From: Dyella marensis
GTDB taxonomy: Bacteria; Pseudomonadota; Gammaproteobacteria; Xanthomonadales; Rhodanobacteraceae
Direction of reading: 5' to 3'
DNA length: 64,000 nt
NCBI RefSeq assembly: GCF_900112865.1
Contig: NZ_FONH01000002.1
Span: 416,713-480,712 of the forward strand
Shown: positions 1 through 64,000 of the stretch, one piece after another
How positions within the stretch are numbered: position 1 is the first letter of the stretch
Layout: each line of letters starts with the position of its first letter
The notes under the pieces: generated by a model
Seen by the model: only the letters and a program-made list of their open reading frames with translations
What the model was told of the DNA's origin: nothing
The model's database searches: none
Position numbers and translations under genes: made by a program

Positions 1-1570
1 CTGCTTCCATCGTATTGATGGGCTCGGACGCCCTTGCATACGTGGCCAAGTAATCACGATAGCCCGGTGCGACGCGTTCGATAGCGTTGACAATCGAATC
101 CCTAGCAGGCCCATAACCGAGCGCACCCTAGCCGTTGGTGTTGGCGAGCATCTTGGACGCCTCTTGCCTCACGGCGTCCAGCATGTCCGTTCCAACCTTA
201 CCACGGATATTTGCAGCCCCATTGATGGAGTCAATGAGTTCACCGAACCGGGCACCATTGTTTCCAAGAACGCCTAGCGGACCATTCTTGAGTGTATGCA
301 GGACATCCAGAACAGGCTTGGGGTTAACCATGTTGTTGTCGATCGCTTGACGTGCCTGAGCAAATGCATCTTGCGTCTTCTTGCTAAACACGCCGTCTTC
401 GAGATCCTTGAGCGCAGCCCAAGCATCATCCTCCTGCATGGCACCGCTCTTCACCTGGTCAACGACACTCCTGGCCGATTTGAGCGAGTCAAAGTCATTG
501 GCTGACATGCGCCCCGGCTTGTTCAATATCGAGTCGAATGCATCCTATGCTCCGGCCCACCGAACAATGGGGCGTGAGTCCGTCAAGTACTGCTGCACGA
601 ACGGATCAACTGCGGTACGGCGATTTGCTTTGGCAGCCTGCATGTCAGCATCCGTGCCGGCAAGCTGCTGCACCAGCGACAAGCGTGCATTATTGTTCGC
701 TGCATCCTGGGCAGCAAAGGACGGAGCTGTCGCGGGGTTGTTGCGCAGCGCACGTTCTACCTACACCGCCTCCGGCGTTTGCAACACCTGAGCAACCGAA
801 GGGCTTTCTCCCGGCACGAGCTGAGGCGCGCTACGCAGGAGCCCGGCCACCACCGGATTGTTACCAGTCATACGCGCCACATTGGCGTTAGCAATGGCGC
901 TGGGATTTGTGATGTGTTGAACGGCATTCTTGACACCACCTCCCAGTAGGCCGCCAGTATCTAGGCCAACCTTCATCAGCGGCCCCGTGGCCGCGCCAAA
1001 CCCAATCTGCAAGGCCTTCTGGTCAGCGTAGGAGGGCGTAGGAGCCTTACCCTCCACCAAATCCTGCAGGTTGTTCTGCGGGCCGCTGGTGACGGGCTGG
1101 GAGGCGCCAATCAAGGCCCCCTCCGTTGCCAGAGTGCCGAGCTTGCCTAGGTACGTGGTTGCCTTGGGCAGCACACCGAGCGCGCGAAGCTCGCCAATTC
1201 CAGTCAGCCAGGGAAGCGTCTCGCCTACACCGGCGCCAATATACGAACCTGCCGTATCTGGCGTGGCTTGCTGGTAGGCCTGCTCGCGTCGCTGGATATA
1301 GCTGTCGAGGTCGCGCGTCATTCCCTTCAGGCCACCACCAATCGGACTGGCGGCATTGAGGTGCATGACGCCCTAGGCAATGCCAAGAGGGAGATTGCCA
1401 AGATGATGAAGCGCGGCATCCCCCATATTGTTGCCGAAGTCGTTGACTCTTTGGTAAAGCGAGCGCTCGGGCGGCGCCAGCTCGGAAGAAACAACAGCGC
1501 TCGTTCCGGGCTGACTCTAAAGATCGGACAGCTTCTGAGTCTGGCCGTTGAGTTCAGATAACTTGGGCAT
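1..1570 (-). CDS. Large phage virion protein (probable internal/ejection protein), TAG-recoded, 3' end off window
   Basis: Starts at ATG 1570, whose bases overlap the TGA of the upstream gene (TGATG), and stays open to the window edge (523 codons) if TAG is read as sense. In-frame TAGs are codons 18, 66, 270, 342 and 481 (plus-strand cta at 1517, 1373, 761, 545 and 128); there is no TAA or TGA. The protein is Ala/Gln/Asn-rich and mostly helical, with a Gly-rich stretch around 65-90. A segment reading SPSVAQVLQTPEAV then TAG then VERALRNN runs smoothly across the codon and resembles large internal virion proteins of podoviruses; that family call is by style only. Under the standard code the gene would be five fragments. 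Downstream gene(s) lie outside the window. Confidence 0.85.
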
Positions 1571-3600
1571 CACTGCACCTCCTGCATTTCGGGATCGGTC
1601 GGATCAGACAAGCCAATCACCCTCCATTTCTTGCCATTGACAGTGAGTACCTGTCCAATCATGTAGCGCTTGGCTTTGACATCGCTCCTTTGCATCTGAG
1701 CACTACCCTGCTGTGCCTTGCCTTGATCCTTTCCTGTTCCATAGAGAGCATTGCCGGCAAGCGACTTGATATCGTCCAGCACTTTCTGTTGATCAGTGGA
1801 AAGGATGTTAAGCCGAGAAGCTGCCATTGGACCAAGAGCGGTTACGGCTTGATCATTGATCGCCGTAAGGCGCCCCTGAACAAGATCCGCAAGGGTGCCC
1901 AAGGATCCTTGGAGCTTTTCGATCGGCTGCGACGGATCAAGCATCTGAGCGACATGCTCGCGGTCGGCCAGTGCGGATCCCGTCCCCGCAAACAGCTTTG
2001 CCGTTTCGTCACCTATGGACTTGGCGGCCTGTTGATAGGCACCAAGTGCACGCGTGTACTAAGGATCGGTCTTTCCTTGCTTGGTCGCCCACCAATTTTT
2101 CGCTCGGTTGTAATCTGCAACGCTGCTCAGGTCGAGCTTGGGCATGATGCTTGAGATAGTCTGCAGATGATTTGCAATCGTCTATACAGACCGAATTTGA
2201 TTGGCTGGAGCGTTCGGCGACGTGGCACTAGTGAACTGCTTCGCCGCATTGGCTCGCGCATCGTAATTCGTGGCGTCGAAATCGGGGTCAGCCTGCACAA
2301 CATCCTGCATGAGCTGCCAAGACTGCGGATTCTTCAACGAGAATCCCTTTGGGATCGGATAACGGCCATCAATAACAGACTGTGCGAGCTGCTTCCTGGC
2401 AGGTGGGAGCGTATCCAAATATTGTTGACCGGTAGGAAGATTGCCATCAGGCATGGGTACGGCTGTGGCGTTACCCATGACCGTCTACGGCTTTACCCCA
2501 TAAGCAGCCTCAAGTGCGGCAGGCTGAGGCACGCCAAATTTAAGCAGCTTTGCGTATTTCTCATCCTCGGCATTGATCGTCTTGGACGGAGTTTGAAAGC
2601 TAATGCGGCCCGGTGGCAGGTTGGCATCGGATGAGGCGTCTGACCGCCCAGCCAGTTCCAATACCTTGGGTACGTAATTTTGCGTCTCTGCAGGAGCGCT
2701 CGCCAGAGCGGCCTGCGTATTGCCGCCATTAGTCGCAAGAGCCTTGTCCCAATTACCCGGCCCCCAGTTGTAAGCGGCCAAACCACCCGCCGTACCGTAT
2801 TTGTTGGTAAGTGCCCCAAGATACTGCTGGCCAACGCGGTACGTGTCCCGCGGCGTTCCGTTAGAAGGCGCGATACCAAATCCGGCGCTGGCGGCTGTGG
2901 ACGGCATCACCTGCAGTAAACCAGTTGCGCCCTTGGGGGACACGGCATCGGGGTTGCCGCCAGATTCTACCTGCTGGACGCGAGCAAGTATCTGCGGCGA
3001 AACATCGTACGGTGACTCGCTGTTGGTGATCGGCAGAGATAGCGAGGGGCGACTGCTCTATTGCTGAGCGCTCCCGTCCTGAAGGTATGAGTTGAATCCA
3101 TCTGGATACACCTGCATCGCTCCCTTGGGCGTGTCTCTCAATTCAGGCTTTCCGCCATGGAGCATGAACAGTGCATTCGTAGCGTCTTCGGGATAAGACT
3201 TGCCGTACTCACGGACAGCTGATGCAACGTCTACATTGCCGTTGGCGTCCGTGTTGTTAGCGATGGCTTGCCGGAGCGCAAATTTTTGGTCTGCCTCACG
3301 CTTCGAGTTGGCTTGTGCAAACTGCATATTCCCCAGGGTCGCTTGCTCGATGGCACCCGTGTAGCGGCGACGCTGTAGGTCGTCCGCGCCCGACTGGACA
3401 CTATCTAGGCCGCCGAGAAGGCCACTGGAGATCGCCTAGAAAGGCGTGACGCCAGGCTGGCCGTTCGCAGAGAGAATGCCCAAACCTGCGCGAAGCAGGC
3501 CCTGGTTAATGAGTACTCGCTAGTCGTCTTTAGACAAGCCCAGACCGTAACCCGTGGTCGTAGGCTAGGCACTGCCAAACATTGAGTCAAAGAGTCCCAT
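1570..3600 (-). CDS. Internal virion protein with lytic transglycosylase (SLT) domain, TAG-recoded
   Basis: 676 residues from ATG 3600, preceded by a strong AGGAGG, to TGA at 1570-1572. Seven in-frame TAGs: codons 12, 27, 55, 181, 372, 473 and 514. An SLT domain lies at about 200-300: catalytic Glu in QQVESGGNP (E212), then GATGLLQVMPST (224-235) and the AAYNWGPGN signature (275-283). Such domains locally cut peptidoglycan during DNA ejection by short-tailed phages. The TAG at codon 181 comes 31 codons before the catalytic Glu and the one at 372 just after the domain, so an active virion protein needs read-through of all seven. The C-terminal half is unrecognised. The gene overlaps the next start by one base, so the two are translationally coupled. 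Confidence 0.9.
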
Positions 3601-3603
3601 GGC

Positions 3604-3639
3604 TCATACCTCCTAGCCGTTCTGTCGAATGTTGTACAT
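3604..3639 (-). other. Possible 11-codon leader ORF ahead of the transglycosylase gene
   Basis: ATG at 3639 follows a GAGGA-like site. It reads MYNIRQNG, TAG, EV, then TGA at 3604-3606, four bases before the next ATG. In the standard code it ends at TAG inside the downstream Shine-Dalgarno; with TAG as sense it runs through that site to TGA. It could couple translation to TAG decoding, or be chance. Confidence 0.25.
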
Positions 3640-3673
3640 GTGTCTATCCTCAGCGAATGAATTTTTTGATTTG

Positions 3674-3692
3674 CTTTGATTGAGAATCAAAG
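3674..3692 (-). terminator. Hairpin after the 3700-4089 gene, weak terminator or processing site
   Basis: A perfect 8-bp inverted repeat CTTTGATT-GAG-AATCAAAG starts 8 bases after the TAA at 3700. No T-run follows on the minus strand, so intrinsic termination is doubtful. It is one of few strong structures within the recoded block. Confidence 0.35.
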
Positions 3693-3699
3693 TACGGAT

Positions 3700-4089
3700 T
3701 TAGTGGATCTGCCTGGACGCCGACTTTCCGCTGGCACTGCCAATAGCGACAACCTTCCCGTCCTCGTCACCATCGGTAACCACCTTCGGAACCGGCACCC
3801 ACGCCTCAATGATTCCGAGGACGTGCGCATATGGGATCCATACCGTCAGTGGCGACGGATCATCTTCATAGCCGGCGACAGTGAAGCCAAGCAAACTTGA
3901 GTGAAGGATGTTTATGCCAGAACAATGCAGCACCGGATGGCTAGACCCACCCTCCTAACCAACCTCCTGAGGGAACTGCATGAATGCAGATGCTCCCTCT
4001 TTGTGCAGCTAGGCAAGTGGTGACGTGCCATCGATGATGACGCGGTATTGCTTCACGTAGTCAATGCCAGCGATCTGTGTGTTTTCCAT
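3700..4089 (-). CDS. Small phage late protein, TAG-recoded, unknown function
   Basis: 129 residues from ATG 4089 to TAA 3700-3702, with TAG at codons 27 and 45. Without recoding only 26 codons would follow the start. The N-terminus (MENTQIAGIDYVKQYRVIID) and the C-terminal part, with alternating hydrophobic residues and an acidic TDGDEDGK turn, read like a small beta-rich protein, but I recognise no family. It starts 14 bases after the gene at 4104-4538, in the same late operon. Ending in TAA while containing TAG is consistent with TAG being sense and TAA/TGA being stops in this block. Confidence 0.75.
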
Positions 4090-4103
4090 AGTCGTCAATC
4101 CTT

Positions 4104-4538
4104 TCAGTTGCCAAAGTAGCCTTGACCGCGGATCGCTCGGCGAGCGGCAGCCCCTACCGGGCGCGTGCCAATGTTCAAGCCAGGACCGATGTAGCCGGCC
4201 GGTTGACCATTGACCTGGCCAAGCTGTGGACGCCGAAGAGCGCCGCCAAGCAATCCAGTTGGCGCTTGGCCTCCAGTTGGCAGGCCGGACGTACCGCCCG
4301 CAAGAGCGGAAAGGAGGCCGTAGATGTCCGTGCTCTGCCTGCCCTGCTGGGAGAGGGCCCATGGCCCCAGCTACGACCAATCGATTCCCTGCGATGCGGG
4401 CACAGCATTTCCGCCGCCAAGGACGTTTGAATAGTTCATACCCTAAGTGTTGCCAGTGTCCCAAAGAGGCATATAGGGCGAGAGAGACGACGGGTCATAG
4501 GCCATCTACGGCTAACCGGTGAGGAAATTGAATGGCAT
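4104..4538 (-). CDS. Small Gly/Pro-rich phage late protein, TAG-recoded
   Basis: 144 residues from ATG 4538, preceded by GAGGTGA, to TGA 4104-4106. Four TAGs lie at codons 9, 11, 32 and 56, two of them within the first 11 codons (MPFNFLTG, TAG, P, TAG, MAYD). The protein is rich in Gly, Pro, Leu and Gln and ends in a basic RPVGAAARRAIRGQG segment. No known domain is recognised; position suggests a minor virion or ejection component. In the standard code only an 8-residue peptide would be made from this start, so the gene cannot be expressed as a protein without suppression. Confidence 0.75.
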
Positions 4539-4546
4539 AGGTCACC

Positions 4547-5638
4547 TCACAAGTAGTAGCCGAGCAAGCCGACGCCGGCGCCGATAGCCGTACCCCAGCC
4601 AGGAGCTACGGAACCAGCTGCACCGCCAGCGATCATGGAGCCGATGGCACCACCCGCGGCGGCACCACCGCCAGCCGAGGCCAACGCACCGCCAGCAGTA
4701 CGGGGCTTATAGGCGGGATTGAGGCCACTGGTCGCAGAGCCGGTGAAGTTGCCAGAGATCGAGTTCAAGGCATTGCCATAGTTGTTGAGCTGCTGCTGGG
4801 CATAGCCATAGTTGCGCATATACCAGTCGTTGTAGTTCTGATTAATGGCGCCCTGGTTGTAGTCCTGGATCAACGGCGACAAGCTGCCGTACTGCCCCAA
4901 GAACTGGCTCTGCAGCGCATTCGCACCCGTGACGCCTTGCGAGGCATTGAGGATGAGCCCTGCGTTCTACTGGGCAGCCCCCATGCGGTTGGCGATGTCC
5001 TGCTGATAGAGGCCGGCGTTACGTGCCAGGTCGGTCTGCTGGGCCTGCACATTGCGATTTAGGGCGTTCTCTGCCAACTGCTGCTGGTTCTGGTAGTCCT
5101 GGCCGTAGAGGCTCGTAGATACCTGCCCAAGGTTCTAGGCGAGGGTGTTCTGGGACTGCTGCATGGCATCGTTGTAGGCGCTACCACCGAACGCCCCATT
5201 GGAGGCGAACTAAGCCGCCAGCGCCGGAGAGGTGTTCTTGTTGTAGCTGTCCACGATGCTCTGCTGCGCCTGGTTCACCATCTGGCCGAGGTAGGGGTTC
5301 TGTCCGGCGTATTGGTTCGTCCCCACTTGCGTGGTCTGTCCCGTGAGGGGATTGGCACCAGGGTTGACGCTGTACTGGCCGCCCAAGATCTGCTGCAGGG
5401 CGTTCTGCTGATTCTGCTGGCTGCCGAGCTGACCCGCTGCGCCCTGCTGGGCCAGCCAGAGGGATTTGTACTGGTCTTCGGTGGGGGCTGCATTGAGCTG
5501 CCCCGGGTAGGACTAGTAGGGAAGCTAGTTCACCGCGTTGGTCTGGTTGATGAAGTTCTGATAGTCGCTCTTCAACCAGTCGGGGATCTAGGTGATTGTG
5601 GTGGTCGTCGTGTTCTTCGGTTGGCTGCTGCCGCCCAT
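4547..5638 (-). CDS. Phage late virion protein with C-terminal glycine zipper, TAG-recoded
   Basis: 363 residues from ATG 5638 (GAGGAC just upstream) to TGA 4547-4549. Six TAGs: codons 17, 38, 42, 143, 168 and 224. The N-terminus has a Thr run then IPDWLKSDYQNF; around 36-50 the frame reads NAVN-TAG-LPY-TAG-SYPGQL. The middle is very Gln/Asn-rich with tyrosine repeats (NDWYMRNYGYAQQQ). The C-terminal 60 residues alternate Gly/Ala (GGGAAAGGAIGSMIAGG), a glycine zipper typical of membrane-inserting ejection proteins. From memory, homologues in other short-tailed phages carry PYQ-x-Y-x-GQ at the N-terminus, matching TAG as Gln. First gene of the recoded block. The frame stays open upstream to 5866, but 5638 has the best ribosome site. 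Confidence 0.85.
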
Positions 5639-5980
5639 GGTCAAGTCCTCATAGCGATAAATGGTTTTTGGTTTGAACATGCCGTTACTACAAAGGGCCG
5701 TGCATGACCCGGCACGGCGACGGGAGGAGGCAAGCGAGCGGGCTTGTCCCCTATATACATAGGTCGCGACGTGGTGTTTTTCAGTCCCGTTCAGCTCAAG
5801 CAGTCTGGCGTCAATGTCCGCAAACTGTCCGCTTCGCATGCGGATAAATTGAGTGATCGAGACCACAGAAAGGCCACCATTTTCTACTTAAATCTACTTT
5901 AGCAAAGGAGGTATTGAACTGAATTGCACCATTGATATCGATTGTTCTCAATGAAGTGTTAGCACTAGGCCTGACAAACC
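5639..5980 (-). promoter_or_regulatory. Early/late junction, 342 bases without a confident gene
   Basis: This lies between the last standard-code gene (ends 5981) and the first recoded gene. It contains a GCCGTGC/GCACGGC hairpin at 5697-5718, an AT-rich patch around 5875-5900, and a reading frame (5639-5866) in phase with the recoded gene that has no good ribosome site. Expected here are a late promoter or an antitermination target, but I could not identify a consensus. I looked for tRNA arms on both strands and found none. Confidence 0.4.
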
Positions 5981-6862
5981 TCAGCGGCCCACTCCTCTTA
6001 ATCCAGCCTCGTTCGCCGGATCGGTGTTGTTGTTTACTGTTGTCTGCAATGGCGCGATAGCTAGGTTGGCGGCGGTATCGCCATAAGCCTGCCCTGCCAT
6101 CCGATCCATGGCCGCCCGAACCTGGCCGATAGATAGGCCCGTAAGCGAACGCGAATAGGCGTCAGCGGCCCGTCTGATCCAAATCCATAGGAGGGATAGG
6201 TAGTCGGCCAGGATCGCCCTGTAGGCCGAAGCGCGCATGTGCAATGCCTTCGCCCGCCTGTCTTGGGCAAGCTCCGCGTTCCCGAACAGGATCGCCTGCA
6301 TGGCGTCGGTGATGGCATGAATATGGGCCGACGACGTATTTCCCCGAAGTCCGCACCGCTTCACCACGGGCCAATACCGCGGCACATCTTCCGTTGCGTA
6401 AAGCATGAGGATGGCCTCCTCGGGTGCCGCCAGTTTGGCGAATCCCAAAGCAGCAATGGCGTCTACGTCTCGCCGTATCCTCGGGGCAACCTGAAAGTGT
6501 TGATGCTTCCACTTCTTAGGCTTGCGGTGCTTGACCTTCTTAAGAATGGCACTCGCCTGCTTTGCGAGCAGCGCAACTTGCCCAGTGTTAGAAACGGTGT
6601 CATCAGTCTCATCGTTCTCGTCTTTGTCTTCGGCCAGCATGAAGCGTCGCCGTTCGCGCTTCAGTACCGATAGATACTGCTCCCTATCGGCGAAGTACTC
6701 TGAGTCACGCGTTGAGCGCGCAGAAAGACCGCCTCCGTCAGCCCAATCGATATCGAACGTCCGCCAGCTCGATTGGACAGACATGGCCGTTCCCAACCGC
6801 TGTGCGACCAAGTCGATGATTGCTCGCTCCCGCTCGTCAATGGTCCGCCCACCATTGGCCAT
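5981..6862 (-). CDS. Phage protein, unknown; last standard-code gene before the late block
   Basis: 293 residues, ATG 6860-6862, TGA at 5981. No in-frame TAG. It opens with DERERAIIDLVAQRLGTAMSV and has a Lys-rich segment at about 108-120 (KKVKHRKPKKWKHQH), then a mostly helical C-terminal half with WIWIRRAADAYSR. A basic, helical protein of this size, last in the early operon and directly upstream of the late block, would suit a late regulator or antiterminator. That role is positional inference; no domain is recognised. It starts four bases after the upstream gene, so the two are probably co-translated. Confidence 0.75.
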   Translation of the reverse strand: MANGGRTIDERERAIIDLVAQRLGTAMSVQSSWRTFDIDWADGGGLSARSTRDSEYFADREQYLSVLKRERRRFMLAEDKDENDETDDTVSNTGQVALLAKQASAILKKVKHRKPKKWKHQHFQVAPRIRRDVDAIAALGFAKLAAPEEAILMLYATEDVPRYWPVVKRCGLRGNTSSAHIHAITDAMQAILFGNAELAQDRRAKALHMRASAYRAILADYLSLLWIWIRRAADAYSRSLTGLSIGQVRAAMDRMAGQAYGDTAANLAIAPLQTTVNNNTDPANEAGLRGVGR

Positions 6863-6865
6863 AGC

Positions 6866-7522
6866 TCAATCCCCGCCGGATGGCGAGAACAAATCGCATG
6901 TGTGCTTCTGCATCGGATAGTACGAACCCTTACCGTGGGTGCACTGCCCTAAAGCCGCCTCCTGATTGATCGCGCTTGACTGGTGGCCACTGCACCCCAT
7001 GCACTGCACTGACGGACGGGGGATGTAGGCTCCCGCCTTCCGAATCGCACACCAAGGACATCCCAGAGCACGTGGCCAGCCGCCCACAATGGGTAGTACC
7101 GCAGCTATGTCGGGATGGGCCCATACCGGCCCGCAGTGATGACACAGGATCGCGGCATCGTGGCCAGCGGGCCTCTTCCCCGCCCACCTCGCGGCCGAGT
7201 CATCCAGCAGTGCTAGATAAGCCACAAGTTGGGCGTCATCCAGGCCAGCACAAGCTGCCACGTCCGGATCTTGCAGCCTATGGATATGGACGGCATTGAA
7301 TCCGTGGCGACCGGCTAATGCTAAAAGGGCTAGCCGAAGATCGTAGACCGGTCTATCCGCAACTGTTGCAACACATGCAACTGGCGTAACGTGTGCAACA
7401 TCCGCAACAGCTGAAGGGGATAAAGCCCGCCAAGCCAGCTGCTTTAGCGAAAGTTTCGCTGTTGCATTCTCTAGGCGTGCAACTGTGCAACGGGCGTCGG
7501 GAATGTTAATCGCGGTCATCAT
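6866..7522 (-). CDS. Cys-rich zinc-ribbon phage protein
   Basis: 218 residues, ATG 7522, TGA 6866. The start overlaps the end of the upstream ATPase gene by 17 bases. The C-terminal half has paired metal-binding cysteines: CHHC (about 127-130), CPWC (about 155-158), CMGC (about 174-177) and a final C-x-H ... H-x-C set, suggesting one or two zinc ribbons. The N-terminal half is helical with no recognised fold. Association with primase and helicase genes suggests a DNA-binding or replication accessory role, or a phage regulator. Standard code, no TAG. Confidence 0.75.
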   Translation of the reverse strand: MMTAINIPDARCTVARLENATAKLSLKQLAWRALSPSAVADVAHVTPVACVATVADRPVYDLRLALLALAGRHGFNAVHIHRLQDPDVAACAGLDDAQLVAYLALLDDSAARWAGKRPAGHDAAILCHHCGPVWAHPDIAAVLPIVGGWPRALGCPWCAIRKAGAYIPRPSVQCMGCSGHQSSAINQEAALGQCTHGKGSYYPMQKHTCDLFSPSGGD

Positions 7523-8678
7523 CCGCCCCCTGTCCCGTGTTATGGCGCGCCTTCGGCTTAGTCTTATCGGACGGCAACTTGCCCTCGTCCCGAAGGCGGC
7601 GCACCGCTCGGGAGATAGTGGACTTATTCACGCCAAGATCGCTGGCAATCTCAGCCATCGTCATACCAAGGTCGTGCATCTCGATGATCTGCATGTCGGT
7701 CGCATCTATGACCTTCCGAGTAGCCCAGGCCTGCGTGCCGTCCGGTAGCGTTTCCAGCTTTGCCTCAAACGGCTCAACATCATCACCACTCAGTGACCGA
7801 GCCTTCTCAAAATAGACCTCAAAGCGCGCCCCCTCATTGGGCACATAGTCCGCCGGTCGCCCTAGCTTGATAACGATATCTAGCAAGTCCTCGCGCTTGC
7901 TGGTGCCTCGCTGCGCCCCACCCTTGCCGGCGTGATGGATAAACACCACCGCACGGCCCGCCGCACGTTGTGCCAGCTCCCAGGAGGCCACAGGCTCCCA
8001 GCTCTCACCCTCGTTCTCTTTGCCCCCGCGGACCAGGCAAGAGATGTTGTCCACGATGACAACCTGAGCGTCTCCCATGCACGCGTTGATTGCCTCCTGA
8101 CCTTCCAGGCTATACAGATTGGGCATGATCCCAAGGGGCTGCGCATCCGGTGTCATGATGCGTAGATAGTCGGCCGGAGCCTCCTCTATCCGGCTGGCGA
8201 TGATCGCAGCGAGGCGTTGCTGAAGATCCGCCCCGGGCATCTCTCCGTCGATATACAGCACTCGTACGGGCTGGCTTGCTCGCCAGCCAATGAACTCCCC
8301 GCCCGAGGCAAGCGCATAGGCGATGCCCAAGGCAACATGCGTCTTACCCGTGCCACGGGTGGCGTAGATCATGGACAGGGACTGTGTAGTGAGCCACGGG
8401 GCCAATAGCACCTCCCGAATTGGGAAGGGCCGCCCCAACAGCTCCGCTATCGACAGGATGACAGGTGGCGCGACGGGCGCATCAGCATGTTGTTGCAGCG
8501 TTGCATTCCTAGTGTTTGCAATCGTGCAACTCTCATAGGTCGTCTCATGCTGTCCAACGGCATCCCCTGCCCGGCGAATGGCATCCGCCAACGGGCGCGG
8601 CGTCATCTTGTCCAGCAACGCCAAGTCGCGCTCGGCGCGCTCTTCAATGGACCGAATTGCGGGATTGGGGGCGCTCAT
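7506..8678 (-). CDS. RepA-like/RecA-fold replication ATPase with C-terminal HTH
   Basis: 390 residues, ATG 8676-8678 overlapping the upstream TGA (ATGA), TAA at 7506. Walker A is RGTGKTHVALG (about 108-118), followed by YIDGEMPGADLQQRL and a Walker B of type VVIVDN before SCLVRGG, then FIHHAGKGG. These are hallmarks of the phage/plasmid RepA-type hexameric helicase loader/helicase family. The C-terminus (about 330-370) holds an HTH, AEIASDLGVNKSTISRAVRR. It probably drives replication together with the adjacent CHC2 domain protein. Confidence 0.88.
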   Translation of the reverse strand: MSAPNPAIRSIEERAERDLALLDKMTPRPLADAIRRAGDAVGQHETTYESCTIANTRNATLQQHADAPVAPPVILSIAELLGRPFPIREVLLAPWLTTQSLSMIYATRGTGKTHVALGIAYALASGGEFIGWRASQPVRVLYIDGEMPGADLQQRLAAIIASRIEEAPADYLRIMTPDAQPLGIMPNLYSLEGQEAINACMGDAQVVIVDNISCLVRGGKENEGESWEPVASWELAQRAAGRAVVFIHHAGKGGAQRGTSKREDLLDIVIKLGRPADYVPNEGARFEVYFEKARSLSGDDVEPFEAKLETLPDGTQAWATRKVIDATDMQIIEMHDLGMTMAEIASDLGVNKSTISRAVRRLRDEGKLPSDKTKPKARHNTGQGADDDRD

Positions 8679-9109
8679 ACCAGAACCTCCCGGGCGATCA
8701 GAATCCGCCCCTCGGCCACCCTAAGGCGGTCATGATCAGGACCAACCAGGGTGCGACCGCCAAGCATGTCTTGCGCAGCAATAGCCACCACCGTGGCTTC
8801 GCGTGCCAGGACGCCCAGGGTGGCTCGCCAGCCATTCTGCTTGAACGCCTCAGAGGCTTTCCTGCGGCCCTCTAGGCTCAGGTCTTTGATTCGCTCAGGG
8901 AATAGGTCCGCCATTTCCAGGCCAAGTGCTCCGAGAATTCCCGGCGTGTCATGGCAGGCGAAGCAATGAAGCATCACGCGGCCATCATCGGCCTCAGTAA
9001 TGCTGAGCGAGCCCCGGGCTTTGCCGTGGCCATTGGGACAGTCCGCACGCCAGCCATTGCCGTGCTGCCGGACGCCATTAAGGCGAGAAAGAAGGGGGGC
9101 AGCGGTCAC
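8675..9109 (-). CDS. Primase-type zinc-binding (CHC2-like) protein
   Basis: 144 residues from GTG 9109 to TGA 8675. I chose GTG 9109 because it overlaps the stop of the 28-residue peptide (GTGA) and places the zinc motif near the N-terminus; an upstream in-frame start at 9241 would run through the peptide and alpA. The motif is C24-x3-H28 ... C49-x2-C52 (DCPNGHG ... LHCFACHD), as in phage DnaG/CHC2 domains. No TOPRIM catalytic domain follows, so this is a stand-alone zinc domain that may recruit primase or recognise the origin. The rest is helical. Its stop overlaps the ATPase start. Confidence 0.75.
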   Translation of the reverse strand: MTAAPLLSRLNGVRQHGNGWRADCPNGHGKARGSLSITEADDGRVMLHCFACHDTPGILGALGLEMADLFPERIKDLSLEGRRKASEAFKQNGWRATLGVLAREATVVAIAAQDMLGGRTLVGPDHDRLRVAEGRILIAREVLV

Positions 9110-9192
9110 CGCGTCACCCCCAATAGCAGCAGGGCCAGCACGGCGCAGAGAAGAAGCGCCAGCGGTCGCGTGTCTGGATGGCGCGGCCTCAT
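9106..9192 (-). CDS. 28-residue membrane peptide between alpA and primase gene
   Basis: ATG 9190-9192 overlaps the alpA TGA (ATGA) and its own TGA overlaps the next GTG (GTGA). The peptide is MRPRHPDTRPLALLLCAVLA then a Leu-rich end LLLLGVTR: a positive N-terminus and one hydrophobic helix of about 16 residues. The tight overlaps on both sides, with a GAGGTGG ribosome site inside the end of alpA, argue that it is translated. Function unknown; it may be a membrane peptide or simply a coupling device. It is too short to recognise by homology. Confidence 0.5.
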   Translation of the reverse strand: MRPRHPDTRPLALLLCAVLALLLLGVTR

Positions 9193-9401
9193 GCCACCAC
9201 CTCGCGGGAAGCGGTGATGCGATCGGCACACCACTGGTCAACCTCAGACTCTACCCAGGCACTGACGGCGGCGCCGAGTTTCACATGCCGCGGGAAGCGA
9301 GAGGCTGCCTCAAGGCGGTAGATCTGGGAGCGACTAAGGCGCGTGCGTGAGAGAACATCGGGGAGACGGAGGAAACGGATTGGGACGGGAATGGATTCCA
9401 T
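9189..9401 (-). CDS. alpA: AlpA-family phage transcriptional regulator
   Basis: 70 residues, ATG 9401, TGA 9189. It shows the AlpA/MerR-like winged helix: RFLRLPDVLSRTRLSRSQIY (residues 9-28), then RLEAASRFPRHVKLG and the terminal WVESEVDQWC. AlpA-type proteins act as small excisionases or activators in P4-like and other prophages. It opens the overlapping chain AlpA, membrane peptide, CHC2 protein, RepA ATPase, so it may both regulate and set the pace of translation of the replication genes. Confidence 0.85.
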   Translation of the reverse strand: MESIPVPIRFLRLPDVLSRTRLSRSQIYRLEAASRFPRHVKLGAAVSAWVESEVDQWCADRITASREVVA

Positions 9402-9487
9402 GGATACACCCTTGGGTTAGGTGTGCCCAGGTTGCCCGCCCAGAAGGTTCGGCAGAATGCTCCTTGCAATGCACAGGCTAGCCCGTA

Positions 9488-10045
9488 CTACGCATCGGCT
9501 AGCCCTGGCTCCGGGGTATTACGAAGTGCCTTGCGGGCAGTAGAGAAGGAAATGTCTAAAGCTCCGCATTCCTCTTCTGCGCAACGGTCTCGGCTATCGT
9601 ACTTACCGGAAGCCCAGATATCCCGTATAGCATCTCGCTTCGATCTACTGCCGCCAGGTGCGCCGTGTTTAGCGTTAACTGCTTTGCGCGCTTTAGCCAC
9701 CGTGCTATCGCGATGCGACTCCGCCTGACGCAGCGAAGCTGCCTCAAATGCAGTTCTTACAATAAACCCACCTACATCTGTTAGCTGGCCATCTTGCAGA
9801 CCAACGCGTTTAGACATAAGTATCGAGTACAGCCCCACACAAGCGGCGGTCTGGGAAAAATCTAGCTGGTTGATCAATGCACGGTCATAGCATTCAGGAA
9901 GATCCCCCATCTTCATATCGGACCTGATGAAAAGGTAGCAGTACAACAGGGCGACATTGTCGGCGGTCCTTTGGTAGGCCTCACTCGAAAAATATCCAAA
10001 CAACCGATCAACCATGCTCTTCTCAAGCGCCGTGAATTCACGCAC
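9488..10045 (-). CDS. Hypothetical phage early protein ending in TAG
   Basis: 185 residues from GTG 10045 (ATG at 10015 is the alternative), stop TAG at 9488-9490. Helical throughout, with a hydrophobic middle (ALLYCYLFIRSD) and a C-terminal Arg/Lys-rich region ending in a possible HTH (DISFSTARKALRN). No family recognised. TAG read-through would add roughly 68 unrelated residues, so TAG is a true stop here. The ribosome site before 10045 is poor. A well-placed ATG with GAGGTGA lies at 10158 in another frame (MKKPLELVQEAGRNLP), so the 5' end may be frameshifted. Confidence 0.6.
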   Translation of the reverse strand: MREFTALEKSMVDRLFGYFSSEAYQRTADNVALLYCYLFIRSDMKMGDLPECYDRALINQLDFSQTAACVGLYSILMSKRVGLQDGQLTDVGGFIVRTAFEAASLRQAESHRDSTVAKARKAVNAKHGAPGGSRSKRDAIRDIWASGKYDSRDRCAEEECGALDISFSTARKALRNTPEPGLADA

Positions 10046-10158
10046 CTCACCTCGCAGCTCGCTTTCGATACGACCTGTGCGCCTCTGACACTTTGCGCAA
10101 GATCCGCGATTGGAAGGTTCCTTCCAGCCTCCTGCACAAGCTCAAGCGGTTTTTTCAT
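10046..10158 (-). pseudogene. Possible displaced 5' end of the 9488-10045 gene
   Basis: ATG 10158 has a good GAGGTGA site and an A6 run (ATGAAAAAA). It gives MKKPLELVQEAGRNLP then IADLAQSVRGAQ, then becomes shadow-like, while the next frame reads RIESELRGEVREFTALEKS. The two join with a single frame change at about 10050-10100. This could be a mutation, a sequencing error or programmed slippage. Confidence 0.3.
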
Positions 10159-10347
10159 CTGCGCTCACCTCTACGCCCTTCAAGGGGTGCCGCGCCAACC
10201 GGGGAAGGTGCCCGGGTTTCGGATGGCCGTCCTAGACGCGGCAGCGCCATTTTAAATGCAACGAGAGGGGACCAATTCAAGACGCGCCTCCCAGCCAGAC
10301 AGCGGAAAAATTCCCTTGTTTTTCAAAACCATTGCCAACCACACAGA

Positions 10348-10620
10348 CTAAAGCCGCGGCAGCCGACTCATAGCCATGCGCGCAAGGAACAGTAGCGTGT
10401 CCCCTCCCGGCGGCAGCGCATCAGCTGCCCGCTCATCGGCGATGTCCTGCTCCACCCTGGCCCACGCCTCTTTCGGGCTTAACCCGTCGCAGCACTGGAG
10501 GTGCTCGTAGAAGTGTTGGTCCCAACCAGTCCAATGCTTGGGAAACCCGCCGGCTGGAACTTCGCGGACGATCGCCCCGCGCGGGAACTGCAGAATCACA
10601 GCGGTAGGCACAATGATCAT
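10348..10620 (-). CDS. Small phage early protein
   Basis: 90 residues, ATG 10620 overlapping the upstream TGA (ATGA), stop TAG 10348-10350. Motif-like segments are GGFPKHWTGWDQHFYEH and LSPKEAWARVEQDIADERAA. The family is not recognised. TAG serves as stop: read-through would add about 33 residues before TAA. It is coupled to the gene at 10617-10901. Confidence 0.65.
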   Translation of the reverse strand: MIIVPTAVILQFPRGAIVREVPAGGFPKHWTGWDQHFYEHLQCCDGLSPKEAWARVEQDIADERAADALPPGGDTLLFLARMAMSRLPRL

Positions 10621-10901
10621 GGCGTGCCACCCCGTTCAATGGACACCTCGATGGTATGACCGAGCCCCTGCGCCACATCCAAGCAGAACTCGATCAGCCA
10701 AGCTTTTCGCGAGCTGATGCCATCATCCTGGACACCGTCGCCGGCCAGCTCCTTGATGCAATCAAGAATGCAATTGAGCTGAGTGACCGCGAACTCCAGC
10801 GGCACCCCATCCTCCACCCGCATCAGGTCGCACTGCGCCACGGGGATATTGCAGAAGCCCTGCCCGACTGTTACGGGTTTGACGCTGGTTTGCTTGCTCA
10901 T
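10617..10901 (-). CDS. DUF3077-like small phage protein
   Basis: 94 residues, ATG 10899-10901, TGA 10617. The core reads DLMRVEDGVPLEFAVTQLNC then ILDCIKELA, which resembles the DUF3077 pattern (RV-x-G-V-x-x-x-x-A-x-x-x-x-x-x-LL). It is acidic in the middle (ELAGDGVQDDG). Function unknown; DUF3077 proteins occur mainly in prophages and mobile regions. Probably transcribed from the promoter at 11477-11505 together with its neighbours. Confidence 0.65.
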   Translation of the reverse strand: MSKQTSVKPVTVGQGFCNIPVAQCDLMRVEDGVPLEFAVTQLNCILDCIKELAGDGVQDDGISSRKAWLIEFCLDVAQGLGHTIEVSIERGGTP

Positions 10902-10939
10902 GATGTCGCCCCTATGCCTGCATTGCGCGGCTCAAAGAG

Positions 10940-11239
10940 TCAGCGGTCGATGGTGGTGAGAGCAGTGGCGAAGGCAGACACGGCATCGCCGCCCGAGCCT
11001 GTCGGGTGACGGATATCATCGAGTACATCCATCCACTGATGCCCGGCTAGTGTCGCCACTTGCCTGACACTGATGACCTTCTCCACCTGCCCCAGGCACG
11101 AGAGTCCAATCAACAGAGCCTCGCGAATCCAACTGACTTCCTCGCGAGTGAGGCTCATTTCGTTGTCGATGTTTTGGCGCGTACCATCCAAAATGGCGGC
11201 CTCTACGGCACGGGATCCGGACTTCGGTTTCACGGTCAT
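10940..11239 (-). CDS. Small phage early protein, first of the early operon
   Basis: 99 residues from ATG 11239 (GAGGTGG upstream), TGA 10940. It is helical: MTVKPKSGSRAVEAAILDGT, then EEVSWIREALLIGLSCLGQ. No family recognised. The same frame is open upstream to about 11395 and reads VFCGGRAGQPSGWPGFLDP, reminiscent of the Ash-type leader proteins found in P4-like and lambdoid prophages. A longer product starting in the leader is therefore possible, but no ribosome site supports it. Confidence 0.6.
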   Translation of the reverse strand: MTVKPKSGSRAVEAAILDGTRQNIDNEMSLTREEVSWIREALLIGLSCLGQVEKVISVRQVATLAGHQWMDVLDDIRHPTGSGGDAVSAFATALTTIDR

Positions 11240-11395
11240 AACCCACCTCTTGCATAGGTCTTCGGGACCAGCCTCGCCGTTGCGGCAAGGTGGCGGACGT
11301 GCAGGGTTGGCGAACCGGGGATCAAGGAAACCCGGCCAGCCCGAAGGCTGCCCTGCACGCCCACCGCAAAAGACGGGCATGCGCGCAACGGGCAC

Positions 11396-11415
11396 AAAAA
11401 AAGCGCCTTCGGCGC
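11396..11415 (-). terminator. Rho-independent terminator
   Basis: On the minus strand GCGCC-GAA-GGCGC is followed by seven T. It lies between the promoter at 11477-11505 and the early operon, so it could attenuate that operon; it could also simply end the 11526-12824 transcript. Confidence 0.7.
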
Positions 11416-11431
11416 CGTTGCGCCTTGATCT

Positions 11432-11470
11432 CTTCAGGTCGCCAAACCTGGTCGCCGAATTGGCGGCGAC
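11432..11470 (-). promoter_or_regulatory. Inverted repeat in the early leader
   Basis: GTCGCCG-CCAATT-CGGCGAC forms a perfect 7-bp stem, followed by GGTTTGGCGACC, which repeats half of it. It sits just upstream of the terminator and could be an alternative (antiterminator) structure or a binding site. Confidence 0.4.
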
Positions 11471-11476
11471 AACCTA

Positions 11477-11505
11477 AATATGCGCCGACTGCCTAATGCA
11501 GTCAA
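11477..11505 (-). promoter_or_regulatory. Candidate early promoter with operator
   Basis: TTGACT (11505-11500), a 17-base spacer and CATATT (11482-11477) match sigma70 elements 5/6 and 4/6. The spacer and -35 carry a perfect inverted repeat GACTGC-ATTAG-GCAGTC (11487-11503), a plausible repressor operator. It faces the early genes at 11239 and below. Confidence 0.55.
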
Positions 11506-11525
11506 GAGCATTATGTTTGAAGTAC

Positions 11526-12824
11526 CTACTCTTCGGAATCGTCTCTCGGGTAGCGCGGGGCATATAGCTCCGTGGGCGTCCTCCAATCCAGGAACACGTC
11601 CCAAGGACTCGAAGTCTTAGCGAACTCCTTAGCTAGCGCTATCCGAGCGGAAACCTCTTCCCTCATCTCTTCTGGCAATTCGCCCAAACGCACCTCAATG
11701 GATTCGAAGAAACGCCTAGTGCTCTCAGCGCGTTCCCACATCCTTATGAGTTTGATTAAGGAGGCTCTACTTTGCTCTCTCGACTCCTTGGCTTCGAGCC
11801 GATCATCGCGGCGATCGATGAGCTCTAGTTCTCGCTCCCACTCTTGACGCCTAAGCTCCTCCTTCCTATCCGCCGCCAGGACGAGTTTCGACAGCTCATC
11901 GCCCATGGCCCTCATCTCATTGACGATGCTGGGAATCTGGCTCTCTAAGGAATCAGTCTCTGTCTCCTGCCAATGCCTTGTCCAAGAAACATGATGGTAT
12001 GGCGCATAGAGTTGGAGACGAAATCGCCCTGTAGGTCGGTCTTTGTTTGTCGTCCAGGACCAATCTCTCTCACCACGACGCAACTTCGGCGGAATGTAGT
12101 CGGAATCCCTGATGTACTTATCTCCACCCACATACCGCATGAGCACCGACTCAGCCATTTCGAGAATTGCTATCCCTATAGCGATTTCACCGACATACAC
12201 CACTGTCGGGCGAGATGGCTTCCAAATAGTCGGATAGTAAGATCGAGGCTCTTTGGGTATCTCGTGCCAATCGATACCTGGCCGACTCAACCCTCCAGCG
12301 TGAGGCGCTATAGCCACACGAAAACCTCGCAACTCAAGCGAGTTGAATAGTTCGTTGGACACACTAAGCGCTCTAACCAAAGCTGGCGATGATGTCGTTA
12401 TATCGACAAGCAGCTTTTTATAAGGCTTCAGGAAAATTCCCTCGCCCAAGGCCCCTTCGCTAGCTGGCCTTCCAGACTCAAAGTGCTTCCGTGCTCCATT
12501 AATCAAAGCGTGCGTTCCGGTGCCCGATGCCCTGCGTTTCTGCCGCGGCTCTGATGGCTCCGGCGCCGACTCCGTGAAGCGCTGCGTACCTTGATACCCG
12601 CCCTCCTTGGACCACTCCAAGGGCTCACCAAATCGTTGTGGAGGAAGAGCAGGAACTTTCATATTCGCGCCGGCCTGAAGCTTGGCCCAATACCCTCTGC
12701 CCGGCCTCGGCACATTCAGAATTTCGCAAACGCGAGTCAAATAGCTTCCGGAAACGCCAAGCTCTTTGGAGAGCTTGGTCATCGGGGTCGCCCAAATTGC
12801 CTGGTAGATTTCTTCGCGCTTCAT
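11526..12824 (-). CDS. Cargo protein with N-terminal HTH, unknown function
   Basis: 432 residues from ATG 12824 to TAG 11526-11528. Earlier in-frame starts exist, but MKREEIYQAIWATPMTKLSK is the typical N-terminus of this type of mobile-element protein. A homeodomain-like HTH continues through GVSGSYLTRVCEILNVPRPG and GYW. A mixed middle region follows, then a long charged coiled coil at about 315-400 (Glu/Arg-rich). The TAG is backed by a TAA five codons later. Size, position between phage modules and domain style fit accessory cargo, possibly defence, but no activity can be named. Confidence 0.65.
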   Translation of the reverse strand: MKREEIYQAIWATPMTKLSKELGVSGSYLTRVCEILNVPRPGRGYWAKLQAGANMKVPALPPQRFGEPLEWSKEGGYQGTQRFTESAPEPSEPRQKRRASGTGTHALINGARKHFESGRPASEGALGEGIFLKPYKKLLVDITTSSPALVRALSVSNELFNSLELRGFRVAIAPHAGGLSRPGIDWHEIPKEPRSYYPTIWKPSRPTVVYVGEIAIGIAILEMAESVLMRYVGGDKYIRDSDYIPPKLRRGERDWSWTTNKDRPTGRFRLQLYAPYHHVSWTRHWQETETDSLESQIPSIVNEMRAMGDELSKLVLAADRKEELRRQEWERELELIDRRDDRLEAKESREQSRASLIKLIRMWERAESTRRFFESIEVRLGELPEEMREEVSARIALAKEFAKTSSPWDVFLDWRTPTELYAPRYPRDDSEE

Positions 12825-12868
12825 GAATTGCATCCGGCGATGGAACGAGAACATCACTCTTCCATAGG

Positions 12869-13054
12869 TCAGCCAGAAACCTCCCTCGTGGCGTCGCGCA
12901 TAAGAGAACACCCATCTTCGATGAGTTCAAGCAGGCGCATCCGAAGTTCAAGCGATACGAAACGGGCGTTGAAAGCTCTCCGCGAGTGGTTCATGCAATG
13001 GAAAGCCTCGCTGGCAAGGCAGTGACGGACTTCTGAGCTGGTGCTATGACTCAA
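12869..13054 (-). CDS. Small hypothetical protein overlapping the 13044 gene
   Basis: 61 residues from TTG 13054 to TGA 12869, overlapping the end of the upstream gene by 11 bases. It contains an amphipathic stretch SLELRMRLLELIEDG. No family is recognised and the non-ATG start lacks a clear ribosome site, so this could be a chance frame. Confidence 0.35.
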   Translation of the reverse strand: MSHSTSSEVRHCLASEAFHCMNHSRRAFNARFVSLELRMRLLELIEDGCSLMRDATREVSG

Positions 13055-13412
13055 GTACCGAACCGCTTTGGGTGTACTTGTATGTCAACCAGAACGTCCT
13101 ATCAGTAGCCGGATCATCTGCTCCGATTTGGTGCGGAAATCCTGCACGGCATAGGACATGTGAAAGTGATTCCAGCAATCGCCATGCTTCCGCCCAACCG
13201 GTATTCAATATACCCGACGCATTCATGACTTCGCGCGTTGAGGGATCCATGTCGAACTCCGTGCCGTCGCCGCCCGTGTAGCGCAATATCACTTGGCCGT
13301 TGAAGCCGGAGACCCATGGCTCCAACGACAACTGGCATTCGGGCAAATATGGCTCAATACCACTGAGGCCAAGAGGAGCGTAGATTTCTAAGTAAAAGTG
13401 ACACCCGACCAT
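13044..13412 (-). CDS. Hypothetical cargo protein
   Basis: 122 residues from ATG 13412, chosen for its upstream AGGGAG, to TAG 13044-13046. It begins MVGCHFYLEIYAPLGLSGIE and continues with alternating strands (GQVILRYTGGDGTEFDMD) and a helix (AEAWRLLESLSHVLC). Small acidic alpha/beta proteins like this are often immunity-type or cargo proteins, but I recognise no family. TAG is used as a stop. Confidence 0.55.
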   Translation of the reverse strand: MVGCHFYLEIYAPLGLSGIEPYLPECQLSLEPWVSGFNGQVILRYTGGDGTEFDMDPSTREVMNASGILNTGWAEAWRLLESLSHVLCRAGFPHQIGADDPATDRTFWLTYKYTQSGSVLES

Positions 13413-13544
13413 GGAACTCCCTACCGATAGCTTGTGCACCGAAGCAGAACAATCCTCATTCCGTCCACTTCCGGAAGAGTCCGACTAACTACTGCAACTT
13501 CTAAGGCGTAGCGTCGATCCTAGCCCGCCAGCGTTGAAAAACCC

Positions 13545-15104
13545 ATGTCTGCCCAACACCGCTATGGCAAGGATGGCTCGTCCGTCCCCGTGGCCGAGTA
13601 CATCCGTATGTCTACAGACAAGCAGGACATGTCTGTGGACAACCAACGAACCGCCATCGCTAGTTACGCTGCCGATCACAACATGCGCGTTGCTCAAAGC
13701 TACGTGGACGAGGGGCGTAGCGGTCTGGATGTCGAAGGACGCCCCGGCCTTCAGCGGCTTCTAAGTGATGTACAGAATCACTGCACTGGCTGCGTGGCCA
13801 TTTTAGTTCTAGACGTTAGCCGCTGGGGCCGGTTCCAGAACGTCGATGAGTCAGCCTTCTATGAGTTCCTGTGTACTCAGCATGGCATTCGCGTTATCTA
13901 TGTGGCCGAGCCTTTCGGGGACAATGATGGACCGCTTCAATCAGTCCTAAAGAGCCTCAAGCGATCGATGGCCGCGGAGTACAGCCGGGAGCTGTCAGCC
14001 AAAGTCTTTGCTGGCCAAGCTAGATTGGTTCGCCAAGGCTTCGTTATGGGCAGCCCAGCTGCATATGGCCTAAGCCGCTTGCTGGTCGATGCATCGGGAA
14101 AACCACGCTGCATTTTGAAGCGTGGAGAACGCAAAAGCATTGCCACTGACCGCGTGCGCCTGGTGCCAGGTCCACCGGAAGAGGTGGAGGTGGTCCAATG
14201 GATGTTTAGGCAGTCGGCCGCAGGCGCGAGCATTAAAGACCTTACCGAACGGCTCAATAAACGCGGCAAACGGAATGCCAACGGCGAACCATGGCGCATG
14301 TCCACAATCAACGACATGCTCAACGATCTGCGCTATACCGGAACCATTATTTTTGGTCGACCTAACCCGCGCGGGCTGATTAAGCCTGACGCACAAGATC
14401 CACCTAGGGAGCCGATCCGTGTCGACAATGCATTCCCCGCGATAGTGACCCATGAGCTGTTTCAAGCGGCACAAGCAAGGCGCGAGGAAAGGGTAAGGAA
14501 GCTAACTGACGACGAGCTGCTTGAAGCACTGCGCGTCCTATGGAAGCGCGATGGCCGTATCACAACCCGCCTAATGAACGCAGACCCCAAAGTGCCCACC
14601 GCACAAACATATCTCCATCGTTTTGGCAGCCTTCGATATGCTTACAGACGTATCGGTTATACCCAAGATCGATACCTCGGGTACGGCGACGTGCGTGACC
14701 GCATTCAAGTATGGCTACCTAGCGTGATGGGATGTGTCCGCGACGCGCTGGAGGATGATGGATCGAGTGTCACTCAAAAAGGGCGAGCACTCCGCATTGA
14801 TGAAACATGGACCGCTTCGTTCTATCTAATGCAGTCTTCCAGTGCAGGCGGCCCGAAAAAGATTCGATGGATACTGCCTAGCCTTCGGGTTGCTGCGGAT
14901 ATCTTGGTGGGCATCCGTATGGATATGAAAGGAGACCGACCCATCGATTATTTGATCTTGCCGGCGATCAGCGCTAAGACATGGCCGGATGTTATCCAGG
15001 AGAAACCGGGCGCAGGCGCTCGCTTCTACCTCTTCGAATCACTTCAAGTGCTTCGCGATCTGGCCAACCTTTCAAGGAGGGCACCAGACGATGCCAGGCG
15101 GTAA
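13545..15104 (+). CDS. Large serine recombinase
   Basis: 519 residues, ATG 13545, TAA at 15104. N-terminal resolvase domain with the nucleophile in YIRMSTDKQ (Ser about 23), DEGRSGLD, VLDVSRWGRF, and the E-helix motif AEYSRELSAKVF. A recombinase domain follows (GSPAAYGLSRLLVD; AGASIKDLTERLNKRG) and then a long C-terminal DNA-binding region. It lacks a clear Cys4 zinc ribbon. Related to but clearly distinct from the recombinase at 15644-16858. It probably moved its own element into the prophage, or inverts or excises a segment. Its 3' end overlaps the next gene by 14 bases. Confidence 0.88.
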   Translation: MSAQHRYGKDGSSVPVAEYIRMSTDKQDMSVDNQRTAIASYAADHNMRVAQSYVDEGRSGLDVEGRPGLQRLLSDVQNHCTGCVAILVLDVSRWGRFQNVDESAFYEFLCTQHGIRVIYVAEPFGDNDGPLQSVLKSLKRSMAAEYSRELSAKVFAGQARLVRQGFVMGSPAAYGLSRLLVDASGKPRCILKRGERKSIATDRVRLVPGPPEEVEVVQWMFRQSAAGASIKDLTERLNKRGKRNANGEPWRMSTINDMLNDLRYTGTIIFGRPNPRGLIKPDAQDPPREPIRVDNAFPAIVTHELFQAAQARREERVRKLTDDELLEALRVLWKRDGRITTRLMNADPKVPTAQTYLHRFGSLRYAYRRIGYTQDRYLGYGDVRDRIQVWLPSVMGCVRDALEDDGSSVTQKGRALRIDETWTASFYLMQSSSAGGPKKIRWILPSLRVAADILVGIRMDMKGDRPIDYLILPAISAKTWPDVIQEKPGAGARFYLFESLQVLRDLANLSRRAPDDARR

Positions 15105-15525
15105 CAGTGTACGCTGGATACGCGAGCAGCAGATGATCGCTTCTCTCGACATGGTTGGATTTCTTTGTGGAAAGCAATGTAGGGCCATCGCTGCTGCCGC
15201 AATGCACCTTCAACGAGACCCAATCTATGAGGACATACTGGGAGAAGATGCCTTCCGATTGTCCTCGATAGCCAAGCAGCTTCTTGAGGAGCCCACGGAT
15301 ATTCAGGGTGCGAAGATGCTCAGGCTCGCAGTGACCAGGCGCCTGATGCTCCAGATCATGGACCGCAAGGATGTCGTCATATGGTTGGCGCGTGACCACC
15401 CTGAAACCCTAACCATCCTGATGAATGCGGCTGGCTTCGATGGCTTAGGCCTAGGCGATATCGATGATGTGCCCATGCCTCCGCGCACGCGAAAGCGCCG
15501 AAATAGGGGCGGGAGCCCAAGATAG
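15091..15525 (+). CDS. Hypothetical partner of the serine recombinase
   Basis: 144 residues from ATG 15091 (AAGGAGGG at 15073-15080) to TAG 15523-15525, backed by a TGA five codons later. It overlaps the recombinase gene, implying coupled expression. Helical: IREQQMIASLDMVGFLCGKQ, LSSIAKQLLEEPTDIQGAKM and a basic tail (PPRTRKRRNRGG). Not recognised; it may be a directionality or DNA-binding accessory factor. Confidence 0.65.
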   Translation: MPGGNSVRWIREQQMIASLDMVGFLCGKQCRAIAAAAMHLQRDPIYEDILGEDAFRLSSIAKQLLEEPTDIQGAKMLRLAVTRRLMLQIMDRKDVVIWLARDHPETLTILMNAAGFDGLGLGDIDDVPMPPRTRKRRNRGGSPR

Positions 15526-15643
15526 CCACGAAACAGGTGATGACTCCCGCGCAGGGATGCCCTCGACCAGAGGTCATGCGACACCTTTGCCGATTGGCAA
15601 GGACAACATCCACCACACCGTCAAACTTGAATGTAGGTATCTC

Positions 15644-16858
15644 TCAATTATCATCACCACAAACCTTCTCCACGCACTTTGCGCAGCAATCCGCTTTCGC
15701 TCCTAGGTATCGATAGTCGTGGCCAGTGTCGAAACCGATTAACTCGTACGCTCGAAGTAAGCCGCCAAACCGGCGAGCGTATGATCTGCTGGATGGCATG
15801 CCCTCCTGTTCATCAATGATTGGACCGGAAAGCCATCCGGTCTTTTCATAGACATCTCGAAGACGCGCAAGCATTTCGTCATCGCTCCAGCATCTGGCAC
15901 GACGGAGAATGATCTTGCGTGCCTCAAGGAACCACTGCTTCGGCACAATGGGTTGAAACGCCTCTTTACACCTCACCCACATATCGTGTCCATTGCGGAC
16001 GTGCCGTTGCTGGAGCTTGAACGAGTTCTTGTTGTAGACGTTCTCGCCAAAATACTTCTCGTTTGTGAGGACTGTGTGGACGGTACCCTTCGTCCATGAG
16101 CGCTGACGATCAGTGAGCAGTCCTCGGGCGTTAAGATCACGAGCTATCTCCTGCTCACTGCGCCGAAGCACGAGAAATTGTGTATAGATGTTTCGGACAA
16201 TGGCTACTTCTTCAGGTGGTCCAGGAACCAAGATGACTCGATCTGTCTGCAGGCTTTTGTACTCCCCCGCAGACAGAAGTCCCTTCTCTTTTCGATGTCC
16301 ATCTACGAGCATGCGACGCAGCCCTGGGCCAGGCGACCCTCCCTGCCGGAAACCCAGTTCGATAAGGCGACATTGCCCTAGAAAGACCCGGTGCGAGAGT
16401 TCACGACTGTACTCGCCAGCCATCGCCCTCTTGATACTCTTCATGATGGTCGCCATGGGGGTTCCATCATTCTCAAAGGGCTCACCGCAATAGAAGATTT
16501 GGATGCCTACGCGTCGACATAGGTACTCGTAATAGGCGCTCTCGTCCGCATCTTGAAACCGGCCCCAGCGGCTGACGTCATAGACGAGCACGGCATTAAA
16601 ATCCGCGTCGCCCGACTGTACGTCAGCGATCAACTTTTTGAGGGCGTCGCGCCCTTCTAGGCTGAGACCACTTTTCCCTTCGTCGGTATAAGTGCGGACG
16701 ACTTCCATGCCGTGTTGCGCGGCATACCGCTGGATGGCTTCGCGCTGATTCTCTGTCGAATAGCGCTGATGATCGGTTGACATGCGAACGTACTGAGCGG
16801 CCCGGATAGGTCGCCCTCCCCTCACGCGTTCTGCCGTTTGGGGCCTGCTGTATCCCAT
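15644..16858 (-). CDS. Serine recombinase, C-terminally short
   Basis: 404 residues, ATG 16858, TGA 15644. Resolvase domain with YVRMSTDHQ, DEGKSGLS, VYDVSRWGRF and AGEYSRELSHRVF. The recombinase domain carries GPGLRRMLVD and LVPGPPEEVAIVRNIY. After GLLRAYELIGFDTGHDYRYL the family normally continues for many residues; here it ends in a short Cys-rich tail (ADCCAKCVEKVCGDDN), suggesting C-terminal loss. It is convergent with the recombinase at 13545-15104, and the two align over the catalytic domain by eye. Activity is uncertain. Confidence 0.85.
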   Translation of the reverse strand: MGYSRPQTAERVRGGRPIRAAQYVRMSTDHQRYSTENQREAIQRYAAQHGMEVVRTYTDEGKSGLSLEGRDALKKLIADVQSGDADFNAVLVYDVSRWGRFQDADESAYYEYLCRRVGIQIFYCGEPFENDGTPMATIMKSIKRAMAGEYSRELSHRVFLGQCRLIELGFRQGGSPGPGLRRMLVDGHRKEKGLLSAGEYKSLQTDRVILVPGPPEEVAIVRNIYTQFLVLRRSEQEIARDLNARGLLTDRQRSWTKGTVHTVLTNEKYFGENVYNKNSFKLQQRHVRNGHDMWVRCKEAFQPIVPKQWFLEARKIILRRARCWSDDEMLARLRDVYEKTGWLSGPIIDEQEGMPSSRSYARRFGGLLRAYELIGFDTGHDYRYLGAKADCCAKCVEKVCGDDN

Positions 16859-16930
16859 GAGCCGCCACTGACGCAGCCACCAACTTCCACCATTTATACA
16901 AAATGTTGGAGTTTGTCAACAAAGTGATAG

Positions 16931-17248
16931 TCAGACGGAGGGCGGACTAACCATTACCCCGAGGAATTTGAGCAATGTCCGCTGCTGCTGCGGACGAAGA
17001 GATTCGAAAAGCTTCAGCAGCTGCGACTCGGCATCTACAAGGCCAGGAACCTGACGCTCCTCGACTAGGCTCCAGGGATGGCAGTCGAGCGCTCCAGCGA
17101 GTTTGAAAAGCCACTCAACAGTAAGCCGTCTCTTGCCGGTCTCCAACAGACTGACCTGTTGGTTTGTGGTCCCTGCTGCCCTGGCGAGATCCTCCAGGGA
17201 CAGCCCATTAAGCTCACGGATGTGCCTGATTCGATTGTTCACACGCAA
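16931..17248 (-). CDS. XRE-family HTH regulator (possible prophage repressor)
   Basis: 105 residues from TTG 17248 (GTG 17242 is the alternative), TGA 16931. A classic Cro/C1 HTH spans about 5-60: IRHIRELNGLSLEDLARAAG, TTNQQVSLLETGKRRLTVEW, LFKLAGALDCHP. A short helical tail ends in TLLKFLGVMVSPPSV. Size and single HTH fit a phage repressor or a cargo autoregulator. The inverted repeat at 11487-11503 is a candidate target, unproven. Confidence 0.8.
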   Translation of the reverse strand: MRVNNRIRHIRELNGLSLEDLARAAGTTNQQVSLLETGKRRLTVEWLFKLAGALDCHPWSLVEERQVPGLVDAESQLLKLFESLRPQQQRTLLKFLGVMVSPPSV

Positions 17249-17385
17249 GGGGAGATGACCAAGGAATCGTCACGTTACCAGATGATCGGCCTTGTCCTGC
17301 TCATTAGCGTCGATCACGATATCGATAAGGGCGGCAAGGCAGTTACTGTTGCCTCGTCTAAGTGCCTAGTCCTACGAGGATCGTC

Positions 17386-17709
17386 ATGAAGAAGGAAGTG
17401 GGTCTAACGAACTGGGAAGAGGCTGCGGATTTCTTCACGCAGCAAACGAATACGGCCCTAGAGGCCATACTCCGACTGGATGCTCAGCAGCGGGTAGACC
17501 AGTTGGTCATTGGGGCGCTGTTGATAGCACACCCGAACATCGAGAAGGCTGCTGAAGCGTTTCGGCAGATGGCCGCCGAGGCCAGCACGAACACTCTGCT
17601 CCATGGGATCGCGACGGAAACACCGGGCGTAGCGCAAACCGCACATTCCGACCGCATCGCGTTCTGGTCTCGGATCTTTCGGAAGATGGGAGCGATTGAT
17701 CAGGAATAG
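17386..17709 (+). CDS. Hypothetical protein
   Basis: 107 residues from ATG 17386 (GAGGATCG upstream) to TAG 17707-17709. Helical: LTNWEEAADFFTQQTNTALE, LDAQQRVDQLVIGALLIAH, IEKAAEAFRQMAAEAST. Divergent from the XRE regulator, which may control it. Family not recognised. TAG read-through would add many residues, so TAG must act as a stop. Confidence 0.6.
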   Translation: MKKEVGLTNWEEAADFFTQQTNTALEAILRLDAQQRVDQLVIGALLIAHPNIEKAAEAFRQMAAEASTNTLLHGIATETPGVAQTAHSDRIAFWSRIFRKMGAIDQE

Positions 17710-17853
17710 CTCGCAAACCAAAGCACTAACTCACGGTGCCTCTCGCAACTCAAGTCGAAATCCACCGATTCAGGCGCCTCTTAGCGAGCAGTCTTCAGCC
17801 AATCCTTACACTTAGAAAAATCGCTCAGGTGTGTCGACAGAATCGCGTTAGTC

Positions 17854-18351
17854 TTAGGAACCTTTTCGCTTACGATTACCAATAGGCTTTCCTGGCTTAG
17901 TAGCCGATTTACGTTTCTCTTGAGCTGGATCCCATGGCAGGACCACATCTCTTAGCATACTCAGCGAAAGGATCAATTGCGCCGAGGGACGAGTCGCCCA
18001 GAAGAGTAGCCTCCGGTAGTCGTAGATATCTTCGTTGAAGATATCCAAATTACCATCATCATCTTTTTCCCTGCCAACAAAGCCAGCCACATAAGAAATT
18101 ACAGCAACTTCAGAATGCTCACCTTCATCTGAGGTGGGACGAGGGAGTTGTACTCTTACTCGCTGAGCCAACTCAACCACTGGCCGCTCATTAAAGGTGT
18201 CGTCCGACAGACCTGCATTGCTGTATCCAATTGAAACCGTCAGATCAATCTCTCCGCCAGCCTTTTTTAGGGCTGCCCGAATGATACTTTCATCCAAACT
18301 AATGGATTGAAAACGATGTCCAACAAGCCGGAAGCGATTCGACCCGCTCAT
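17854..18351 (-). CDS. SecB-like protein downstream of hicAB (candidate chaperone)
   Basis: 165 residues from ATG 18351 (GAGGGACAGG upstream) to TAA 17854, starting 8 bases after hicB. It begins FRLVGHRFQSISLDES, has strands IDLTVSIGYSN and EVAVISYVAGFVG, then YDYRRLLFWATRP, AQLILSLSMLRDVVLPWDP and a basic tail. Strand pattern, the final long helix and the LPxxP-like end resemble SecB and SecB-like chaperones of toxin-antitoxin-chaperone systems. Similarity is judged by pattern only. As third gene of a hicA-hicB operon it may protect the antitoxin. Confidence 0.55.
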   Translation of the reverse strand: MSGSNRFRLVGHRFQSISLDESIIRAALKKAGGEIDLTVSIGYSNAGLSDDTFNERPVVELAQRVRVQLPRPTSDEGEHSEVAVISYVAGFVGREKDDDGNLDIFNEDIYDYRRLLFWATRPSAQLILSLSMLRDVVLPWDPAQEKRKSATKPGKPIGNRKRKGS

Positions 18352-18359
18352 CCTGTCCC

Positions 18360-18842
18360 TCAATGCCGGTAGGTGGATTCGCCAGATATCTCTGAAACCG
18401 TGACCACACTTTCTCTTGATTCTCGCCAAGCAGACTTAAGCTTGCTGGGTGCACTGGCAATCAAGAAATCCGCGCTTGCGAAGATCTTTTCGCTCGCTTC
18501 TTGATGCATATGCCGCTCGATCGCTTGGCACAGTGCGTCCTTGACAAATTCGTTAAGTGAAACATGTCTTGTCTTCGCCACTGTTACAGCCTGACGATGG
18601 ACGTCAGCTCCGACCCTAACGTTGAATGTCCCCTTGCACGGCTTTTCAGGCGCCACCCCCATTGCTTCACAATGGGCAACGTACTCGTCCACCGCCCTCA
18701 CGAACTCCTCCTGGAGTTCCTCCAAGGACACTCCGGAGAACAGTATCAGGCTGTCGATATCGGCAACTTTACCGATGAGTAGTTCGTCATCCGACGAATA
18801 CTCAATCACGGCCCTCAGGCCTCTATAGACAAACTTAGTCAT
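18360..18842 (-). CDS. hicB: HicB-type antitoxin with long C-terminal extension
   Basis: 160 residues, ATG 18840-18842, TGA 18360. The N-terminal HicB fold begins FVYRGLRAVIEYSSDDELLI and continues with SLEELQEEFVRAVDEYV. A ribbon-helix-helix lies at about 71-110 (GTFNVRVGADVHRQAVTVAK, SLNEFVKDAL). The family usually ends near here; this protein continues about 50 residues (111-160), hydrophobic then Ser-rich (KIFASADFLIASAPSKLKSA). Such tails are chaperone-addiction segments in other toxin-antitoxin-chaperone systems. It overlaps the end of hicA by 8 bases. Confidence 0.85.
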   Translation of the reverse strand: MTKFVYRGLRAVIEYSSDDELLIGKVADIDSLILFSGVSLEELQEEFVRAVDEYVAHCEAMGVAPEKPCKGTFNVRVGADVHRQAVTVAKTRHVSLNEFVKDALCQAIERHMHQEASEKIFASADFLIASAPSKLKSAWRESRESVVTVSEISGESTYRH

Positions 18843-19098
18843 TGTAGTAGCCCCATTCCCTTAGACGCTTTGCTACATCGTTGACATAGCAAACCAGTAC
18901 GGTCGGCGGATTTCGACCATGCGGCTTGTGTAGATGAATCACCTTCGACGGGTCTCGGGGGTCATAGAAGCAAACTCTGGAACCAGCTCCGCCTGACTGC
19001 TGAAATCCGAGCTTTCCTAGCAGCGCACACATTTCGTCCCACGTAAAATCCCGCGGGGACGACGCTAGCCGATCGAGCAGCTTCCTCAACTGCGACAC
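18835..19098 (-). CDS. hicA: HicA-type mRNA interferase toxin
   Basis: 87 residues, ATG 19098, TAA 18835. Matches the HicA double-stranded-RNA-binding fold: FTWDEMCALLGKLGFQQSGG, GSRVCFYDP, then the catalytic-histidine segment IHLHKPHGRNPP, then NDVAKRLREWG. HicA cleaves mRNA when free of HicB. Slightly longer than the shortest HicA proteins but complete, with the histidine present. First gene of the operon; repression through the HicB RHH domain at a promoter upstream of 19098 is expected. Confidence 0.88.
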   Translation of the reverse strand: MSQLRKLLDRLASSPRDFTWDEMCALLGKLGFQQSGGAGSRVCFYDPRDPSKVIHLHKPHGRNPPTVLVCYVNDVAKRLREWGYYND

Positions 19099-19597
19099 GC
19101 GTCACCGCCCCGCTCGGAGTGAGTATGCGTCCGCGTATTGCCGGCATGCAACTAGCCAGTAGTTGCAAGCACGAACAGCGTTCATCGCTGCCACGGCATT
19201 CCCCTGGTGTCGGTCCCTGAATTCGCAGTATCACTGAACTCAGAAATTTTGCGAAGTGGTCCACAATACCGCCGTCAGACAAATGTGTCGCCAACCAACC
19301 TCGACATAAGTCATTGTTTTTTTTCAATATATGCATCGCCACCATTTCGACCGATGACCAAGCATTAAATAGTTCCATTGCAATAGTTGAGACAACTGGC
19401 GCTTAGCCTGGACTGGATCACGTAACACAGCCCGCCCCGACGACATCAAATTTCACCAGGGTTAAAATGCGATGCAGGCGCACTCGCCCTTTAAACGGCC
19501 GCTAGCACCGATGCCTCGGGGGTATTTTTGGGGCTATTTTTCATAAGAACCCTTTTGAACCGCGCCAGATAAGGATTTTCGATCCCTCTCACCACGC
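19099..19597. other. Intergenic region between hicA and integrase, 499 bases
   Basis: It holds the presumed hicA promoter and the region downstream of the integrase. A minus-strand open frame from 19378 (MELFNAWSSVEMVAMHILKK) runs into hicA in another frame; it may be a remnant and is not called as a gene. At 19520-19545 GTATTTTTGGGG and CTATTTTTC form a short direct repeat, possibly an integrase arm site. No RNA gene seen. Confidence 0.4.
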
Positions 19598-20899
19598 CTA
19601 GCGGGCCACATGCGCCTTTATCGGCACAACCTGCCCGCTCGCCATTAGCCCATCCAAGTAGTCCGCCCAGGCCTGCATGACCTCCCGGCGCTTCTCTCGG
19701 AACTTCACCCGGGCATAGGCCGCCTCCACCTCATCCTTCGGAGCATGCGCCAGCTGGGCCTCCAGCACATCCACATCGATCCCCAACCGCTCCCGCCCCA
19801 AGGTACGCAGGGAGGCCCGGTTACCATGTGGCGTGTGCTTGCCCTGGAATCCGAGGTCCCGGAGGGCTTTGCTCAGGGCATCGCGACTGAGGTGAGGGCT
19901 GCTCTGACGTCCCTGCGGCGGGAACACATACTCACTCCCGTCCGTCCGCTCCCTCATCTCCCGCAGGACCACTAGCGCCTGCTCGGGCAGCGAGGTAGTG
20001 AAATCCTCACCCGTCTTCATTCGATTGCTGCCGTCAGGGTTCATGCCGGGAATCTTCCATTCCCCTGCATCCAGATCTATCTCTGGCCATCGAGCACTGG
20101 CCACGACACCAGGACGCATCACTGTGAGGGATGCGAGGATGAGGGCCGCGCGTACTGTGCGATTGGGGTAGTCATAGACCGCCCGCATGATTTCGCCAAG
20201 GGTTTTCTCGTCATCCGTCACTGCCGGCATATGGCCAGTGCGGAACTTGGGCAGCATGCGATCAAGCCGGAGCCGGCTCTCATCTCTACGCAGACCTTCA
20301 TTGATCGCCTGGTCAACGATGCTCCCGATGTACTGCCGAGCCTTGCGCGCCAGCTGAGGCGTTTCGGCCGCCATCTTGAGCAGCACGGGACGGACATCCT
20401 TGGTCTCCAGCGTTCGCATGTCCATGTCGCCGATCGCTGGCACTAGGTAGGAGTCCACGACAAGGAGTGCCTTGCGATAGGTCTCAGCAGCCCAGGTGGG
20501 GCGCTTTTCTGAAAGCCAACGCCCGGACACGGACCGGAGCGACGCGTTCTGAGCCTCCTGCTTGGCAAAGGCCTCGGCCTGCTCCTCCGCGGTCTCCTCG
20601 GCGGCTGCCCTCCTGGCCACGCTGCGCAGGCCTTGAGTAGCCCTCCCCTGGGCCGCGTCACGCTGTATTTCCATCGCGCGCACGCGAGCTTGAGCCAGGG
20701 ACATGCCCGGGTAGTGCCCAATCACGCAGGGCGCGGGCCGGGTGCCATCCAGAAGGCGATAGCGCACTGACCAGGTCTTACGGCCCGCTGGGCTGACCAG
20801 TAGGGACAAGCCATTGCCGTCAGAGAGGGCGTAGGCCTTGGCCGCAGCCTTGGCTTTGCGGATCTGAAGCTCAGTAAGCGGGTCAGCTAGGCGTGGCAT
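19598..20899 (-). CDS. int: Tyrosine integrase, P4 type
   Basis: 433 residues, ATG 20899, stop TAG 19598-19600, with TGA three codons later. It has the N-terminal DUF4102 arm-binding domain (LTELQIRKAKAAAKAYALSD, GRKTWSVRYRL), a core-binding domain, and a catalytic domain with the first Arg in TVMRPGVVASARW, HGNRASLRTL as the H-x-x-R box, and the terminal LAHAPKDEVEAAYARV with the nucleophilic Tyr. It integrates the prophage into the adjacent tRNA-Leu. Ending in TAG with a near-immediate backup stop means suppression would add only three residues, so it works in both coding regimes. Confidence 0.93.
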   Translation of the reverse strand: MPRLADPLTELQIRKAKAAAKAYALSDGNGLSLLVSPAGRKTWSVRYRLLDGTRPAPCVIGHYPGMSLAQARVRAMEIQRDAAQGRATQGLRSVARRAAAEETAEEQAEAFAKQEAQNASLRSVSGRWLSEKRPTWAAETYRKALLVVDSYLVPAIGDMDMRTLETKDVRPVLLKMAAETPQLARKARQYIGSIVDQAINEGLRRDESRLRLDRMLPKFRTGHMPAVTDDEKTLGEIMRAVYDYPNRTVRAALILASLTVMRPGVVASARWPEIDLDAGEWKIPGMNPDGSNRMKTGEDFTTSLPEQALVVLREMRERTDGSEYVFPPQGRQSSPHLSRDALSKALRDLGFQGKHTPHGNRASLRTLGRERLGIDVDVLEAQLAHAPKDEVEAAYARVKFREKRREVMQAWADYLDGLMASGQVVPIKAHVAR

Positions 20900-20912
20900 A
20901 GGGAGGGACCGC

Positions 20913-20955
20913 TTTGGGTAGGATTGAGCAAATCATGCCCAAATTCCTACCCAAA
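20913..20955. promoter_or_regulatory. 11-bp inverted repeat upstream of the integrase gene
   Basis: TTTGGGTAGGA (20913-20923) and TCCTACCCAAA (20945-20955) form a perfect inverted repeat starting 13 bases before the integrase ATG. It is a likely integrase autoregulation site or arm-type binding site. Confidence 0.5.
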
Positions 20956-20970
20956 AGTCCAAGACTCCAC

Positions 20971-21053
20971 TGGACACCCCTGGACGCCTAGAAACAAAAA
21001 ACCCCGCAGCTACGCGGGGTTTCGTGTATTCCGTGGACGTCCTTGGACGCTAT
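20971..21053. repeat. Imperfect direct repeats near the attachment site
   Basis: TGGACACCCCTGGACGCCTA (20971-20990) recurs as TGGACGTCCTTGGACGCTAT (21034-21053), each holding two TGGAC boxes. Position between integrase and tRNA suggests integrase or excisionase binding sites. Confidence 0.4.
20998..21023 (-). terminator. Intrinsic terminator downstream of tRNA-Leu
   Basis: AAACCCCGC-AGCTAC-GCGGGGTTT is symmetrical, with A-rich and T-rich flanks. It lies about 40 bases beyond the 3' end of tRNA-Leu and probably ends the tpiA-secG-tRNA transcript. Confidence 0.75.
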
Positions 21054-21064
21054 GGAACTTCAAT

Positions 21065-21150
21065 TGGTGCCCAAGGGGGGACTCGAACCCCCACGACTTG
21101 CGTCGCTACCACCTCAAGGTAGTGCGTCTACCAATTCCGCCACCTGGGCA
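21065..21150 (-). tRNA. tRNA-Leu(GAG), prophage attachment site
   Basis: 86 nt with encoded CCA. The acceptor TGCCCAG pairs with TTGGGCA; the anticodon stem-loop CTACC-TTGAGGT-GGTAG gives anticodon GAG; a long variable arm and GGTTCGAGTCC T-arm follow. The integrase gene lies off its 3' end, the standard position for a tRNA attachment site. The gene is intact, so the phage restored the 3' end on integration. Confidence 0.95.
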
Positions 21151-21162
21151 GGTGTTTTGCTG

Positions 21163-21618
21163 TTACTTCTTTCCGGCGCTGGTCGGCTTGGCCGGGGCGG
21201 TCGCCGCCGGGACTTCCGCGCTCTGGGCCGGAGTGGCCGCCGGGACTTCGCTGCTCGCCGCCGGCTTGGTGGCCTGCGGCACGTCGCCGGTGGCCGGCGC
21301 CGAGGGCTGCGCATTCTGCGTGGCGGCCGGCTGGTTGGCAAGACCGGACACCACGCCGAGATCGGCGCCATTGTTCTGCGGCGCGCCATGGCGGCCGAGA
21401 TAGATGCCCATGCCGAGGCTGAGCAGGAAGAACAGCCCGGCGAGCACGGCGGTGGCGCGCGTCATGAAGCTGGACGAACCGCGTGCACCGAACACGGTGG
21501 CGGACGCGCCGCCGCCGAAGCCGGAACCCGCGTCGGCACCCGCGCCGCGCTGCATCAGGATCAGCACGATCATCGCGGCGGCGATCAGGATGTAGAAGAC
21601 GCTGAAGATGACGAACAT
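21163..21618 (-). CDS. secG: SecG, protein-export membrane subunit
   Basis: 151 residues, ATG 21618, TAA 21163. Two membrane helices: VFYILIAAAMIVLILMQRG (about 7-25) and AVLAGLFFLLSLGMGIYLG (about 57-75). The conserved cytoplasmic link GADAGSGFGGGASATVFGA follows the first. The C-terminus is a long Ala/Pro/Val tail, common in xanthomonads. SecG assists SecYE in translocation. Lies between tpiA and tRNA-Leu. Confidence 0.95.
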   Translation of the reverse strand: MFVIFSVFYILIAAAMIVLILMQRGAGADAGSGFGGGASATVFGARGSSSFMTRATAVLAGLFFLLSLGMGIYLGRHGAPQNNGADLGVVSGLANQPAATQNAQPSAPATGDVPQATKPAASSEVPAATPAQSAEVPAATAPAKPTSAGKK

Positions 21619-21640
21619 GGTTTCCAGGGAGTCCGTGCGC

Positions 21641-22390
21641 TCAGTGCGCGGCGGCGCAGATTGCGAGGAAATCGGCCGAGGTCAGACATGCACCCCCGAC
21701 GAGCCCCCCATCCACATCCGCCTGCGCGAATAATTCCGCGGCATTGGCCGGCTTGACGCTGCCGCCATAAAGCAGCCGAGTCAGACGGGCGATCATAGCA
21801 TCCTCCCGGGCCAGTTGGCTACGGATGAATCCGTGGACCTGCTGCGCCTGCTCCGGCGTGGCGGTGCGGCCGGTGCCGATCGCCCAGACCGGTTCATAGG
21901 CGATCACCGCGGTATCGAAGCTGGCCACGCCGTTGAGCGCCAGCACGGCCAGCAACTGGCGGGCGATCACCGCCTCGGTCTCGCCCGCCTCGCGCTGGGC
22001 CAGCGTCTCGCCCACGCACAGCACCGGCGTGAGGCCGCCGGCGCGGGCGGCGGCGAACTTGCGCGCCACCAGTTCGTCGCTCTCGTGGTGGTACTGGCGG
22101 CGCTCGGAATGGCCGACCAGGGTCCACTGCGCGCCGACGTCCTGCAGCATCGACGCGGACACTTCGCCGGTGTACGCGCCCTGCCCTTCGTGCTCGCTTA
22201 CGTCCTGGCCGCCGAAGCCGAGGCCGGAACCGGCGTGCTGTGCGGCCAGCTCGGCGATATAGGGAAACGGCGGGAACACCACCGCGTCGACCGACGCCGG
22301 CATGCCGGCCGCGATGTCGCTGGCCAGTGCGGCGGCCATCGAGCGGCTGCCATGCATCTTCCAGTTACCGGCAACGAGCTTCTTGCGCAC
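21641..22390 (-). CDS. tpiA: Triosephosphate isomerase
   Basis: 249 residues from GTG 22390 to TGA 21641. GTG was chosen because it yields the canonical N-terminus RKKLVAGNWKMHGS with GGGAGA upstream. Catalytic Lys in GNWKMHG, catalytic His in VGHSERRQ, catalytic Glu in AYEPVWAIGTG, and the phosphate loop YGGSVKPANA are all present. Interconverts dihydroxyacetone phosphate and glyceraldehyde 3-phosphate. First gene of the tpiA-secG-tRNA-Leu unit. Confidence 0.97.
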   Translation of the reverse strand: MRKKLVAGNWKMHGSRSMAAALASDIAAGMPASVDAVVFPPFPYIAELAAQHAGSGLGFGGQDVSEHEGQGAYTGEVSASMLQDVGAQWTLVGHSERRQYHHESDELVARKFAAARAGGLTPVLCVGETLAQREAGETEAVIARQLLAVLALNGVASFDTAVIAYEPVWAIGTGRTATPEQAQQVHGFIRSQLAREDAMIARLTRLLYGGSVKPANAAELFAQADVDGGLVGGACLTSADFLAICAAAH

Positions 22391-22521
22391 GGCACGTCTC
22401 CCTTCGTTCAAAACGCGGCAGCTTAGCGAGCGTCCCCGGGGCCGGCAACGTAGCGCCCGCTGGCGCGTTCGGCCAACTGACAGCAAGATCGCGCTCTCCA
22501 CACCGCACCGAAGGAACCGGC

Positions 22522-23334
22522 ATGCCGCAGTCCCGCCCCCTGAGTCTGATCACCGGCGCCTCCGCGGGCATCGGCGCCGCCTTTGCGCGCGAACTGGCCG
22601 CGCGCGGCCACGACCTGGTGCTCACCGCCCGCCGCACGGAGCGGCTGGAGGCGCTTGCGGAAGAACTGCGCGGCAAGCACCACTGCCAGGTGACGGTGCT
22701 GCCGGCCGACCTGGCCGACCCCGCCGCACCGCAACAGCTGCAGCAGGCGCTGGCCGAACGCAAGCTGGCCGTGGACTGGCTGATCAACAACGCCGGCTAC
22801 GGCCTGCCCGGCACCTTCGAGGCCAATGCCTGGGAAGACCATGCGGCCTTCATCCAGGTGCTGATGACCGCGCCGACCGAACTGGCGTGGCGCGTGCTGC
22901 CCGGCATGCGCGAGCGCGGCTATGGCCGCATCGTCAATGTCGCCTCGCTGGCCGGCCACGTGCCGGGCACCGCGGGACATACGCTGTACGGCGCATCCAA
23001 GGCCTACATGATCAAGTTCTCGCAATCGCTGGCGCTGGAGAACCGCCACCTCGGCGTGCACGTCTGCGCGCTGTGCCCGGGCTTTACCTGGTCGGAGTTC
23101 CACGACGTCACCGGCACCCGCGAGCTGATGAACCAGATGCCGCGCTTCATGTGGCAGACCGCGGAAGACGTGGTGCGCGAAGGCTGCGACGCGGCCGAGC
23201 GCGGCGACATCGTGCGCGTCACCGGTCGCGTCAATCGCTTCATCAAGTCGCTGGTCAAGCTGATGCCGGACCGCATGGGATTGTGGCTGTCGGCGCGCGA
23301 ATCGCGGCGCTACCGGCACGCCGCGCCGCAGTGA
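22522..23334 (+). CDS. Short-chain dehydrogenase/reductase
   Basis: 270 residues, ATG 22522, TGA 23334. NAD(P)-binding TGASAGIGAAFA at about 11-22 with an Arg pair after strand 2 (TARRTERL, favouring NADP), NNAGYG, the Ser of the catalytic set in NVASLAG, and YGASKAY with the catalytic Tyr and Lys. Classical SDR size. The C-terminal helix segment INRFIKSLVKLMPD is typical of lipid- or steroid-like SDRs, but the substrate is unknown. Divergent from tpiA. Confidence 0.92.
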   Translation: MPQSRPLSLITGASAGIGAAFARELAARGHDLVLTARRTERLEALAEELRGKHHCQVTVLPADLADPAAPQQLQQALAERKLAVDWLINNAGYGLPGTFEANAWEDHAAFIQVLMTAPTELAWRVLPGMRERGYGRIVNVASLAGHVPGTAGHTLYGASKAYMIKFSQSLALENRHLGVHVCALCPGFTWSEFHDVTGTRELMNQMPRFMWQTAEDVVREGCDAAERGDIVRVTGRVNRFIKSLVKLMPDRMGLWLSARESRRYRHAAPQ

Positions 23335-23335
23335 G

Positions 23336-23821
23336 TTACTCGCGCTTGCAGGTAAGCGTATCGCCGACCGCGAAACTGCCGTTGCGCTGCACCTGCCAAT
23401 CCACCCGCAACGTGCCATCGGCCGTGCGCGCATAGACGAACTTCTGCGCCGGCTGTACTTCCGGCGCCGACGTCCAGGTCAGCGTGTCGCCCTCCCAGCC
23501 CGCAGAGCTGAAACGTCGCGCGCCGCCGAAGCTGTCGACGATGGCGGCGTTGAACTGCCTGCCCTTGGCGTCGTAGGTCCATGCCTCCACCGCGCGATAG
23601 GTGTTCGGCGCGATGTCGTCGTGATGCTTGAGCAGGCCGGCGCCGCCCAGATCGGTATCGAAGCGGATGGTCGAAGCGATCTTCTTGCCGCTGGCGGGGA
23701 ACACCCCGTCGCAATGCCAGCTGCCCAGCAGCGGCTGCATGGCCTGCATGGACGTCGGCGCATCCGCGGCGCAGGCAGCACCGCCGGCCAGCATCAGGAC
23801 GAACAAGAATCCAACACGCAT
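23336..23821 (-). CDS. Secreted hypothetical protein, calycin-like
   Basis: 161 residues, ATG 23821, TAA 23336. An N-terminal signal peptide (MRVGFLFVLMLAGGAACAAD) with an AxA-type cleavage site is clear. The mature part is beta-rich with LLGSWHCDGVFPASGKK, IRFDTDLGG and VEAWTYDAKGRQF, resembling DUF1579-type periplasmic calycin folds. No enzyme residues are evident. Its stop nearly abuts the SDR stop on the other strand. Confidence 0.75.
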   Translation of the reverse strand: MRVGFLFVLMLAGGAACAADAPTSMQAMQPLLGSWHCDGVFPASGKKIASTIRFDTDLGGAGLLKHHDDIAPNTYRAVEAWTYDAKGRQFNAAIVDSFGGARRFSSAGWEGDTLTWTSAPEVQPAQKFVYARTADGTLRVDWQVQRNGSFAVGDTLTCKRE

Positions 23822-23900
23822 CGCGGCATCCCAGGATCCAGTGCCGCGAGGCTAGCGGACTCCCGGCCGGTGCGAACCGACCGGAAGTCATGCATGACCG

Positions 23901-24848
23901 TCAGATCAGCTTGATCTCGCGCAGCCGCTGCAGCAGGTACTCGTGCGAGGTGATCGAGGTGTCGTAGCGGCTCGGGTTATCCGGCGTCACGCACTGCGGC
24001 AGCGGGTCCAGCACCACGTCGGGATTCGGATGCAGAAAGTACGGCACCGAATAGCGGGGCTTGCGCGCGTTCGCGTTCTGCGGATTGACCACGCGGTGCG
24101 TGGTGGACGGATACACGTGGTTGGTCAGGCGCTGCAGCATGTCGCCGATGTTCACCACGATGGCGTCGCCCTCGGTGGTGATCGGCAGCCACTCGCCGTC
24201 GCGGCCCAGCACTTCCAGCCCCTCGGCGCTGGCGCCGACCAGCAGGGTGATGAAGTTGATGTCCTCGTGGGCACCCGCGCGCACGTTCGGGATGTTCTCC
24301 TCGGTGATCGGCGGGTAGTGGATCGGACGCAGGATGGAATTGCCCAGGTCGGTCTTGTCCTCGAAGTAGTTCTCCGGCAGGCCGATATGCAGGGCCAGGG
24401 CGCGCAGCACGCGGGTGCCGAGCTGGTCCAGCGCCTCGAACAGGCCGTAGCCGTACGGCTTGAACGCCGGCACTTCCTCCGGCCACAGGTTCGGCGCCAT
24501 CACGTCGGCGAAGCGGGAGTCGCGCGGGATCTCGCGGCCGACATGCCAGAACTCCTTCAGGTCGGCGTACTTGCTGTCCTTGGCGGTTTCCACCTTGAAC
24601 GGGGTGTAGCCGCGCGCGCCGCCGCTGCCGGGCACGTGGTACTTCAGCTTGGTCTCGGCCGGCAGTGCGAAGAACTGCTGGAATGCCTGGTAGGCGTTGT
24701 CGATCAGCTCGGTCGGGATGCCGTGGCCGCTGATGCCGCAGAAGCCGTACTCGCGGTAGGCAGCGCCGAGCTCCGCTACGAAGGCCTCGCGGTCGGTGTC
24801 GTAACGGCGGATGTCGAGGGTGGGAACCCGCTTGACGGTCGTATTCAT
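23901..24848 (-). CDS. 2-oxoglutarate/Fe(II) oxygenase, isopenicillin N synthase-like
   Basis: 315 residues from ATG 24848 to TGA 23901. The N-terminal DIOX_N half contains GFCGISGHGIP. The catalytic jelly roll has AHEDINFITLLV with the His and Asp ligands, the distal His in STTHRVVNP, and PRYSVPYFLHP with the Arg-x-Ser 2-oxoglutarate clamp. Resembles the plant-type and bacterial IPNS family. Substrate unknown. The start was set at MNTTVKRVPTLDI. Confidence 0.9.
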   Translation of the reverse strand: MNTTVKRVPTLDIRRYDTDREAFVAELGAAYREYGFCGISGHGIPTELIDNAYQAFQQFFALPAETKLKYHVPGSGGARGYTPFKVETAKDSKYADLKEFWHVGREIPRDSRFADVMAPNLWPEEVPAFKPYGYGLFEALDQLGTRVLRALALHIGLPENYFEDKTDLGNSILRPIHYPPITEENIPNVRAGAHEDINFITLLVGASAEGLEVLGRDGEWLPITTEGDAIVVNIGDMLQRLTNHVYPSTTHRVVNPQNANARKPRYSVPYFLHPNPDVVLDPLPQCVTPDNPSRYDTSITSHEYLLQRLREIKLI

Positions 24849-24974
24849 GGTGTCGTGATCCACAGGTAGGCGTGCGGTCGATTTGTCGAACCCGCCACCG
24901 CAGGGGCGGGGCACGTCGGGCCAATCCTTGGCGACCTGGGTGGGGCAAGGCCTGTTACGGCCGCCCCCACTGGC

Positions 24975-26327
24975 TCACGAGCGTTCGGCCGCGGATTTTA
25001 CGACTTCCGCCAGCTGCTCCGCCATCCGCCTCACCTCGGCCTCGTCGGCGGCCTCCACCGTCACCCGCACCAGGGGCTCGGTGCCGGAGGCGCGCAGCAC
25101 CACCCTGCCGCGGCCGCGCAGGGCTTCCTCGGTCTCGGCCAGCGCCTGCTTCACCTCGTCGCTGTGCAGCGACTCGCGCGCGCCGTTGGCGCGCACATTG
25201 ATCATGATCTGCGGCATCTTGTAGAGACCCTGGCGGGCCTCGGCCAGGTCGCGCCCGCCCAGCGCCTCCAGCACCGCCAGCGCCGAGACGATGCCGTCGC
25301 CGGTGGTGGCGCGGTCCAGGCACAGGATGTGGCCGGAGGTCTCGCCGCCGAGCTGGCCGCCGTGTTCCTTCAGCTTCTGCAGCACGTAGCGGTCGCCCAC
25401 GTTGGCGCGGATCAGATCCACGTCCAGCGCGGCGAGCGCCTGCTGCAGGCCGTAGTTGCTCATCAGCGTGCCGACCACCGGACCCTTCAGGCGGCCCTGC
25501 GCAGCCCAGGCGCGGGCCAGGATGAACAGCATGTCGTCGCCGTCGGCCAGCACGCCTTCGCGGTCGACCAGCTGCACGCGGTCGCCATCGCCGTCGAAGG
25601 CGATGCCGATGTCCGCGTGATGTTCCAGCACGGCCAGCTGCAAGGTCTGCGGATGGGTCGAGCCGACGCCGCGGTTGATATTGAAGCCGTCCGGCTTGTG
25701 GCCGATGGCGATCACCTCGGCGCCCAGTTCGGCGAACACCTTCGGCGCCACCTGGTAGGTCGCGCCGTTGGCGCAGTCCAGCACGATGCGCAGGCCGCGC
25801 AGGGTGAACTCGCTGTCGACCAGGGTGCGCTTGCAGAACTCGATATAGCGCCCGCCCGCGTCGTCGATGCGGCTGGCCTTGCCCAGGCGCTCGGGCGCCT
25901 CGGTGGTGAACTCGGCATCCAGGCCCAGCTCGATCGCCGCTTCCACGTCATCGGACAGCTTCTCGCCAATGGCGGAGAAGAACTTGATGCCGTTGTCCTG
26001 GTGCGGGTTGTGCGAGGCGCTGATCACGATGCCCGCCTGCGCGCGCAGCGAGCGGGTGAGGAAGGCCACCGCCGGGGTCGGCATCGGGCCGAGCAGGCCC
26101 ACGTCCACGCCGGCGGCGACCAGGCCGGCTTCCAGCGCCGCCTCGAACATATAGCCGGAGACGCGGGTGTCCTTGCCGATCAGCACTTTCGGCCGCCCCT
26201 CGCGCGTATCGCGCGCCAGCGCCATGCCGGCGGCGCGGCCCAGCCGCAGCATGAAATCGGCGCTGATCGGCCACTGGCCGACCGGCCCGCGAATGCCATC
26301 GGTGCCGAAGTATTTGCGTTCGCTCAT
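24975..26327 (-). CDS. glmM: Phosphoglucosamine mutase
   Basis: 450 residues from ATG 26327 to TGA 24975. [11 protein letters not shown] at the N-terminus, the phosphoserine loop [13 protein letters not shown], Mg-binding DGDGDR, the substrate-specificity GETSGH loop, and the C-terminal phosphate-binding [11 protein letters not shown] are all present. Converts glucosamine 6-phosphate to glucosamine 1-phosphate for UDP-GlcNAc synthesis. Downstream of folP, the usual gammaproteobacterial order. Confidence 0.97.
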
Positions 26328-26362
26328 GGGGGTCCTTTCGACGCGCTGCCTGCGCGATTGAG

Positions 26363-27274
26363 TTATTCGTCGTCCGGCCAGCGCGGCGCGGCCGGACGCG
26401 TGTCCCGGCGCACCGCGGGCTCCCCTGCAGCCACGGCCCGCCATACTGCCAAAGCATCGACCGTAGCGGCCACATCATGTACGCGCACCATACGGGCGCC
26501 ACGTTGCACGGCGATGAGCGCCGCGGCCAGCGAACCGGCCGCACGCTGCGCGGGATCTTCGCGGCCGGTGAGCTTGCCGATCATCGATTTGCGCGACAGG
26601 CCGACGTAGCAGCCGCTGCCGAGGTTGCCGAAGCGCTCCAGCGCCCGCAGCAGGGCCAGGTTGTGTTCCAGCGTCTTGCCGAAGCCGAAGCCCGGGTCGA
26701 CCAGCACCTTGCGCTTGTCGATGCCGGCCAGCTCGCAGGCGAACAGGCGGTCGGTGAGGAAGCGGTGCACTTCGCCCACCACGTCGTCGTAGCGCGGATC
26801 GTCCTGCATGCCGCGCGGCTCGCCCAGCATGTGCATCAGGCATACCGGCACGCGCAGTTCCGCGGCCGCATCCAGCGCGCCTTCGCGGCGCAAGGCATAG
26901 ACGTCGTTGATCATGCCCGCGCCGGCGGCCACCGCCGCGCGCATCACTTCCGGCTTGGAGGTGTCGATCGCCAGCGGCAGCGCGGTGCGCGCGGCCAGCT
27001 GCTCGAGCACCGGGATCACCCGGCGCAGCTCTTCTTCCAACGGCACGTCGGCGGCACCGGGACGGGTGGATTCGCCGCCGATGTCGAGCATGTCCGCGCC
27101 CTCTTCCGCCAGCCGCAGGCCGTGCGCGACCGCGGCTTCCGTGGTCGCGTGGCTGCCGCCGTCGGAGAACGAGTCCGGCGTGACATTGACGATGCCCACC
27201 ACGCGCGGCCGGTCCAGCACGAGGCGCCGGCCGGCGCAGTCGAGCACGGTGGCGAAGAGTTCGTCGACGGACAT
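26363..27274 (-). CDS. folP: Dihydropteroate synthase
   Basis: 303 residues from ATG 27274 to TAA 26363. [14 protein letters not shown] (pterin and pyrophosphate binding), [19 protein letters not shown], and [11 protein letters not shown] near the C-terminus are conserved. Condenses the pterin diphosphate with p-aminobenzoate in folate synthesis. Slightly long for the family owing to the C-terminal tail. Expressed with glmM. Confidence 0.96.
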
Positions 27275-27302
27275 GGTCACTCCTTGCCGGTCAGTACTGC
27301 CG

Positions 27303-27863
27303 TCAACCCGCACCGCCCAGCGCGCCCATGAACTGGCGGTAGTAGCGCAGCTCCTCGATGGAGTCGCGGATATCCGACAGCGCGGTATGCGCGGATTCCT
27401 TGCTGAAGTTCTTGCAGATGCTCGGCGACCAGCGGCGCGACAGCTCCTTGAGCGTGGACACGTCGAGGTTGCGGTAATGGAAATAGCGCTCCAGCCGCGG
27501 CATCTGCCGGTGCATGAAGCGGCGGTCCTGGCAGATCGAGTTGCCGCACATCGGCGACTTGCCCGCCGGCACCCAGGCCTTGAGGAAATCCAGCGTGGCC
27601 GCCTCGGCCGCCGCATGGTCGTCGGCGGAAGCCAGGACCTGCTCCCACAGGCCGGACTTGCGGTGCTGGTTGCGATTCCAGGCGTCCATCGCCTCCAGGC
27701 GCTCCAGCTCGTGGCGGATGGCAAACACCGGCCCCTCGGCCAGGATGTTCAGCTCCTTGTCGGTCACGATGGTGGCGATTTCGAGAATCGAGTCGTTATC
27801 GGTATCCAGACCGGTCATTTCCAGGTCGATCCAGATCAGATTTTCTTCGTTCGCTAGGCTCAT
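27303..27863 (-). CDS. orn: Oligoribonuclease
   Basis: 186 residues, ATG 27863, TGA 27303. DEDDh exonuclease: [11 protein letters not shown] with the first Asp and Glu, [12 protein letters not shown], and [14 protein letters not shown] with the catalytic His and Asp. Degrades 2-5 nt RNAs, including pGpG, so it also closes cyclic-di-GMP turnover. Length matches the family. Confidence 0.97.
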
Positions 27864-27981
27864 GCTCCCTCCTGGGCGCGCAGTCTAGCAGCAGCGGAAG
27901 CCCGCCCTGGGCGGCGTATGCCCATTGGCCGGTCGTGCTGTGCGAGCGGACACACCTGGACGGCCATGCGATCATCCCCGC

Positions 27982-29433
27982 ATGCAGACGTTCTTCTGGC
28001 ACGACTACGAGACCAGCGGCGCCGATCCCTGGCGCGACCGCCCCCTCCAGTTCGCGGGCATCCGCACCACCATGGACCTGGACATCGTCGGCGCGCCGGT
28101 GATGTTCTTCGGCAAGCCGCCGCGCGAGATGCCGCCCAGCCCCGAGGCCTGCCTGATCACCGGCATCGCGCCGCAGCAGGCCGAGCGCGACGGCGTGGGC
28201 GAGGCCGAATTCGCCGCCCGCGTGCACGAACAGCTGGCCGCGCCGGGCACCTGCGGCGTGGGCTACAACTCGCTGCGCTTCGACGACGAGTTCACCCGGC
28301 AGATGCTGTATCGCAACTTTCACGAGCCCTACGGGCGCGAATGGGAGAACGGCAATTCGCGCTGGGACCTGATCGACCTGGTGCGCATGTGCGCGGCCCT
28401 GCGCCCGGAGGGCATCGCCTGGCCCACCCGCGAGGACGGCACGCTCAGCTTCCGGCTGGAGCACCTGGCCGCCGCCAATCACCTGACCCAGGAACGTGCG
28501 CACGATGCGCTGTCCGACGTGCACGCGCTGATCGACCTGGCCCGGCTGATCCGCGTGCGCCAGCCGCGCCTGTGGGACTGGCACTTTGCCCTGCGCCGCA
28601 AGCAGAAGGTGTTCGAGCTGCTCGACGTGGTGAACATGACGCCGGTGCTGCACGTCTCCTCGCGCTATCCGGCCAGCCGCTACTGCCTGGCCATGGTGGC
28701 ACCGATCGCGGCGCATCCGACCCGGCCGGGCGAGGTCATCGTGTACGACCTCTCCGGCGATCCCTCGCTGCTGCTCGCGCTGGACGAGGAAGAAATCGCC
28801 GACCGCGTGTTCACCGCCCGCGCCGACCTGCCCGAAGGCGTCGAACGCATTCCGCTGCGCACCGTACGCGCCAACCGCTCGCCGGCGCTGGCGCCGCTGT
28901 CGGTGCTCAAGGGTGCGGACACCGCGCGCCTGCAGCTGGACGTGGAGGCCTGCCTGGCGAATCGCGAGATCCTCGCCGCCGCCGAAGGCCTGGCCGAGAA
29001 GTTGCGCCGCGTGTTCCAGCGCGCGGGCGACCTGCCGCCGCCGGCCGATCCGGAGCTGGCGATCTACGGCGGCTTCCTGCCGGACGCGGACAAGCGCCTG
29101 CTGGCCGAGGTGCGCGCCACGCCGCCGGAACAGTTGGGCACGCACCAGTTCCCGTTCCGCGATCCGCGCTATCCCGAGCTGCTGTTCCGCTACCGCGCGC
29201 GCAACTGGCCCGAGACCTTGGCGCCGGAGGAACGCGAACGCTGGGATGCGTTCCGTCGCGACCGCCTGTTCAAGTCCACCGCGCTGACCGGCCTCACCCT
29301 GCCCGACTATTTCGCCCGCATCGAGCAACTGCGCGGCGAACTGGCGAGCGACGCCGGCAAGCTCGCCCTGCTCGATCAACTGCAGGTCTGGGGCGAACAG
29401 CTCGCCGCCGACCTTGCGCCCCTGCCCGCCTGA
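27982..29433 (+). CDS. sbcB: Exodeoxyribonuclease I
   Basis: 483 residues, ATG 27982, TGA 29433. DEDDh motif FFWHDYETSGADP, GYNSLRFDDEF, RLEHLAAANHL and AHDALSDVHAL, then the SH3-like and helical C-terminal domains (QLGTHQFPFRDPRYPELLFR). A 3'-5' single-strand DNA exonuclease used in recombination and mismatch repair. Length agrees with E. coli ExoI. Confidence 0.96.
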   Translation: MQTFFWHDYETSGADPWRDRPLQFAGIRTTMDLDIVGAPVMFFGKPPREMPPSPEACLITGIAPQQAERDGVGEAEFAARVHEQLAAPGTCGVGYNSLRFDDEFTRQMLYRNFHEPYGREWENGNSRWDLIDLVRMCAALRPEGIAWPTREDGTLSFRLEHLAAANHLTQERAHDALSDVHALIDLARLIRVRQPRLWDWHFALRRKQKVFELLDVVNMTPVLHVSSRYPASRYCLAMVAPIAAHPTRPGEVIVYDLSGDPSLLLALDEEEIADRVFTARADLPEGVERIPLRTVRANRSPALAPLSVLKGADTARLQLDVEACLANREILAAAEGLAEKLRRVFQRAGDLPPPADPELAIYGGFLPDADKRLLAEVRATPPEQLGTHQFPFRDPRYPELLFRYRARNWPETLAPEERERWDAFRRDRLFKSTALTGLTLPDYFARIEQLRGELASDAGKLALLDQLQVWGEQLAADLAPLPA

Positions 29434-29445
29434 CTTTCATCGACC

Positions 29446-30132
29446 ATGGCCAACGCTTATTTCACGCCTGCCACTTTCCGTTTCCTCCGCGCCCTCGACC
29501 GCAACAACAACCGCGAATGGTTTCTGGCGCACAAGCCGGAATACGAGCGCGACGTGCGCGACCCGTTCCTGCAGTTGATCGCCGACATGCAGGCGCCGCT
29601 GACCAAAATCAGTGCGCACTACCGCGCCGATGCGCGCAAGAACGGCGGCTCGCTGTTCCGCATCCATCGCGATACGCGCTTCTCCAACGACAAGCAGCCG
29701 TACAAGCCGTGGCAAGGGGCGCGCTTCTTCCACGAGCGGCGGCATGAGATTCCGGCGCCGTCGTTCTATGTGCATATCCAGCCGGGCGATTGCTTCGCCG
29801 GCGGTGGCATGTGGCATCCGGAATCGGATGCGCTCAAGCGCATCCGCGCGTTCCTGGCCGACAACCCGGCGGCGTGGAAGCGGGCGACGCAGAGCAAGAC
29901 CTTCCGCGAGCATTTCGGCTTCTGGGGCGAGGCGCTGACGCGGCCGCCGCGGGGCTTCGATCCGGCGCACGAGCTGATCGAGGACATCAAGCGGAAGGAT
30001 TTCGCGGCGGGCGAAGGGTTCGACGAAAAGCTGGCGTGTTCGGCGGAGCTGCGGCCGTGGCTGGTGGAGACCTATAAGCGGTTGGCGCCGATGATCGATT
30101 ATCTGTGCGCTACGCAGGAACTCGATTTCTAG
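29446..30132 (+). CDS. DUF2461 family protein
   Basis: 228 residues, ATG 29446, TAG 30132. Typical N-terminus TFRFLRALDRNNNREWFLAH, the Arg-rich FRIHRDTRFSNDKQPYKPW, GMWHPESDALKRIRAFL and the C-terminal SAELRPWLVETYKRLAP. Widespread family of unknown function (TIGR02453-like). Lies 13 bases after sbcB, so probably co-transcribed. Confidence 0.9.
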   Translation: MANAYFTPATFRFLRALDRNNNREWFLAHKPEYERDVRDPFLQLIADMQAPLTKISAHYRADARKNGGSLFRIHRDTRFSNDKQPYKPWQGARFFHERRHEIPAPSFYVHIQPGDCFAGGGMWHPESDALKRIRAFLADNPAAWKRATQSKTFREHFGFWGEALTRPPRGFDPAHELIEDIKRKDFAAGEGFDEKLACSAELRPWLVETYKRLAPMIDYLCATQELDF

Positions 30133-30147
30133 AGAAAAACATCCGGC

Positions 30148-30236
30148 GTAGGTTGGGGTGAGCCGCAGGCGAACCCCAACATGGCTGCATTCGTGCGAGG
30201 TCTGTTGGGGTTCGCCTGCGGCTCACCCCAACCTAC
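30148..30236. repeat. REPIN-like palindromic repeat, family A, copy 1
   Basis: GTAGGTTGGGGTGAGCCGCA is mirrored at the other end by TGCGGCTCACCCCAACCTAC, with an inner loop of about 25 bases. It can fold into a long hairpin between convergent genes. Five other copies occur in the window. Confidence 0.9.
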
Positions 30237-30249
30237 GCGCCGACGCTTT

Positions 30250-31563
30250 TCAGCGCTCGTGGAATTCCCGGCGCGTCGTCAGCAGATACACCGCGCACAG
30301 CACGCCGATCGCCGCCGTCACCGCCACGTAATGCGCCGGCGCCATCGGCCCCAGCTTCGCCGCCAGGTATGCGATCAGCGGCGGCGTGATCGCCCCGAAC
30401 ACCGCATAGGCGATGTTGTACGAGAACGACAGGCCGGAGAACCGCACCGCCGGCGGGAAGGCAGCCACCATCACCGCGGGCACCACGCCGACCACGCCGA
30501 CGCACAAGCCGGCCAGCGCATACAGCAGCATGAAATGCTCGGCGCCCTGCCCCAGGTCGCGGTACAGCAGGTACGTGGTGACCAGCAGGGCCACCGACCC
30601 GACCAGCAGCGACCAGCCGCGCCCGAATCGATCGACCGCCACGCCACCGGCAATGCAGCCGAAGCACAGCATCAGCGCCGCCAGGCTGTTGCCATGGAAC
30701 GCCAGCTTCTGCGGCAGATGGAAACTGCTCTGCACCAGGGTCGGCGTCATCAGGATCACCACCACCACCGCGGCGGTAAGCATCCAGGTCACCAGCATGC
30801 TGAGCAGCACGCCGCCCAGGTGCCCAGTCATCACCCGCTTCAGCGGCAGCTCGCTGGCCAGTTCCTTGCGCTCGCGCAGCTCGGCGAACACCGGCGTCTC
30901 GCTCAGCCAGCGGCGCAGCCACACCGCGAAGAAGCCGAACACGCCGCCCAGGATGAAAGGCAGACGCCAACCGTAGGCCAGCATTTTCTCCGCGCCCATG
31001 CCGGTGACGCCCGCCGCGACCAGCGAGCCGATCAGGATGCCGGCGGTCAGGCCCGAGGTGAGGCTGGCGCAGGCGAAGCCCACGCGTCCGGGCGGCGCAT
31101 GCTCGGCCACGAACACCCATGCACCCGGCACCTCGCCGCCGATGGCCACGCCCTGCACCACGCGCAGCAGCAGCAACAGCATCGGCGCGAACACGCCCAG
31201 TTGCGCGTAGGTCGGCAGCAGGCCGATGCAAAGCGTGGGCAAGGCCATCAGGAACACGCTCAGCGTGAACATCCGCTTGCGTCCCGTGCGGTCGCCGAAA
31301 TGCGCCATCACGATGCCGCCCAGCGGGCGCGCCAGATAACCAGCGGCGAAGATGCCGTAGACCTGCACCTGCGCCAGCCACTCCGGCATGTCGGCCGGGA
31401 AGAACAGCTGGCCCAGCGCCTTGGTGAAGAACACGAACACCACGAAGTCGTAGAACTCCAGCGCACCGCCCAGGGCGGCCAGGGCCAGGGTGCGCAGGTC
31501 GTTGCGGTTCAAGCGCGGTGCGGAGGAATCCAGCGGGGAAACGGACGGAGCGGCTTGCGTCAT
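30250..31563 (-). CDS. MFS transporter, metabolite:H+ symporter (MHS) type
   Basis: 437 residues from ATG 31563 to TGA 30250. Twelve hydrophobic segments. The loop 2-3 signature reads MAHFGDRTGRKRMF, and the N-terminus GGALEFYDFVVFVFF and RVVQGVAIGGEVPGAW are typical of the MHS (ProP/KgtP/ShiA) branch. Likely takes up an organic acid or osmolyte; substrate not deducible. Flanked by palindromic repeats on both sides. Confidence 0.9.
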   Translation of the reverse strand: MTQAAPSVSPLDSSAPRLNRNDLRTLALAALGGALEFYDFVVFVFFTKALGQLFFPADMPEWLAQVQVYGIFAAGYLARPLGGIVMAHFGDRTGRKRMFTLSVFLMALPTLCIGLLPTYAQLGVFAPMLLLLLRVVQGVAIGGEVPGAWVFVAEHAPPGRVGFACASLTSGLTAGILIGSLVAAGVTGMGAEKMLAYGWRLPFILGGVFGFFAVWLRRWLSETPVFAELRERKELASELPLKRVMTGHLGGVLLSMLVTWMLTAAVVVVILMTPTLVQSSFHLPQKLAFHGNSLAALMLCFGCIAGGVAVDRFGRGWSLLVGSVALLVTTYLLYRDLGQGAEHFMLLYALAGLCVGVVGVVPAVMVAAFPPAVRFSGLSFSYNIAYAVFGAITPPLIAYLAAKLGPMAPAHYVAVTAAIGVLCAVYLLTTRREFHER

Positions 31564-31635
31564 CGTGAAGACGGCGTGCGGGAAAGGAGTTGGCGGAACA
31601 TAGCACTCGCTACAGCGGAATGCTGCCCCAAAGCC

Positions 31636-31766
31636 GTCATTCCGGCGCAGGCCGGAATCCAGTAGCGATATCGCTCGATGGTCGCCTGGCGCACAAAGCT
31701 CTATGCGTGACTTCCATGTCCTTGCGAAGCGCTTCGCCACTGGATTCCGGCCTGCGCCGGAATGAC
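31636..31766. repeat. Palindromic repeat, family B, copy 1
   Basis: GTCATTCCGGCGCAGGCCGG at the left is mirrored by CCGGCCTGCGCCGGAATGAC at the right, both followed inward by an ATCCAGT-type sequence. A second copy with CCCGG in place of TCCGG lies at 48260-48387. Confidence 0.88.
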
Positions 31767-31916
31767 GGCGGGTTCGGGGCCACCTAGCATCGCAGCTGTT
31801 CCAATGCCTCCAACGTTTGCGTAGGCTAGCGCCGCGCCGGACAGGACGACCGGGGCCGTAGGGGTTACAAGAACTTTTTGCTTTTTCCCTTCCCGCCTTC
31901 GCAAGGAGACCTGCTC

Positions 31917-32615
31917 ATGAGCATTGGCAAGCGTTTGACCGCCGAATTCTTCGGCACTTTCTGGTTGGTATTCGGCGGCTGCGGCAGCGCGGTCCTGGCC
32001 GCGGCGTATCCGGAACTCGGCATCGGCTTCGCCGGCGTGGCGCTGGCCTTCGGCCTGACCGTGGTGACCATGGCCTATGCCGTGGGCCACATCTCCGGCG
32101 GCCATTTCAATCCCGCCGTGACCGTGGGCCTGTGCGCCGGCGGCCGTTTCCCGGCCAAGGACGTGGTGCCCTACATCGTGGCGCAGGTGATCGGCTCGAT
32201 CGCCGCCGCGGCCGTGCTGTACGTGATCGCCAGCGGCAAGGCCGGCTTCGACGCCACCGCGGGCTTCGCTTCCAACGGCTATGGCGAGCATTCGCCCAAC
32301 GGCTATTCGCTGCACGCCGCCATCGTGGCCGAACTGGTGCTCACCGCGTTCTTCCTGCTGGTGATCCACGGCTCGACCGACAAGCGCGCACCGGCCGGCT
32401 TCGGCCCGCTGGCGATCGGCCTGGCGCTGACCCTGATCCACCTGATCAGCATCCCGGTGACCAATACCTCGGTGAACCCCGCGCGCAGCACCGGCGTGGC
32501 GATCTTCCAGGGCACCTGGGCACTGCAGCAGCTGTGGGTGTTCTGGCTGGTGCCGCTGATCGGCGGCGCGGTCGGCGGCCTGATCTATCGCCACCTGCTG
32601 GAAAGCCGGGACTGA
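31917..32615 (+). CDS. aqpZ: Aquaporin Z
   Basis: 232 residues, ATG 31917 (AAGGAGA upstream), TGA 32615. Six membrane helices and both NPA boxes: [12 protein letters not shown] and [11 protein letters not shown]. The Arg after the second NPA and small or aromatic filter residues fit a water channel rather than a glycerol channel. Length matches E. coli AqpZ. Confidence 0.96.
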
Positions 32616-32686
32616 CGAAACGATAAAGGCCGGGCGCCGGGGGCATCGGGAAGATGCTCCAGGCGCCCGGCCTTTTTCACGCATGC

Positions 32687-32848
32687 TCAGCTGGTGCGGC
32701 GGACCATCATGCCCACGCCCAGGGCGATCAGCACCACCGGCCACCAGGTGGCGAACAGCTGGCCAAGGTGCAGATCGAGGCCGAGGTTACGCAGCAGGAA
32801 CAGTGCGCCGATCACGATCAGGATGATGCCGGGTGCGCTGGGTTTCAT
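32687..32848 (-). CDS. Small membrane protein, LiaF/DUF5668-type transmembrane region
   Basis: 53 residues from ATG 32848 to TGA 32687. Two hydrophobic helices, GIILIVIGALFLLRNLGLDL and TWWPVVLIALGVGMMV, joined by a short loop, matching the LiaI-LiaF-like TM domain. The conserved WPxxLI box is present. Function unknown. It faces a family A repeat. Confidence 0.75.
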   Translation of the reverse strand: MKPSAPGIILIVIGALFLLRNLGLDLHLGQLFATWWPVVLIALGVGMMVRRTS

Positions 32849-32894
32849 GGGTCTCACGGTGGTTAGGCGACGGCGGCCACTCTGCCACAAGACC

Positions 32895-32966
32895 GTAGGT
32901 TGGGGTGAGCGCAGCGAACCCCAGCGTCGCGGCATGTCGGGGTTCGCTGCGCTCGCCCCAACCTGC
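32895..32966. repeat. REPIN-like repeat, family A, copy 2
   Basis: GTAGGTTGGGGTGAGCGCAG and its mirror CTGCGCTCGCCCCAACCTGC flank a shorter loop. Between the small membrane protein gene and epmA. Confidence 0.88.
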
Positions 32967-32968
32967 GA

Positions 32969-36366
<3,398 letters not shown>

Positions 36367-36458
36367 TTACTAAGACAACCGAAAGCCACACGCCCTAGCC
36401 TCCTTTTGGTTTTACATCCATCAGGGGCAACCAAGACCACCCTCAAGGAGGTCCGGAC

Positions 36459-37088
36459 GTGTTCGTGCCCAGATCAGTCGTCGCCCTGCTCGTGGCCGCC
36501 CTGGCCTTGCCTGCCGCCGCCCATGCCGCCGGCGGCCCCTTCGGGATCGACCACACCCTGCATTACGACAACAGCGGAGTGTGGAAACGCGGCAATCAAC
36601 GGATCGTCTACTACGGCTCCCTGGCCTCGGTCGCCGCCGGGGCTCTGTGGCTGGGCGACCAGGACGAGATGGGCGATACCCTGTGGCGCTCGGTCGATGC
36701 CATCGTGATCGCCGGCGCCGGCACCCAGGCCCTGAAATGGACCTTCCAGCGCGAGCGGCCGACCCAGAGCAACAGCCCCAATCAGTGGTTCAAGGGCTTC
36801 CATGCGCAGAGCTTCCCCAGCGGCGAAGTGGCGGCGATCAGTGCGGCAGTCACGCCGATCATGGCCCACTACGGCGAGGAACACCCTGCCGTCTACGCAC
36901 TCGCCCTCTTGCCCGCCTATGACGCGGTGGCACGCATGAAGGTGCACGAGCATTGGCAGAGCGACGTGCTGGTCGGTGCGGCGATCGGCGTGGGAGTGGG
37001 TTTGTGGGCGGAGCACCGCAAGTCGCCGTGGATCGTGGGCTTCCTGCCGGGCGGCTTTCAGGTGGGCTTTGCCAAGCATTGGGATTGA
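36459..37088 (+). CDS. PAP2-family phosphatase, secreted
   Basis: 209 residues from GTG 36459 (AAGGAGG at 36444-36450) to TGA 37088. Signal peptide VVALLVAALALPAAAHAAGG. The phosphatase motifs are KWTFQRERPTQ, SFPSGEVAAIS (Glu where His is usual) and RMKVHEHWQSDVLVGA. The Glu replaces the second-motif His of typical PSGH, so activity or substrate may differ. Probably periplasmic, acting on lipid or isoprenyl phosphates. Confidence 0.85.
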   Translation: MFVPRSVVALLVAALALPAAAHAAGGPFGIDHTLHYDNSGVWKRGNQRIVYYGSLASVAAGALWLGDQDEMGDTLWRSVDAIVIAGAGTQALKWTFQRERPTQSNSPNQWFKGFHAQSFPSGEVAAISAAVTPIMAHYGEEHPAVYALALLPAYDAVARMKVHEHWQSDVLVGAAIGVGVGLWAEHRKSPWIVGFLPGGFQVGFAKHWD

Positions 37089-37124
37089 ATGCTTTCACGC
37101 CATCTGCACGGACACGGCACCGGC

Positions 37125-37209
37125 GTAGGTTGGGGTGAGCGCAGCGAACCCCAACGCCGCGACCACGTAGGAGTCCGTTGGGGTTCGCCTTTGGCTCACC
37201 CCAACCTAC
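37125..37209. repeat. REPIN-like repeat, family A, copy 3
   Basis: GTAGGTTGGGGTGAGCGCAG at the left and TTTGGCTCACCCCAACCTAC at the right; the inner arms differ, so it is a hybrid copy. The following 180 bases to 37392 hold no gene I can support and probably include the promoter of the next gene. Confidence 0.85.
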
Positions 37210-37392
37210 GTCAGCGGCGGTCGTGCTCCGCCGCTTCCGGCGGATGCGCGATATCGACTACATGCAATCGCCGCCCCCTGCCATCCGGCATCGACCAGTC
37301 GATGTGCTGCTCCTTCGCCAACCGAGCAAGGCACTGCCCACCGGCGCGAGCCATGAAAAGCAAGTTGCCATAGCAGCTATCATGCGCAGGTC

Positions 37393-38859
37393 ATGTCCGA
37401 TACCTCCGCAGCCATGGAAGTGCCGCCCGAACTGGGCAAGCCCAACCCCGGCGTGCCGCCCGCGCCGCCTCCCGTCTCCTCGCGCGAGCGCTATCGCGGG
37501 TTGATCTGGCTGGTCGCCGCCTCGTTCTTCATGCAGGCGCTCGACTCCACCATCGTCAACACCGCGGTGCCGGCGATGGGCGAGGCGCTCGGGGTCACGC
37601 CGCTGGGCATGCGCATCGCGCTGACCAGCTACGTGCTGACCCTGGCGATCTTCATTCCCGCCAGCCCGTGGCTGTGCGATCGCTTCGGCACGCGGCGCAT
37701 CTTCGCCGCGGCGATCGCCATCTTCACCGTGGGCTCGCTGTTGTGCGGCATCTCGCAGACCCTGCCCCAGCTGGTGGCCGCGCGCGTGCTGCAGGGCCTG
37801 GGCGGCGCGGCGCTGATGCCGGTGGGCCGCTATGTGCTGGTGCGCAGCATCGACAAGCGCGACTTCGTACGCGCCATGAGCACGGTCGCCACCGTCGGCC
37901 TGCTCGGCTCGGTGATCGGCCCGCTGCTCGGCGGCGTGCTGGCCGAATACACCTCGTGGCGCCTGATCTTCCTGATCAATGTGCCGGTGGGCGTGGTCGG
38001 CTACTGGATGAACCGCCGCGAGATGCCGGACTACCGCCTGGCCGACCCGCACCGCTTCGATCTCTCCGGCTTCCTGCTGTTCGCGCTGGCTTCCGCCATG
38101 CTGCTGACGGCGTCGGAAGTGGCCAGCGGCGGCGGCGGCCAGTGGCCGCAGATCGCCGTCAGCGGCACGCTCGCGCTGATCTTCGGCGGCATCTATGTGT
38201 GGCACAGCCGCCGCACCGAATACCCGGTGGCCGACCTCAACCTGCTGCGCGTGCGCAGCGTGTGGGTGGCGCTCGCCGGCAACCTGTTCACGCGCCTGGG
38301 CGTGTCCGGCATGTTCCTGCTGCTGGTGCTGTTCCTGCAGGTCGGCTGCGGCTGGTCGCCCACCATGGCGGGCCTGATGATGGTGCCGCAGGCGCTGGGC
38401 TCGATCTGCGCCAAGTGGGTGATCAATCGGCTGCTGCAGGGCATGGGCTATCGCCGCTTCCTGCTCACCAACACGCTGGTGGTCGCTGCGCTGCTGGCCT
38501 CCTTCGCCCTGCTGGGCAGGAACTCGCCGATGTGGGTGATCGCGCCGATGGTGTTCGTCTACGGTGGCTTCATGGGCCTGCAGTACACCGCGATGAACAC
38601 GCTGATCTACAACGACCTGGACGTGAAGTACGCCTCGATGGCGTCATCGATGGCCTCGACCGCGCAATACCTGTCGATGAGCTTCGGCATCGCGCTTGCC
38701 TCGCTGCTGATGGAAGCGCTGCTGCAAGGCCATGCGCATGACGACTACGTGGTGTCGTTCCGCTGGACCGTGCTGCTGCTGGGCATCGTCACCGCCACGG
38801 CGAGCTGGGTGTTCAGCAGGCTCGGACGCGACGCGCCGAAACGCGGCGCGAGCGTGTAG
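37393..38859 (+). CDS. MFS efflux transporter, DHA2 (EmrB/QacA) family
   Basis: 488 residues, ATG 37393, TAG 38859. Fourteen hydrophobic segments; MQALDSTIVNTAVPAMGE, PWLCDRFGTRRIF, RVLQGLGGAALMPVGR and SVIGPLLGGVLAEYTSWRLI (motif C) are family signatures. Likely a proton-driven multidrug exporter. No membrane-fusion partner is adjacent. Confidence 0.92.
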   Translation: MSDTSAAMEVPPELGKPNPGVPPAPPPVSSRERYRGLIWLVAASFFMQALDSTIVNTAVPAMGEALGVTPLGMRIALTSYVLTLAIFIPASPWLCDRFGTRRIFAAAIAIFTVGSLLCGISQTLPQLVAARVLQGLGGAALMPVGRYVLVRSIDKRDFVRAMSTVATVGLLGSVIGPLLGGVLAEYTSWRLIFLINVPVGVVGYWMNRREMPDYRLADPHRFDLSGFLLFALASAMLLTASEVASGGGGQWPQIAVSGTLALIFGGIYVWHSRRTEYPVADLNLLRVRSVWVALAGNLFTRLGVSGMFLLLVLFLQVGCGWSPTMAGLMMVPQALGSICAKWVINRLLQGMGYRRFLLTNTLVVAALLASFALLGRNSPMWVIAPMVFVYGGFMGLQYTAMNTLIYNDLDVKYASMASSMASTAQYLSMSFGIALASLLMEALLQGHAHDDYVVSFRWTVLLLGIVTATASWVFSRLGRDAPKRGASV

Positions 38860-38894
38860 CATGCCCCGGTCAGATCGACCGGAAGGAATCCTGC

Positions 38895-40094
38895 ATGCAT
38901 CACGCGGCCGACATTCTGCTCACCTTGTTCATCGTCTTCGTCGCCGCGCAGATCGGCGGCGAGATCGCGCAACGCCTGAAGCTGCCCGGCGTGGTAGGCG
39001 AGATCGCCGCCGGCTGCGTGGTCGGGCCCTCGCTGCTGGGCTGGATCACGCCTGAGCAGATCGCCACCGGCACACCGCTCGATGTGCTCGCCGAAATAGG
39101 CGTAGTCCTATTGTTGTTCGCCGTGGGCCTGGAGACCCGGCTCGAAGACCTCAAGAAAGTCGGCAAGGTCGCCTTCCTGGTCGGCGTGCTCGGCGTGCTG
39201 CTGCCGTTCGCCTTCGGCGGCGTGTGGGCGCACGCCAGCGGCTACGACTGGGGCAAGTCGCTGTTCATCGCCGCGGCCTTCGTCGCCACCTCCGCCGGCA
39301 TCACCGCCCGCGTACTGCAGGAGCTCAATGCGCTGCAGCGCACGGAGAGCAAGGTGATCCTGGGCGCCGCCGTGATCGACGACATCCTGGCCATGCTGCT
39401 GCTGGGCGTGGTGGTGTCGCTGCAGGGCGGCGAAGGCTTCAACGCCATGCACCTGGTTACCACCTTGGTCGGCGCGATCGGCTTCATCGCGGTGATCGGT
39501 CTAGGGGGCGCGCGCGCGATGCGCTGGAATTCCAGCTGGCTGGACAAGCCGCACAGCCAGCATTCCGCGCTGGGCATCGTGCTGGCGCTGTGCCTGGGCC
39601 TGGCCTATGTCTCCACGCTGTTCGGCTTGGCGGCGATCATCGGCGCCTTCCTGGCCGGCATGATCGCCTCCGAAACGCGCCAACAGCACACACTGGAAAA
39701 GCAGGTACAGCCGCTGCTGGCCTTGCTCACACCGTTCTTCTTCGTGATCACCGGCAGCAAGATCGACCTGCAGCAGCTGGCCAGCGGCGATGCGCTGCTC
39801 ACGCTCGCCGTCGTCACCGTCATCGCGATCATCTCCAAGCTGGCTGGCGGGTTCCTCGGCGCTCTGTCGCTGGGCAAGCGCGGGGCCACCATCGTCGGTT
39901 TCGGCATGGTGCCGCGCGGCGAGGTGGGTGTGGTGATCGCCAGCCTGGGGTTGGCGGCCGGAGTGTTCAGCGATCGTACTTACGCGATCATCGTGGCGAT
40001 GTCGCTGTTGACGGCGATGGTGACGCCGCCGGTGTTGGCGGTGATGCTCAAGCGCGACGGCGGCGGCGTGGCGGAACCCGATACGCGCGGCTGA
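38895..40094 (+). CDS. Cation:proton antiporter, CPA2 family
   Basis: 399 residues, ATG 38895, TGA 40094. About 12 membrane segments, with GVVGEIAAGCVVGPSLLG, LLFAVGLETRLEDLKK, AAFVATSAGITARVL, VIDDILAMLLLGVV (the core Asp pair) and GMVPRGEVGVVIASLG. It lacks the cytosolic TrkA-N domain of KefB/C, so it is a short Na+ or K+/H+ antiporter. Confidence 0.92.
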   Translation: MHHAADILLTLFIVFVAAQIGGEIAQRLKLPGVVGEIAAGCVVGPSLLGWITPEQIATGTPLDVLAEIGVVLLLFAVGLETRLEDLKKVGKVAFLVGVLGVLLPFAFGGVWAHASGYDWGKSLFIAAAFVATSAGITARVLQELNALQRTESKVILGAAVIDDILAMLLLGVVVSLQGGEGFNAMHLVTTLVGAIGFIAVIGLGGARAMRWNSSWLDKPHSQHSALGIVLALCLGLAYVSTLFGLAAIIGAFLAGMIASETRQQHTLEKQVQPLLALLTPFFFVITGSKIDLQQLASGDALLTLAVVTVIAIISKLAGGFLGALSLGKRGATIVGFGMVPRGEVGVVIASLGLAAGVFSDRTYAIIVAMSLLTAMVTPPVLAVMLKRDGGGVAEPDTRG

Positions 40095-40103
40095 CCGTAC
40101 TTC

Positions 40104-40143
40104 CCCCTCTCCCCTCGGTGAGAGGGCCGGGTGAGGGGCCGGG
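40104..40143. repeat. Short CCCTCTCCC/GAGAGGG palindromic repeat
   Basis: CCCCCTCTCCCCTCGGTGAG followed by AGGGCCGGGTGAGGGG can form a hairpin. Sequences of this type recur between genes in many proteobacteria. No second copy was noticed in the window. Confidence 0.5.
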
Positions 40144-40190
40144 CGAAGCGCGGAAGCCGCTACGGAAAACGAGCCGCAACCTGCTTATTG

Positions 40191-41606
40191 TTAACCCCGG
40201 CCACGCATCGCCTGATACACCCCCAACGCCTCCCGCCGCGACTCCGCCAGATCCACCATCGGCGCCGGATACCCACTGCGCGACAACAGCGCAGCATCCT
40301 TCCACGGCTCATGCAGCAACGGCACCGGCGCATCCTTCAGCTCCGGCAGCCATCGCCGCAGATAATCCCCCTCCGGATCGAACTTTCGCGCCTGCGCCAC
40401 CGGATTGAACACCCGGAAATACGGCGCCGCATCCGCACCGCACCCGGCCACCCATTGCCAACCCAGCGTGTTGTTGGCCAGATCCGCATCCACCAGCGTG
40501 TCCCAGAACCACTTCGCACCCTCGCGCCAATGCTGGCGGAGGTTCTTGGTGAGAAAGCTCGCCACCACCATGCGCACCCGGTTGTGCATCCAGCCGGTGT
40601 GCCACAGCTCGCGCATGCCGGCGTCGACCAGCGGGATGCCGGTACGGCCGTGGCGCCAACGGTCGAGCAGTGCTTGGTCGGGTTCGGCCCAACGGAAGCT
40701 GGCGAATCCCTGGTTGAAATTCTCGGTGGGCGTTTCGGGGAAATGAAACAACAGGTGGTGGGCGAATTCGCGCCAGCCCAGTTCGCGCAGGAAAGGCTCC
40801 AGGTCCGGGCGATGCATCGCGGCGCGCCGTTGCGTGCCGCGATGGAGAATGTGGTGGACCTGGCGTGGCGAGATCTCGCCGTAATGCAGGTGCGGCGACA
40901 GGCGCGAGGTGCCGTGGCGGGCCGGCAGGTCGCGCAGGCGGGCGTAGCCGCCGAGTGCGTCGTCGGCGAACACTTCCAAAGCTTCGAGAGCGCCCTGCTC
41001 GCCCGGCGTCCAGGTCTCGTGCATGCCCTGGTCCCAGCGGATGCGCGGGAGCAGTTCCAGGGATGCCGATGATTCGCCATCTTTGGCAGTGGCGAAACGC
41101 AACGGGGGAACCGGCAGCAGTTCCTCCGGCGACAGTCGCGGCCTTATGGCACGCCAGAACGGAGTGAAGACGCGGTAGGGGCCATCCTGCTGCGTGGCAA
41201 CTTGCCAGGGTTCCACCCACAACGCCGCGTTGAAGCTTTTCGCTTCGATACCTTGTTCGCGCAACGCCGCCTTGATGTGCTTGTCGCGCTCGATGGCCGC
41301 AGGCTCGTAGCGACGGTTCCAGTACACGGCGGTGGCACCGGCGGCACGGCACATCGCGACAAGGCTGGCCAGCGTATCGCCGGCGCGAATATGCAGATGC
41401 CCACCCTCGCGCCTCAATGCCGCGGACAACGCAGCGAGCGAATGATGCAGCCACCAGCGACTGGCCGCGCCCGGTGCCCACGCATCTTCCTCGTCCGGCG
41501 CATGCACGTAGACCGGCAGGATGCGCTCGTGCTCCGCGCAGGCGGCGGCGAGAGCGGGGTTGTCGGCCAGGCGGAGGTCGCGGCGGAACCAGACGATGGC
41601 GGTCAT
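40191..41606 (-). CDS. phrB: Deoxyribodipyrimidine photolyase
   Basis: 471 residues, ATG 41606, TAA 40191. N-terminal Rossmann domain (IVWFRRDLRLADNPALAAAC, YWNRRYEP), FAD domain with GTSRLSPHLHYGEISPRQV, the active-site ELGWREFAHHLL, and the Trp-rich LWHTGWMHNRVRMVVASFL and WVAGCGADAAPYFRVFNP. Class I CPD photolyase: repairs UV dimers with blue light. Confidence 0.95.
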   Translation of the reverse strand: MTAIVWFRRDLRLADNPALAAACAEHERILPVYVHAPDEEDAWAPGAASRWWLHHSLAALSAALRREGGHLHIRAGDTLASLVAMCRAAGATAVYWNRRYEPAAIERDKHIKAALREQGIEAKSFNAALWVEPWQVATQQDGPYRVFTPFWRAIRPRLSPEELLPVPPLRFATAKDGESSASLELLPRIRWDQGMHETWTPGEQGALEALEVFADDALGGYARLRDLPARHGTSRLSPHLHYGEISPRQVHHILHRGTQRRAAMHRPDLEPFLRELGWREFAHHLLFHFPETPTENFNQGFASFRWAEPDQALLDRWRHGRTGIPLVDAGMRELWHTGWMHNRVRMVVASFLTKNLRQHWREGAKWFWDTLVDADLANNTLGWQWVAGCGADAAPYFRVFNPVAQARKFDPEGDYLRRWLPELKDAPVPLLHEPWKDAALLSRSGYPAPMVDLAESRREALGVYQAMRGRG

Positions 41607-41715
41607 GGGGCGGGAAGCCTGCGGAGGAACGACGCTTATCGCCCAAAGCGAGGGCCGGCGCCAATTCTGCTAGGATGACGCGGCTTTCGCTGTCCTGGAC
41701 AGCCAACACGCTTAC

Positions 41716-41805
41716 GGAGAGATGGCCGAGCGGTTTAAGGCACCGGTCTTGAAAACCGGCGAAGGGTCAAACCTTCCGTGGGTTCGAATCCCACTCTCTC
41801 CGCCA
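41716..41805 (+). tRNA. tRNA-Ser(UGA)
   Basis: 90 nt with encoded CCA. Acceptor GGAGAGA pairs with TCTCTCC; the anticodon loop CTTGAAA between CCGGT and ACCGG gives UGA; a long variable arm of class II type is present. Its 3' end is part of a 33-bp perfect inverted repeat. Confidence 0.96.
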
Positions 41806-41858
41806 GATACCAAAACGCCCCCACCGGGGGCGTTTTGGTATCTGGCGGAGAGAGTGGG
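41790..41858. repeat. 33-bp perfect inverted repeat overlapping the tRNA-Ser 3' end
   Basis: The last 16 bases of the tRNA plus the following terminator arm (41790-41822) are followed after ACC by their exact reverse complement (41826-41858). The inner part (41806-41842) is the intrinsic terminator GATACCAAAACGCCCCC and its mirror; the outer part copies the tRNA end in inverted orientation. Confidence 0.92.
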
Positions 41859-42218
41859 TGCAGAGAACCGGTGACTCGGCCAGCCGAGTCACCGGTTCGA
41901 CAAATTCGCCGGGAGCGAATTTGGACAGCCGCAGGCTGGCCCCGCAGCGCGCAAGCGCGAAGGGGTGAGGCCCATGGATGGGCCTCACAATCCCACGCGT
42001 CACGGCGAAGCGCACCGCACATCGAAACCAATGACAAACGCCCCCGAAAGGGGCGTTTGCGTATCTGGCGGAGAGAGTGGGTGCAGAGAACCGGTGACTC
42101 GGCCAGCCGAGTCACCGGTTCGACAAATTCGCCGGGAGCGAATTTGGACAGCCGCAGGCTGGCCCCGCAGCGCGCAGCGCGGAGGGGTGAGGCCCATGGA
42201 TGGGCCTCACAATCCCAC
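41839..42218. repeat. Two tandem palindrome-rich repeats downstream of tRNA-Ser
   Basis: A unit of about 158 bases (41839-41996) recurs at 42062-42218, with a 223-base period and few differences. Each unit begins with the inverted tRNA-Ser end TATCTGGCGGAGAGAGTGGG and contains three hairpins: GAACCGGTGACTCGG/CCGAGTCACCGGTTC, AAATTCG/CGAATTT and GTGAGGCCCAT/ATGGGCCTCAC. The linker holds another hairpin (42035-42059). No protein gene fits here, so this accounts for the 41806-42277 gap. Confidence 0.9.
42035..42059. terminator. Hairpin between the tandem repeats
   Basis: CAAACGCCCC-CGAAA-GGGGCGTTTG is a perfect stem, terminator-like on either strand. It parallels the terminator following tRNA-Ser, as if it came from an ancestral tRNA 3' flank. 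Confidence 0.6.
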
Positions 42219-42277
42219 CCTTCAAGGCGAAGCGCACCCTCCATCGAAGCTCCATACCAGAGCCCCCGCGCGCCCCC

Positions 42278-43954
42278 TCACCTCCTCACCAACAACGCCC
42301 CCGCAGCCCGCTCCACCGCAGCATCCACACCCCGCTGAATGTCCTCAACCGTGGGCAAGACAGCGATGTCAGGATGAAGCCCGACCCCCTCGAAAACCAT
42401 CCCATCCGGACCACGATCGTTCCTGGTGCAGACACGCCCACTGCCACCGCCAGGCAACGGGAAGAACAACGGCTGCCCGGTGCTCCCCGCCGTCGTCTCC
42501 CCCACCGTGATGCCACGATGCATCGCATCGAACGCCGCAACGAAATCTTCCGCCGCCGAAAAAGTCCGCGCACTGGTCAAGACCGCGATCGGCACATCGA
42601 CCTTATGCCCGGGATCGGCCGGAACCTCGAACGGCGGAACGTCAGTCCACCCTGGCAATACACCGCGCGCGCGATCTGCCGCGACGTAGCTTCTCGTTCG
42701 GGTCATGGCGCCGCGAATCCTATCCCGCGTCAGCACCTGCAGCAGATCCACCGGCGTGCTGCCGCCACCGTTGTCGCGAAGATCGATGACCAGCCCTTTG
42801 GAAGCATTGACGAGCGGTAAGTTGGCAAGCAACGCCTTGGTGCCCTCCGTGTCCTCGAACTCATCGATCGTGAGGACGGCAACTCCATCCGGCCTCAGCT
42901 TGAACGAAGCCCCGTTGGTTCTGAATTTCGACCGTTCCGCCAAGGTCAGCCGCATCAGCTCGCGCTCTTCTTGCCTGCCTTCGGCATTCCTCACGGTGAC
43001 GCGCAAACGGCTGCCGGCATGCCCGCTGAGCAGCGCATAGTCGTAGGTGCGCACCTGCAGATCCTGCGGTGTCGAAGCACTCTGGTAAGGCGCGATTTCG
43101 CGCTCTGCATAACGGCCGATGTCTTCCCCGTCGATCTTCAGAAGCACATCGCCCACTCGCCAACGCTGCCCGGGCAACGCAGGATCGTCGATCCGCGTCA
43201 CCACGACGGCATGCTCCACCAGTTGCGTGCGCAACCCAGGGCGACCATAAAAAGCGTCGCGCATGGATTCGGGAGGATAGACATTGGTGTGCCCGTCCTT
43301 CAGCAGTGCCGCGAACCGCATCAGCAGGCGGTAGTAGTCCTCGGTCGAGGCGGTTGCGCGCACTTTGGGCAGGAAGTCCAGATAGGCCTGGTTCCAGTCC
43401 AGCTCCGGTTGCCGGTCGAAGAAAGCAAAGTTGAAGCGGGCCTCCGACCACAGCACGGACAGCCCTGCGATCTTGGCGTCATCACTCAGATTCGGCGCGA
43501 AAGGCAGGTTCTGGCCGGGCTCGCGCGCCCACAGGCGTTCCTGGCTGTGCGTCGCTTCCACGAGTCGGGCGAAGCGCGGGTCGCCATGAAGCGAGGCAAG
43601 ATCGGCATCCGCCGCCAACTGCTCCGCCGGCACGCTGCCGCCCCTGGCTTGCGCGGCCAGGAGTACGTCCATCGCTTTTTCCTTGCGGCCGGCGAGCGCT
43701 TCGTCGCGGGCGAGCTGGTACATCGCGGCGTTCCAGTGCCAATCCATGCCCTCGGGGCCGGCCGCATAGAACGGCTCAAGCATCGCCGCTGCGTCGGCGT
43801 ATCGCTTCGCTTCATGCAGTTTGAGCGACTCGATGTAGCGCCCGGGCAGGCTGGCTGCCGATATGGACGCTGGCTGGGCTTCCGCGCCGAGCGCCGATCC
43901 GCAGGCCAGGAGAGGGAAAATCAGGCCACCGATTCGCATCCACGTCTTGATCAT
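42278..43954 (-). CDS. S41-family peptidase, secreted
   Basis: 558 residues from ATG 43954 to TGA 42278. Signal peptide RIGGLIFPLLACGSALGAEA. A TPR-like region (about 40-140), a PDZ-like segment (WRVGDVLLKIDGEDIGRYAE), and an S41 catalytic core with GLVIDLRDNGGGSTPVDLLQ, the nucleophile in TSARTFSAAEDF and GETTAGSTGQPLFFPLPGG. The tail-specific protease fold suggests a periplasmic peptidase of unknown target. Confidence 0.88.
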   Translation of the reverse strand: MIKTWMRIGGLIFPLLACGSALGAEAQPASISAASLPGRYIESLKLHEAKRYADAAAMLEPFYAAGPEGMDWHWNAAMYQLARDEALAGRKEKAMDVLLAAQARGGSVPAEQLAADADLASLHGDPRFARLVEATHSQERLWAREPGQNLPFAPNLSDDAKIAGLSVLWSEARFNFAFFDRQPELDWNQAYLDFLPKVRATASTEDYYRLLMRFAALLKDGHTNVYPPESMRDAFYGRPGLRTQLVEHAVVVTRIDDPALPGQRWRVGDVLLKIDGEDIGRYAEREIAPYQSASTPQDLQVRTYDYALLSGHAGSRLRVTVRNAEGRQEERELMRLTLAERSKFRTNGASFKLRPDGVAVLTIDEFEDTEGTKALLANLPLVNASKGLVIDLRDNGGGSTPVDLLQVLTRDRIRGAMTRTRSYVAADRARGVLPGWTDVPPFEVPADPGHKVDVPIAVLTSARTFSAAEDFVAAFDAMHRGITVGETTAGSTGQPLFFPLPGGGSGRVCTRNDRGPDGMVFEGVGLHPDIAVLPTVEDIQRGVDAAVERAAGALLVRR

Positions 43955-44111
43955 GTCGTCTTCGCCGTTCAAATGACCATGCATGAGCCATCTCGAACGG
44001 ACGGCCCGGTCGGTCATCCGCCGCAGCAGACGACCCGTCTGTATTCCGGCAACCCCATCCCCGGCCCGAAAAGAACAAGCCCGGCGAAGGCCGGGCTTTT
44101 TCATCAAAGGC

Positions 44112-45425
<1,314 letters not shown>

Positions 45426-45504
45426 TTATGGCGGCCGGGCCCTGATGGCCGCAATGCGACAGGCGGCGGCGCATCGCCCGCCGCCGCCTGCGATACGGAC
45501 CCGC

Positions 45505-46080
45505 TCAGGCCCCGCGCCGCTCCGCGCGTCCCAGCCACCAGGCCATGGCGGCGCCGGCCAGCAGCCAGCCGACCAGTTGCTCGACCAATGCGGCCAGGGT
45601 GAAGTCCAGCGGGAAGCGGTACCAGTTCCAGTACGGCACCATCGCGCTGAGCCAGGCGAACAGCGCCGCCGCCACTGCGATACCGAGCCGCTTGCGGAAG
45701 CCGAACGCGGCCAGGCCCATCACGAAGGCCAGGGCCAGCGCGGACAAGGTGTCCGAGGCCCACTGCCGGCCCAGCTGCGGCCCCATCTGCATCAAGTCGT
45801 CGCCCTGCGGCATGTAGACGATCCAGGCATACGGCGAGGACTTGGCCTTGTCGGAATAGGCGTGGATCGCCGCCTGGTCCGACATCTTCTTGGGATCGAA
45901 TGCAGGCAGGATGTAGACGCCGGCCTGCGGGCCCAGGCCCTGGTGCAGGCTGCCCAGCACCACGTCTTCGGCAACCGGCTGCCGTATGCCGGTCTCGCCC
46001 AGCCCCAGCGCCATATGTGCCACGGCGCCCCAGACGAACATCACGATGCCGCCGATCAAGGCAGCCATCAGTACGCGCAT
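45505..46080 (-). CDS. Hypothetical inner-membrane protein
   Basis: 191 residues from ATG 46080 to TGA 45505. An N-terminal membrane helix (RVLMAALIGGIVMFVWGAV), a periplasmic-looking domain with YILPAFDPKKMSDQAAIHAY and PYAWIVYMPQGDD, then three helices (ALALAFVMGLAAFGF, IAVAAALFAWLSAMVPYWNW, LVGWLLAGAAMAWWLG). Conserved in related genomes by style only; no function inferred. Confidence 0.75.
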   Translation of the reverse strand: MRVLMAALIGGIVMFVWGAVAHMALGLGETGIRQPVAEDVVLGSLHQGLGPQAGVYILPAFDPKKMSDQAAIHAYSDKAKSSPYAWIVYMPQGDDLMQMGPQLGRQWASDTLSALALAFVMGLAAFGFRKRLGIAVAAALFAWLSAMVPYWNWYRFPLDFTLAALVEQLVGWLLAGAAMAWWLGRAERRGA

Positions 46081-46169
46081 ATCCGTTCTCCCCCGGTTGC
46101 AGACGCTGCGGTGGCCGGAATCTATGCCGGGGCGCCGAAGCCCTGCAAGGGCGCGCGCAGCAGGGAGAA

Positions 46170-46796
46170 CTACAGGCGCGAGGCGCCGATCGGCAAGGTG
46201 GCGACGCGGTGCATTTCCGCCTTGTCCCAGATGGCCGGATCGCGCAGGTAGGCCAGGGCGAAGTCGTGCGCGTCGCTGCCCCAGAACAGGCGGCCGTCGA
46301 TGGCCAACGTGGGCACGCCGAAGATGGCGTCGGCGATGGCCGCCTCGAAGTTGGCCTTGAGCTGCGCCTTCACCGCGGGATCGGCGATGGCCGCGGCCGC
46401 ATCGTCGATGCCAAGTTGCGCGGCGACCGGCGCCAGGGCCTCGGCGCTGTCCGCCACCTGCCCCTGTCCCCAGATCCACTCGAAGATCGCCTCGGTCGCG
46501 CGCGCATCGCTGCCGGCGGCGATGCACAGGCGCAGCGAAGCCAGCGGATTGAACGGATGCTTCGGCGGAAAGCGCAGCGGCTGTCCCGTTTCGCGCGCCC
46601 GCCACAGCACGTGGCGATAGATGAACTCGCGCTTGGCCGGAATCTCCGCCGGCCCCTTCTGGCCGACGCGATCGAGCACGCCGGCAAACAGGATCGGACG
46701 CAAGATCACCTCATGCGTGCGCATCAGCTCCTTGACGCGCGGCCACTGCAACCAGGCGAACGGCGAGACGAAATCGAAGTACCAGACGATCGACAT
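46170..46796 (-). CDS. 2-hydroxychromene-2-carboxylate isomerase family (DsbA-fold)
   Basis: 208 residues, ATG 46796, TAG 46170. Kappa-class GST/DsbA fold: WYFDFVSPFAWLQ with the catalytic Ser of the isomerase family (SPFA) instead of a CxxC, FPPKHPFNPLASLRLC, and IFGVPTLAIDGRLFWGSD. Uses glutathione to isomerise hydroxychromene carboxylates in aromatic degradation; here it may have a general role. Confidence 0.88.
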   Translation of the reverse strand: MSIVWYFDFVSPFAWLQWPRVKELMRTHEVILRPILFAGVLDRVGQKGPAEIPAKREFIYRHVLWRARETGQPLRFPPKHPFNPLASLRLCIAAGSDARATEAIFEWIWGQGQVADSAEALAPVAAQLGIDDAAAAIADPAVKAQLKANFEAAIADAIFGVPTLAIDGRLFWGSDAHDFALAYLRDPAIWDKAEMHRVATLPIGASRL

Positions 46797-46855
46797 GCGG
46801 TGGCCTCGAACACGGCGAAATGGAGCGTCCCACCAAGGACGCGAAGGAAAACCGC

Positions 46856-48187
46856 CTACTTGCCGCGCGCCTGCCGCCGCGCCTCGCGCAGGCTCAGCAG
46901 TTTTTCGCGCAGCTTCAATTCCAGGCCGCGCTCGACCGGCTCATAGAACACCGTGCCGTCGAGCGCGTCCGGCAGGCATTGCTGGTCCAGCGCGATGCCG
47001 CCCTCGGCGTCGTGGTCGTACTGGTAGCCCTGCCCGTAGCCCAGGCCCTTGAGCAACCTGGTCGGCGCATTGCGCAGGTGCATCGGCACGTCCAGCGTGC
47101 CGGTCTCGCGGATCACCGCGCGGGCCTGGTTGTAGGCCGTGTAGGCGGCATTGCTCTTCGGCGCCATGGCCAGCCAGATCGCCAGCTGCGCCAGGCCCAG
47201 CTCGCCTTCGGGACTGCCCAGGCGCTCATAGGTATCCCACGCATCCAGCGCCATGCGCCAGGCGCGCGGCTCGGCCAGGCCCACGTCTTCCACTGCCATG
47301 CGGGTCATGCGGCGGGCCAGGTAGAGCGGGTCCACGCCGCCGTCGAGCATGCGGCACATCCAGTACAGCGCGGCGTCCGGATCGGAGGAGCGCACGGATT
47401 TGTGCAGCGCCGAGATCTGGTCGTAGAACTGCTCGCCGCCCTTGTCGAAGCGGCGCGTACGGTCGGCCAGCACCTGCTCCAGCGTGGCTTCGCCGATGCG
47501 GCCGTCCTCGGCCAGCTCCGCGGCGATTTCCAGCAGCGTGAGCGCACGGCGCACGTCGCCGTCGGCGGCGCGGGCGATCAGCTGCAGCGAGGCATCGCTG
47601 ACGGTGAGCCCCTGCCCGCCCAGTCCGCGCTCGGCGTCTTCCAGCGCGCGTTTCAAGGCGCCGACGATGTCGTCCGCCGACACCGCTTCCAGCACGTGCA
47701 CGCGGCAGCGCGACAGCAAGGCGGAGTTGAGTTCGAACGATGGGTTCTCGGTAGTGGCGCCGACGAAGATGATCACGCCGCGCTCGATATGCGGCAGGAA
47801 GGCATCCTGCTGCGCCTTGTTGAAGCGGTGCACCTCGTCGACGAACAGCACGGTGCGGCGGCCCTGCGCGAAGTTGGCTTCCGCTTCCGCCAAGGCCTTG
47901 CGCACTTCCGGCAGGCCCGACAGCACGGCGGAAATGGCGCGGAAATCCGCATCGGCATAGCGCGCCACCAGCAAGGCCAGCGTGGTCTTGCCGCAACCGG
48001 GCGGGCCCCACAGCACCATCGAGTGCACGCGGCCTGCTTCCAGTGCGCGGCGCAGCGCCTTGCCGGGCGCGAGCACGCGCTGCTGGCCGACGATCTCGTC
48101 CAGGCTGCGCGGCCGCATGCGCTCGGCCAGCGGCTTGAGCTCGTCGGATTCGGGGAAGAGGTCGGGGGAGGAACCGCGGGAAGGCAT
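46856..48187 (-). CDS. rarA: Replication-associated recombination protein A
   Basis: 443 residues, ATG 48187, TAG 46856. AAA+ clamp-loader family: LAERMRPRSLDEIVGQQRVL, Walker A GPPGCGKTTLAL, Walker B TVLFVDEVHRFNKAQQD, sensor GATTENPSFELNSALLSRC, and the C-terminal MgsA/RarA domain (HLRNAPTRLLKGLGYGQGYQ). Acts at stalled forks. Close to lolA and ftsK, as in many gammaproteobacteria (lolA-rarA). Confidence 0.97.
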   Translation of the reverse strand: MPSRGSSPDLFPESDELKPLAERMRPRSLDEIVGQQRVLAPGKALRRALEAGRVHSMVLWGPPGCGKTTLALLVARYADADFRAISAVLSGLPEVRKALAEAEANFAQGRRTVLFVDEVHRFNKAQQDAFLPHIERGVIIFVGATTENPSFELNSALLSRCRVHVLEAVSADDIVGALKRALEDAERGLGGQGLTVSDASLQLIARAADGDVRRALTLLEIAAELAEDGRIGEATLEQVLADRTRRFDKGGEQFYDQISALHKSVRSSDPDAALYWMCRMLDGGVDPLYLARRMTRMAVEDVGLAEPRAWRMALDAWDTYERLGSPEGELGLAQLAIWLAMAPKSNAAYTAYNQARAVIRETGTLDVPMHLRNAPTRLLKGLGYGQGYQYDHDAEGGIALDQQCLPDALDGTVFYEPVERGLELKLREKLLSLREARRQARGK

Positions 48188-48259
48188 GTGGGGAATGATA
48201 GCGCGGGGATGGCCTCAGGACGGACGCAGCATGGGCCCGACAGGCGACTTCACCACATC

Positions 48260-48387
48260 GTCATCCCGGCGCAGGCCGGGATCCAGTGGCGATAAGCCCG
48301 ATCGTCGCGAGGGGATGGACAAGCTTTTGATGGTGACCGCATGCCTCACCACTATCGCTACTGGATCCCGGCCTGCGCCGGGATGAC
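48260..48387. repeat. Palindromic repeat, family B, copy 2
   Basis: GTCATCCCGGCGCAGGCCGG and its mirror CCGGCCTGCGCCGGGATGAC flank a loop of about 65 bases. Same family as 31636-31766 with matched compensating changes on both arms. Confidence 0.88.
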
Positions 48388-48409
48388 GGCAAATGGGGGA
48401 TGCCGCGTC

Positions 48410-49075
48410 TTAATCGGCCAGGTGGCGATGGCGGTAGATCGCATAGACCAACCCGATCGCCCCCGTCATCACCGCCGGCACCAGCAAGGTGCGCTCCGCC
48501 ATCACACCGAATGCCAACGCGCCAACCGCGCTGCCCGCGATGAAACTCCCCGCCACCAGCACGCACACCTGGATGCGCAGATGATCCACTTCCAATCCGC
48601 GCAGGCGCTGGCCGAGGTAGATGCCGAGGTCGGTGAAGATGCCGGACAGGTGCGTGGTGCGGAACGTCGCGCCGCTGTACGTGCTGGCCATGGCGTTCTG
48701 CAGGCCGCAGGCGATCGAAGCCAGGTACAGGCCGGCGTCGCTGCCCGCATGGATCAACGGCACCGCCGCGAACAGCAAGGCCGATTCCACCATCAGCGCC
48801 ACGCCGTAGCGCCGCCCCAGCTTCAAGGTGTGCTGCTGCACGATGAAACCGCTGAGCACCGCACCGCCGAGAAACGCCAGGATCGCCAGCGCCCAATGCA
48901 GCAGCTCGCCGCGGTTGCCCTCCGCCGCCGCCACGCCCATCAGCGTGGCGGTGCCGGTGAGGTGGGTGATCGCCTGGTGGCGGAAACCCATGAAGCCCAC
49001 CGCATTGATCATCCCGGCAATGAAGGCCAGCAGGCCTCCGCCGATCCAGGCCCAGCGCGGCAGCTGGCGCAGCAT
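48410..49075 (-). CDS. DUF1275/YoaK family membrane protein
   Basis: 221 residues, ATG 49075, TAA 48410. Six membrane segments; GGLLAFIAGMINAVGFMGF and ITHLTGTATLMG at the start and LASIACGLQNAMASTYSGAT in the middle are family signatures. Function unknown. Sits between rarA and lolA. Confidence 0.88.
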   Translation of the reverse strand: MLRQLPRWAWIGGGLLAFIAGMINAVGFMGFRHQAITHLTGTATLMGVAAAEGNRGELLHWALAILAFLGGAVLSGFIVQQHTLKLGRRYGVALMVESALLFAAVPLIHAGSDAGLYLASIACGLQNAMASTYSGATFRTTHLSGIFTDLGIYLGQRLRGLEVDHLRIQVCVLVAGSFIAGSAVGALAFGVMAERTLLVPAVMTGAIGLVYAIYRHRHLAD

Positions 49076-49084
49076 GGGGAAGGA

Positions 49085-49744
49085 TCAGTCCTTCAGCGGC
49101 TGGGTCTGGATCACCGGCGCGTCGCCGATCACGTCGGCGCCCTTCGGTGGCACGAAGTTGAACGTCGCCGGCGCAATCGTGGGATTGCGCTGCCAGTTGG
49201 CAAAGCGGATCTCGGTCACCGCGCCGAGCTGGTCGCGGAAGGTCATGCGCGCCAGGCCGTTGGCGTCAAAGCCCAGATCGGCGTAGTCGAACTGCGGATC
49301 CTTGGCGGTGGAGGTCAGGCGCAGCCAGGCCAGGCCGTCGTGCTCGCCCTGCTCGGTCACCTTGAAGTCGCGGTCCATCTGTTTGAGATCGGTGAGCACG
49401 GTCAGCGGACTGTGCGCTTCCTCGGTGCTCTGCACGCGCACGGTGACCTGCTCCAGGTCCGGGTCGTACAGCCACACGCGGCTGCCGTCGGCGACGATGG
49501 TCTGCTTGTACGGCGTCAGTGTCTCCCAGCGGAACTGGCGCGGCGCCTCCAGCGACAGCGTGCCGGCGCTGGTCTTGCCCTTGCTGCCGTTGGCGTCGGT
49601 GAGGGTCTGGGTGAACTGGCCGGTCAGCGCGTGCAGGCCGGTGGCGAAGCTGTCCAGGCGCGCGCGCGCGGGGCCGGCGGCGGCATGGACGGCGCCGGCG
49701 GCCGTAAGGGCCAGTGCGGCACAGAAGGTGAGCAAGCGGTTCAT
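49085..49744 (-). CDS. lolA: Outer-membrane lipoprotein carrier protein
   Basis: 219 residues from ATG 49744, chosen for the signal peptide MNRLLTFCAALALTAAGAVH then AAA, to TGA 49085. Mature protein: LTGQFTQTLTDANG, SAGTLSLEAPRQFRWETLTP (the conserved PxxFRW), VADGSRVWLYDPDLEQVTV. Ferries lipoproteins from LolCDE to LolB across the periplasm. Next to ftsK, the common arrangement. Confidence 0.95.
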   Translation of the reverse strand: MNRLLTFCAALALTAAGAVHAAAGPARARLDSFATGLHALTGQFTQTLTDANGSKGKTSAGTLSLEAPRQFRWETLTPYKQTIVADGSRVWLYDPDLEQVTVRVQSTEEAHSPLTVLTDLKQMDRDFKVTEQGEHDGLAWLRLTSTAKDPQFDYADLGFDANGLARMTFRDQLGAVTEIRFANWQRNPTIAPATFNFVPPKGADVIGDAPVIQTQPLKD

Positions 49745-49805
49745 GGGGTTCCCTGTTTTGCGTGTCGCGGATGGCGGCGGAGTCTGCGCCGTCATCGCTT
49801 AATGG

Positions 49806-52136
49806 TTACTTCGGCGGCGGCGGCGCCAGCACTTCGCGGTTGCCGTTGTGCTGGGGCGCGCTGACCACGCCGTCCTGCTCCATCTGCTCGATCAATCGCG
49901 CGGCGCGGTTGTAGCCGATGCGCAGGTGGCGCTGCACGCCGGAGATGGAGGCGCGCCGCGTCTCGGTGACGATGCGCACCGCCTTGTCGTACAGCTGCGC
50001 GTCGGCGTCGCCGCCCTCCTCGCCTTCCTGCGGCAGGCCGGAGTCGTTGATGAACTTGCCGTCGGAGGTGGCCTGCACTTCTTCCAGCACGCCCTCGATG
50101 TACTGCGGCGAACCCTGCGACTTGAGCCAGGCCACCACGTTGTGCACCTCGTGATCGTCGACGAAGGCGCCGTGCACGCGCTCGGGCGTGGCGGTGCCGG
50201 GCGGCAGGTGCAGCATGTCGCCATGACCCAGCAGCGCCTCGGCGCCGGACTGGTCGAGGATCGTGCGCGAGTCGATCTTGCTCGATACCTGGAAGGCGAT
50301 GCGGGTGGGAATATTGGCCTTGATCAGGCCGGTGATCACGTCCACCGACGGGCGCTGCGTGGCCAGCACCAGGTGCACGCCGGCGGCGCGCGCCTTCTGC
50401 GCCAGGCGGGCGATCAGCTCTTCGACCTTCTTGCCGACGATCATCATCATGTCGGCGAACTCGTCGATGATGATCACGATGTACGGCAGCGGCTCCAGCG
50501 GCTCGGCCGCCAGGTTCGGCATCTCGGGATTGGGGCGGAACAGCGGGTCCAGCAGCGGCTGGCCGGCGTTCTCGGCGTCCTTCACCTTCTTGTTGAAGCC
50601 GGCCAGGTTGCGCACACCCACGGCGGCCATCAGCTTGTAGCGGCGCTCCATCTCGGCCACGCACCAGCGCAGCGCGTTGGCGGCTTCCTTCATGTCGGTG
50701 ACCACCGGCGCCAGCAGGTGCGGGATGCCCTCGTAGACCGAGAGCTCCAGCATCTTCGGGTCGATCATGATCATGCGCACGTCCTTGGCGCTGGCCTTGT
50801 ACAAGAGGCTCAGCACCATGGCGTTCACCGCCACCGACTTGCCCGAGCCGGTGGTGCCGGCCACCAGCAGGTGCGGCATCTTGGCCAGGTCGGCCACCAC
50901 CGGGCGGCCGGCGATGTCCTTGCCCAGGGCCAGCGCCAGCGGCGACTTGGTCAGGTCGTACTTCTCGGAGCGCAGGATCTCCGACAGGTACACGACCTGC
51001 TTCTTGGCGTTGGGGATTTCCAGGCCGATCACGTTCTTGCCCGGGATCACGTCGACCACGCGCACGCTCACCACCGAGAGGCCGCGCGCGATGTCCTTGT
51101 CCAGGCTCGACACCTGCGAGCCGCGCACGCCGGCGGCGGGCTCCAGCTCGAAGCGGGTGATCACCGGGCCCGGATACACGCCGACCACCTTGGCCTCGAT
51201 GCGGAAGTCCTTGAGCTTCAGCTCGACCTGGCGCGACAGCACCTCGAGGGTTTCCTCGGAGTAGCCCGGCCCCTGCGGCGGCGCCTCGTCCAGCAGCGAC
51301 AGCGGCGGCAGCTCGCCGGCGGAAGAGGCGCCGGTGAACAGCGGGATCTGCGTCTCGACGCGGGCGCGCTCGCTCTTCGGCGGCGGCGGCGGCGGGGCTT
51401 CGATGCGCACCGGCTCGCGCTTGGCCTGCTTGACCGCCTCGACTTTCTTGACCACCTCGCGCTCGGCGCGCGCCTGGCGCGCGGCCAGCACTTCGGGGGC
51501 CTCCTTCAGCTTGCCGCCGAACCAGCCGGCGATCTTCAGCATGCCCTGCCCGGTCAGGTCCATCAGCTTGAACCAGGACAGCCCGGTGGCCAGGGTCACC
51601 GCGATCAGGAAGATCGCCAGCAGCAGCAGCGGCGCGCCGGTGCCGCCGAAAGCCTGCAGCAGGCCGCGGCCCACCCACATGCCGATGATGCCGCCCACGC
51701 CCTGGGGCAGCACCGGCTCGTCGCTGAACTTCAGGTACAGCAGGGCCGGCGCGGTGATGAAGAAGAACACCGAGCCGATCAGCCGCAGCGACGGCTCCCA
51801 CGGATGCACCGTGCGCACGCCGCGGTGGCGCAGCACCTGCACGCCCAATCCGAGCAGCAGCAGCGGAAAGCAGTAGGCGACCAGCCCGAAGATGTAGCGC
51901 AGCAGGTTGGCGATATTGGCCCCGACCGCGCCGCCGAAGTTGCGCGCATGCTCCACCGTGCTGGCATGGCCCCAGCTGGGATCCTGGTCGTTGTAGCTGA
52001 ACAGGCAGACCAGCAGGTACAGCGCCAGCGGCAGCAGCAGCAATGCGCCGGCCTCGCGCAGGCGGCGCTTCAGCTCCTCGCTGAGGCCGCTGGGTTCCTT
52101 GTTCTTGTCTTTCTTGACGTTCGCGCTACGCGCCAC
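49806..52136 (-). CDS. ftsK: DNA translocase FtsK
   Basis: 776 residues, ATG 52136, TAA 49806. Four or five N-terminal membrane helices, a short Pro-rich linker, then the RecA-like motor: Walker [34 protein letters not shown], Walker [15 protein letters not shown], and [19 protein letters not shown]. The C-terminal gamma winged helix ([20 protein letters not shown]) reads KOPS. Segregates chromosome termini and activates XerCD at dif. Confidence 0.97.
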
Positions 52137-53388
<1,252 letters not shown>

Positions 53389-53389
<1 letters not shown>

Positions 53390-54048
53390 TGAACGCGCCG
53401 CACGCCACCCTGCATTACATCCATGACCCACTGTGCGGCTGGTGCTACGGCGCCCAGCCGCTGGTCAGCGCCGCGGTCGCCATGCTCGGCAACCGCCTGG
53501 CCCTGCGCCTGCACGGCGGCGCGCTGTTCGCCGAGCCGCAGCAGCTGACGCCGGCGATGGCCGAGCACATCGTGCGCGCCGACGAGCGCATCGAGGAGAT
53601 CAGCGGCCAGCCGTTCGGCGAGGCCTATACGGAAGGGCTGCTGGCCGAGGCCAGCACCGTGCTGTATTCGCTGCCACCGATCGCGGCGGTGCTGGCGGCC
53701 GAAACGCTGCATCCGGAGGCGGGCTATCCGATGCTCGTGGCGATCCAGCACGCGCACTACCAGCGCGGTCTGCGCGTGGTGGAAGCCGACGTGCTGGCCG
53801 AACTGGCCGAGGAACTGGGCCTGGACGCCACGCAGTTCGCCGATGCCTTCGCCAAGGCCAGCGGCAACGAACTGATCGAGCACGTCCAGGCCAGCCGCCG
53901 CCTGCTCGGCGAGGTGGGCGGCCAGGGCTTCCCCACCCTGGTGCTGGAAGTCCAGGGCCAGCGCCACGTCCTGCCGCACCACCAGGACTACGGCCGGCCC
54001 GATGCCTTCGTCGAACGCATCGCGGCCCGCCTGCCGGCGGTGCACTGA
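53389..54048 (+). CDS. DsbA-family oxidoreductase-like protein
   Basis: 219 residues, ATG 53389 overlapping the trxB stop (TGATG-type overlap), TGA 54048. IHDPLCGWCYGAQPLV carries a CGWC redox motif, and VGGQGFPTLVLEVQGQ holds the cis-Pro. The fold matches the DsbA/FrnE cluster. No signal peptide, so cytosolic. Coupling to trxB suggests a thiol role served by the thioredoxin system; substrate unknown. Confidence 0.85.
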
Positions 54049-55233
54049 ATGACGCGCGGCCATCGCCCGTCGATGGCCGCCGAGCGGCACGGCGTGCTCG
54101 AAGCCCGCTTTCATCCGCGCATCGACGAGGTGCCCGCGGCGGCGTGGGACGCGCTGCGCACCGACGGCAATCCGTTCCTCTCGCATGCCTTCCTCGCCGC
54201 GCTCGAACGCACCGGCTGCATCCGCGACGACTGGGGCTGGCAGGCGCACCATCTGGGCCTGTACGAGGACGACCGCCTGGTCGCCGCCGCGCCGCTCTAC
54301 GTCAAGGGCAATTCGCATGGCGAGTTCGTGTTCGACTGGAGCTGGGCCGCCGCCTGGGAACGCGCCGGCGGCGATTACTATCCCAAGCTGCTCAATGCGG
54401 TGCCCTACTCGCCCGTGCCCGGGGCACGCCTGCTCGCCGGCGATGGAGCACAGGCGCCGCGCCGGCGCGAGGCGCTGGTGTCGGCCATGCGCCAGCTGGC
54501 GGATGCGCATGGGTTGTCCTCCGTCCATGCCAATTTCCTTGCGCCCGACGACCTTTCGGCGTTCGACAACCACTGGTTGGCACGCACGGACGTGCAGTTC
54601 CATTGGCCGAACAGGGGCTATGGCCACTTCGAGGATTTCCTCGCCGCGCTCAATCACAAGAAGCGGAAGAACATCCGCCAGGAACGCGCCCACGTCGCCC
54701 GCGCCGGCCTGCGCCTGGAGTGGCGTCGGGGCGACAGCCTGGGTGCGGACGAATGGCGCCAGGTGCATGGCTTGTACGAGCACACCTTCGACGCCAAGGG
54801 CAACCACGCCGCGCTGACGCGCGAGTTCTTCCACGCGCTGGGCGGCGAACTCGGCACCGCCACCCACCTCGCGCTGGCCTGGGAAGGCGCGCACATCGCG
54901 GCGATGGCGCTGTTCCTGCAAGGCGACGAAGCGCTGTACGGCCGCTACTGGGGCAGTCGCGTCGATGTGCCCGGCCTGCACTTCGAGCTGTGCTACTACC
55001 AGGGCATCGAACATACCATCCGCGCCGGCCTGCAGCGCTTCGAGCCCGGCGCCCAGGGCGAACACAAGCTGGCGCGCGGCTTTCTTCCGGTCCACACGCA
55101 TTCGCGCCATTACCTGGCCGACGCCGGCTTGCGCAAGGCGGTGCGCGCGGCGCTTGCGCGCGAGACCGAAGCAGTCGACGCTTACGCCGCCGACCTGCTC
55201 GAACACAGCCCGTACGCCCACCGCGACGCCTGA
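54049..55233 (+). CDS. GNAT/FemAB-like acetyltransferase family protein (COG3146-like)
   Basis: 394 residues, ATG 54049 directly after the upstream stop, TGA 55233. PFLSHAFLAALERTGCIRDD, YVKGNSHGEFVFDWSWA, YYPKLLNAVPYSPVPGARLL and HKKRKNIRQERAHV are typical of the COG3146 family of GNAT-fold proteins. Often next to aat, as here, although the reaction is unknown. Part of the trxB-aat operon. Confidence 0.88.
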   Translation: MTRGHRPSMAAERHGVLEARFHPRIDEVPAAAWDALRTDGNPFLSHAFLAALERTGCIRDDWGWQAHHLGLYEDDRLVAAAPLYVKGNSHGEFVFDWSWAAAWERAGGDYYPKLLNAVPYSPVPGARLLAGDGAQAPRRREALVSAMRQLADAHGLSSVHANFLAPDDLSAFDNHWLARTDVQFHWPNRGYGHFEDFLAALNHKKRKNIRQERAHVARAGLRLEWRRGDSLGADEWRQVHGLYEHTFDAKGNHAALTREFFHALGGELGTATHLALAWEGAHIAAMALFLQGDEALYGRYWGSRVDVPGLHFELCYYQGIEHTIRAGLQRFEPGAQGEHKLARGFLPVHTHSRHYLADAGLRKAVRAALARETEAVDAYAADLLEHSPYAHRDA

Positions 55234-55235
55234 CC

Positions 55236-55970
55236 ATGATCCGCCTGCCCCTGCTCGACGCCGCCCATCCCGAGCAGTTCCCCGATCCCGGCCGCGCCAT
55301 GGCCGATCCCAACGGCTTGCTCGCCTTCGGCGGCGATCTCACGCCGCGCCGGCTGCTGGCGGCGTACGCCGGCGGCATCTTCCCCTGGTACAACGAGGAC
55401 GAGCCGATCCTGTGGTGGTCGCCGGATCCGCGTTGCGTATTCCATACCGATCGACTGCGCGCCAATCGCAGCCTGCGTCGGCAGCTCGCGGGCAGGCCGT
55501 GGCGGATCACGCTCGATCATGCGTTCCGTGCAACGGTCGAAGCCTGTGCGGCACCCCGCTCCGGCCAGCTCGGCACGTGGATCGTGCCGGCGATGGCGGA
55601 GGCGTATATCCAGCTGCACGAGATGGGGCATGCGCACAGCGTGGAAGTGTGGGAAGGCGAGCGGCTGGTCGGCGGGATCTATGGCGTGACGGTCGGGCGG
55701 CTGTTCTGCGGGGAATCGATGTTCAGCCGTGAGAGCGGCGGGTCCAAGCTGGCCCTGCTCGCCCTGGGCCAGTTGCTGCGCCGCTGGGACTATCCGTTGA
55801 TCGATGCGCAGGTCACCAATAACCACCTGCTCAGCCTCGGCGCGGTGGAGTATCCGCGGGATCTGTTTCTGAAGACGGTGCGGCAGTTGGTGAAGTTGCC
55901 GGGGCAGCCGGGGAGCTGGAAAGAGTTCACCCCGCTGGTGGAACAGACGATGGCTACGCTGCGGCGTTGA
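55236..55970 (+). CDS. aat: Leucyl/phenylalanyl-tRNA--protein transferase
   Basis: 244 residues, ATG 55236, TGA 55970. GLLAFGGDLTPRRLLAAY, GIFPWYNEDEPILWWSPDPR, and GESMFSRESGGSKLALLALG with DAQVTNNHLLSLGA are diagnostic. Adds Leu or Phe to proteins with N-terminal Arg or Lys for ClpAP degradation. Last gene of the operon; a family A repeat follows five bases after the stop. Confidence 0.96.
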   Translation: MIRLPLLDAAHPEQFPDPGRAMADPNGLLAFGGDLTPRRLLAAYAGGIFPWYNEDEPILWWSPDPRCVFHTDRLRANRSLRRQLAGRPWRITLDHAFRATVEACAAPRSGQLGTWIVPAMAEAYIQLHEMGHAHSVEVWEGERLVGGIYGVTVGRLFCGESMFSRESGGSKLALLALGQLLRRWDYPLIDAQVTNNHLLSLGAVEYPRDLFLKTVRQLVKLPGQPGSWKEFTPLVEQTMATLRR

Positions 55971-55974
55971 CGGC

Positions 55975-56066
55975 GTAGGTTGGGGTGAGCCGCAGGCGAA
56001 CCCCAACGATGCGATGTGTTTGGTGATGGCCATGTTGGGGTTCGCCTGCGGCTCACCCCAACCTAC
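55975..56066. repeat. REPIN-like repeat, family A, copy 4
   Basis: GTAGGTTGGGGTGAGCCGCA with mirror TGCGGCTCACCCCAACCTAC, between convergent aat and the isochorismatase-like gene. Nearly identical to copy 1. Confidence 0.9.
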
Positions 56067-56081
56067 GCCCAGCGATTAGGT

Positions 56082-56726
56082 TCAGGCCGCCTTCGCCTCG
56101 CGCAGCTTCCGCGCATTCGCATACGAGGCCAGGATGTCCTCCCGCACCGGCGCCTCGCCGGTCGCCAGGCAGCGCTCCCACTCTTCAACACTCAACACCG
56201 CGGCGAAGCGCGACTGCTCCACCACCGCGAACACGCGATGGATCTCCTCGGCGGTCGCGTAACCCGCGCGGTTGGCATACGACACCGCGCCCGAAGCGTC
56301 ATGCAGGAATTCCACCTCGAGGCCGCGATCGAAGGCGTGCTTGATGGTGGTGTCGTTGCAGTTGTGGGTCATGTAGCCGACCACCGTCAGGGTGTCGATG
56401 TCGCGCGCCCGCAGCCAATCGCCCAGGCCCGTCTCGGCGAAGGCGCTCGGCAGCGGCTTGCCGATCAGCACGTCGCGATGGCGGCGCGCCACTTCCGGAT
56501 GCAGCTGCCAGCCGTGGCTGCCTTCGGCAAAAGCCGGACCGTTCGACGGCGAGTCCTGGCGGATCACGATCACCGGCAGACCGGCCGCGGCGGCGACATC
56601 CATCGCGCGGACGATCTTCGGCAGGCTGTCGGCTACCGGCGGATACTCGATCTGCAGGTTGCCGTCGAAATACTCGTTCTGCACGTCGATCACGATCAGT
56701 GCGCGACGGGGAGCATTGGCGTTCAT
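56082..56726 (-). CDS. Cysteine hydrolase, isochorismatase family
   Basis: 214 residues from ATG 56726 to TGA 56082. ALIVIDVQNEYFDG with the catalytic Asp, VIRQDSPSNGPAF, and VVGYMTHNCNDTTIKHAF with the nucleophilic Cys match the family. Substrate could be an amide such as nicotinamide-like compounds. Divergent from the AraC/GlxA-type regulator, which may control it. Confidence 0.9.
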   Translation of the reverse strand: MNANAPRRALIVIDVQNEYFDGNLQIEYPPVADSLPKIVRAMDVAAAAGLPVIVIRQDSPSNGPAFAEGSHGWQLHPEVARRHRDVLIGKPLPSAFAETGLGDWLRARDIDTLTVVGYMTHNCNDTTIKHAFDRGLEVEFLHDASGAVSYANRAGYATAEEIHRVFAVVEQSRFAAVLSVEEWERCLATGEAPVREDILASYANARKLREAKAA

Positions 56727-56838
56727 GGCTTGGAGTTCCCTGGCTTGGAAAAGGTGTGCACATGCTGCGCTCCGGACCACTTGCGCGAGAGTGGCCTGAA
56801 GGACAATAATCGATGTGATCGGGCCAACCGGAATTCCC

Positions 56839-57801
56839 ATGCGCAAGATCCGCATCGCCGTGGTGGCGTTCAACGACATCCTTCCCTTCCACCTGTCCGT
56901 ACCCTGCGGCGTGTTCGCGGCGGTGCTGCGCGACGAGCAGTCGCCGTTCCGGCTGCGCGTGTGCTCGGCCGAAGGCAGGCGAGTGCGCAGCGCCTCCGGC
57001 TTCATGATCGCCACCGACTACGGCCTGGACGAATTGCGCAACGCCGACATCGTCATCGTGCCGTCGTGGCGCAGCGCCGAGGAACGCCCGCCGGAACCTC
57101 TGCTGGAAGCCCTGCGCCGCGCCGCCGCGCGCGGCAAGCGCATCGTCGGCCTGTGCATGGGCGCCTTCGTGCTCGGCCACGCCGGCCTGCTCGACGGCCG
57201 CCGCGCCACCACGCACTGGTTCGCCACCGACGAGCTGGCCGCGTGTTTTCCCACCGCCGAAGTCGACCCGGACGTGCTGTACGTGGATGCCGGCCAGGTC
57301 GTCACCTCCGCCGGCGCTGCGGCCGGCATCGACTGTTGCCTGCACCTGGTGCGCCAGCTGCTGGGCAGCGAGGCCGCCAACCGCATTGCGCGACGCATGG
57401 TGGTATCGCCGTTCCGCCACGGCGGGCAGGCGCAGTTCATCGAGCAGCCGGTGCCGAGCATGGCCGGCGACGAGCGCATGGCGAAGTTGCTGGACGAGGT
57501 GCGCCGCAAGCTGCACCAGCCGCAGAACCTCGACGAGATCGCCGTGCGCGCGGCGATGAGCCGGCGCAGTTTCACGCGGCATTTCCGCCAGCTGACCGGG
57601 AGCAGCTTCGGGGACTGGCTGATGGCGCAGCGGCTGAGCGAAGCGCAGCGCCTGCTGGAGACGACCGGCCTGCCGCTGGACCGCATCGCCAGCGCGGTCG
57701 GACTGGGTTCGCCGGTGACGCTGCGGCAGCATTTCCAGCGGGCGTTCCGAACCTCGCCGGCGAATTACCGCAGAACCTTCAACGCAGGCAAGGCCGCATA
57801 G
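56839..57801 (+). CDS. GlxA-type AraC-family regulator with DJ-1/PfpI domain
   Basis: 320 residues from ATG 56839 to TAG 57801; a GTG at 56815 is in frame but the family begins at MRKIRIAVVAFNDILPFHLS. The DJ-1-like domain has GLCMGAFVLGHAGLLDGRRA with the elbow Cys, and TSAGAAAGIDCCLHLVRQLL. The C-terminal tandem HTH reads EIAVRAAMSRRSFTRHFRQL and RIASAVGLGSPVTLRQHFQR. Likely regulates the divergent hydrolase. Confidence 0.92.
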   Translation: MRKIRIAVVAFNDILPFHLSVPCGVFAAVLRDEQSPFRLRVCSAEGRRVRSASGFMIATDYGLDELRNADIVIVPSWRSAEERPPEPLLEALRRAAARGKRIVGLCMGAFVLGHAGLLDGRRATTHWFATDELAACFPTAEVDPDVLYVDAGQVVTSAGAAAGIDCCLHLVRQLLGSEAANRIARRMVVSPFRHGGQAQFIEQPVPSMAGDERMAKLLDEVRRKLHQPQNLDEIAVRAAMSRRSFTRHFRQLTGSSFGDWLMAQRLSEAQRLLETTGLPLDRIASAVGLGSPVTLRQHFQRAFRTSPANYRRTFNAGKAA

Positions 57802-57812
57802 AAAACCACGAC

Positions 57813-57903
57813 GTAGGTTGGGGTGAGCCGAAGGCGAACCCCAACAGGCCTCGCGCAGTATCCAGCTCATGTTGGGGTTCGCCTTCGGCTCACCCCAACC
57901 TAC
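57813..57903. repeat. REPIN-like repeat, family A, copy 5
   Basis: GTAGGTTGGGGTGAGCCGAA is mirrored by TTCGGCTCACCCCAACCTAC; the arm change is compensated on both sides. Between convergent genes. Confidence 0.9.
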
Positions 57904-57908
57904 GTCGG

Positions 57909-58715
57909 CTAGTCGGCCAGCCCTACCCGCTTGATGTCCTCGTAATTGGCCAGGAACAGCTCCACCAGCGTCGGATCCAGCTGACTTCCCGCGATCTTGC
58001 GCAGATGCGCGATCACCTCGTCCTCCGGCCAGGCCGGCTTGTACACCCGCGGGAAACTCAGCGCATCCCACACATCCACCACGCTGAACACCCGTGCGGC
58101 GAGCGGAATCTCCTCGCCGCGCAGGCCGCGCGGATAGCCGCCGCCGTCCCAGCGCTCATGATGGTGGTACGGAATCTCGGCCGCATCGCGCAGGAAATCC
58201 ACCTGCTGCAGCAGGTCGTAGCCCACCTGCGGATGCGTGCGCATCACCACGATCTCTTGCTCGGTCAGCGGCCCCGGCTTGATCAGGATCGCATCCGGCA
58301 GCGCCAGCTTGCCGATGTCGTGCAGCAGCGCGCCGAAGCGCGCCTTGCGCAGCTCCTCGCCGCGCAGGCCGGCCAGCCGGGCCAGCGCCACGGTCATGCG
58401 CATGACGCGGTCGGAGTGGTCGCTGGTTTCCTTGTGACGGATGTCCATCGCGTGGACCAGCGCGCGCAGGGCCTGTTCGTTGCCCTTGAGCAGCAGGCGG
58501 TTGGCGCGGCTCATGCCGCGCAGGTCGCGGTCGACCAGCACGTACAGCAGCGCGCCGGTGACCAGGACGAAGAACGTGCCCTTCAGGCTCTGCATCAGGC
58601 TCAGCGTGTCGGTGTCCTGCACGAACAGGCGCAGCACGCGGTTGGACAACCAGATCCACAGGCTGGCCACGATCACGTACGCCAGCGCGGTGCGTACTTG
58701 AGGCTTCAGTCTCAT
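57909..58715 (-). CDS. HD-GYP domain protein, membrane-bound
   Basis: 268 residues, ATG 58715, TAG 57909. Two N-terminal membrane helices (ALAYVIVASLWIWLSNRVL, GTFFVLVTGALLYVLVD), a short linker, then HD-GYP: HKETSDHSDRVMRMTVALA, FGALLHDIGKLALPDAIL, HHERWDGGGYPRGLRGEEIP and VDVWDALSFPR. The HD pair and GYP are present, so it should hydrolyse cyclic-di-GMP. With orn in the same window this suggests active c-di-GMP turnover. Confidence 0.9.
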   Translation of the reverse strand: MRLKPQVRTALAYVIVASLWIWLSNRVLRLFVQDTDTLSLMQSLKGTFFVLVTGALLYVLVDRDLRGMSRANRLLLKGNEQALRALVHAMDIRHKETSDHSDRVMRMTVALARLAGLRGEELRKARFGALLHDIGKLALPDAILIKPGPLTEQEIVVMRTHPQVGYDLLQQVDFLRDAAEIPYHHHERWDGGGYPRGLRGEEIPLAARVFSVVDVWDALSFPRVYKPAWPEDEVIAHLRKIAGSQLDPTLVELFLANYEDIKRVGLAD

Positions 58716-58800
58716 CCGACTCCCCTTGCCGCGCCGGGAAACTCCGTCCCGGCAGCGAGAGCCGCGAGCTTACCGCTATCCGCGCAGGAAGGAACGTGCG

Positions 58801-59496
58801 TCAAGCCCTGGGCGGTCGGGGCTCGAGCACGAAGATGATCGAGGCGGGCCGCCCGCTGTGCGGATGCAGGGGTTCCTCGATGCGCGCCACGCGCAGGCCG
58901 CAGGCCGCGAACGTATCGAGCCAGCCGCCGAGCGTGCGGAAATACCAGGGCGCCGCCTGGCCGAAGCCTTCGCCGCAGCCGGCCCAGGAGCCTTCGCGCC
59001 AGCCGTCGCGGTACGGCAGCTCGCCGCAGGCAACGACCGGATGCAGCGTCTGCACCAGCAATGCGCCGCCGGGTTCAAGCAGGCCCGGCACCGCGGCCAG
59101 CACGGCCTCGGTCGATGCCTCGCCGAGCAGGGAAAAATTGCAGATCGCCACGTCGGCTTTCGCGTGCAGCTCGCCGGCGGCGATCTGCGCGTAGCTCATG
59201 GTTTCGAAACGTCCGCCGCCCTTTGCGCGTGCGGTGTCGATCAGCTCGGGCACCGCATCCAGGCCCAGCACATCGACGCCCTGTGCCGCCAACGCCCGGA
59301 CCAGCCAGCCTTCGCCGCAACCGAAGTCGATCGCGCTGCGCGGCTTAAGCGACAACGCCGCCTGGATGACGGCGTTGTCCGTGGCCAGCCTGCGGCTTTC
59401 GATACGCTGGCCTTGTACTGCCGCGATCCATGGCTCGGCGTTCTGACGCCACACGCTCAGGATGGCGGCTTCGAAATCCTGGGCGCGTCTGTCCAT
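58801..59496 (-). CDS. Class I SAM-dependent methyltransferase
   Basis: 231 residues from ATG 59496 to TGA 58801; an earlier in-frame ATG at 59517 is possible. Motif I AIDFGCGEGWLVRALAAQG, motif II-like DVLGLDAVPELID, and VAICNFSLLGE. Substrate unknown; the C-terminal LGGWLDTFAACGLRVARIEE is typical of UbiE/methyltransferase-11 folds. Confidence 0.88.
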   Translation of the reverse strand: MDRRAQDFEAAILSVWRQNAEPWIAAVQGQRIESRRLATDNAVIQAALSLKPRSAIDFGCGEGWLVRALAAQGVDVLGLDAVPELIDTARAKGGGRFETMSYAQIAAGELHAKADVAICNFSLLGEASTEAVLAAVPGLLEPGGALLVQTLHPVVACGELPYRDGWREGSWAGCGEGFGQAAPWYFRTLGGWLDTFAACGLRVARIEEPLHPHSGRPASIIFVLEPRPPRA

Positions 59497-59591
59497 GTAT
59501 TCCCTTGTCGGCGGCAACTACAAGCCTTGATCCGGCATGGCCGGCGATGAGGCATTGGCGGGCCTCATCCGCGCCCACAAAGGTACTGGAT

Positions 59592-59936
59592 TTACCTCTG
59601 CGCGCAGGAAAAGACGTTGGCGCTCATCGTGGTGGCCTTCACTCCGGTGTATCCATCCACCTGGCTCTGGCTGGGGTTGCTGGTCAGGATCTGCACCACG
59701 TTGCCGCCCATCGCCGAAGCCTTATTCTTCAGGTCGGCGCGCGCGCCGGTCTCGATATCCGCTCCGGTACGGAACACCGCCGCCTGGCTGCCCGTGATGT
59801 CGCCAAGCAGCTTGCACCCCTGCGGCTCCGTGTTCGTAAAGCGGACTTTTTCGGAACCCGCGATCGGCTTCGTCGTCGCGCAGCCCACCATCATCATCGC
59901 GCATGCGATCGCCATCATCTTCTTCACGTCTGCCAC
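59592..59936 (-). CDS. Small lipoprotein, DUF4156 family
   Basis: 114 residues, ATG 59936 (ATG codons at 59921 and 59918 are alternatives), TAA 59592. Signal with lipobox MMAIACAMMMVGC. NTEPQGCKLLGDITGSQ and NKASAMGGNVVQILTS match DUF4156/RcsF-like small lipoproteins. A second Cys pair (Cys in EPQGCKLLG and Cys near the end) could form a disulfide. Confidence 0.82.
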   Translation of the reverse strand: MADVKKMMAIACAMMMVGCATTKPIAGSEKVRFTNTEPQGCKLLGDITGSQAAVFRTGADIETGARADLKNKASAMGGNVVQILTSNPSQSQVDGYTGVKATTMSANVFSCAQR

Positions 59937-60110
59937 TCCTCAGGTTTGGGTTAGGAGGCGCAGAAATTAGTGAGCGGCAACGTCCGGACCAACCGGAAAT
60001 TTCGCGCCATGCGCCGGCATGGGCCGCGCATTCAGGTCCAAGAGGCGTGGCTTGATCGCTCCCCGGCAGCGCGACGCATCCGCCCCCGCGCTCCGGGAAC
60101 CGGGCCCCGG

Positions 60111-61370
<1,260 letters not shown>

Positions 61371-61604
61371 GGGGAAACCGGCGGAATGGCTGGATGGGGA
61401 CGCCGCGGCCGGAAATCGCCGCGGACGATGGACAAGGATACTTCAAGCCGCCTGGCGGCTTCATGACCCCGGATGGCCCGATCAGGGTACGGTTTTGACC
61501 GAAATCCGCGGCGCGACGCCGCGCGGCATAAGCGCGCACCGGCGCGGCGCAGGTGGCATACGGTGCTCATCATGCGTGGCAACAGGATCGCAGGAAGAAG
61601 CCGC

Positions 61605-62339
61605 ATGTCCGTCGCCCATGCCATCGAAACCCCGTCGCCGGGCCCGCTCCATCCGGCGCGCTGCAACGGCTGCGCCCACCTGCCGGCGTGCCAGGCCGCC
61701 GGCTACGGGCGAAGCGAGCTGCGCGGATTGCAGTGCATCGCCGAACCTGCCGGCCTGTTGCGCGACGGCGAATACCTGTACCGCCCGTTGACGCCGTTCC
61801 ATGCGGTGTACGCGGTGCAGGCCGGCATGGCCAAGAGCGTGGCGGTGGACCGCGCCGGCCGCGAGCGCGTGCTGGCCTTTCATCTGCCGGGCGAGCTGTT
61901 CGGACTGGACGCGCTGTGGCTGGGCCAGCACGACAACGCCGCGGTCGCGCTGGGCCGCACGCAGTGCTGCCGCTTTCCCTATGCGGCACTGCGCGAACTG
62001 GCCAGCCGCCAGGTAGAAGTGCAGACGCATCTGCTGTACGCGATGAGCCGGCAGCTTCACCGCCAGCATCTGGATGCCGCCGACGGTTCGGCCGAACAGC
62101 GCATGGCCGCCTTCCTGGTGGATCTGCATGCGCGCCGCGAGGCGCTCGGCTGCAGCGGTGCCGCGCTGCCGCTGCCGATGTCGCGCGCCGACATCGGCAA
62201 TCATCTGCGCCTGGCCACCGAAACGGTCAGCCGGCTGCTGGCGCGGTTCCGCGACGCGGGGCTGCTGCGGGTGACGCGCAGCGGCGTGGAGCTGCTGGAC
62301 ATGGATGGACTGCGCCACGTAGGTTGGGGTGAGCCATAG
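61605..62339 (+). CDS. fnr: FNR-type oxygen-sensing transcriptional regulator
   Basis: 244 residues from ATG 61605 to TAG 62339. C20-x2-C23-x5-C29 (RCNGCAHLPACQ) and C122 (RTQCCRF) fall at the same numbers as the four Fe-S ligands of E. coli FNR. A cNMP-like beta roll follows (GMAKSVAVDRAGRERVLAFH), then an HTH MSRADIGNHLRLATETVSRL with the FNR-type E-x-x-S-R recognition. The last residues (HVGWGEP) and the stop codon are supplied by the family A repeat. Divergent from ispG; convergent with the copper ATPase. Confidence 0.93.
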   Translation: MSVAHAIETPSPGPLHPARCNGCAHLPACQAAGYGRSELRGLQCIAEPAGLLRDGEYLYRPLTPFHAVYAVQAGMAKSVAVDRAGRERVLAFHLPGELFGLDALWLGQHDNAAVALGRTQCCRFPYAALRELASRQVEVQTHLLYAMSRQLHRQHLDAADGSAEQRMAAFLVDLHARREALGCSGAALPLPMSRADIGNHLRLATETVSRLLARFRDAGLLRVTRSGVELLDMDGLRHVGWGEP

Positions 62340-62383
62340 GCGAACCCCAACGATGCGAGACGTCTGAAGTCAGCCCAACCTAC
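62319..62383. repeat. REPIN-like repeat, family A, copy 6, degenerate
   Basis: GTAGGTTGGGGTGAGCCATA at the left and a decayed right end CAGCCCAACCTAC; the second arm is incomplete. It overlaps the end of the fnr coding region, ending two bases before the ATPase stop. Confidence 0.85.
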
Positions 62384-62384
62384 G

Positions 62385-64000
<1,616 letters not shown>

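Follow-up and report, generated by a model that had tools for sequence, protein, structure and literature searches.

Genes and RNA elements at the locus

The window, that is the whole analysed stretch of 64,000 nucleotides, opens inside an element with an attachment site at a tRNA-Leu gene, and five late genes lie at this end of the window (Table 1). A second, imperfect copy of the attachment site (22 of 28 bases) near window position -3426 gives the window element a length of about 24.5 kb. The gene g713 was traced beyond the window edge along the same contig (627,886 bases) and encodes 713 amino acids with 11 in-frame TAG codons in total, five of which are within the window. The host had been described as a gammaproteobacterium, and it does belong to the Rhodanobacteraceae, sharing its genus with Dyella sp. 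SG609.

Translation of the minus-strand genes with table 15 (TAG=Gln) resulted in open products. This translation of the five genes also confirmed the count given in the preliminary description, namely 24 TAG codons and no TAA or TGA in about 1835 codons of the window. All five genes start with ATG and, as described before, end at TGA (three genes) or TAA (two genes). The complete genes contain 30 TAG, 116 CAG and 33 CAA codons but neither TAA nor TGA in frame. If random stops were distributed equally across the three codons, the probability of finding TAG at all 30 in-frame stops would be about 3^-30.

Upstream of the late genes, five of 12 element genes end in TAG. These genes were defined as table-11 frames, so the absence of internal TAG is given by construction. 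In code-15 alignments, homologues of the early proteins from the other elements contained no TAG with the exception of a single one in a decayed e293 copy of the second element in genome G050. The early genes of the Dyella SG609 phage are also free of in-frame TAG, judged from the lengths of open reading frames only. A PADLOC scan of ten cargo or uncharacterised proteins gave weak or partial matches only.

Table 1. Features of the window element, with positions counted in the window.
Feature	Position	Strand	Description	Match
g713	1..1570, continuing beyond the window edge to -571	-	large ejection-module protein	
g676	1570..3600	-	ejection-module protein with lytic-transglycosylase domain; 676 aa, 7 in-frame TAG	
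g129	3700..4089	-	small late protein; 129 aa, 2 in-frame TAG	
g144	4104..4538	-	late protein; 144 aa, 4 in-frame TAG	
g363	4547..5638	-	DNA-ejection protein homologue; 363 aa, 6 in-frame TAG	phrog_4287, 2.8e-7
Conserved hairpin	5697..5726	-	arms GCCGTGC/GCACGGC; 58 nt upstream of g363 start	
e293	5981..6862	-	satellite-family marker protein, standard code	
e218	6866..7522	-	standard code; also in the second G050 element	
RepA-like AAA_25 ATPase with HTH	7506..8678	-	probable replication protein	
Primase-like protein	8675..9241	-	weak match	phrog_6088, 1.7e-7
int-alpA RNA	10176..10242	-		RF02996
C4 antisense RNA	11286..11371	-		RF01695
isrK RNA	11396..11470	-		RF01394
Large serine recombinase	13545..15104	+		
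Large serine recombinase	15644..16858	-		
Tyrosine integrase	19598..20899	-		
Attachment site at tRNA-Leu(gag)	21053..21149	-	tRNA 21065-21149	

Amino acid at the in-frame TAG codons

Alignment columns that contain TAG codons were scored for the 66 satellite TAGs in scorable columns. Glutamine reached +72.6 bits, followed by serine with -36.5, which bears out the earlier proposal that TAG stands for an amino acid and that this is glutamine. Phage and satellite TAGs taken together (n=620, each contig counted once) gave +750.6 for glutamine and -295.9 for glutamate as the next residue. An earlier count of 661 TAGs had taken three contigs twice, as L103, L106 and L064 repeat L187, L208 and L210. 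When near-copies were removed too, 428 TAGs remained and glutamine scored +524.5. As a control we hid sense codons, of which 10 were recovered correctly in the 661-TAG analysis and four in the satellite analysis.

In the 661-TAG analysis glutamine ranked first in seven of nine gene families; the exceptions were the scaffold family (Glu 21.3 versus Gln 20.9) and a tail gene (Ser 16.4, Gln -5.1). Glutamine also ranked first in 28 of 37 loci, while another residue did so in nine, eight of which contain only one to three TAGs. Glutamate was ranked over glutamine in L119 with its nine TAGs, and G087 showed a near-tie (Asp 6.3 versus Gln 6.2, n=4). Some TAGs are located in Asn, Lys or Ala columns, and the TAGs of g129 have no phage column for comparison. 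We consider it nearly certain that TAG is recoded to glutamine in the five late genes.

A family of satellite-like elements

The marker protein e293 was present in eight of 233 Rhodanobacteraceae genomes and defines a family of eight diverged elements spread over three genera. A 28-nt motif of the hairpin occurs exactly once in each of the eight genomes with a satellite and is missing from the 225 others searched; the reversed motif, used as a control, had no match in the 233 genomes. Both e293 and the hairpin are absent from all phage loci compared, and a search for e293 in IMG/VR returned 87 pattern matches without a relative. A sigma-70 promoter scan around the hairpin found none; the hairpin may serve as a terminator, a packaging site or a regulatory site. 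The hairpin arms occur once in L285, with a different loop.

Downstream of e293 all eight elements carry a recoded ejection gene with three to nine TAGs and no other stop; a wider alignment of the G104 copy that extends upstream of the gene start includes one TGA. Homologues of g129 were seen here in other satellites only. For seven pairs of satellite copies, all with dS >1, pN/pS of the ejection gene was 0.10-0.45; among them, pairs within satellite-only clades gave 0.10 and 0.29. The TAG-containing satellite ejection gene is under purifying selection. In the ejection-gene tree the eight satellites interleave among recoded phages with at least five label changes, and G108 and G106 cluster with a Luteibacter phage at a support of only 93/76.

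Helper-type terL, portal and scaffold genes had no match in the window element (G000) or in the other seven satellites. The PHROG or Pfam HMM scans covered chosen proteins of four of the eight elements (G000, G122, G087 and G107), so that an unrelated terminase may lie in another gene, and the absence of a capsid gene refers to these scans. Three of the 233 genomes contain the SU10 portal, one of them by a weak match; none of the three carries a satellite, and the genome of the window strain gave no hit. Megablast of the window element against the phage records gave no match. Attachment repeats were identified in three of six satellites searched, the copy in G000 being imperfect; two satellites were left out as they offered no tRNA as a starting point. 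Two elements of about 18 and 20 kb are flanked by exact repeats. For the G050 element no match to the window integrase was found within the 20 kb examined. The C4 antisense RNA, a trait of P4, was present in the window element and in G108 only, and the ten G000 proteins scanned showed no Pfam match to the P4 hallmark genes psu, sid, delta, epsilon or alpha. Our initial reading of a prophage derived by deletion was dropped, as the same early genes occur in other genomes without head genes.

The window element is likely a satellite. It could also be a defective prophage, i.e. a recoded temperate podovirus whose suppressor, packaging and head genes were removed by deletions and whose ejection genes are now untranslated. 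This would agree with the missing terminase and portal matches, with a genome in which no suppressor was detected and with ejection genes homologous to those of more complete recoded phages (for the window element, 84% DNA identity to L187 over about 1 kb). However, we regard it as unlikely, since e293 and the hairpin are neighbours of the ejection gene in all eight diverged elements, across three genera, and in none of the phage loci compared. Moreover, the copies are under purifying selection without TAA or TGA, and two elements are bounded by exact attachment repeats.

Suppressor tRNAs of related phages

More complete relatives occur as SU10-type podovirus prophages in Dyella and Luteibacter, and kin of these are present in IMG/VR. 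These phages possess the SU10-type portal (present in G086) and adaptor as well as homologues of the ejection module, and the recoded prophage of Dyella SG609 has a size of about 40 kb. Their late genes use TAG as glutamine, and a suppressor tRNA with the anticodon CUA is encoded upstream of terL (in the Dyella phage at L099:1907-1977). TAG use and CUA tRNA agreed in 65 of 68 phage loci with upstream DNA, with both present in 19 and both absent in 46 (Fisher p 1.2e-13, an optimistic value because the near-copies L188/L189, L192/L196 and L199/L215 were kept). L210 and L244 have two TAGs and one TAG without a tRNA at the cut-off, and L109 encodes a tRNA in the absence of TAG. In this count satellites and 11 ids were left out, namely eight further record copies, the near-copies L102 and L059 on other contigs, and L168, whose score-20 match was below the cut-off of 21 and was judged a chance match. 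The scan awards two points for an encoded CCA and therefore may miss suppressors without it.

All 16 distinct suppressors have an unpaired position 1-72, a G2-C71 pair and G73, on several tRNA backbones. Among 46 distinct host tRNAs, a control set without tRNA-Ser(tga), a 1-72 mismatch was observed in three: the initiator and two adjoining genes in which position 72 is uncertain because the CCA is not encoded. PMC9976931 names 1-72, G2-C71 and G73 as glutamine determinants and reports that selected amber suppressors derived from tRNA-Asn all had a weakened 1-72 pair and inserted glutamine. As judged from its sequence, the acceptor stem of the phage suppressors should fit recognition by glutaminyl-tRNA synthetase, which would result in charging with glutamine. 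With the settings used here, ARAGORN called 13 of the 16 suppressors tRNA-Pyl and missed the other three, including those of the Dyella and Luteibacter phages.

Search for a suppressor in the element and its host

The window element yielded no CUA tRNA, and none of the 49 tRNAs detected at E<=0.001 in the genome of its strain has a CTA anticodon. As a weak divergent tRNA could escape such a search, we added a custom scan and a covariance model. The custom scan assigned scores of at least 21 to the 16 phage tRNAs and of at most 18, the level of shuffled sequence, to nine element regions (the eight satellites and the second G050 element). The suppressor covariance model retrieved only ordinary tRNAs from the satellite loci.

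These scores and the covariance model make it improbable that a cryptic suppressor of the satellite or the host, too degenerate for the tools, reads the TAGs. In its favour, absence by tool is no proof given that ARAGORN missed suppressors of Dyella and Luteibacter phages; the genome assembly also consists of 44 contigs, and one covariance-model search was judged among the matches listed. That TAG is not reassigned at all and the genes are pseudogenes or expressed as fragments would be in line with the lack of a detected host CUA tRNA and with TAG as the end of five early genes, but it can practically be dismissed in view of TAG at 30 of 30 in-frame stops, the glutamine signal of the columns, purifying selection on the ejection genes and the matching CUA tRNA in related phages.

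Discussion

The locus had been proposed to be a recoded prophage. The recoding was upheld, but not a self-sufficient prophage that reads its own genes: the element shows no homologue of terminase, portal or scaffold, neither its sequence nor the set of genome tRNAs yielded a suppressor, and it sits in a separate satellite-like family. With a probability of roughly 0.7, we interpret it as a satellite-like element with virion genes in the code of its helper, which are translated only when the helper supplies a tRNA-Gln(CUA). The five late genes would represent the virion-ejection module of a mobile element integrated at tRNA-Leu, with early genes in standard code and late genes in TAG=Gln. The latter would have been exchanged with a group of SU10-type podoviruses whose late genes likewise read TAG as glutamine. 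A recoded helper may supply its amber suppressor in trans, presumably charged by the glutaminyl-tRNA synthetase of the host as its acceptor stem suggests, and the satellite may be packaged in helper particles. As no such tRNA was found in satellite or host, ejection proteins are expected only where a helper expresses the suppressor. The element can probably make its TAG-bearing proteins only in the presence of a suppressor-carrying phage, and a possible benefit would be that the late genes stay silent without a helper. Slightly less firmly, we favour the view of a parasite for which even the genetic code has to come from the helper, with late genes read by neither satellite nor host and with helper suppressors that converged on a broken 1-72 pair for charging with glutamine.

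Known cases of recoding are mostly from uncultured gut phages and are hard to test. Here, named soil bacteria (Dyella and Luteibacter) show the same recoding logic in their small prophages and satellites, and therefore it becomes directly testable. A role proposed for stop-codon recoding in phages is the timing of late gene expression. If satellites rely on the tRNA of a helper, the genetic code would be a new kind of helper dependence as well as a safeguard against untimely expression. Standard-code annotation would split these late genes into pieces. Recoded genes and their tRNAs may have been overlooked because of this splitting and because ARAGORN mislabels or misses the tRNAs.

Among the matches listed for the open full-text literature, no paper describes satellites using the code of their helper or recoding in Dyella or Luteibacter phages. 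Of the SU10/phiEco32-type podoviruses, which are characterised by portal PF23899 and adaptor PF24175, only the ejection module was detected in the window element. Borges et al. reportedly described in 2022 that phages with code 15 (TAG=Gln) recode their late genes. The examples considered here from Peters et al. 2022 (PMC9523058), PMC10607447 and PMC10879173 are mainly gut phages. With the code-15 phages, as portrayed there, our system shares the use of TAG as glutamine, for the most part in late structural genes, the standard code of the early genes and a Sup-CTA tRNA, here in the related phages. It differs in that podovirus prophages of Gammaproteobacteria are concerned and that the window element has no tRNA that we could find.

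P4-like satellites, according to PMC8628076, share with the window element an integrase, a replication ATPase and the absence of detected packaging genes, as well as helper dependence, which for the window element is probable. In contrast to them, the window family measures 18-24 kb where measured and carries virion ejection genes, apparently in the code of the helper. Finally, the 16 phage tRNAs look as if nature had repeated the laboratory selections for glutamine-inserting amber suppressors. They share the CUA anticodon and the broken first acceptor pair with the selected tRNAs reviewed in PMC9976931, whereas the phage cases are natural and comprise 16 distinct tRNAs with several backbones.

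TAG codons in the late genes of the window element

The window element lies in a Dyella marensis assembly of 5.0 Mb in 44 contigs. This genome shares its genus (g1) with Dyella sp. SG609, and Luteibacter sp. Sphag1AF belongs to genus g16; the records of the latter two are both Rhodanobacteraceae. When translated with table 15, all five late genes are open, with 24 TAG codons inside the window. The last gene, g713, runs past the window edge, and over their full lengths the five genes hold 30 TAG, 0 TAA and 0 TGA besides 116 CAG and 33 CAA codons. The preliminary description had claimed five genes with in-frame TAG as the only internal stop, and TGA or TAA at every visible gene end. Both points were confirmed, the second also for g713 beyond the window. 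TAG terminates 5 of the 12 early genes of the element as delimited by table-11 frames.

The element, about 24.5 kb delimited by an imperfect att repeat, encodes an integrase, two serine recombinases, a RepA-like ATPase and a primase-like protein, together with C4, isrK and int-alpA RNAs. Homologues of the two recombinases occur in five other satellite loci (G122, G108, G104, L278, L281), one being an 83% identical copy in G087. We found no terL, portal or scaffold homologue and no tRNA with a CUA anticodon in the element; nor was a portal match found in its own genome, or a CUA tRNA among the 49 tRNAs of that genome. Of the recoded prophage proposed earlier, the late genes with TAG read as Gln stand, and the terL, portal, scaffold and suppressor tRNA genes of such a phage were not found in the element.

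Features located in the window element and in related loci (negative positions lie outside the window)
Locus	Coordinates	Feature
Window	-2729 to -1563, minus strand	TAG-free protein of 388 aa that marks the element's left end; PADLOC matches weak only
Window	-571	End of g713
Window	13545-15104 and 15644-16858	Two large serine recombinases, related to each other; HNH-repeat matches weak
L279 (G106 element)	13860-15056	Gene after the ejection gene; partial PADLOC RmrA match (3.2e-12)
L282 (second G050 element)	4383-11606	Integrase, RepA C-terminus, early protein e218, decayed e293; no ejection gene
L282	11593	14-nt repeat of the tRNA-Asn end
L285 (G108)	10212-10795	g713-like fragment adjoining tRNA-Leu(taa), perhaps a remnant of another satellite

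The residue inserted at TAG

We aligned nine families of late genes, drawn from phage and satellite loci, masking TAG as X. At 620 TAG positions, each contig counted once, Gln scored +750.6 bits and the second residue, Glu, -295.9, so that column statistics bear out the suggested reading of TAG as Gln. A first tally of 661 positions, in which three contigs were doubled, gave +795.3 and -311.4, and 428 positions remained at +524.5 for Gln once near-copies were also removed. Each masked control codon (CAG, CAA, TCG, AGC, GAG, AAC, TAC, TGG, CTG, AAG) recovered its own residue. Gln ranked first in 7 of 9 gene families, the scaffold family giving Glu 21.3 versus Gln 20.9 and the tail gene family preferring Ser. 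It also led in 28 of 37 loci; eight of the other nine carry one to three TAGs, and L119, with nine TAGs, scored Glu 12.3 over Gln 10.7. The code-15 alignment to homologues proposed beforehand also favoured Gln in the satellites, where 66 TAGs scored against a phage-only reference yielded +72.6 bits, followed by Ser at -36.5.

Recoded phages and their suppressor tRNAs

Fuller relatives came to light in 233 family genomes and in IMG/VR scans. The Dyella sp. SG609 prophage encodes a terminase (PF04466), an SU10-type portal (PF23899), a scaffold protein, an SU10-type adaptor (PF24175), a DNA-ejection protein and a tail protein; a major capsid gene was not identified among its genes. Ten of its late genes contain 52 TAG and zero other in-frame stops. 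Judged by ORF lengths only, its first half follows the standard code and a code-15 block starts at terL, about 1 kb upstream of which lies a CUA tRNA (Rfam, sub-threshold, 23.3 bits). The Luteibacter phage has one at a similar position.

A custom scan recovered 16 distinct CUA tRNAs in the phage loci, 13 of which ARAGORN found independently, labelled tRNA-Pyl. Those of L099, L100 and L191, which have a truncated D arm, were all missed by ARAGORN, and the first two (tested as G086 and G118) also fall under the Rfam threshold; such suppressor tRNAs may be widely overlooked. In the 68 loci whose sequence extends upstream of terL or the portal gene, TAGs and the tRNA occur together in 19 and are both missing from 46; 2 have TAGs alone and 1 the tRNA alone (Fisher p 1.2e-13, which is optimistic because of near-copies among the loci). 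Neither is present in standard-code relatives, for example L200 and L204 (portal 57% identical). L098 and L090/L091 (G158) carry g713 and p464 homologues without TAG and a partial terminase match, and represent a standard-code relative of the module.

The suppressors are built on several backbones, with a short or a long variable arm, a truncated D arm or a Glu-like form. All 16 have position 1-72 unpaired, G2-C71 and G73, and 15 encode CCA (L109 has CAA); the 12 tRNAs whose variable arm is short show standard pairing throughout 2-71 to 7-66. A 1-72 mismatch occurred in three of 46 distinct host tRNAs, namely the initiator tRNA and two neighbouring genes that lack an encoded CCA and whose position 72 is uncertain. 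Bacterial Gln determinants described in one review include G73, U1-A72, G2-C71, G3-C70 and U35; in work reported there, two acceptor-pair changes turned an amber tRNA-Ser to Gln, establishing 1-72 and 3-70, and selected amber tRNA-Asn suppressors inserting Gln all had 1-72 changes lowering its stability (PMC9976931). We infer that the phage suppressors would be charged by GlnRS. For L201, whose tRNA has a long variable arm, 20 TAGs gave Gln +24.5, then Glu -8.0 and Ser -10.2.

A probable satellite family sharing genes with the phages

The marker protein e293 is present in 8 of 233 genomes and was not found in IMG/VR. All eight elements have a TAG-containing ejection gene downstream on the same strand, in some with intervening genes. 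The eight copies contain 3 to 9 TAG each, 39 in total, and no other stop; four counted gene families across the satellites sum to 69 TAG and 0 other stops. A ninth e293 copy, in a second G050 element without an ejection gene, carries stops. The eight genomes with an ejection gene each have a single copy of a 28-nt hairpin motif, located upstream of that gene, and 0 of 225 others have it; the reversed motif gave no match, and the motif was not found in the searched phage loci with up to 5 mismatches allowed. Two elements have exact att repeats of 13-14 nt with the same core, spanning about 20.0 and 18.0 kb, and none was found for three others searched.

For the ejection gene, seven satellite pairs showed pN/pS of 0.10-0.45 at dS 1.1-1.7. 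Pairs within satellite-only clades are among them (G108-G106 0.10; G122-G107 and G122-G104 0.29), and therefore the genes worked as full-length proteins within satellites. In the ejection gene tree the eight satellites require at least five label changes among phages: G087 groups by L188/L189, G050 by L190, the window element within the Dyella phage clade, and G108 with G106 by the Luteibacter phage at weak support (93/76). Thus, genes were swapped between phages and satellites. Of 398 genomes searched across the order, 9 had the ejection gene, and each of these belongs to the Rhodanobacteraceae.

Discussion

The TAG genes of the satellites are under selection, unreadable by element or host as far as found, and shared with phages able to read them. 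Suppression in trans by a helper phage would best explain this combination. The satellite ejection proteins would not be made before a recoded phage became active, and could then join or replace those of the helper in particles carrying satellite DNA; we infer that the satellite would be packaged and would benefit. Only 3 of the 233 genomes gave a portal candidate, a strong one in G086 and in G118 and a weak one in G060. No satellite was found in any of the three, so the helper may usually reach the cell by infection.

Among the matches listed in the open-access literature, we found no case of satellite virion genes being dependent on the code of a helper. Phages that read TAG as Gln and phage satellites are both already known kinds, and the recoded podovirus prophages in Gammaproteobacteria widen the former.
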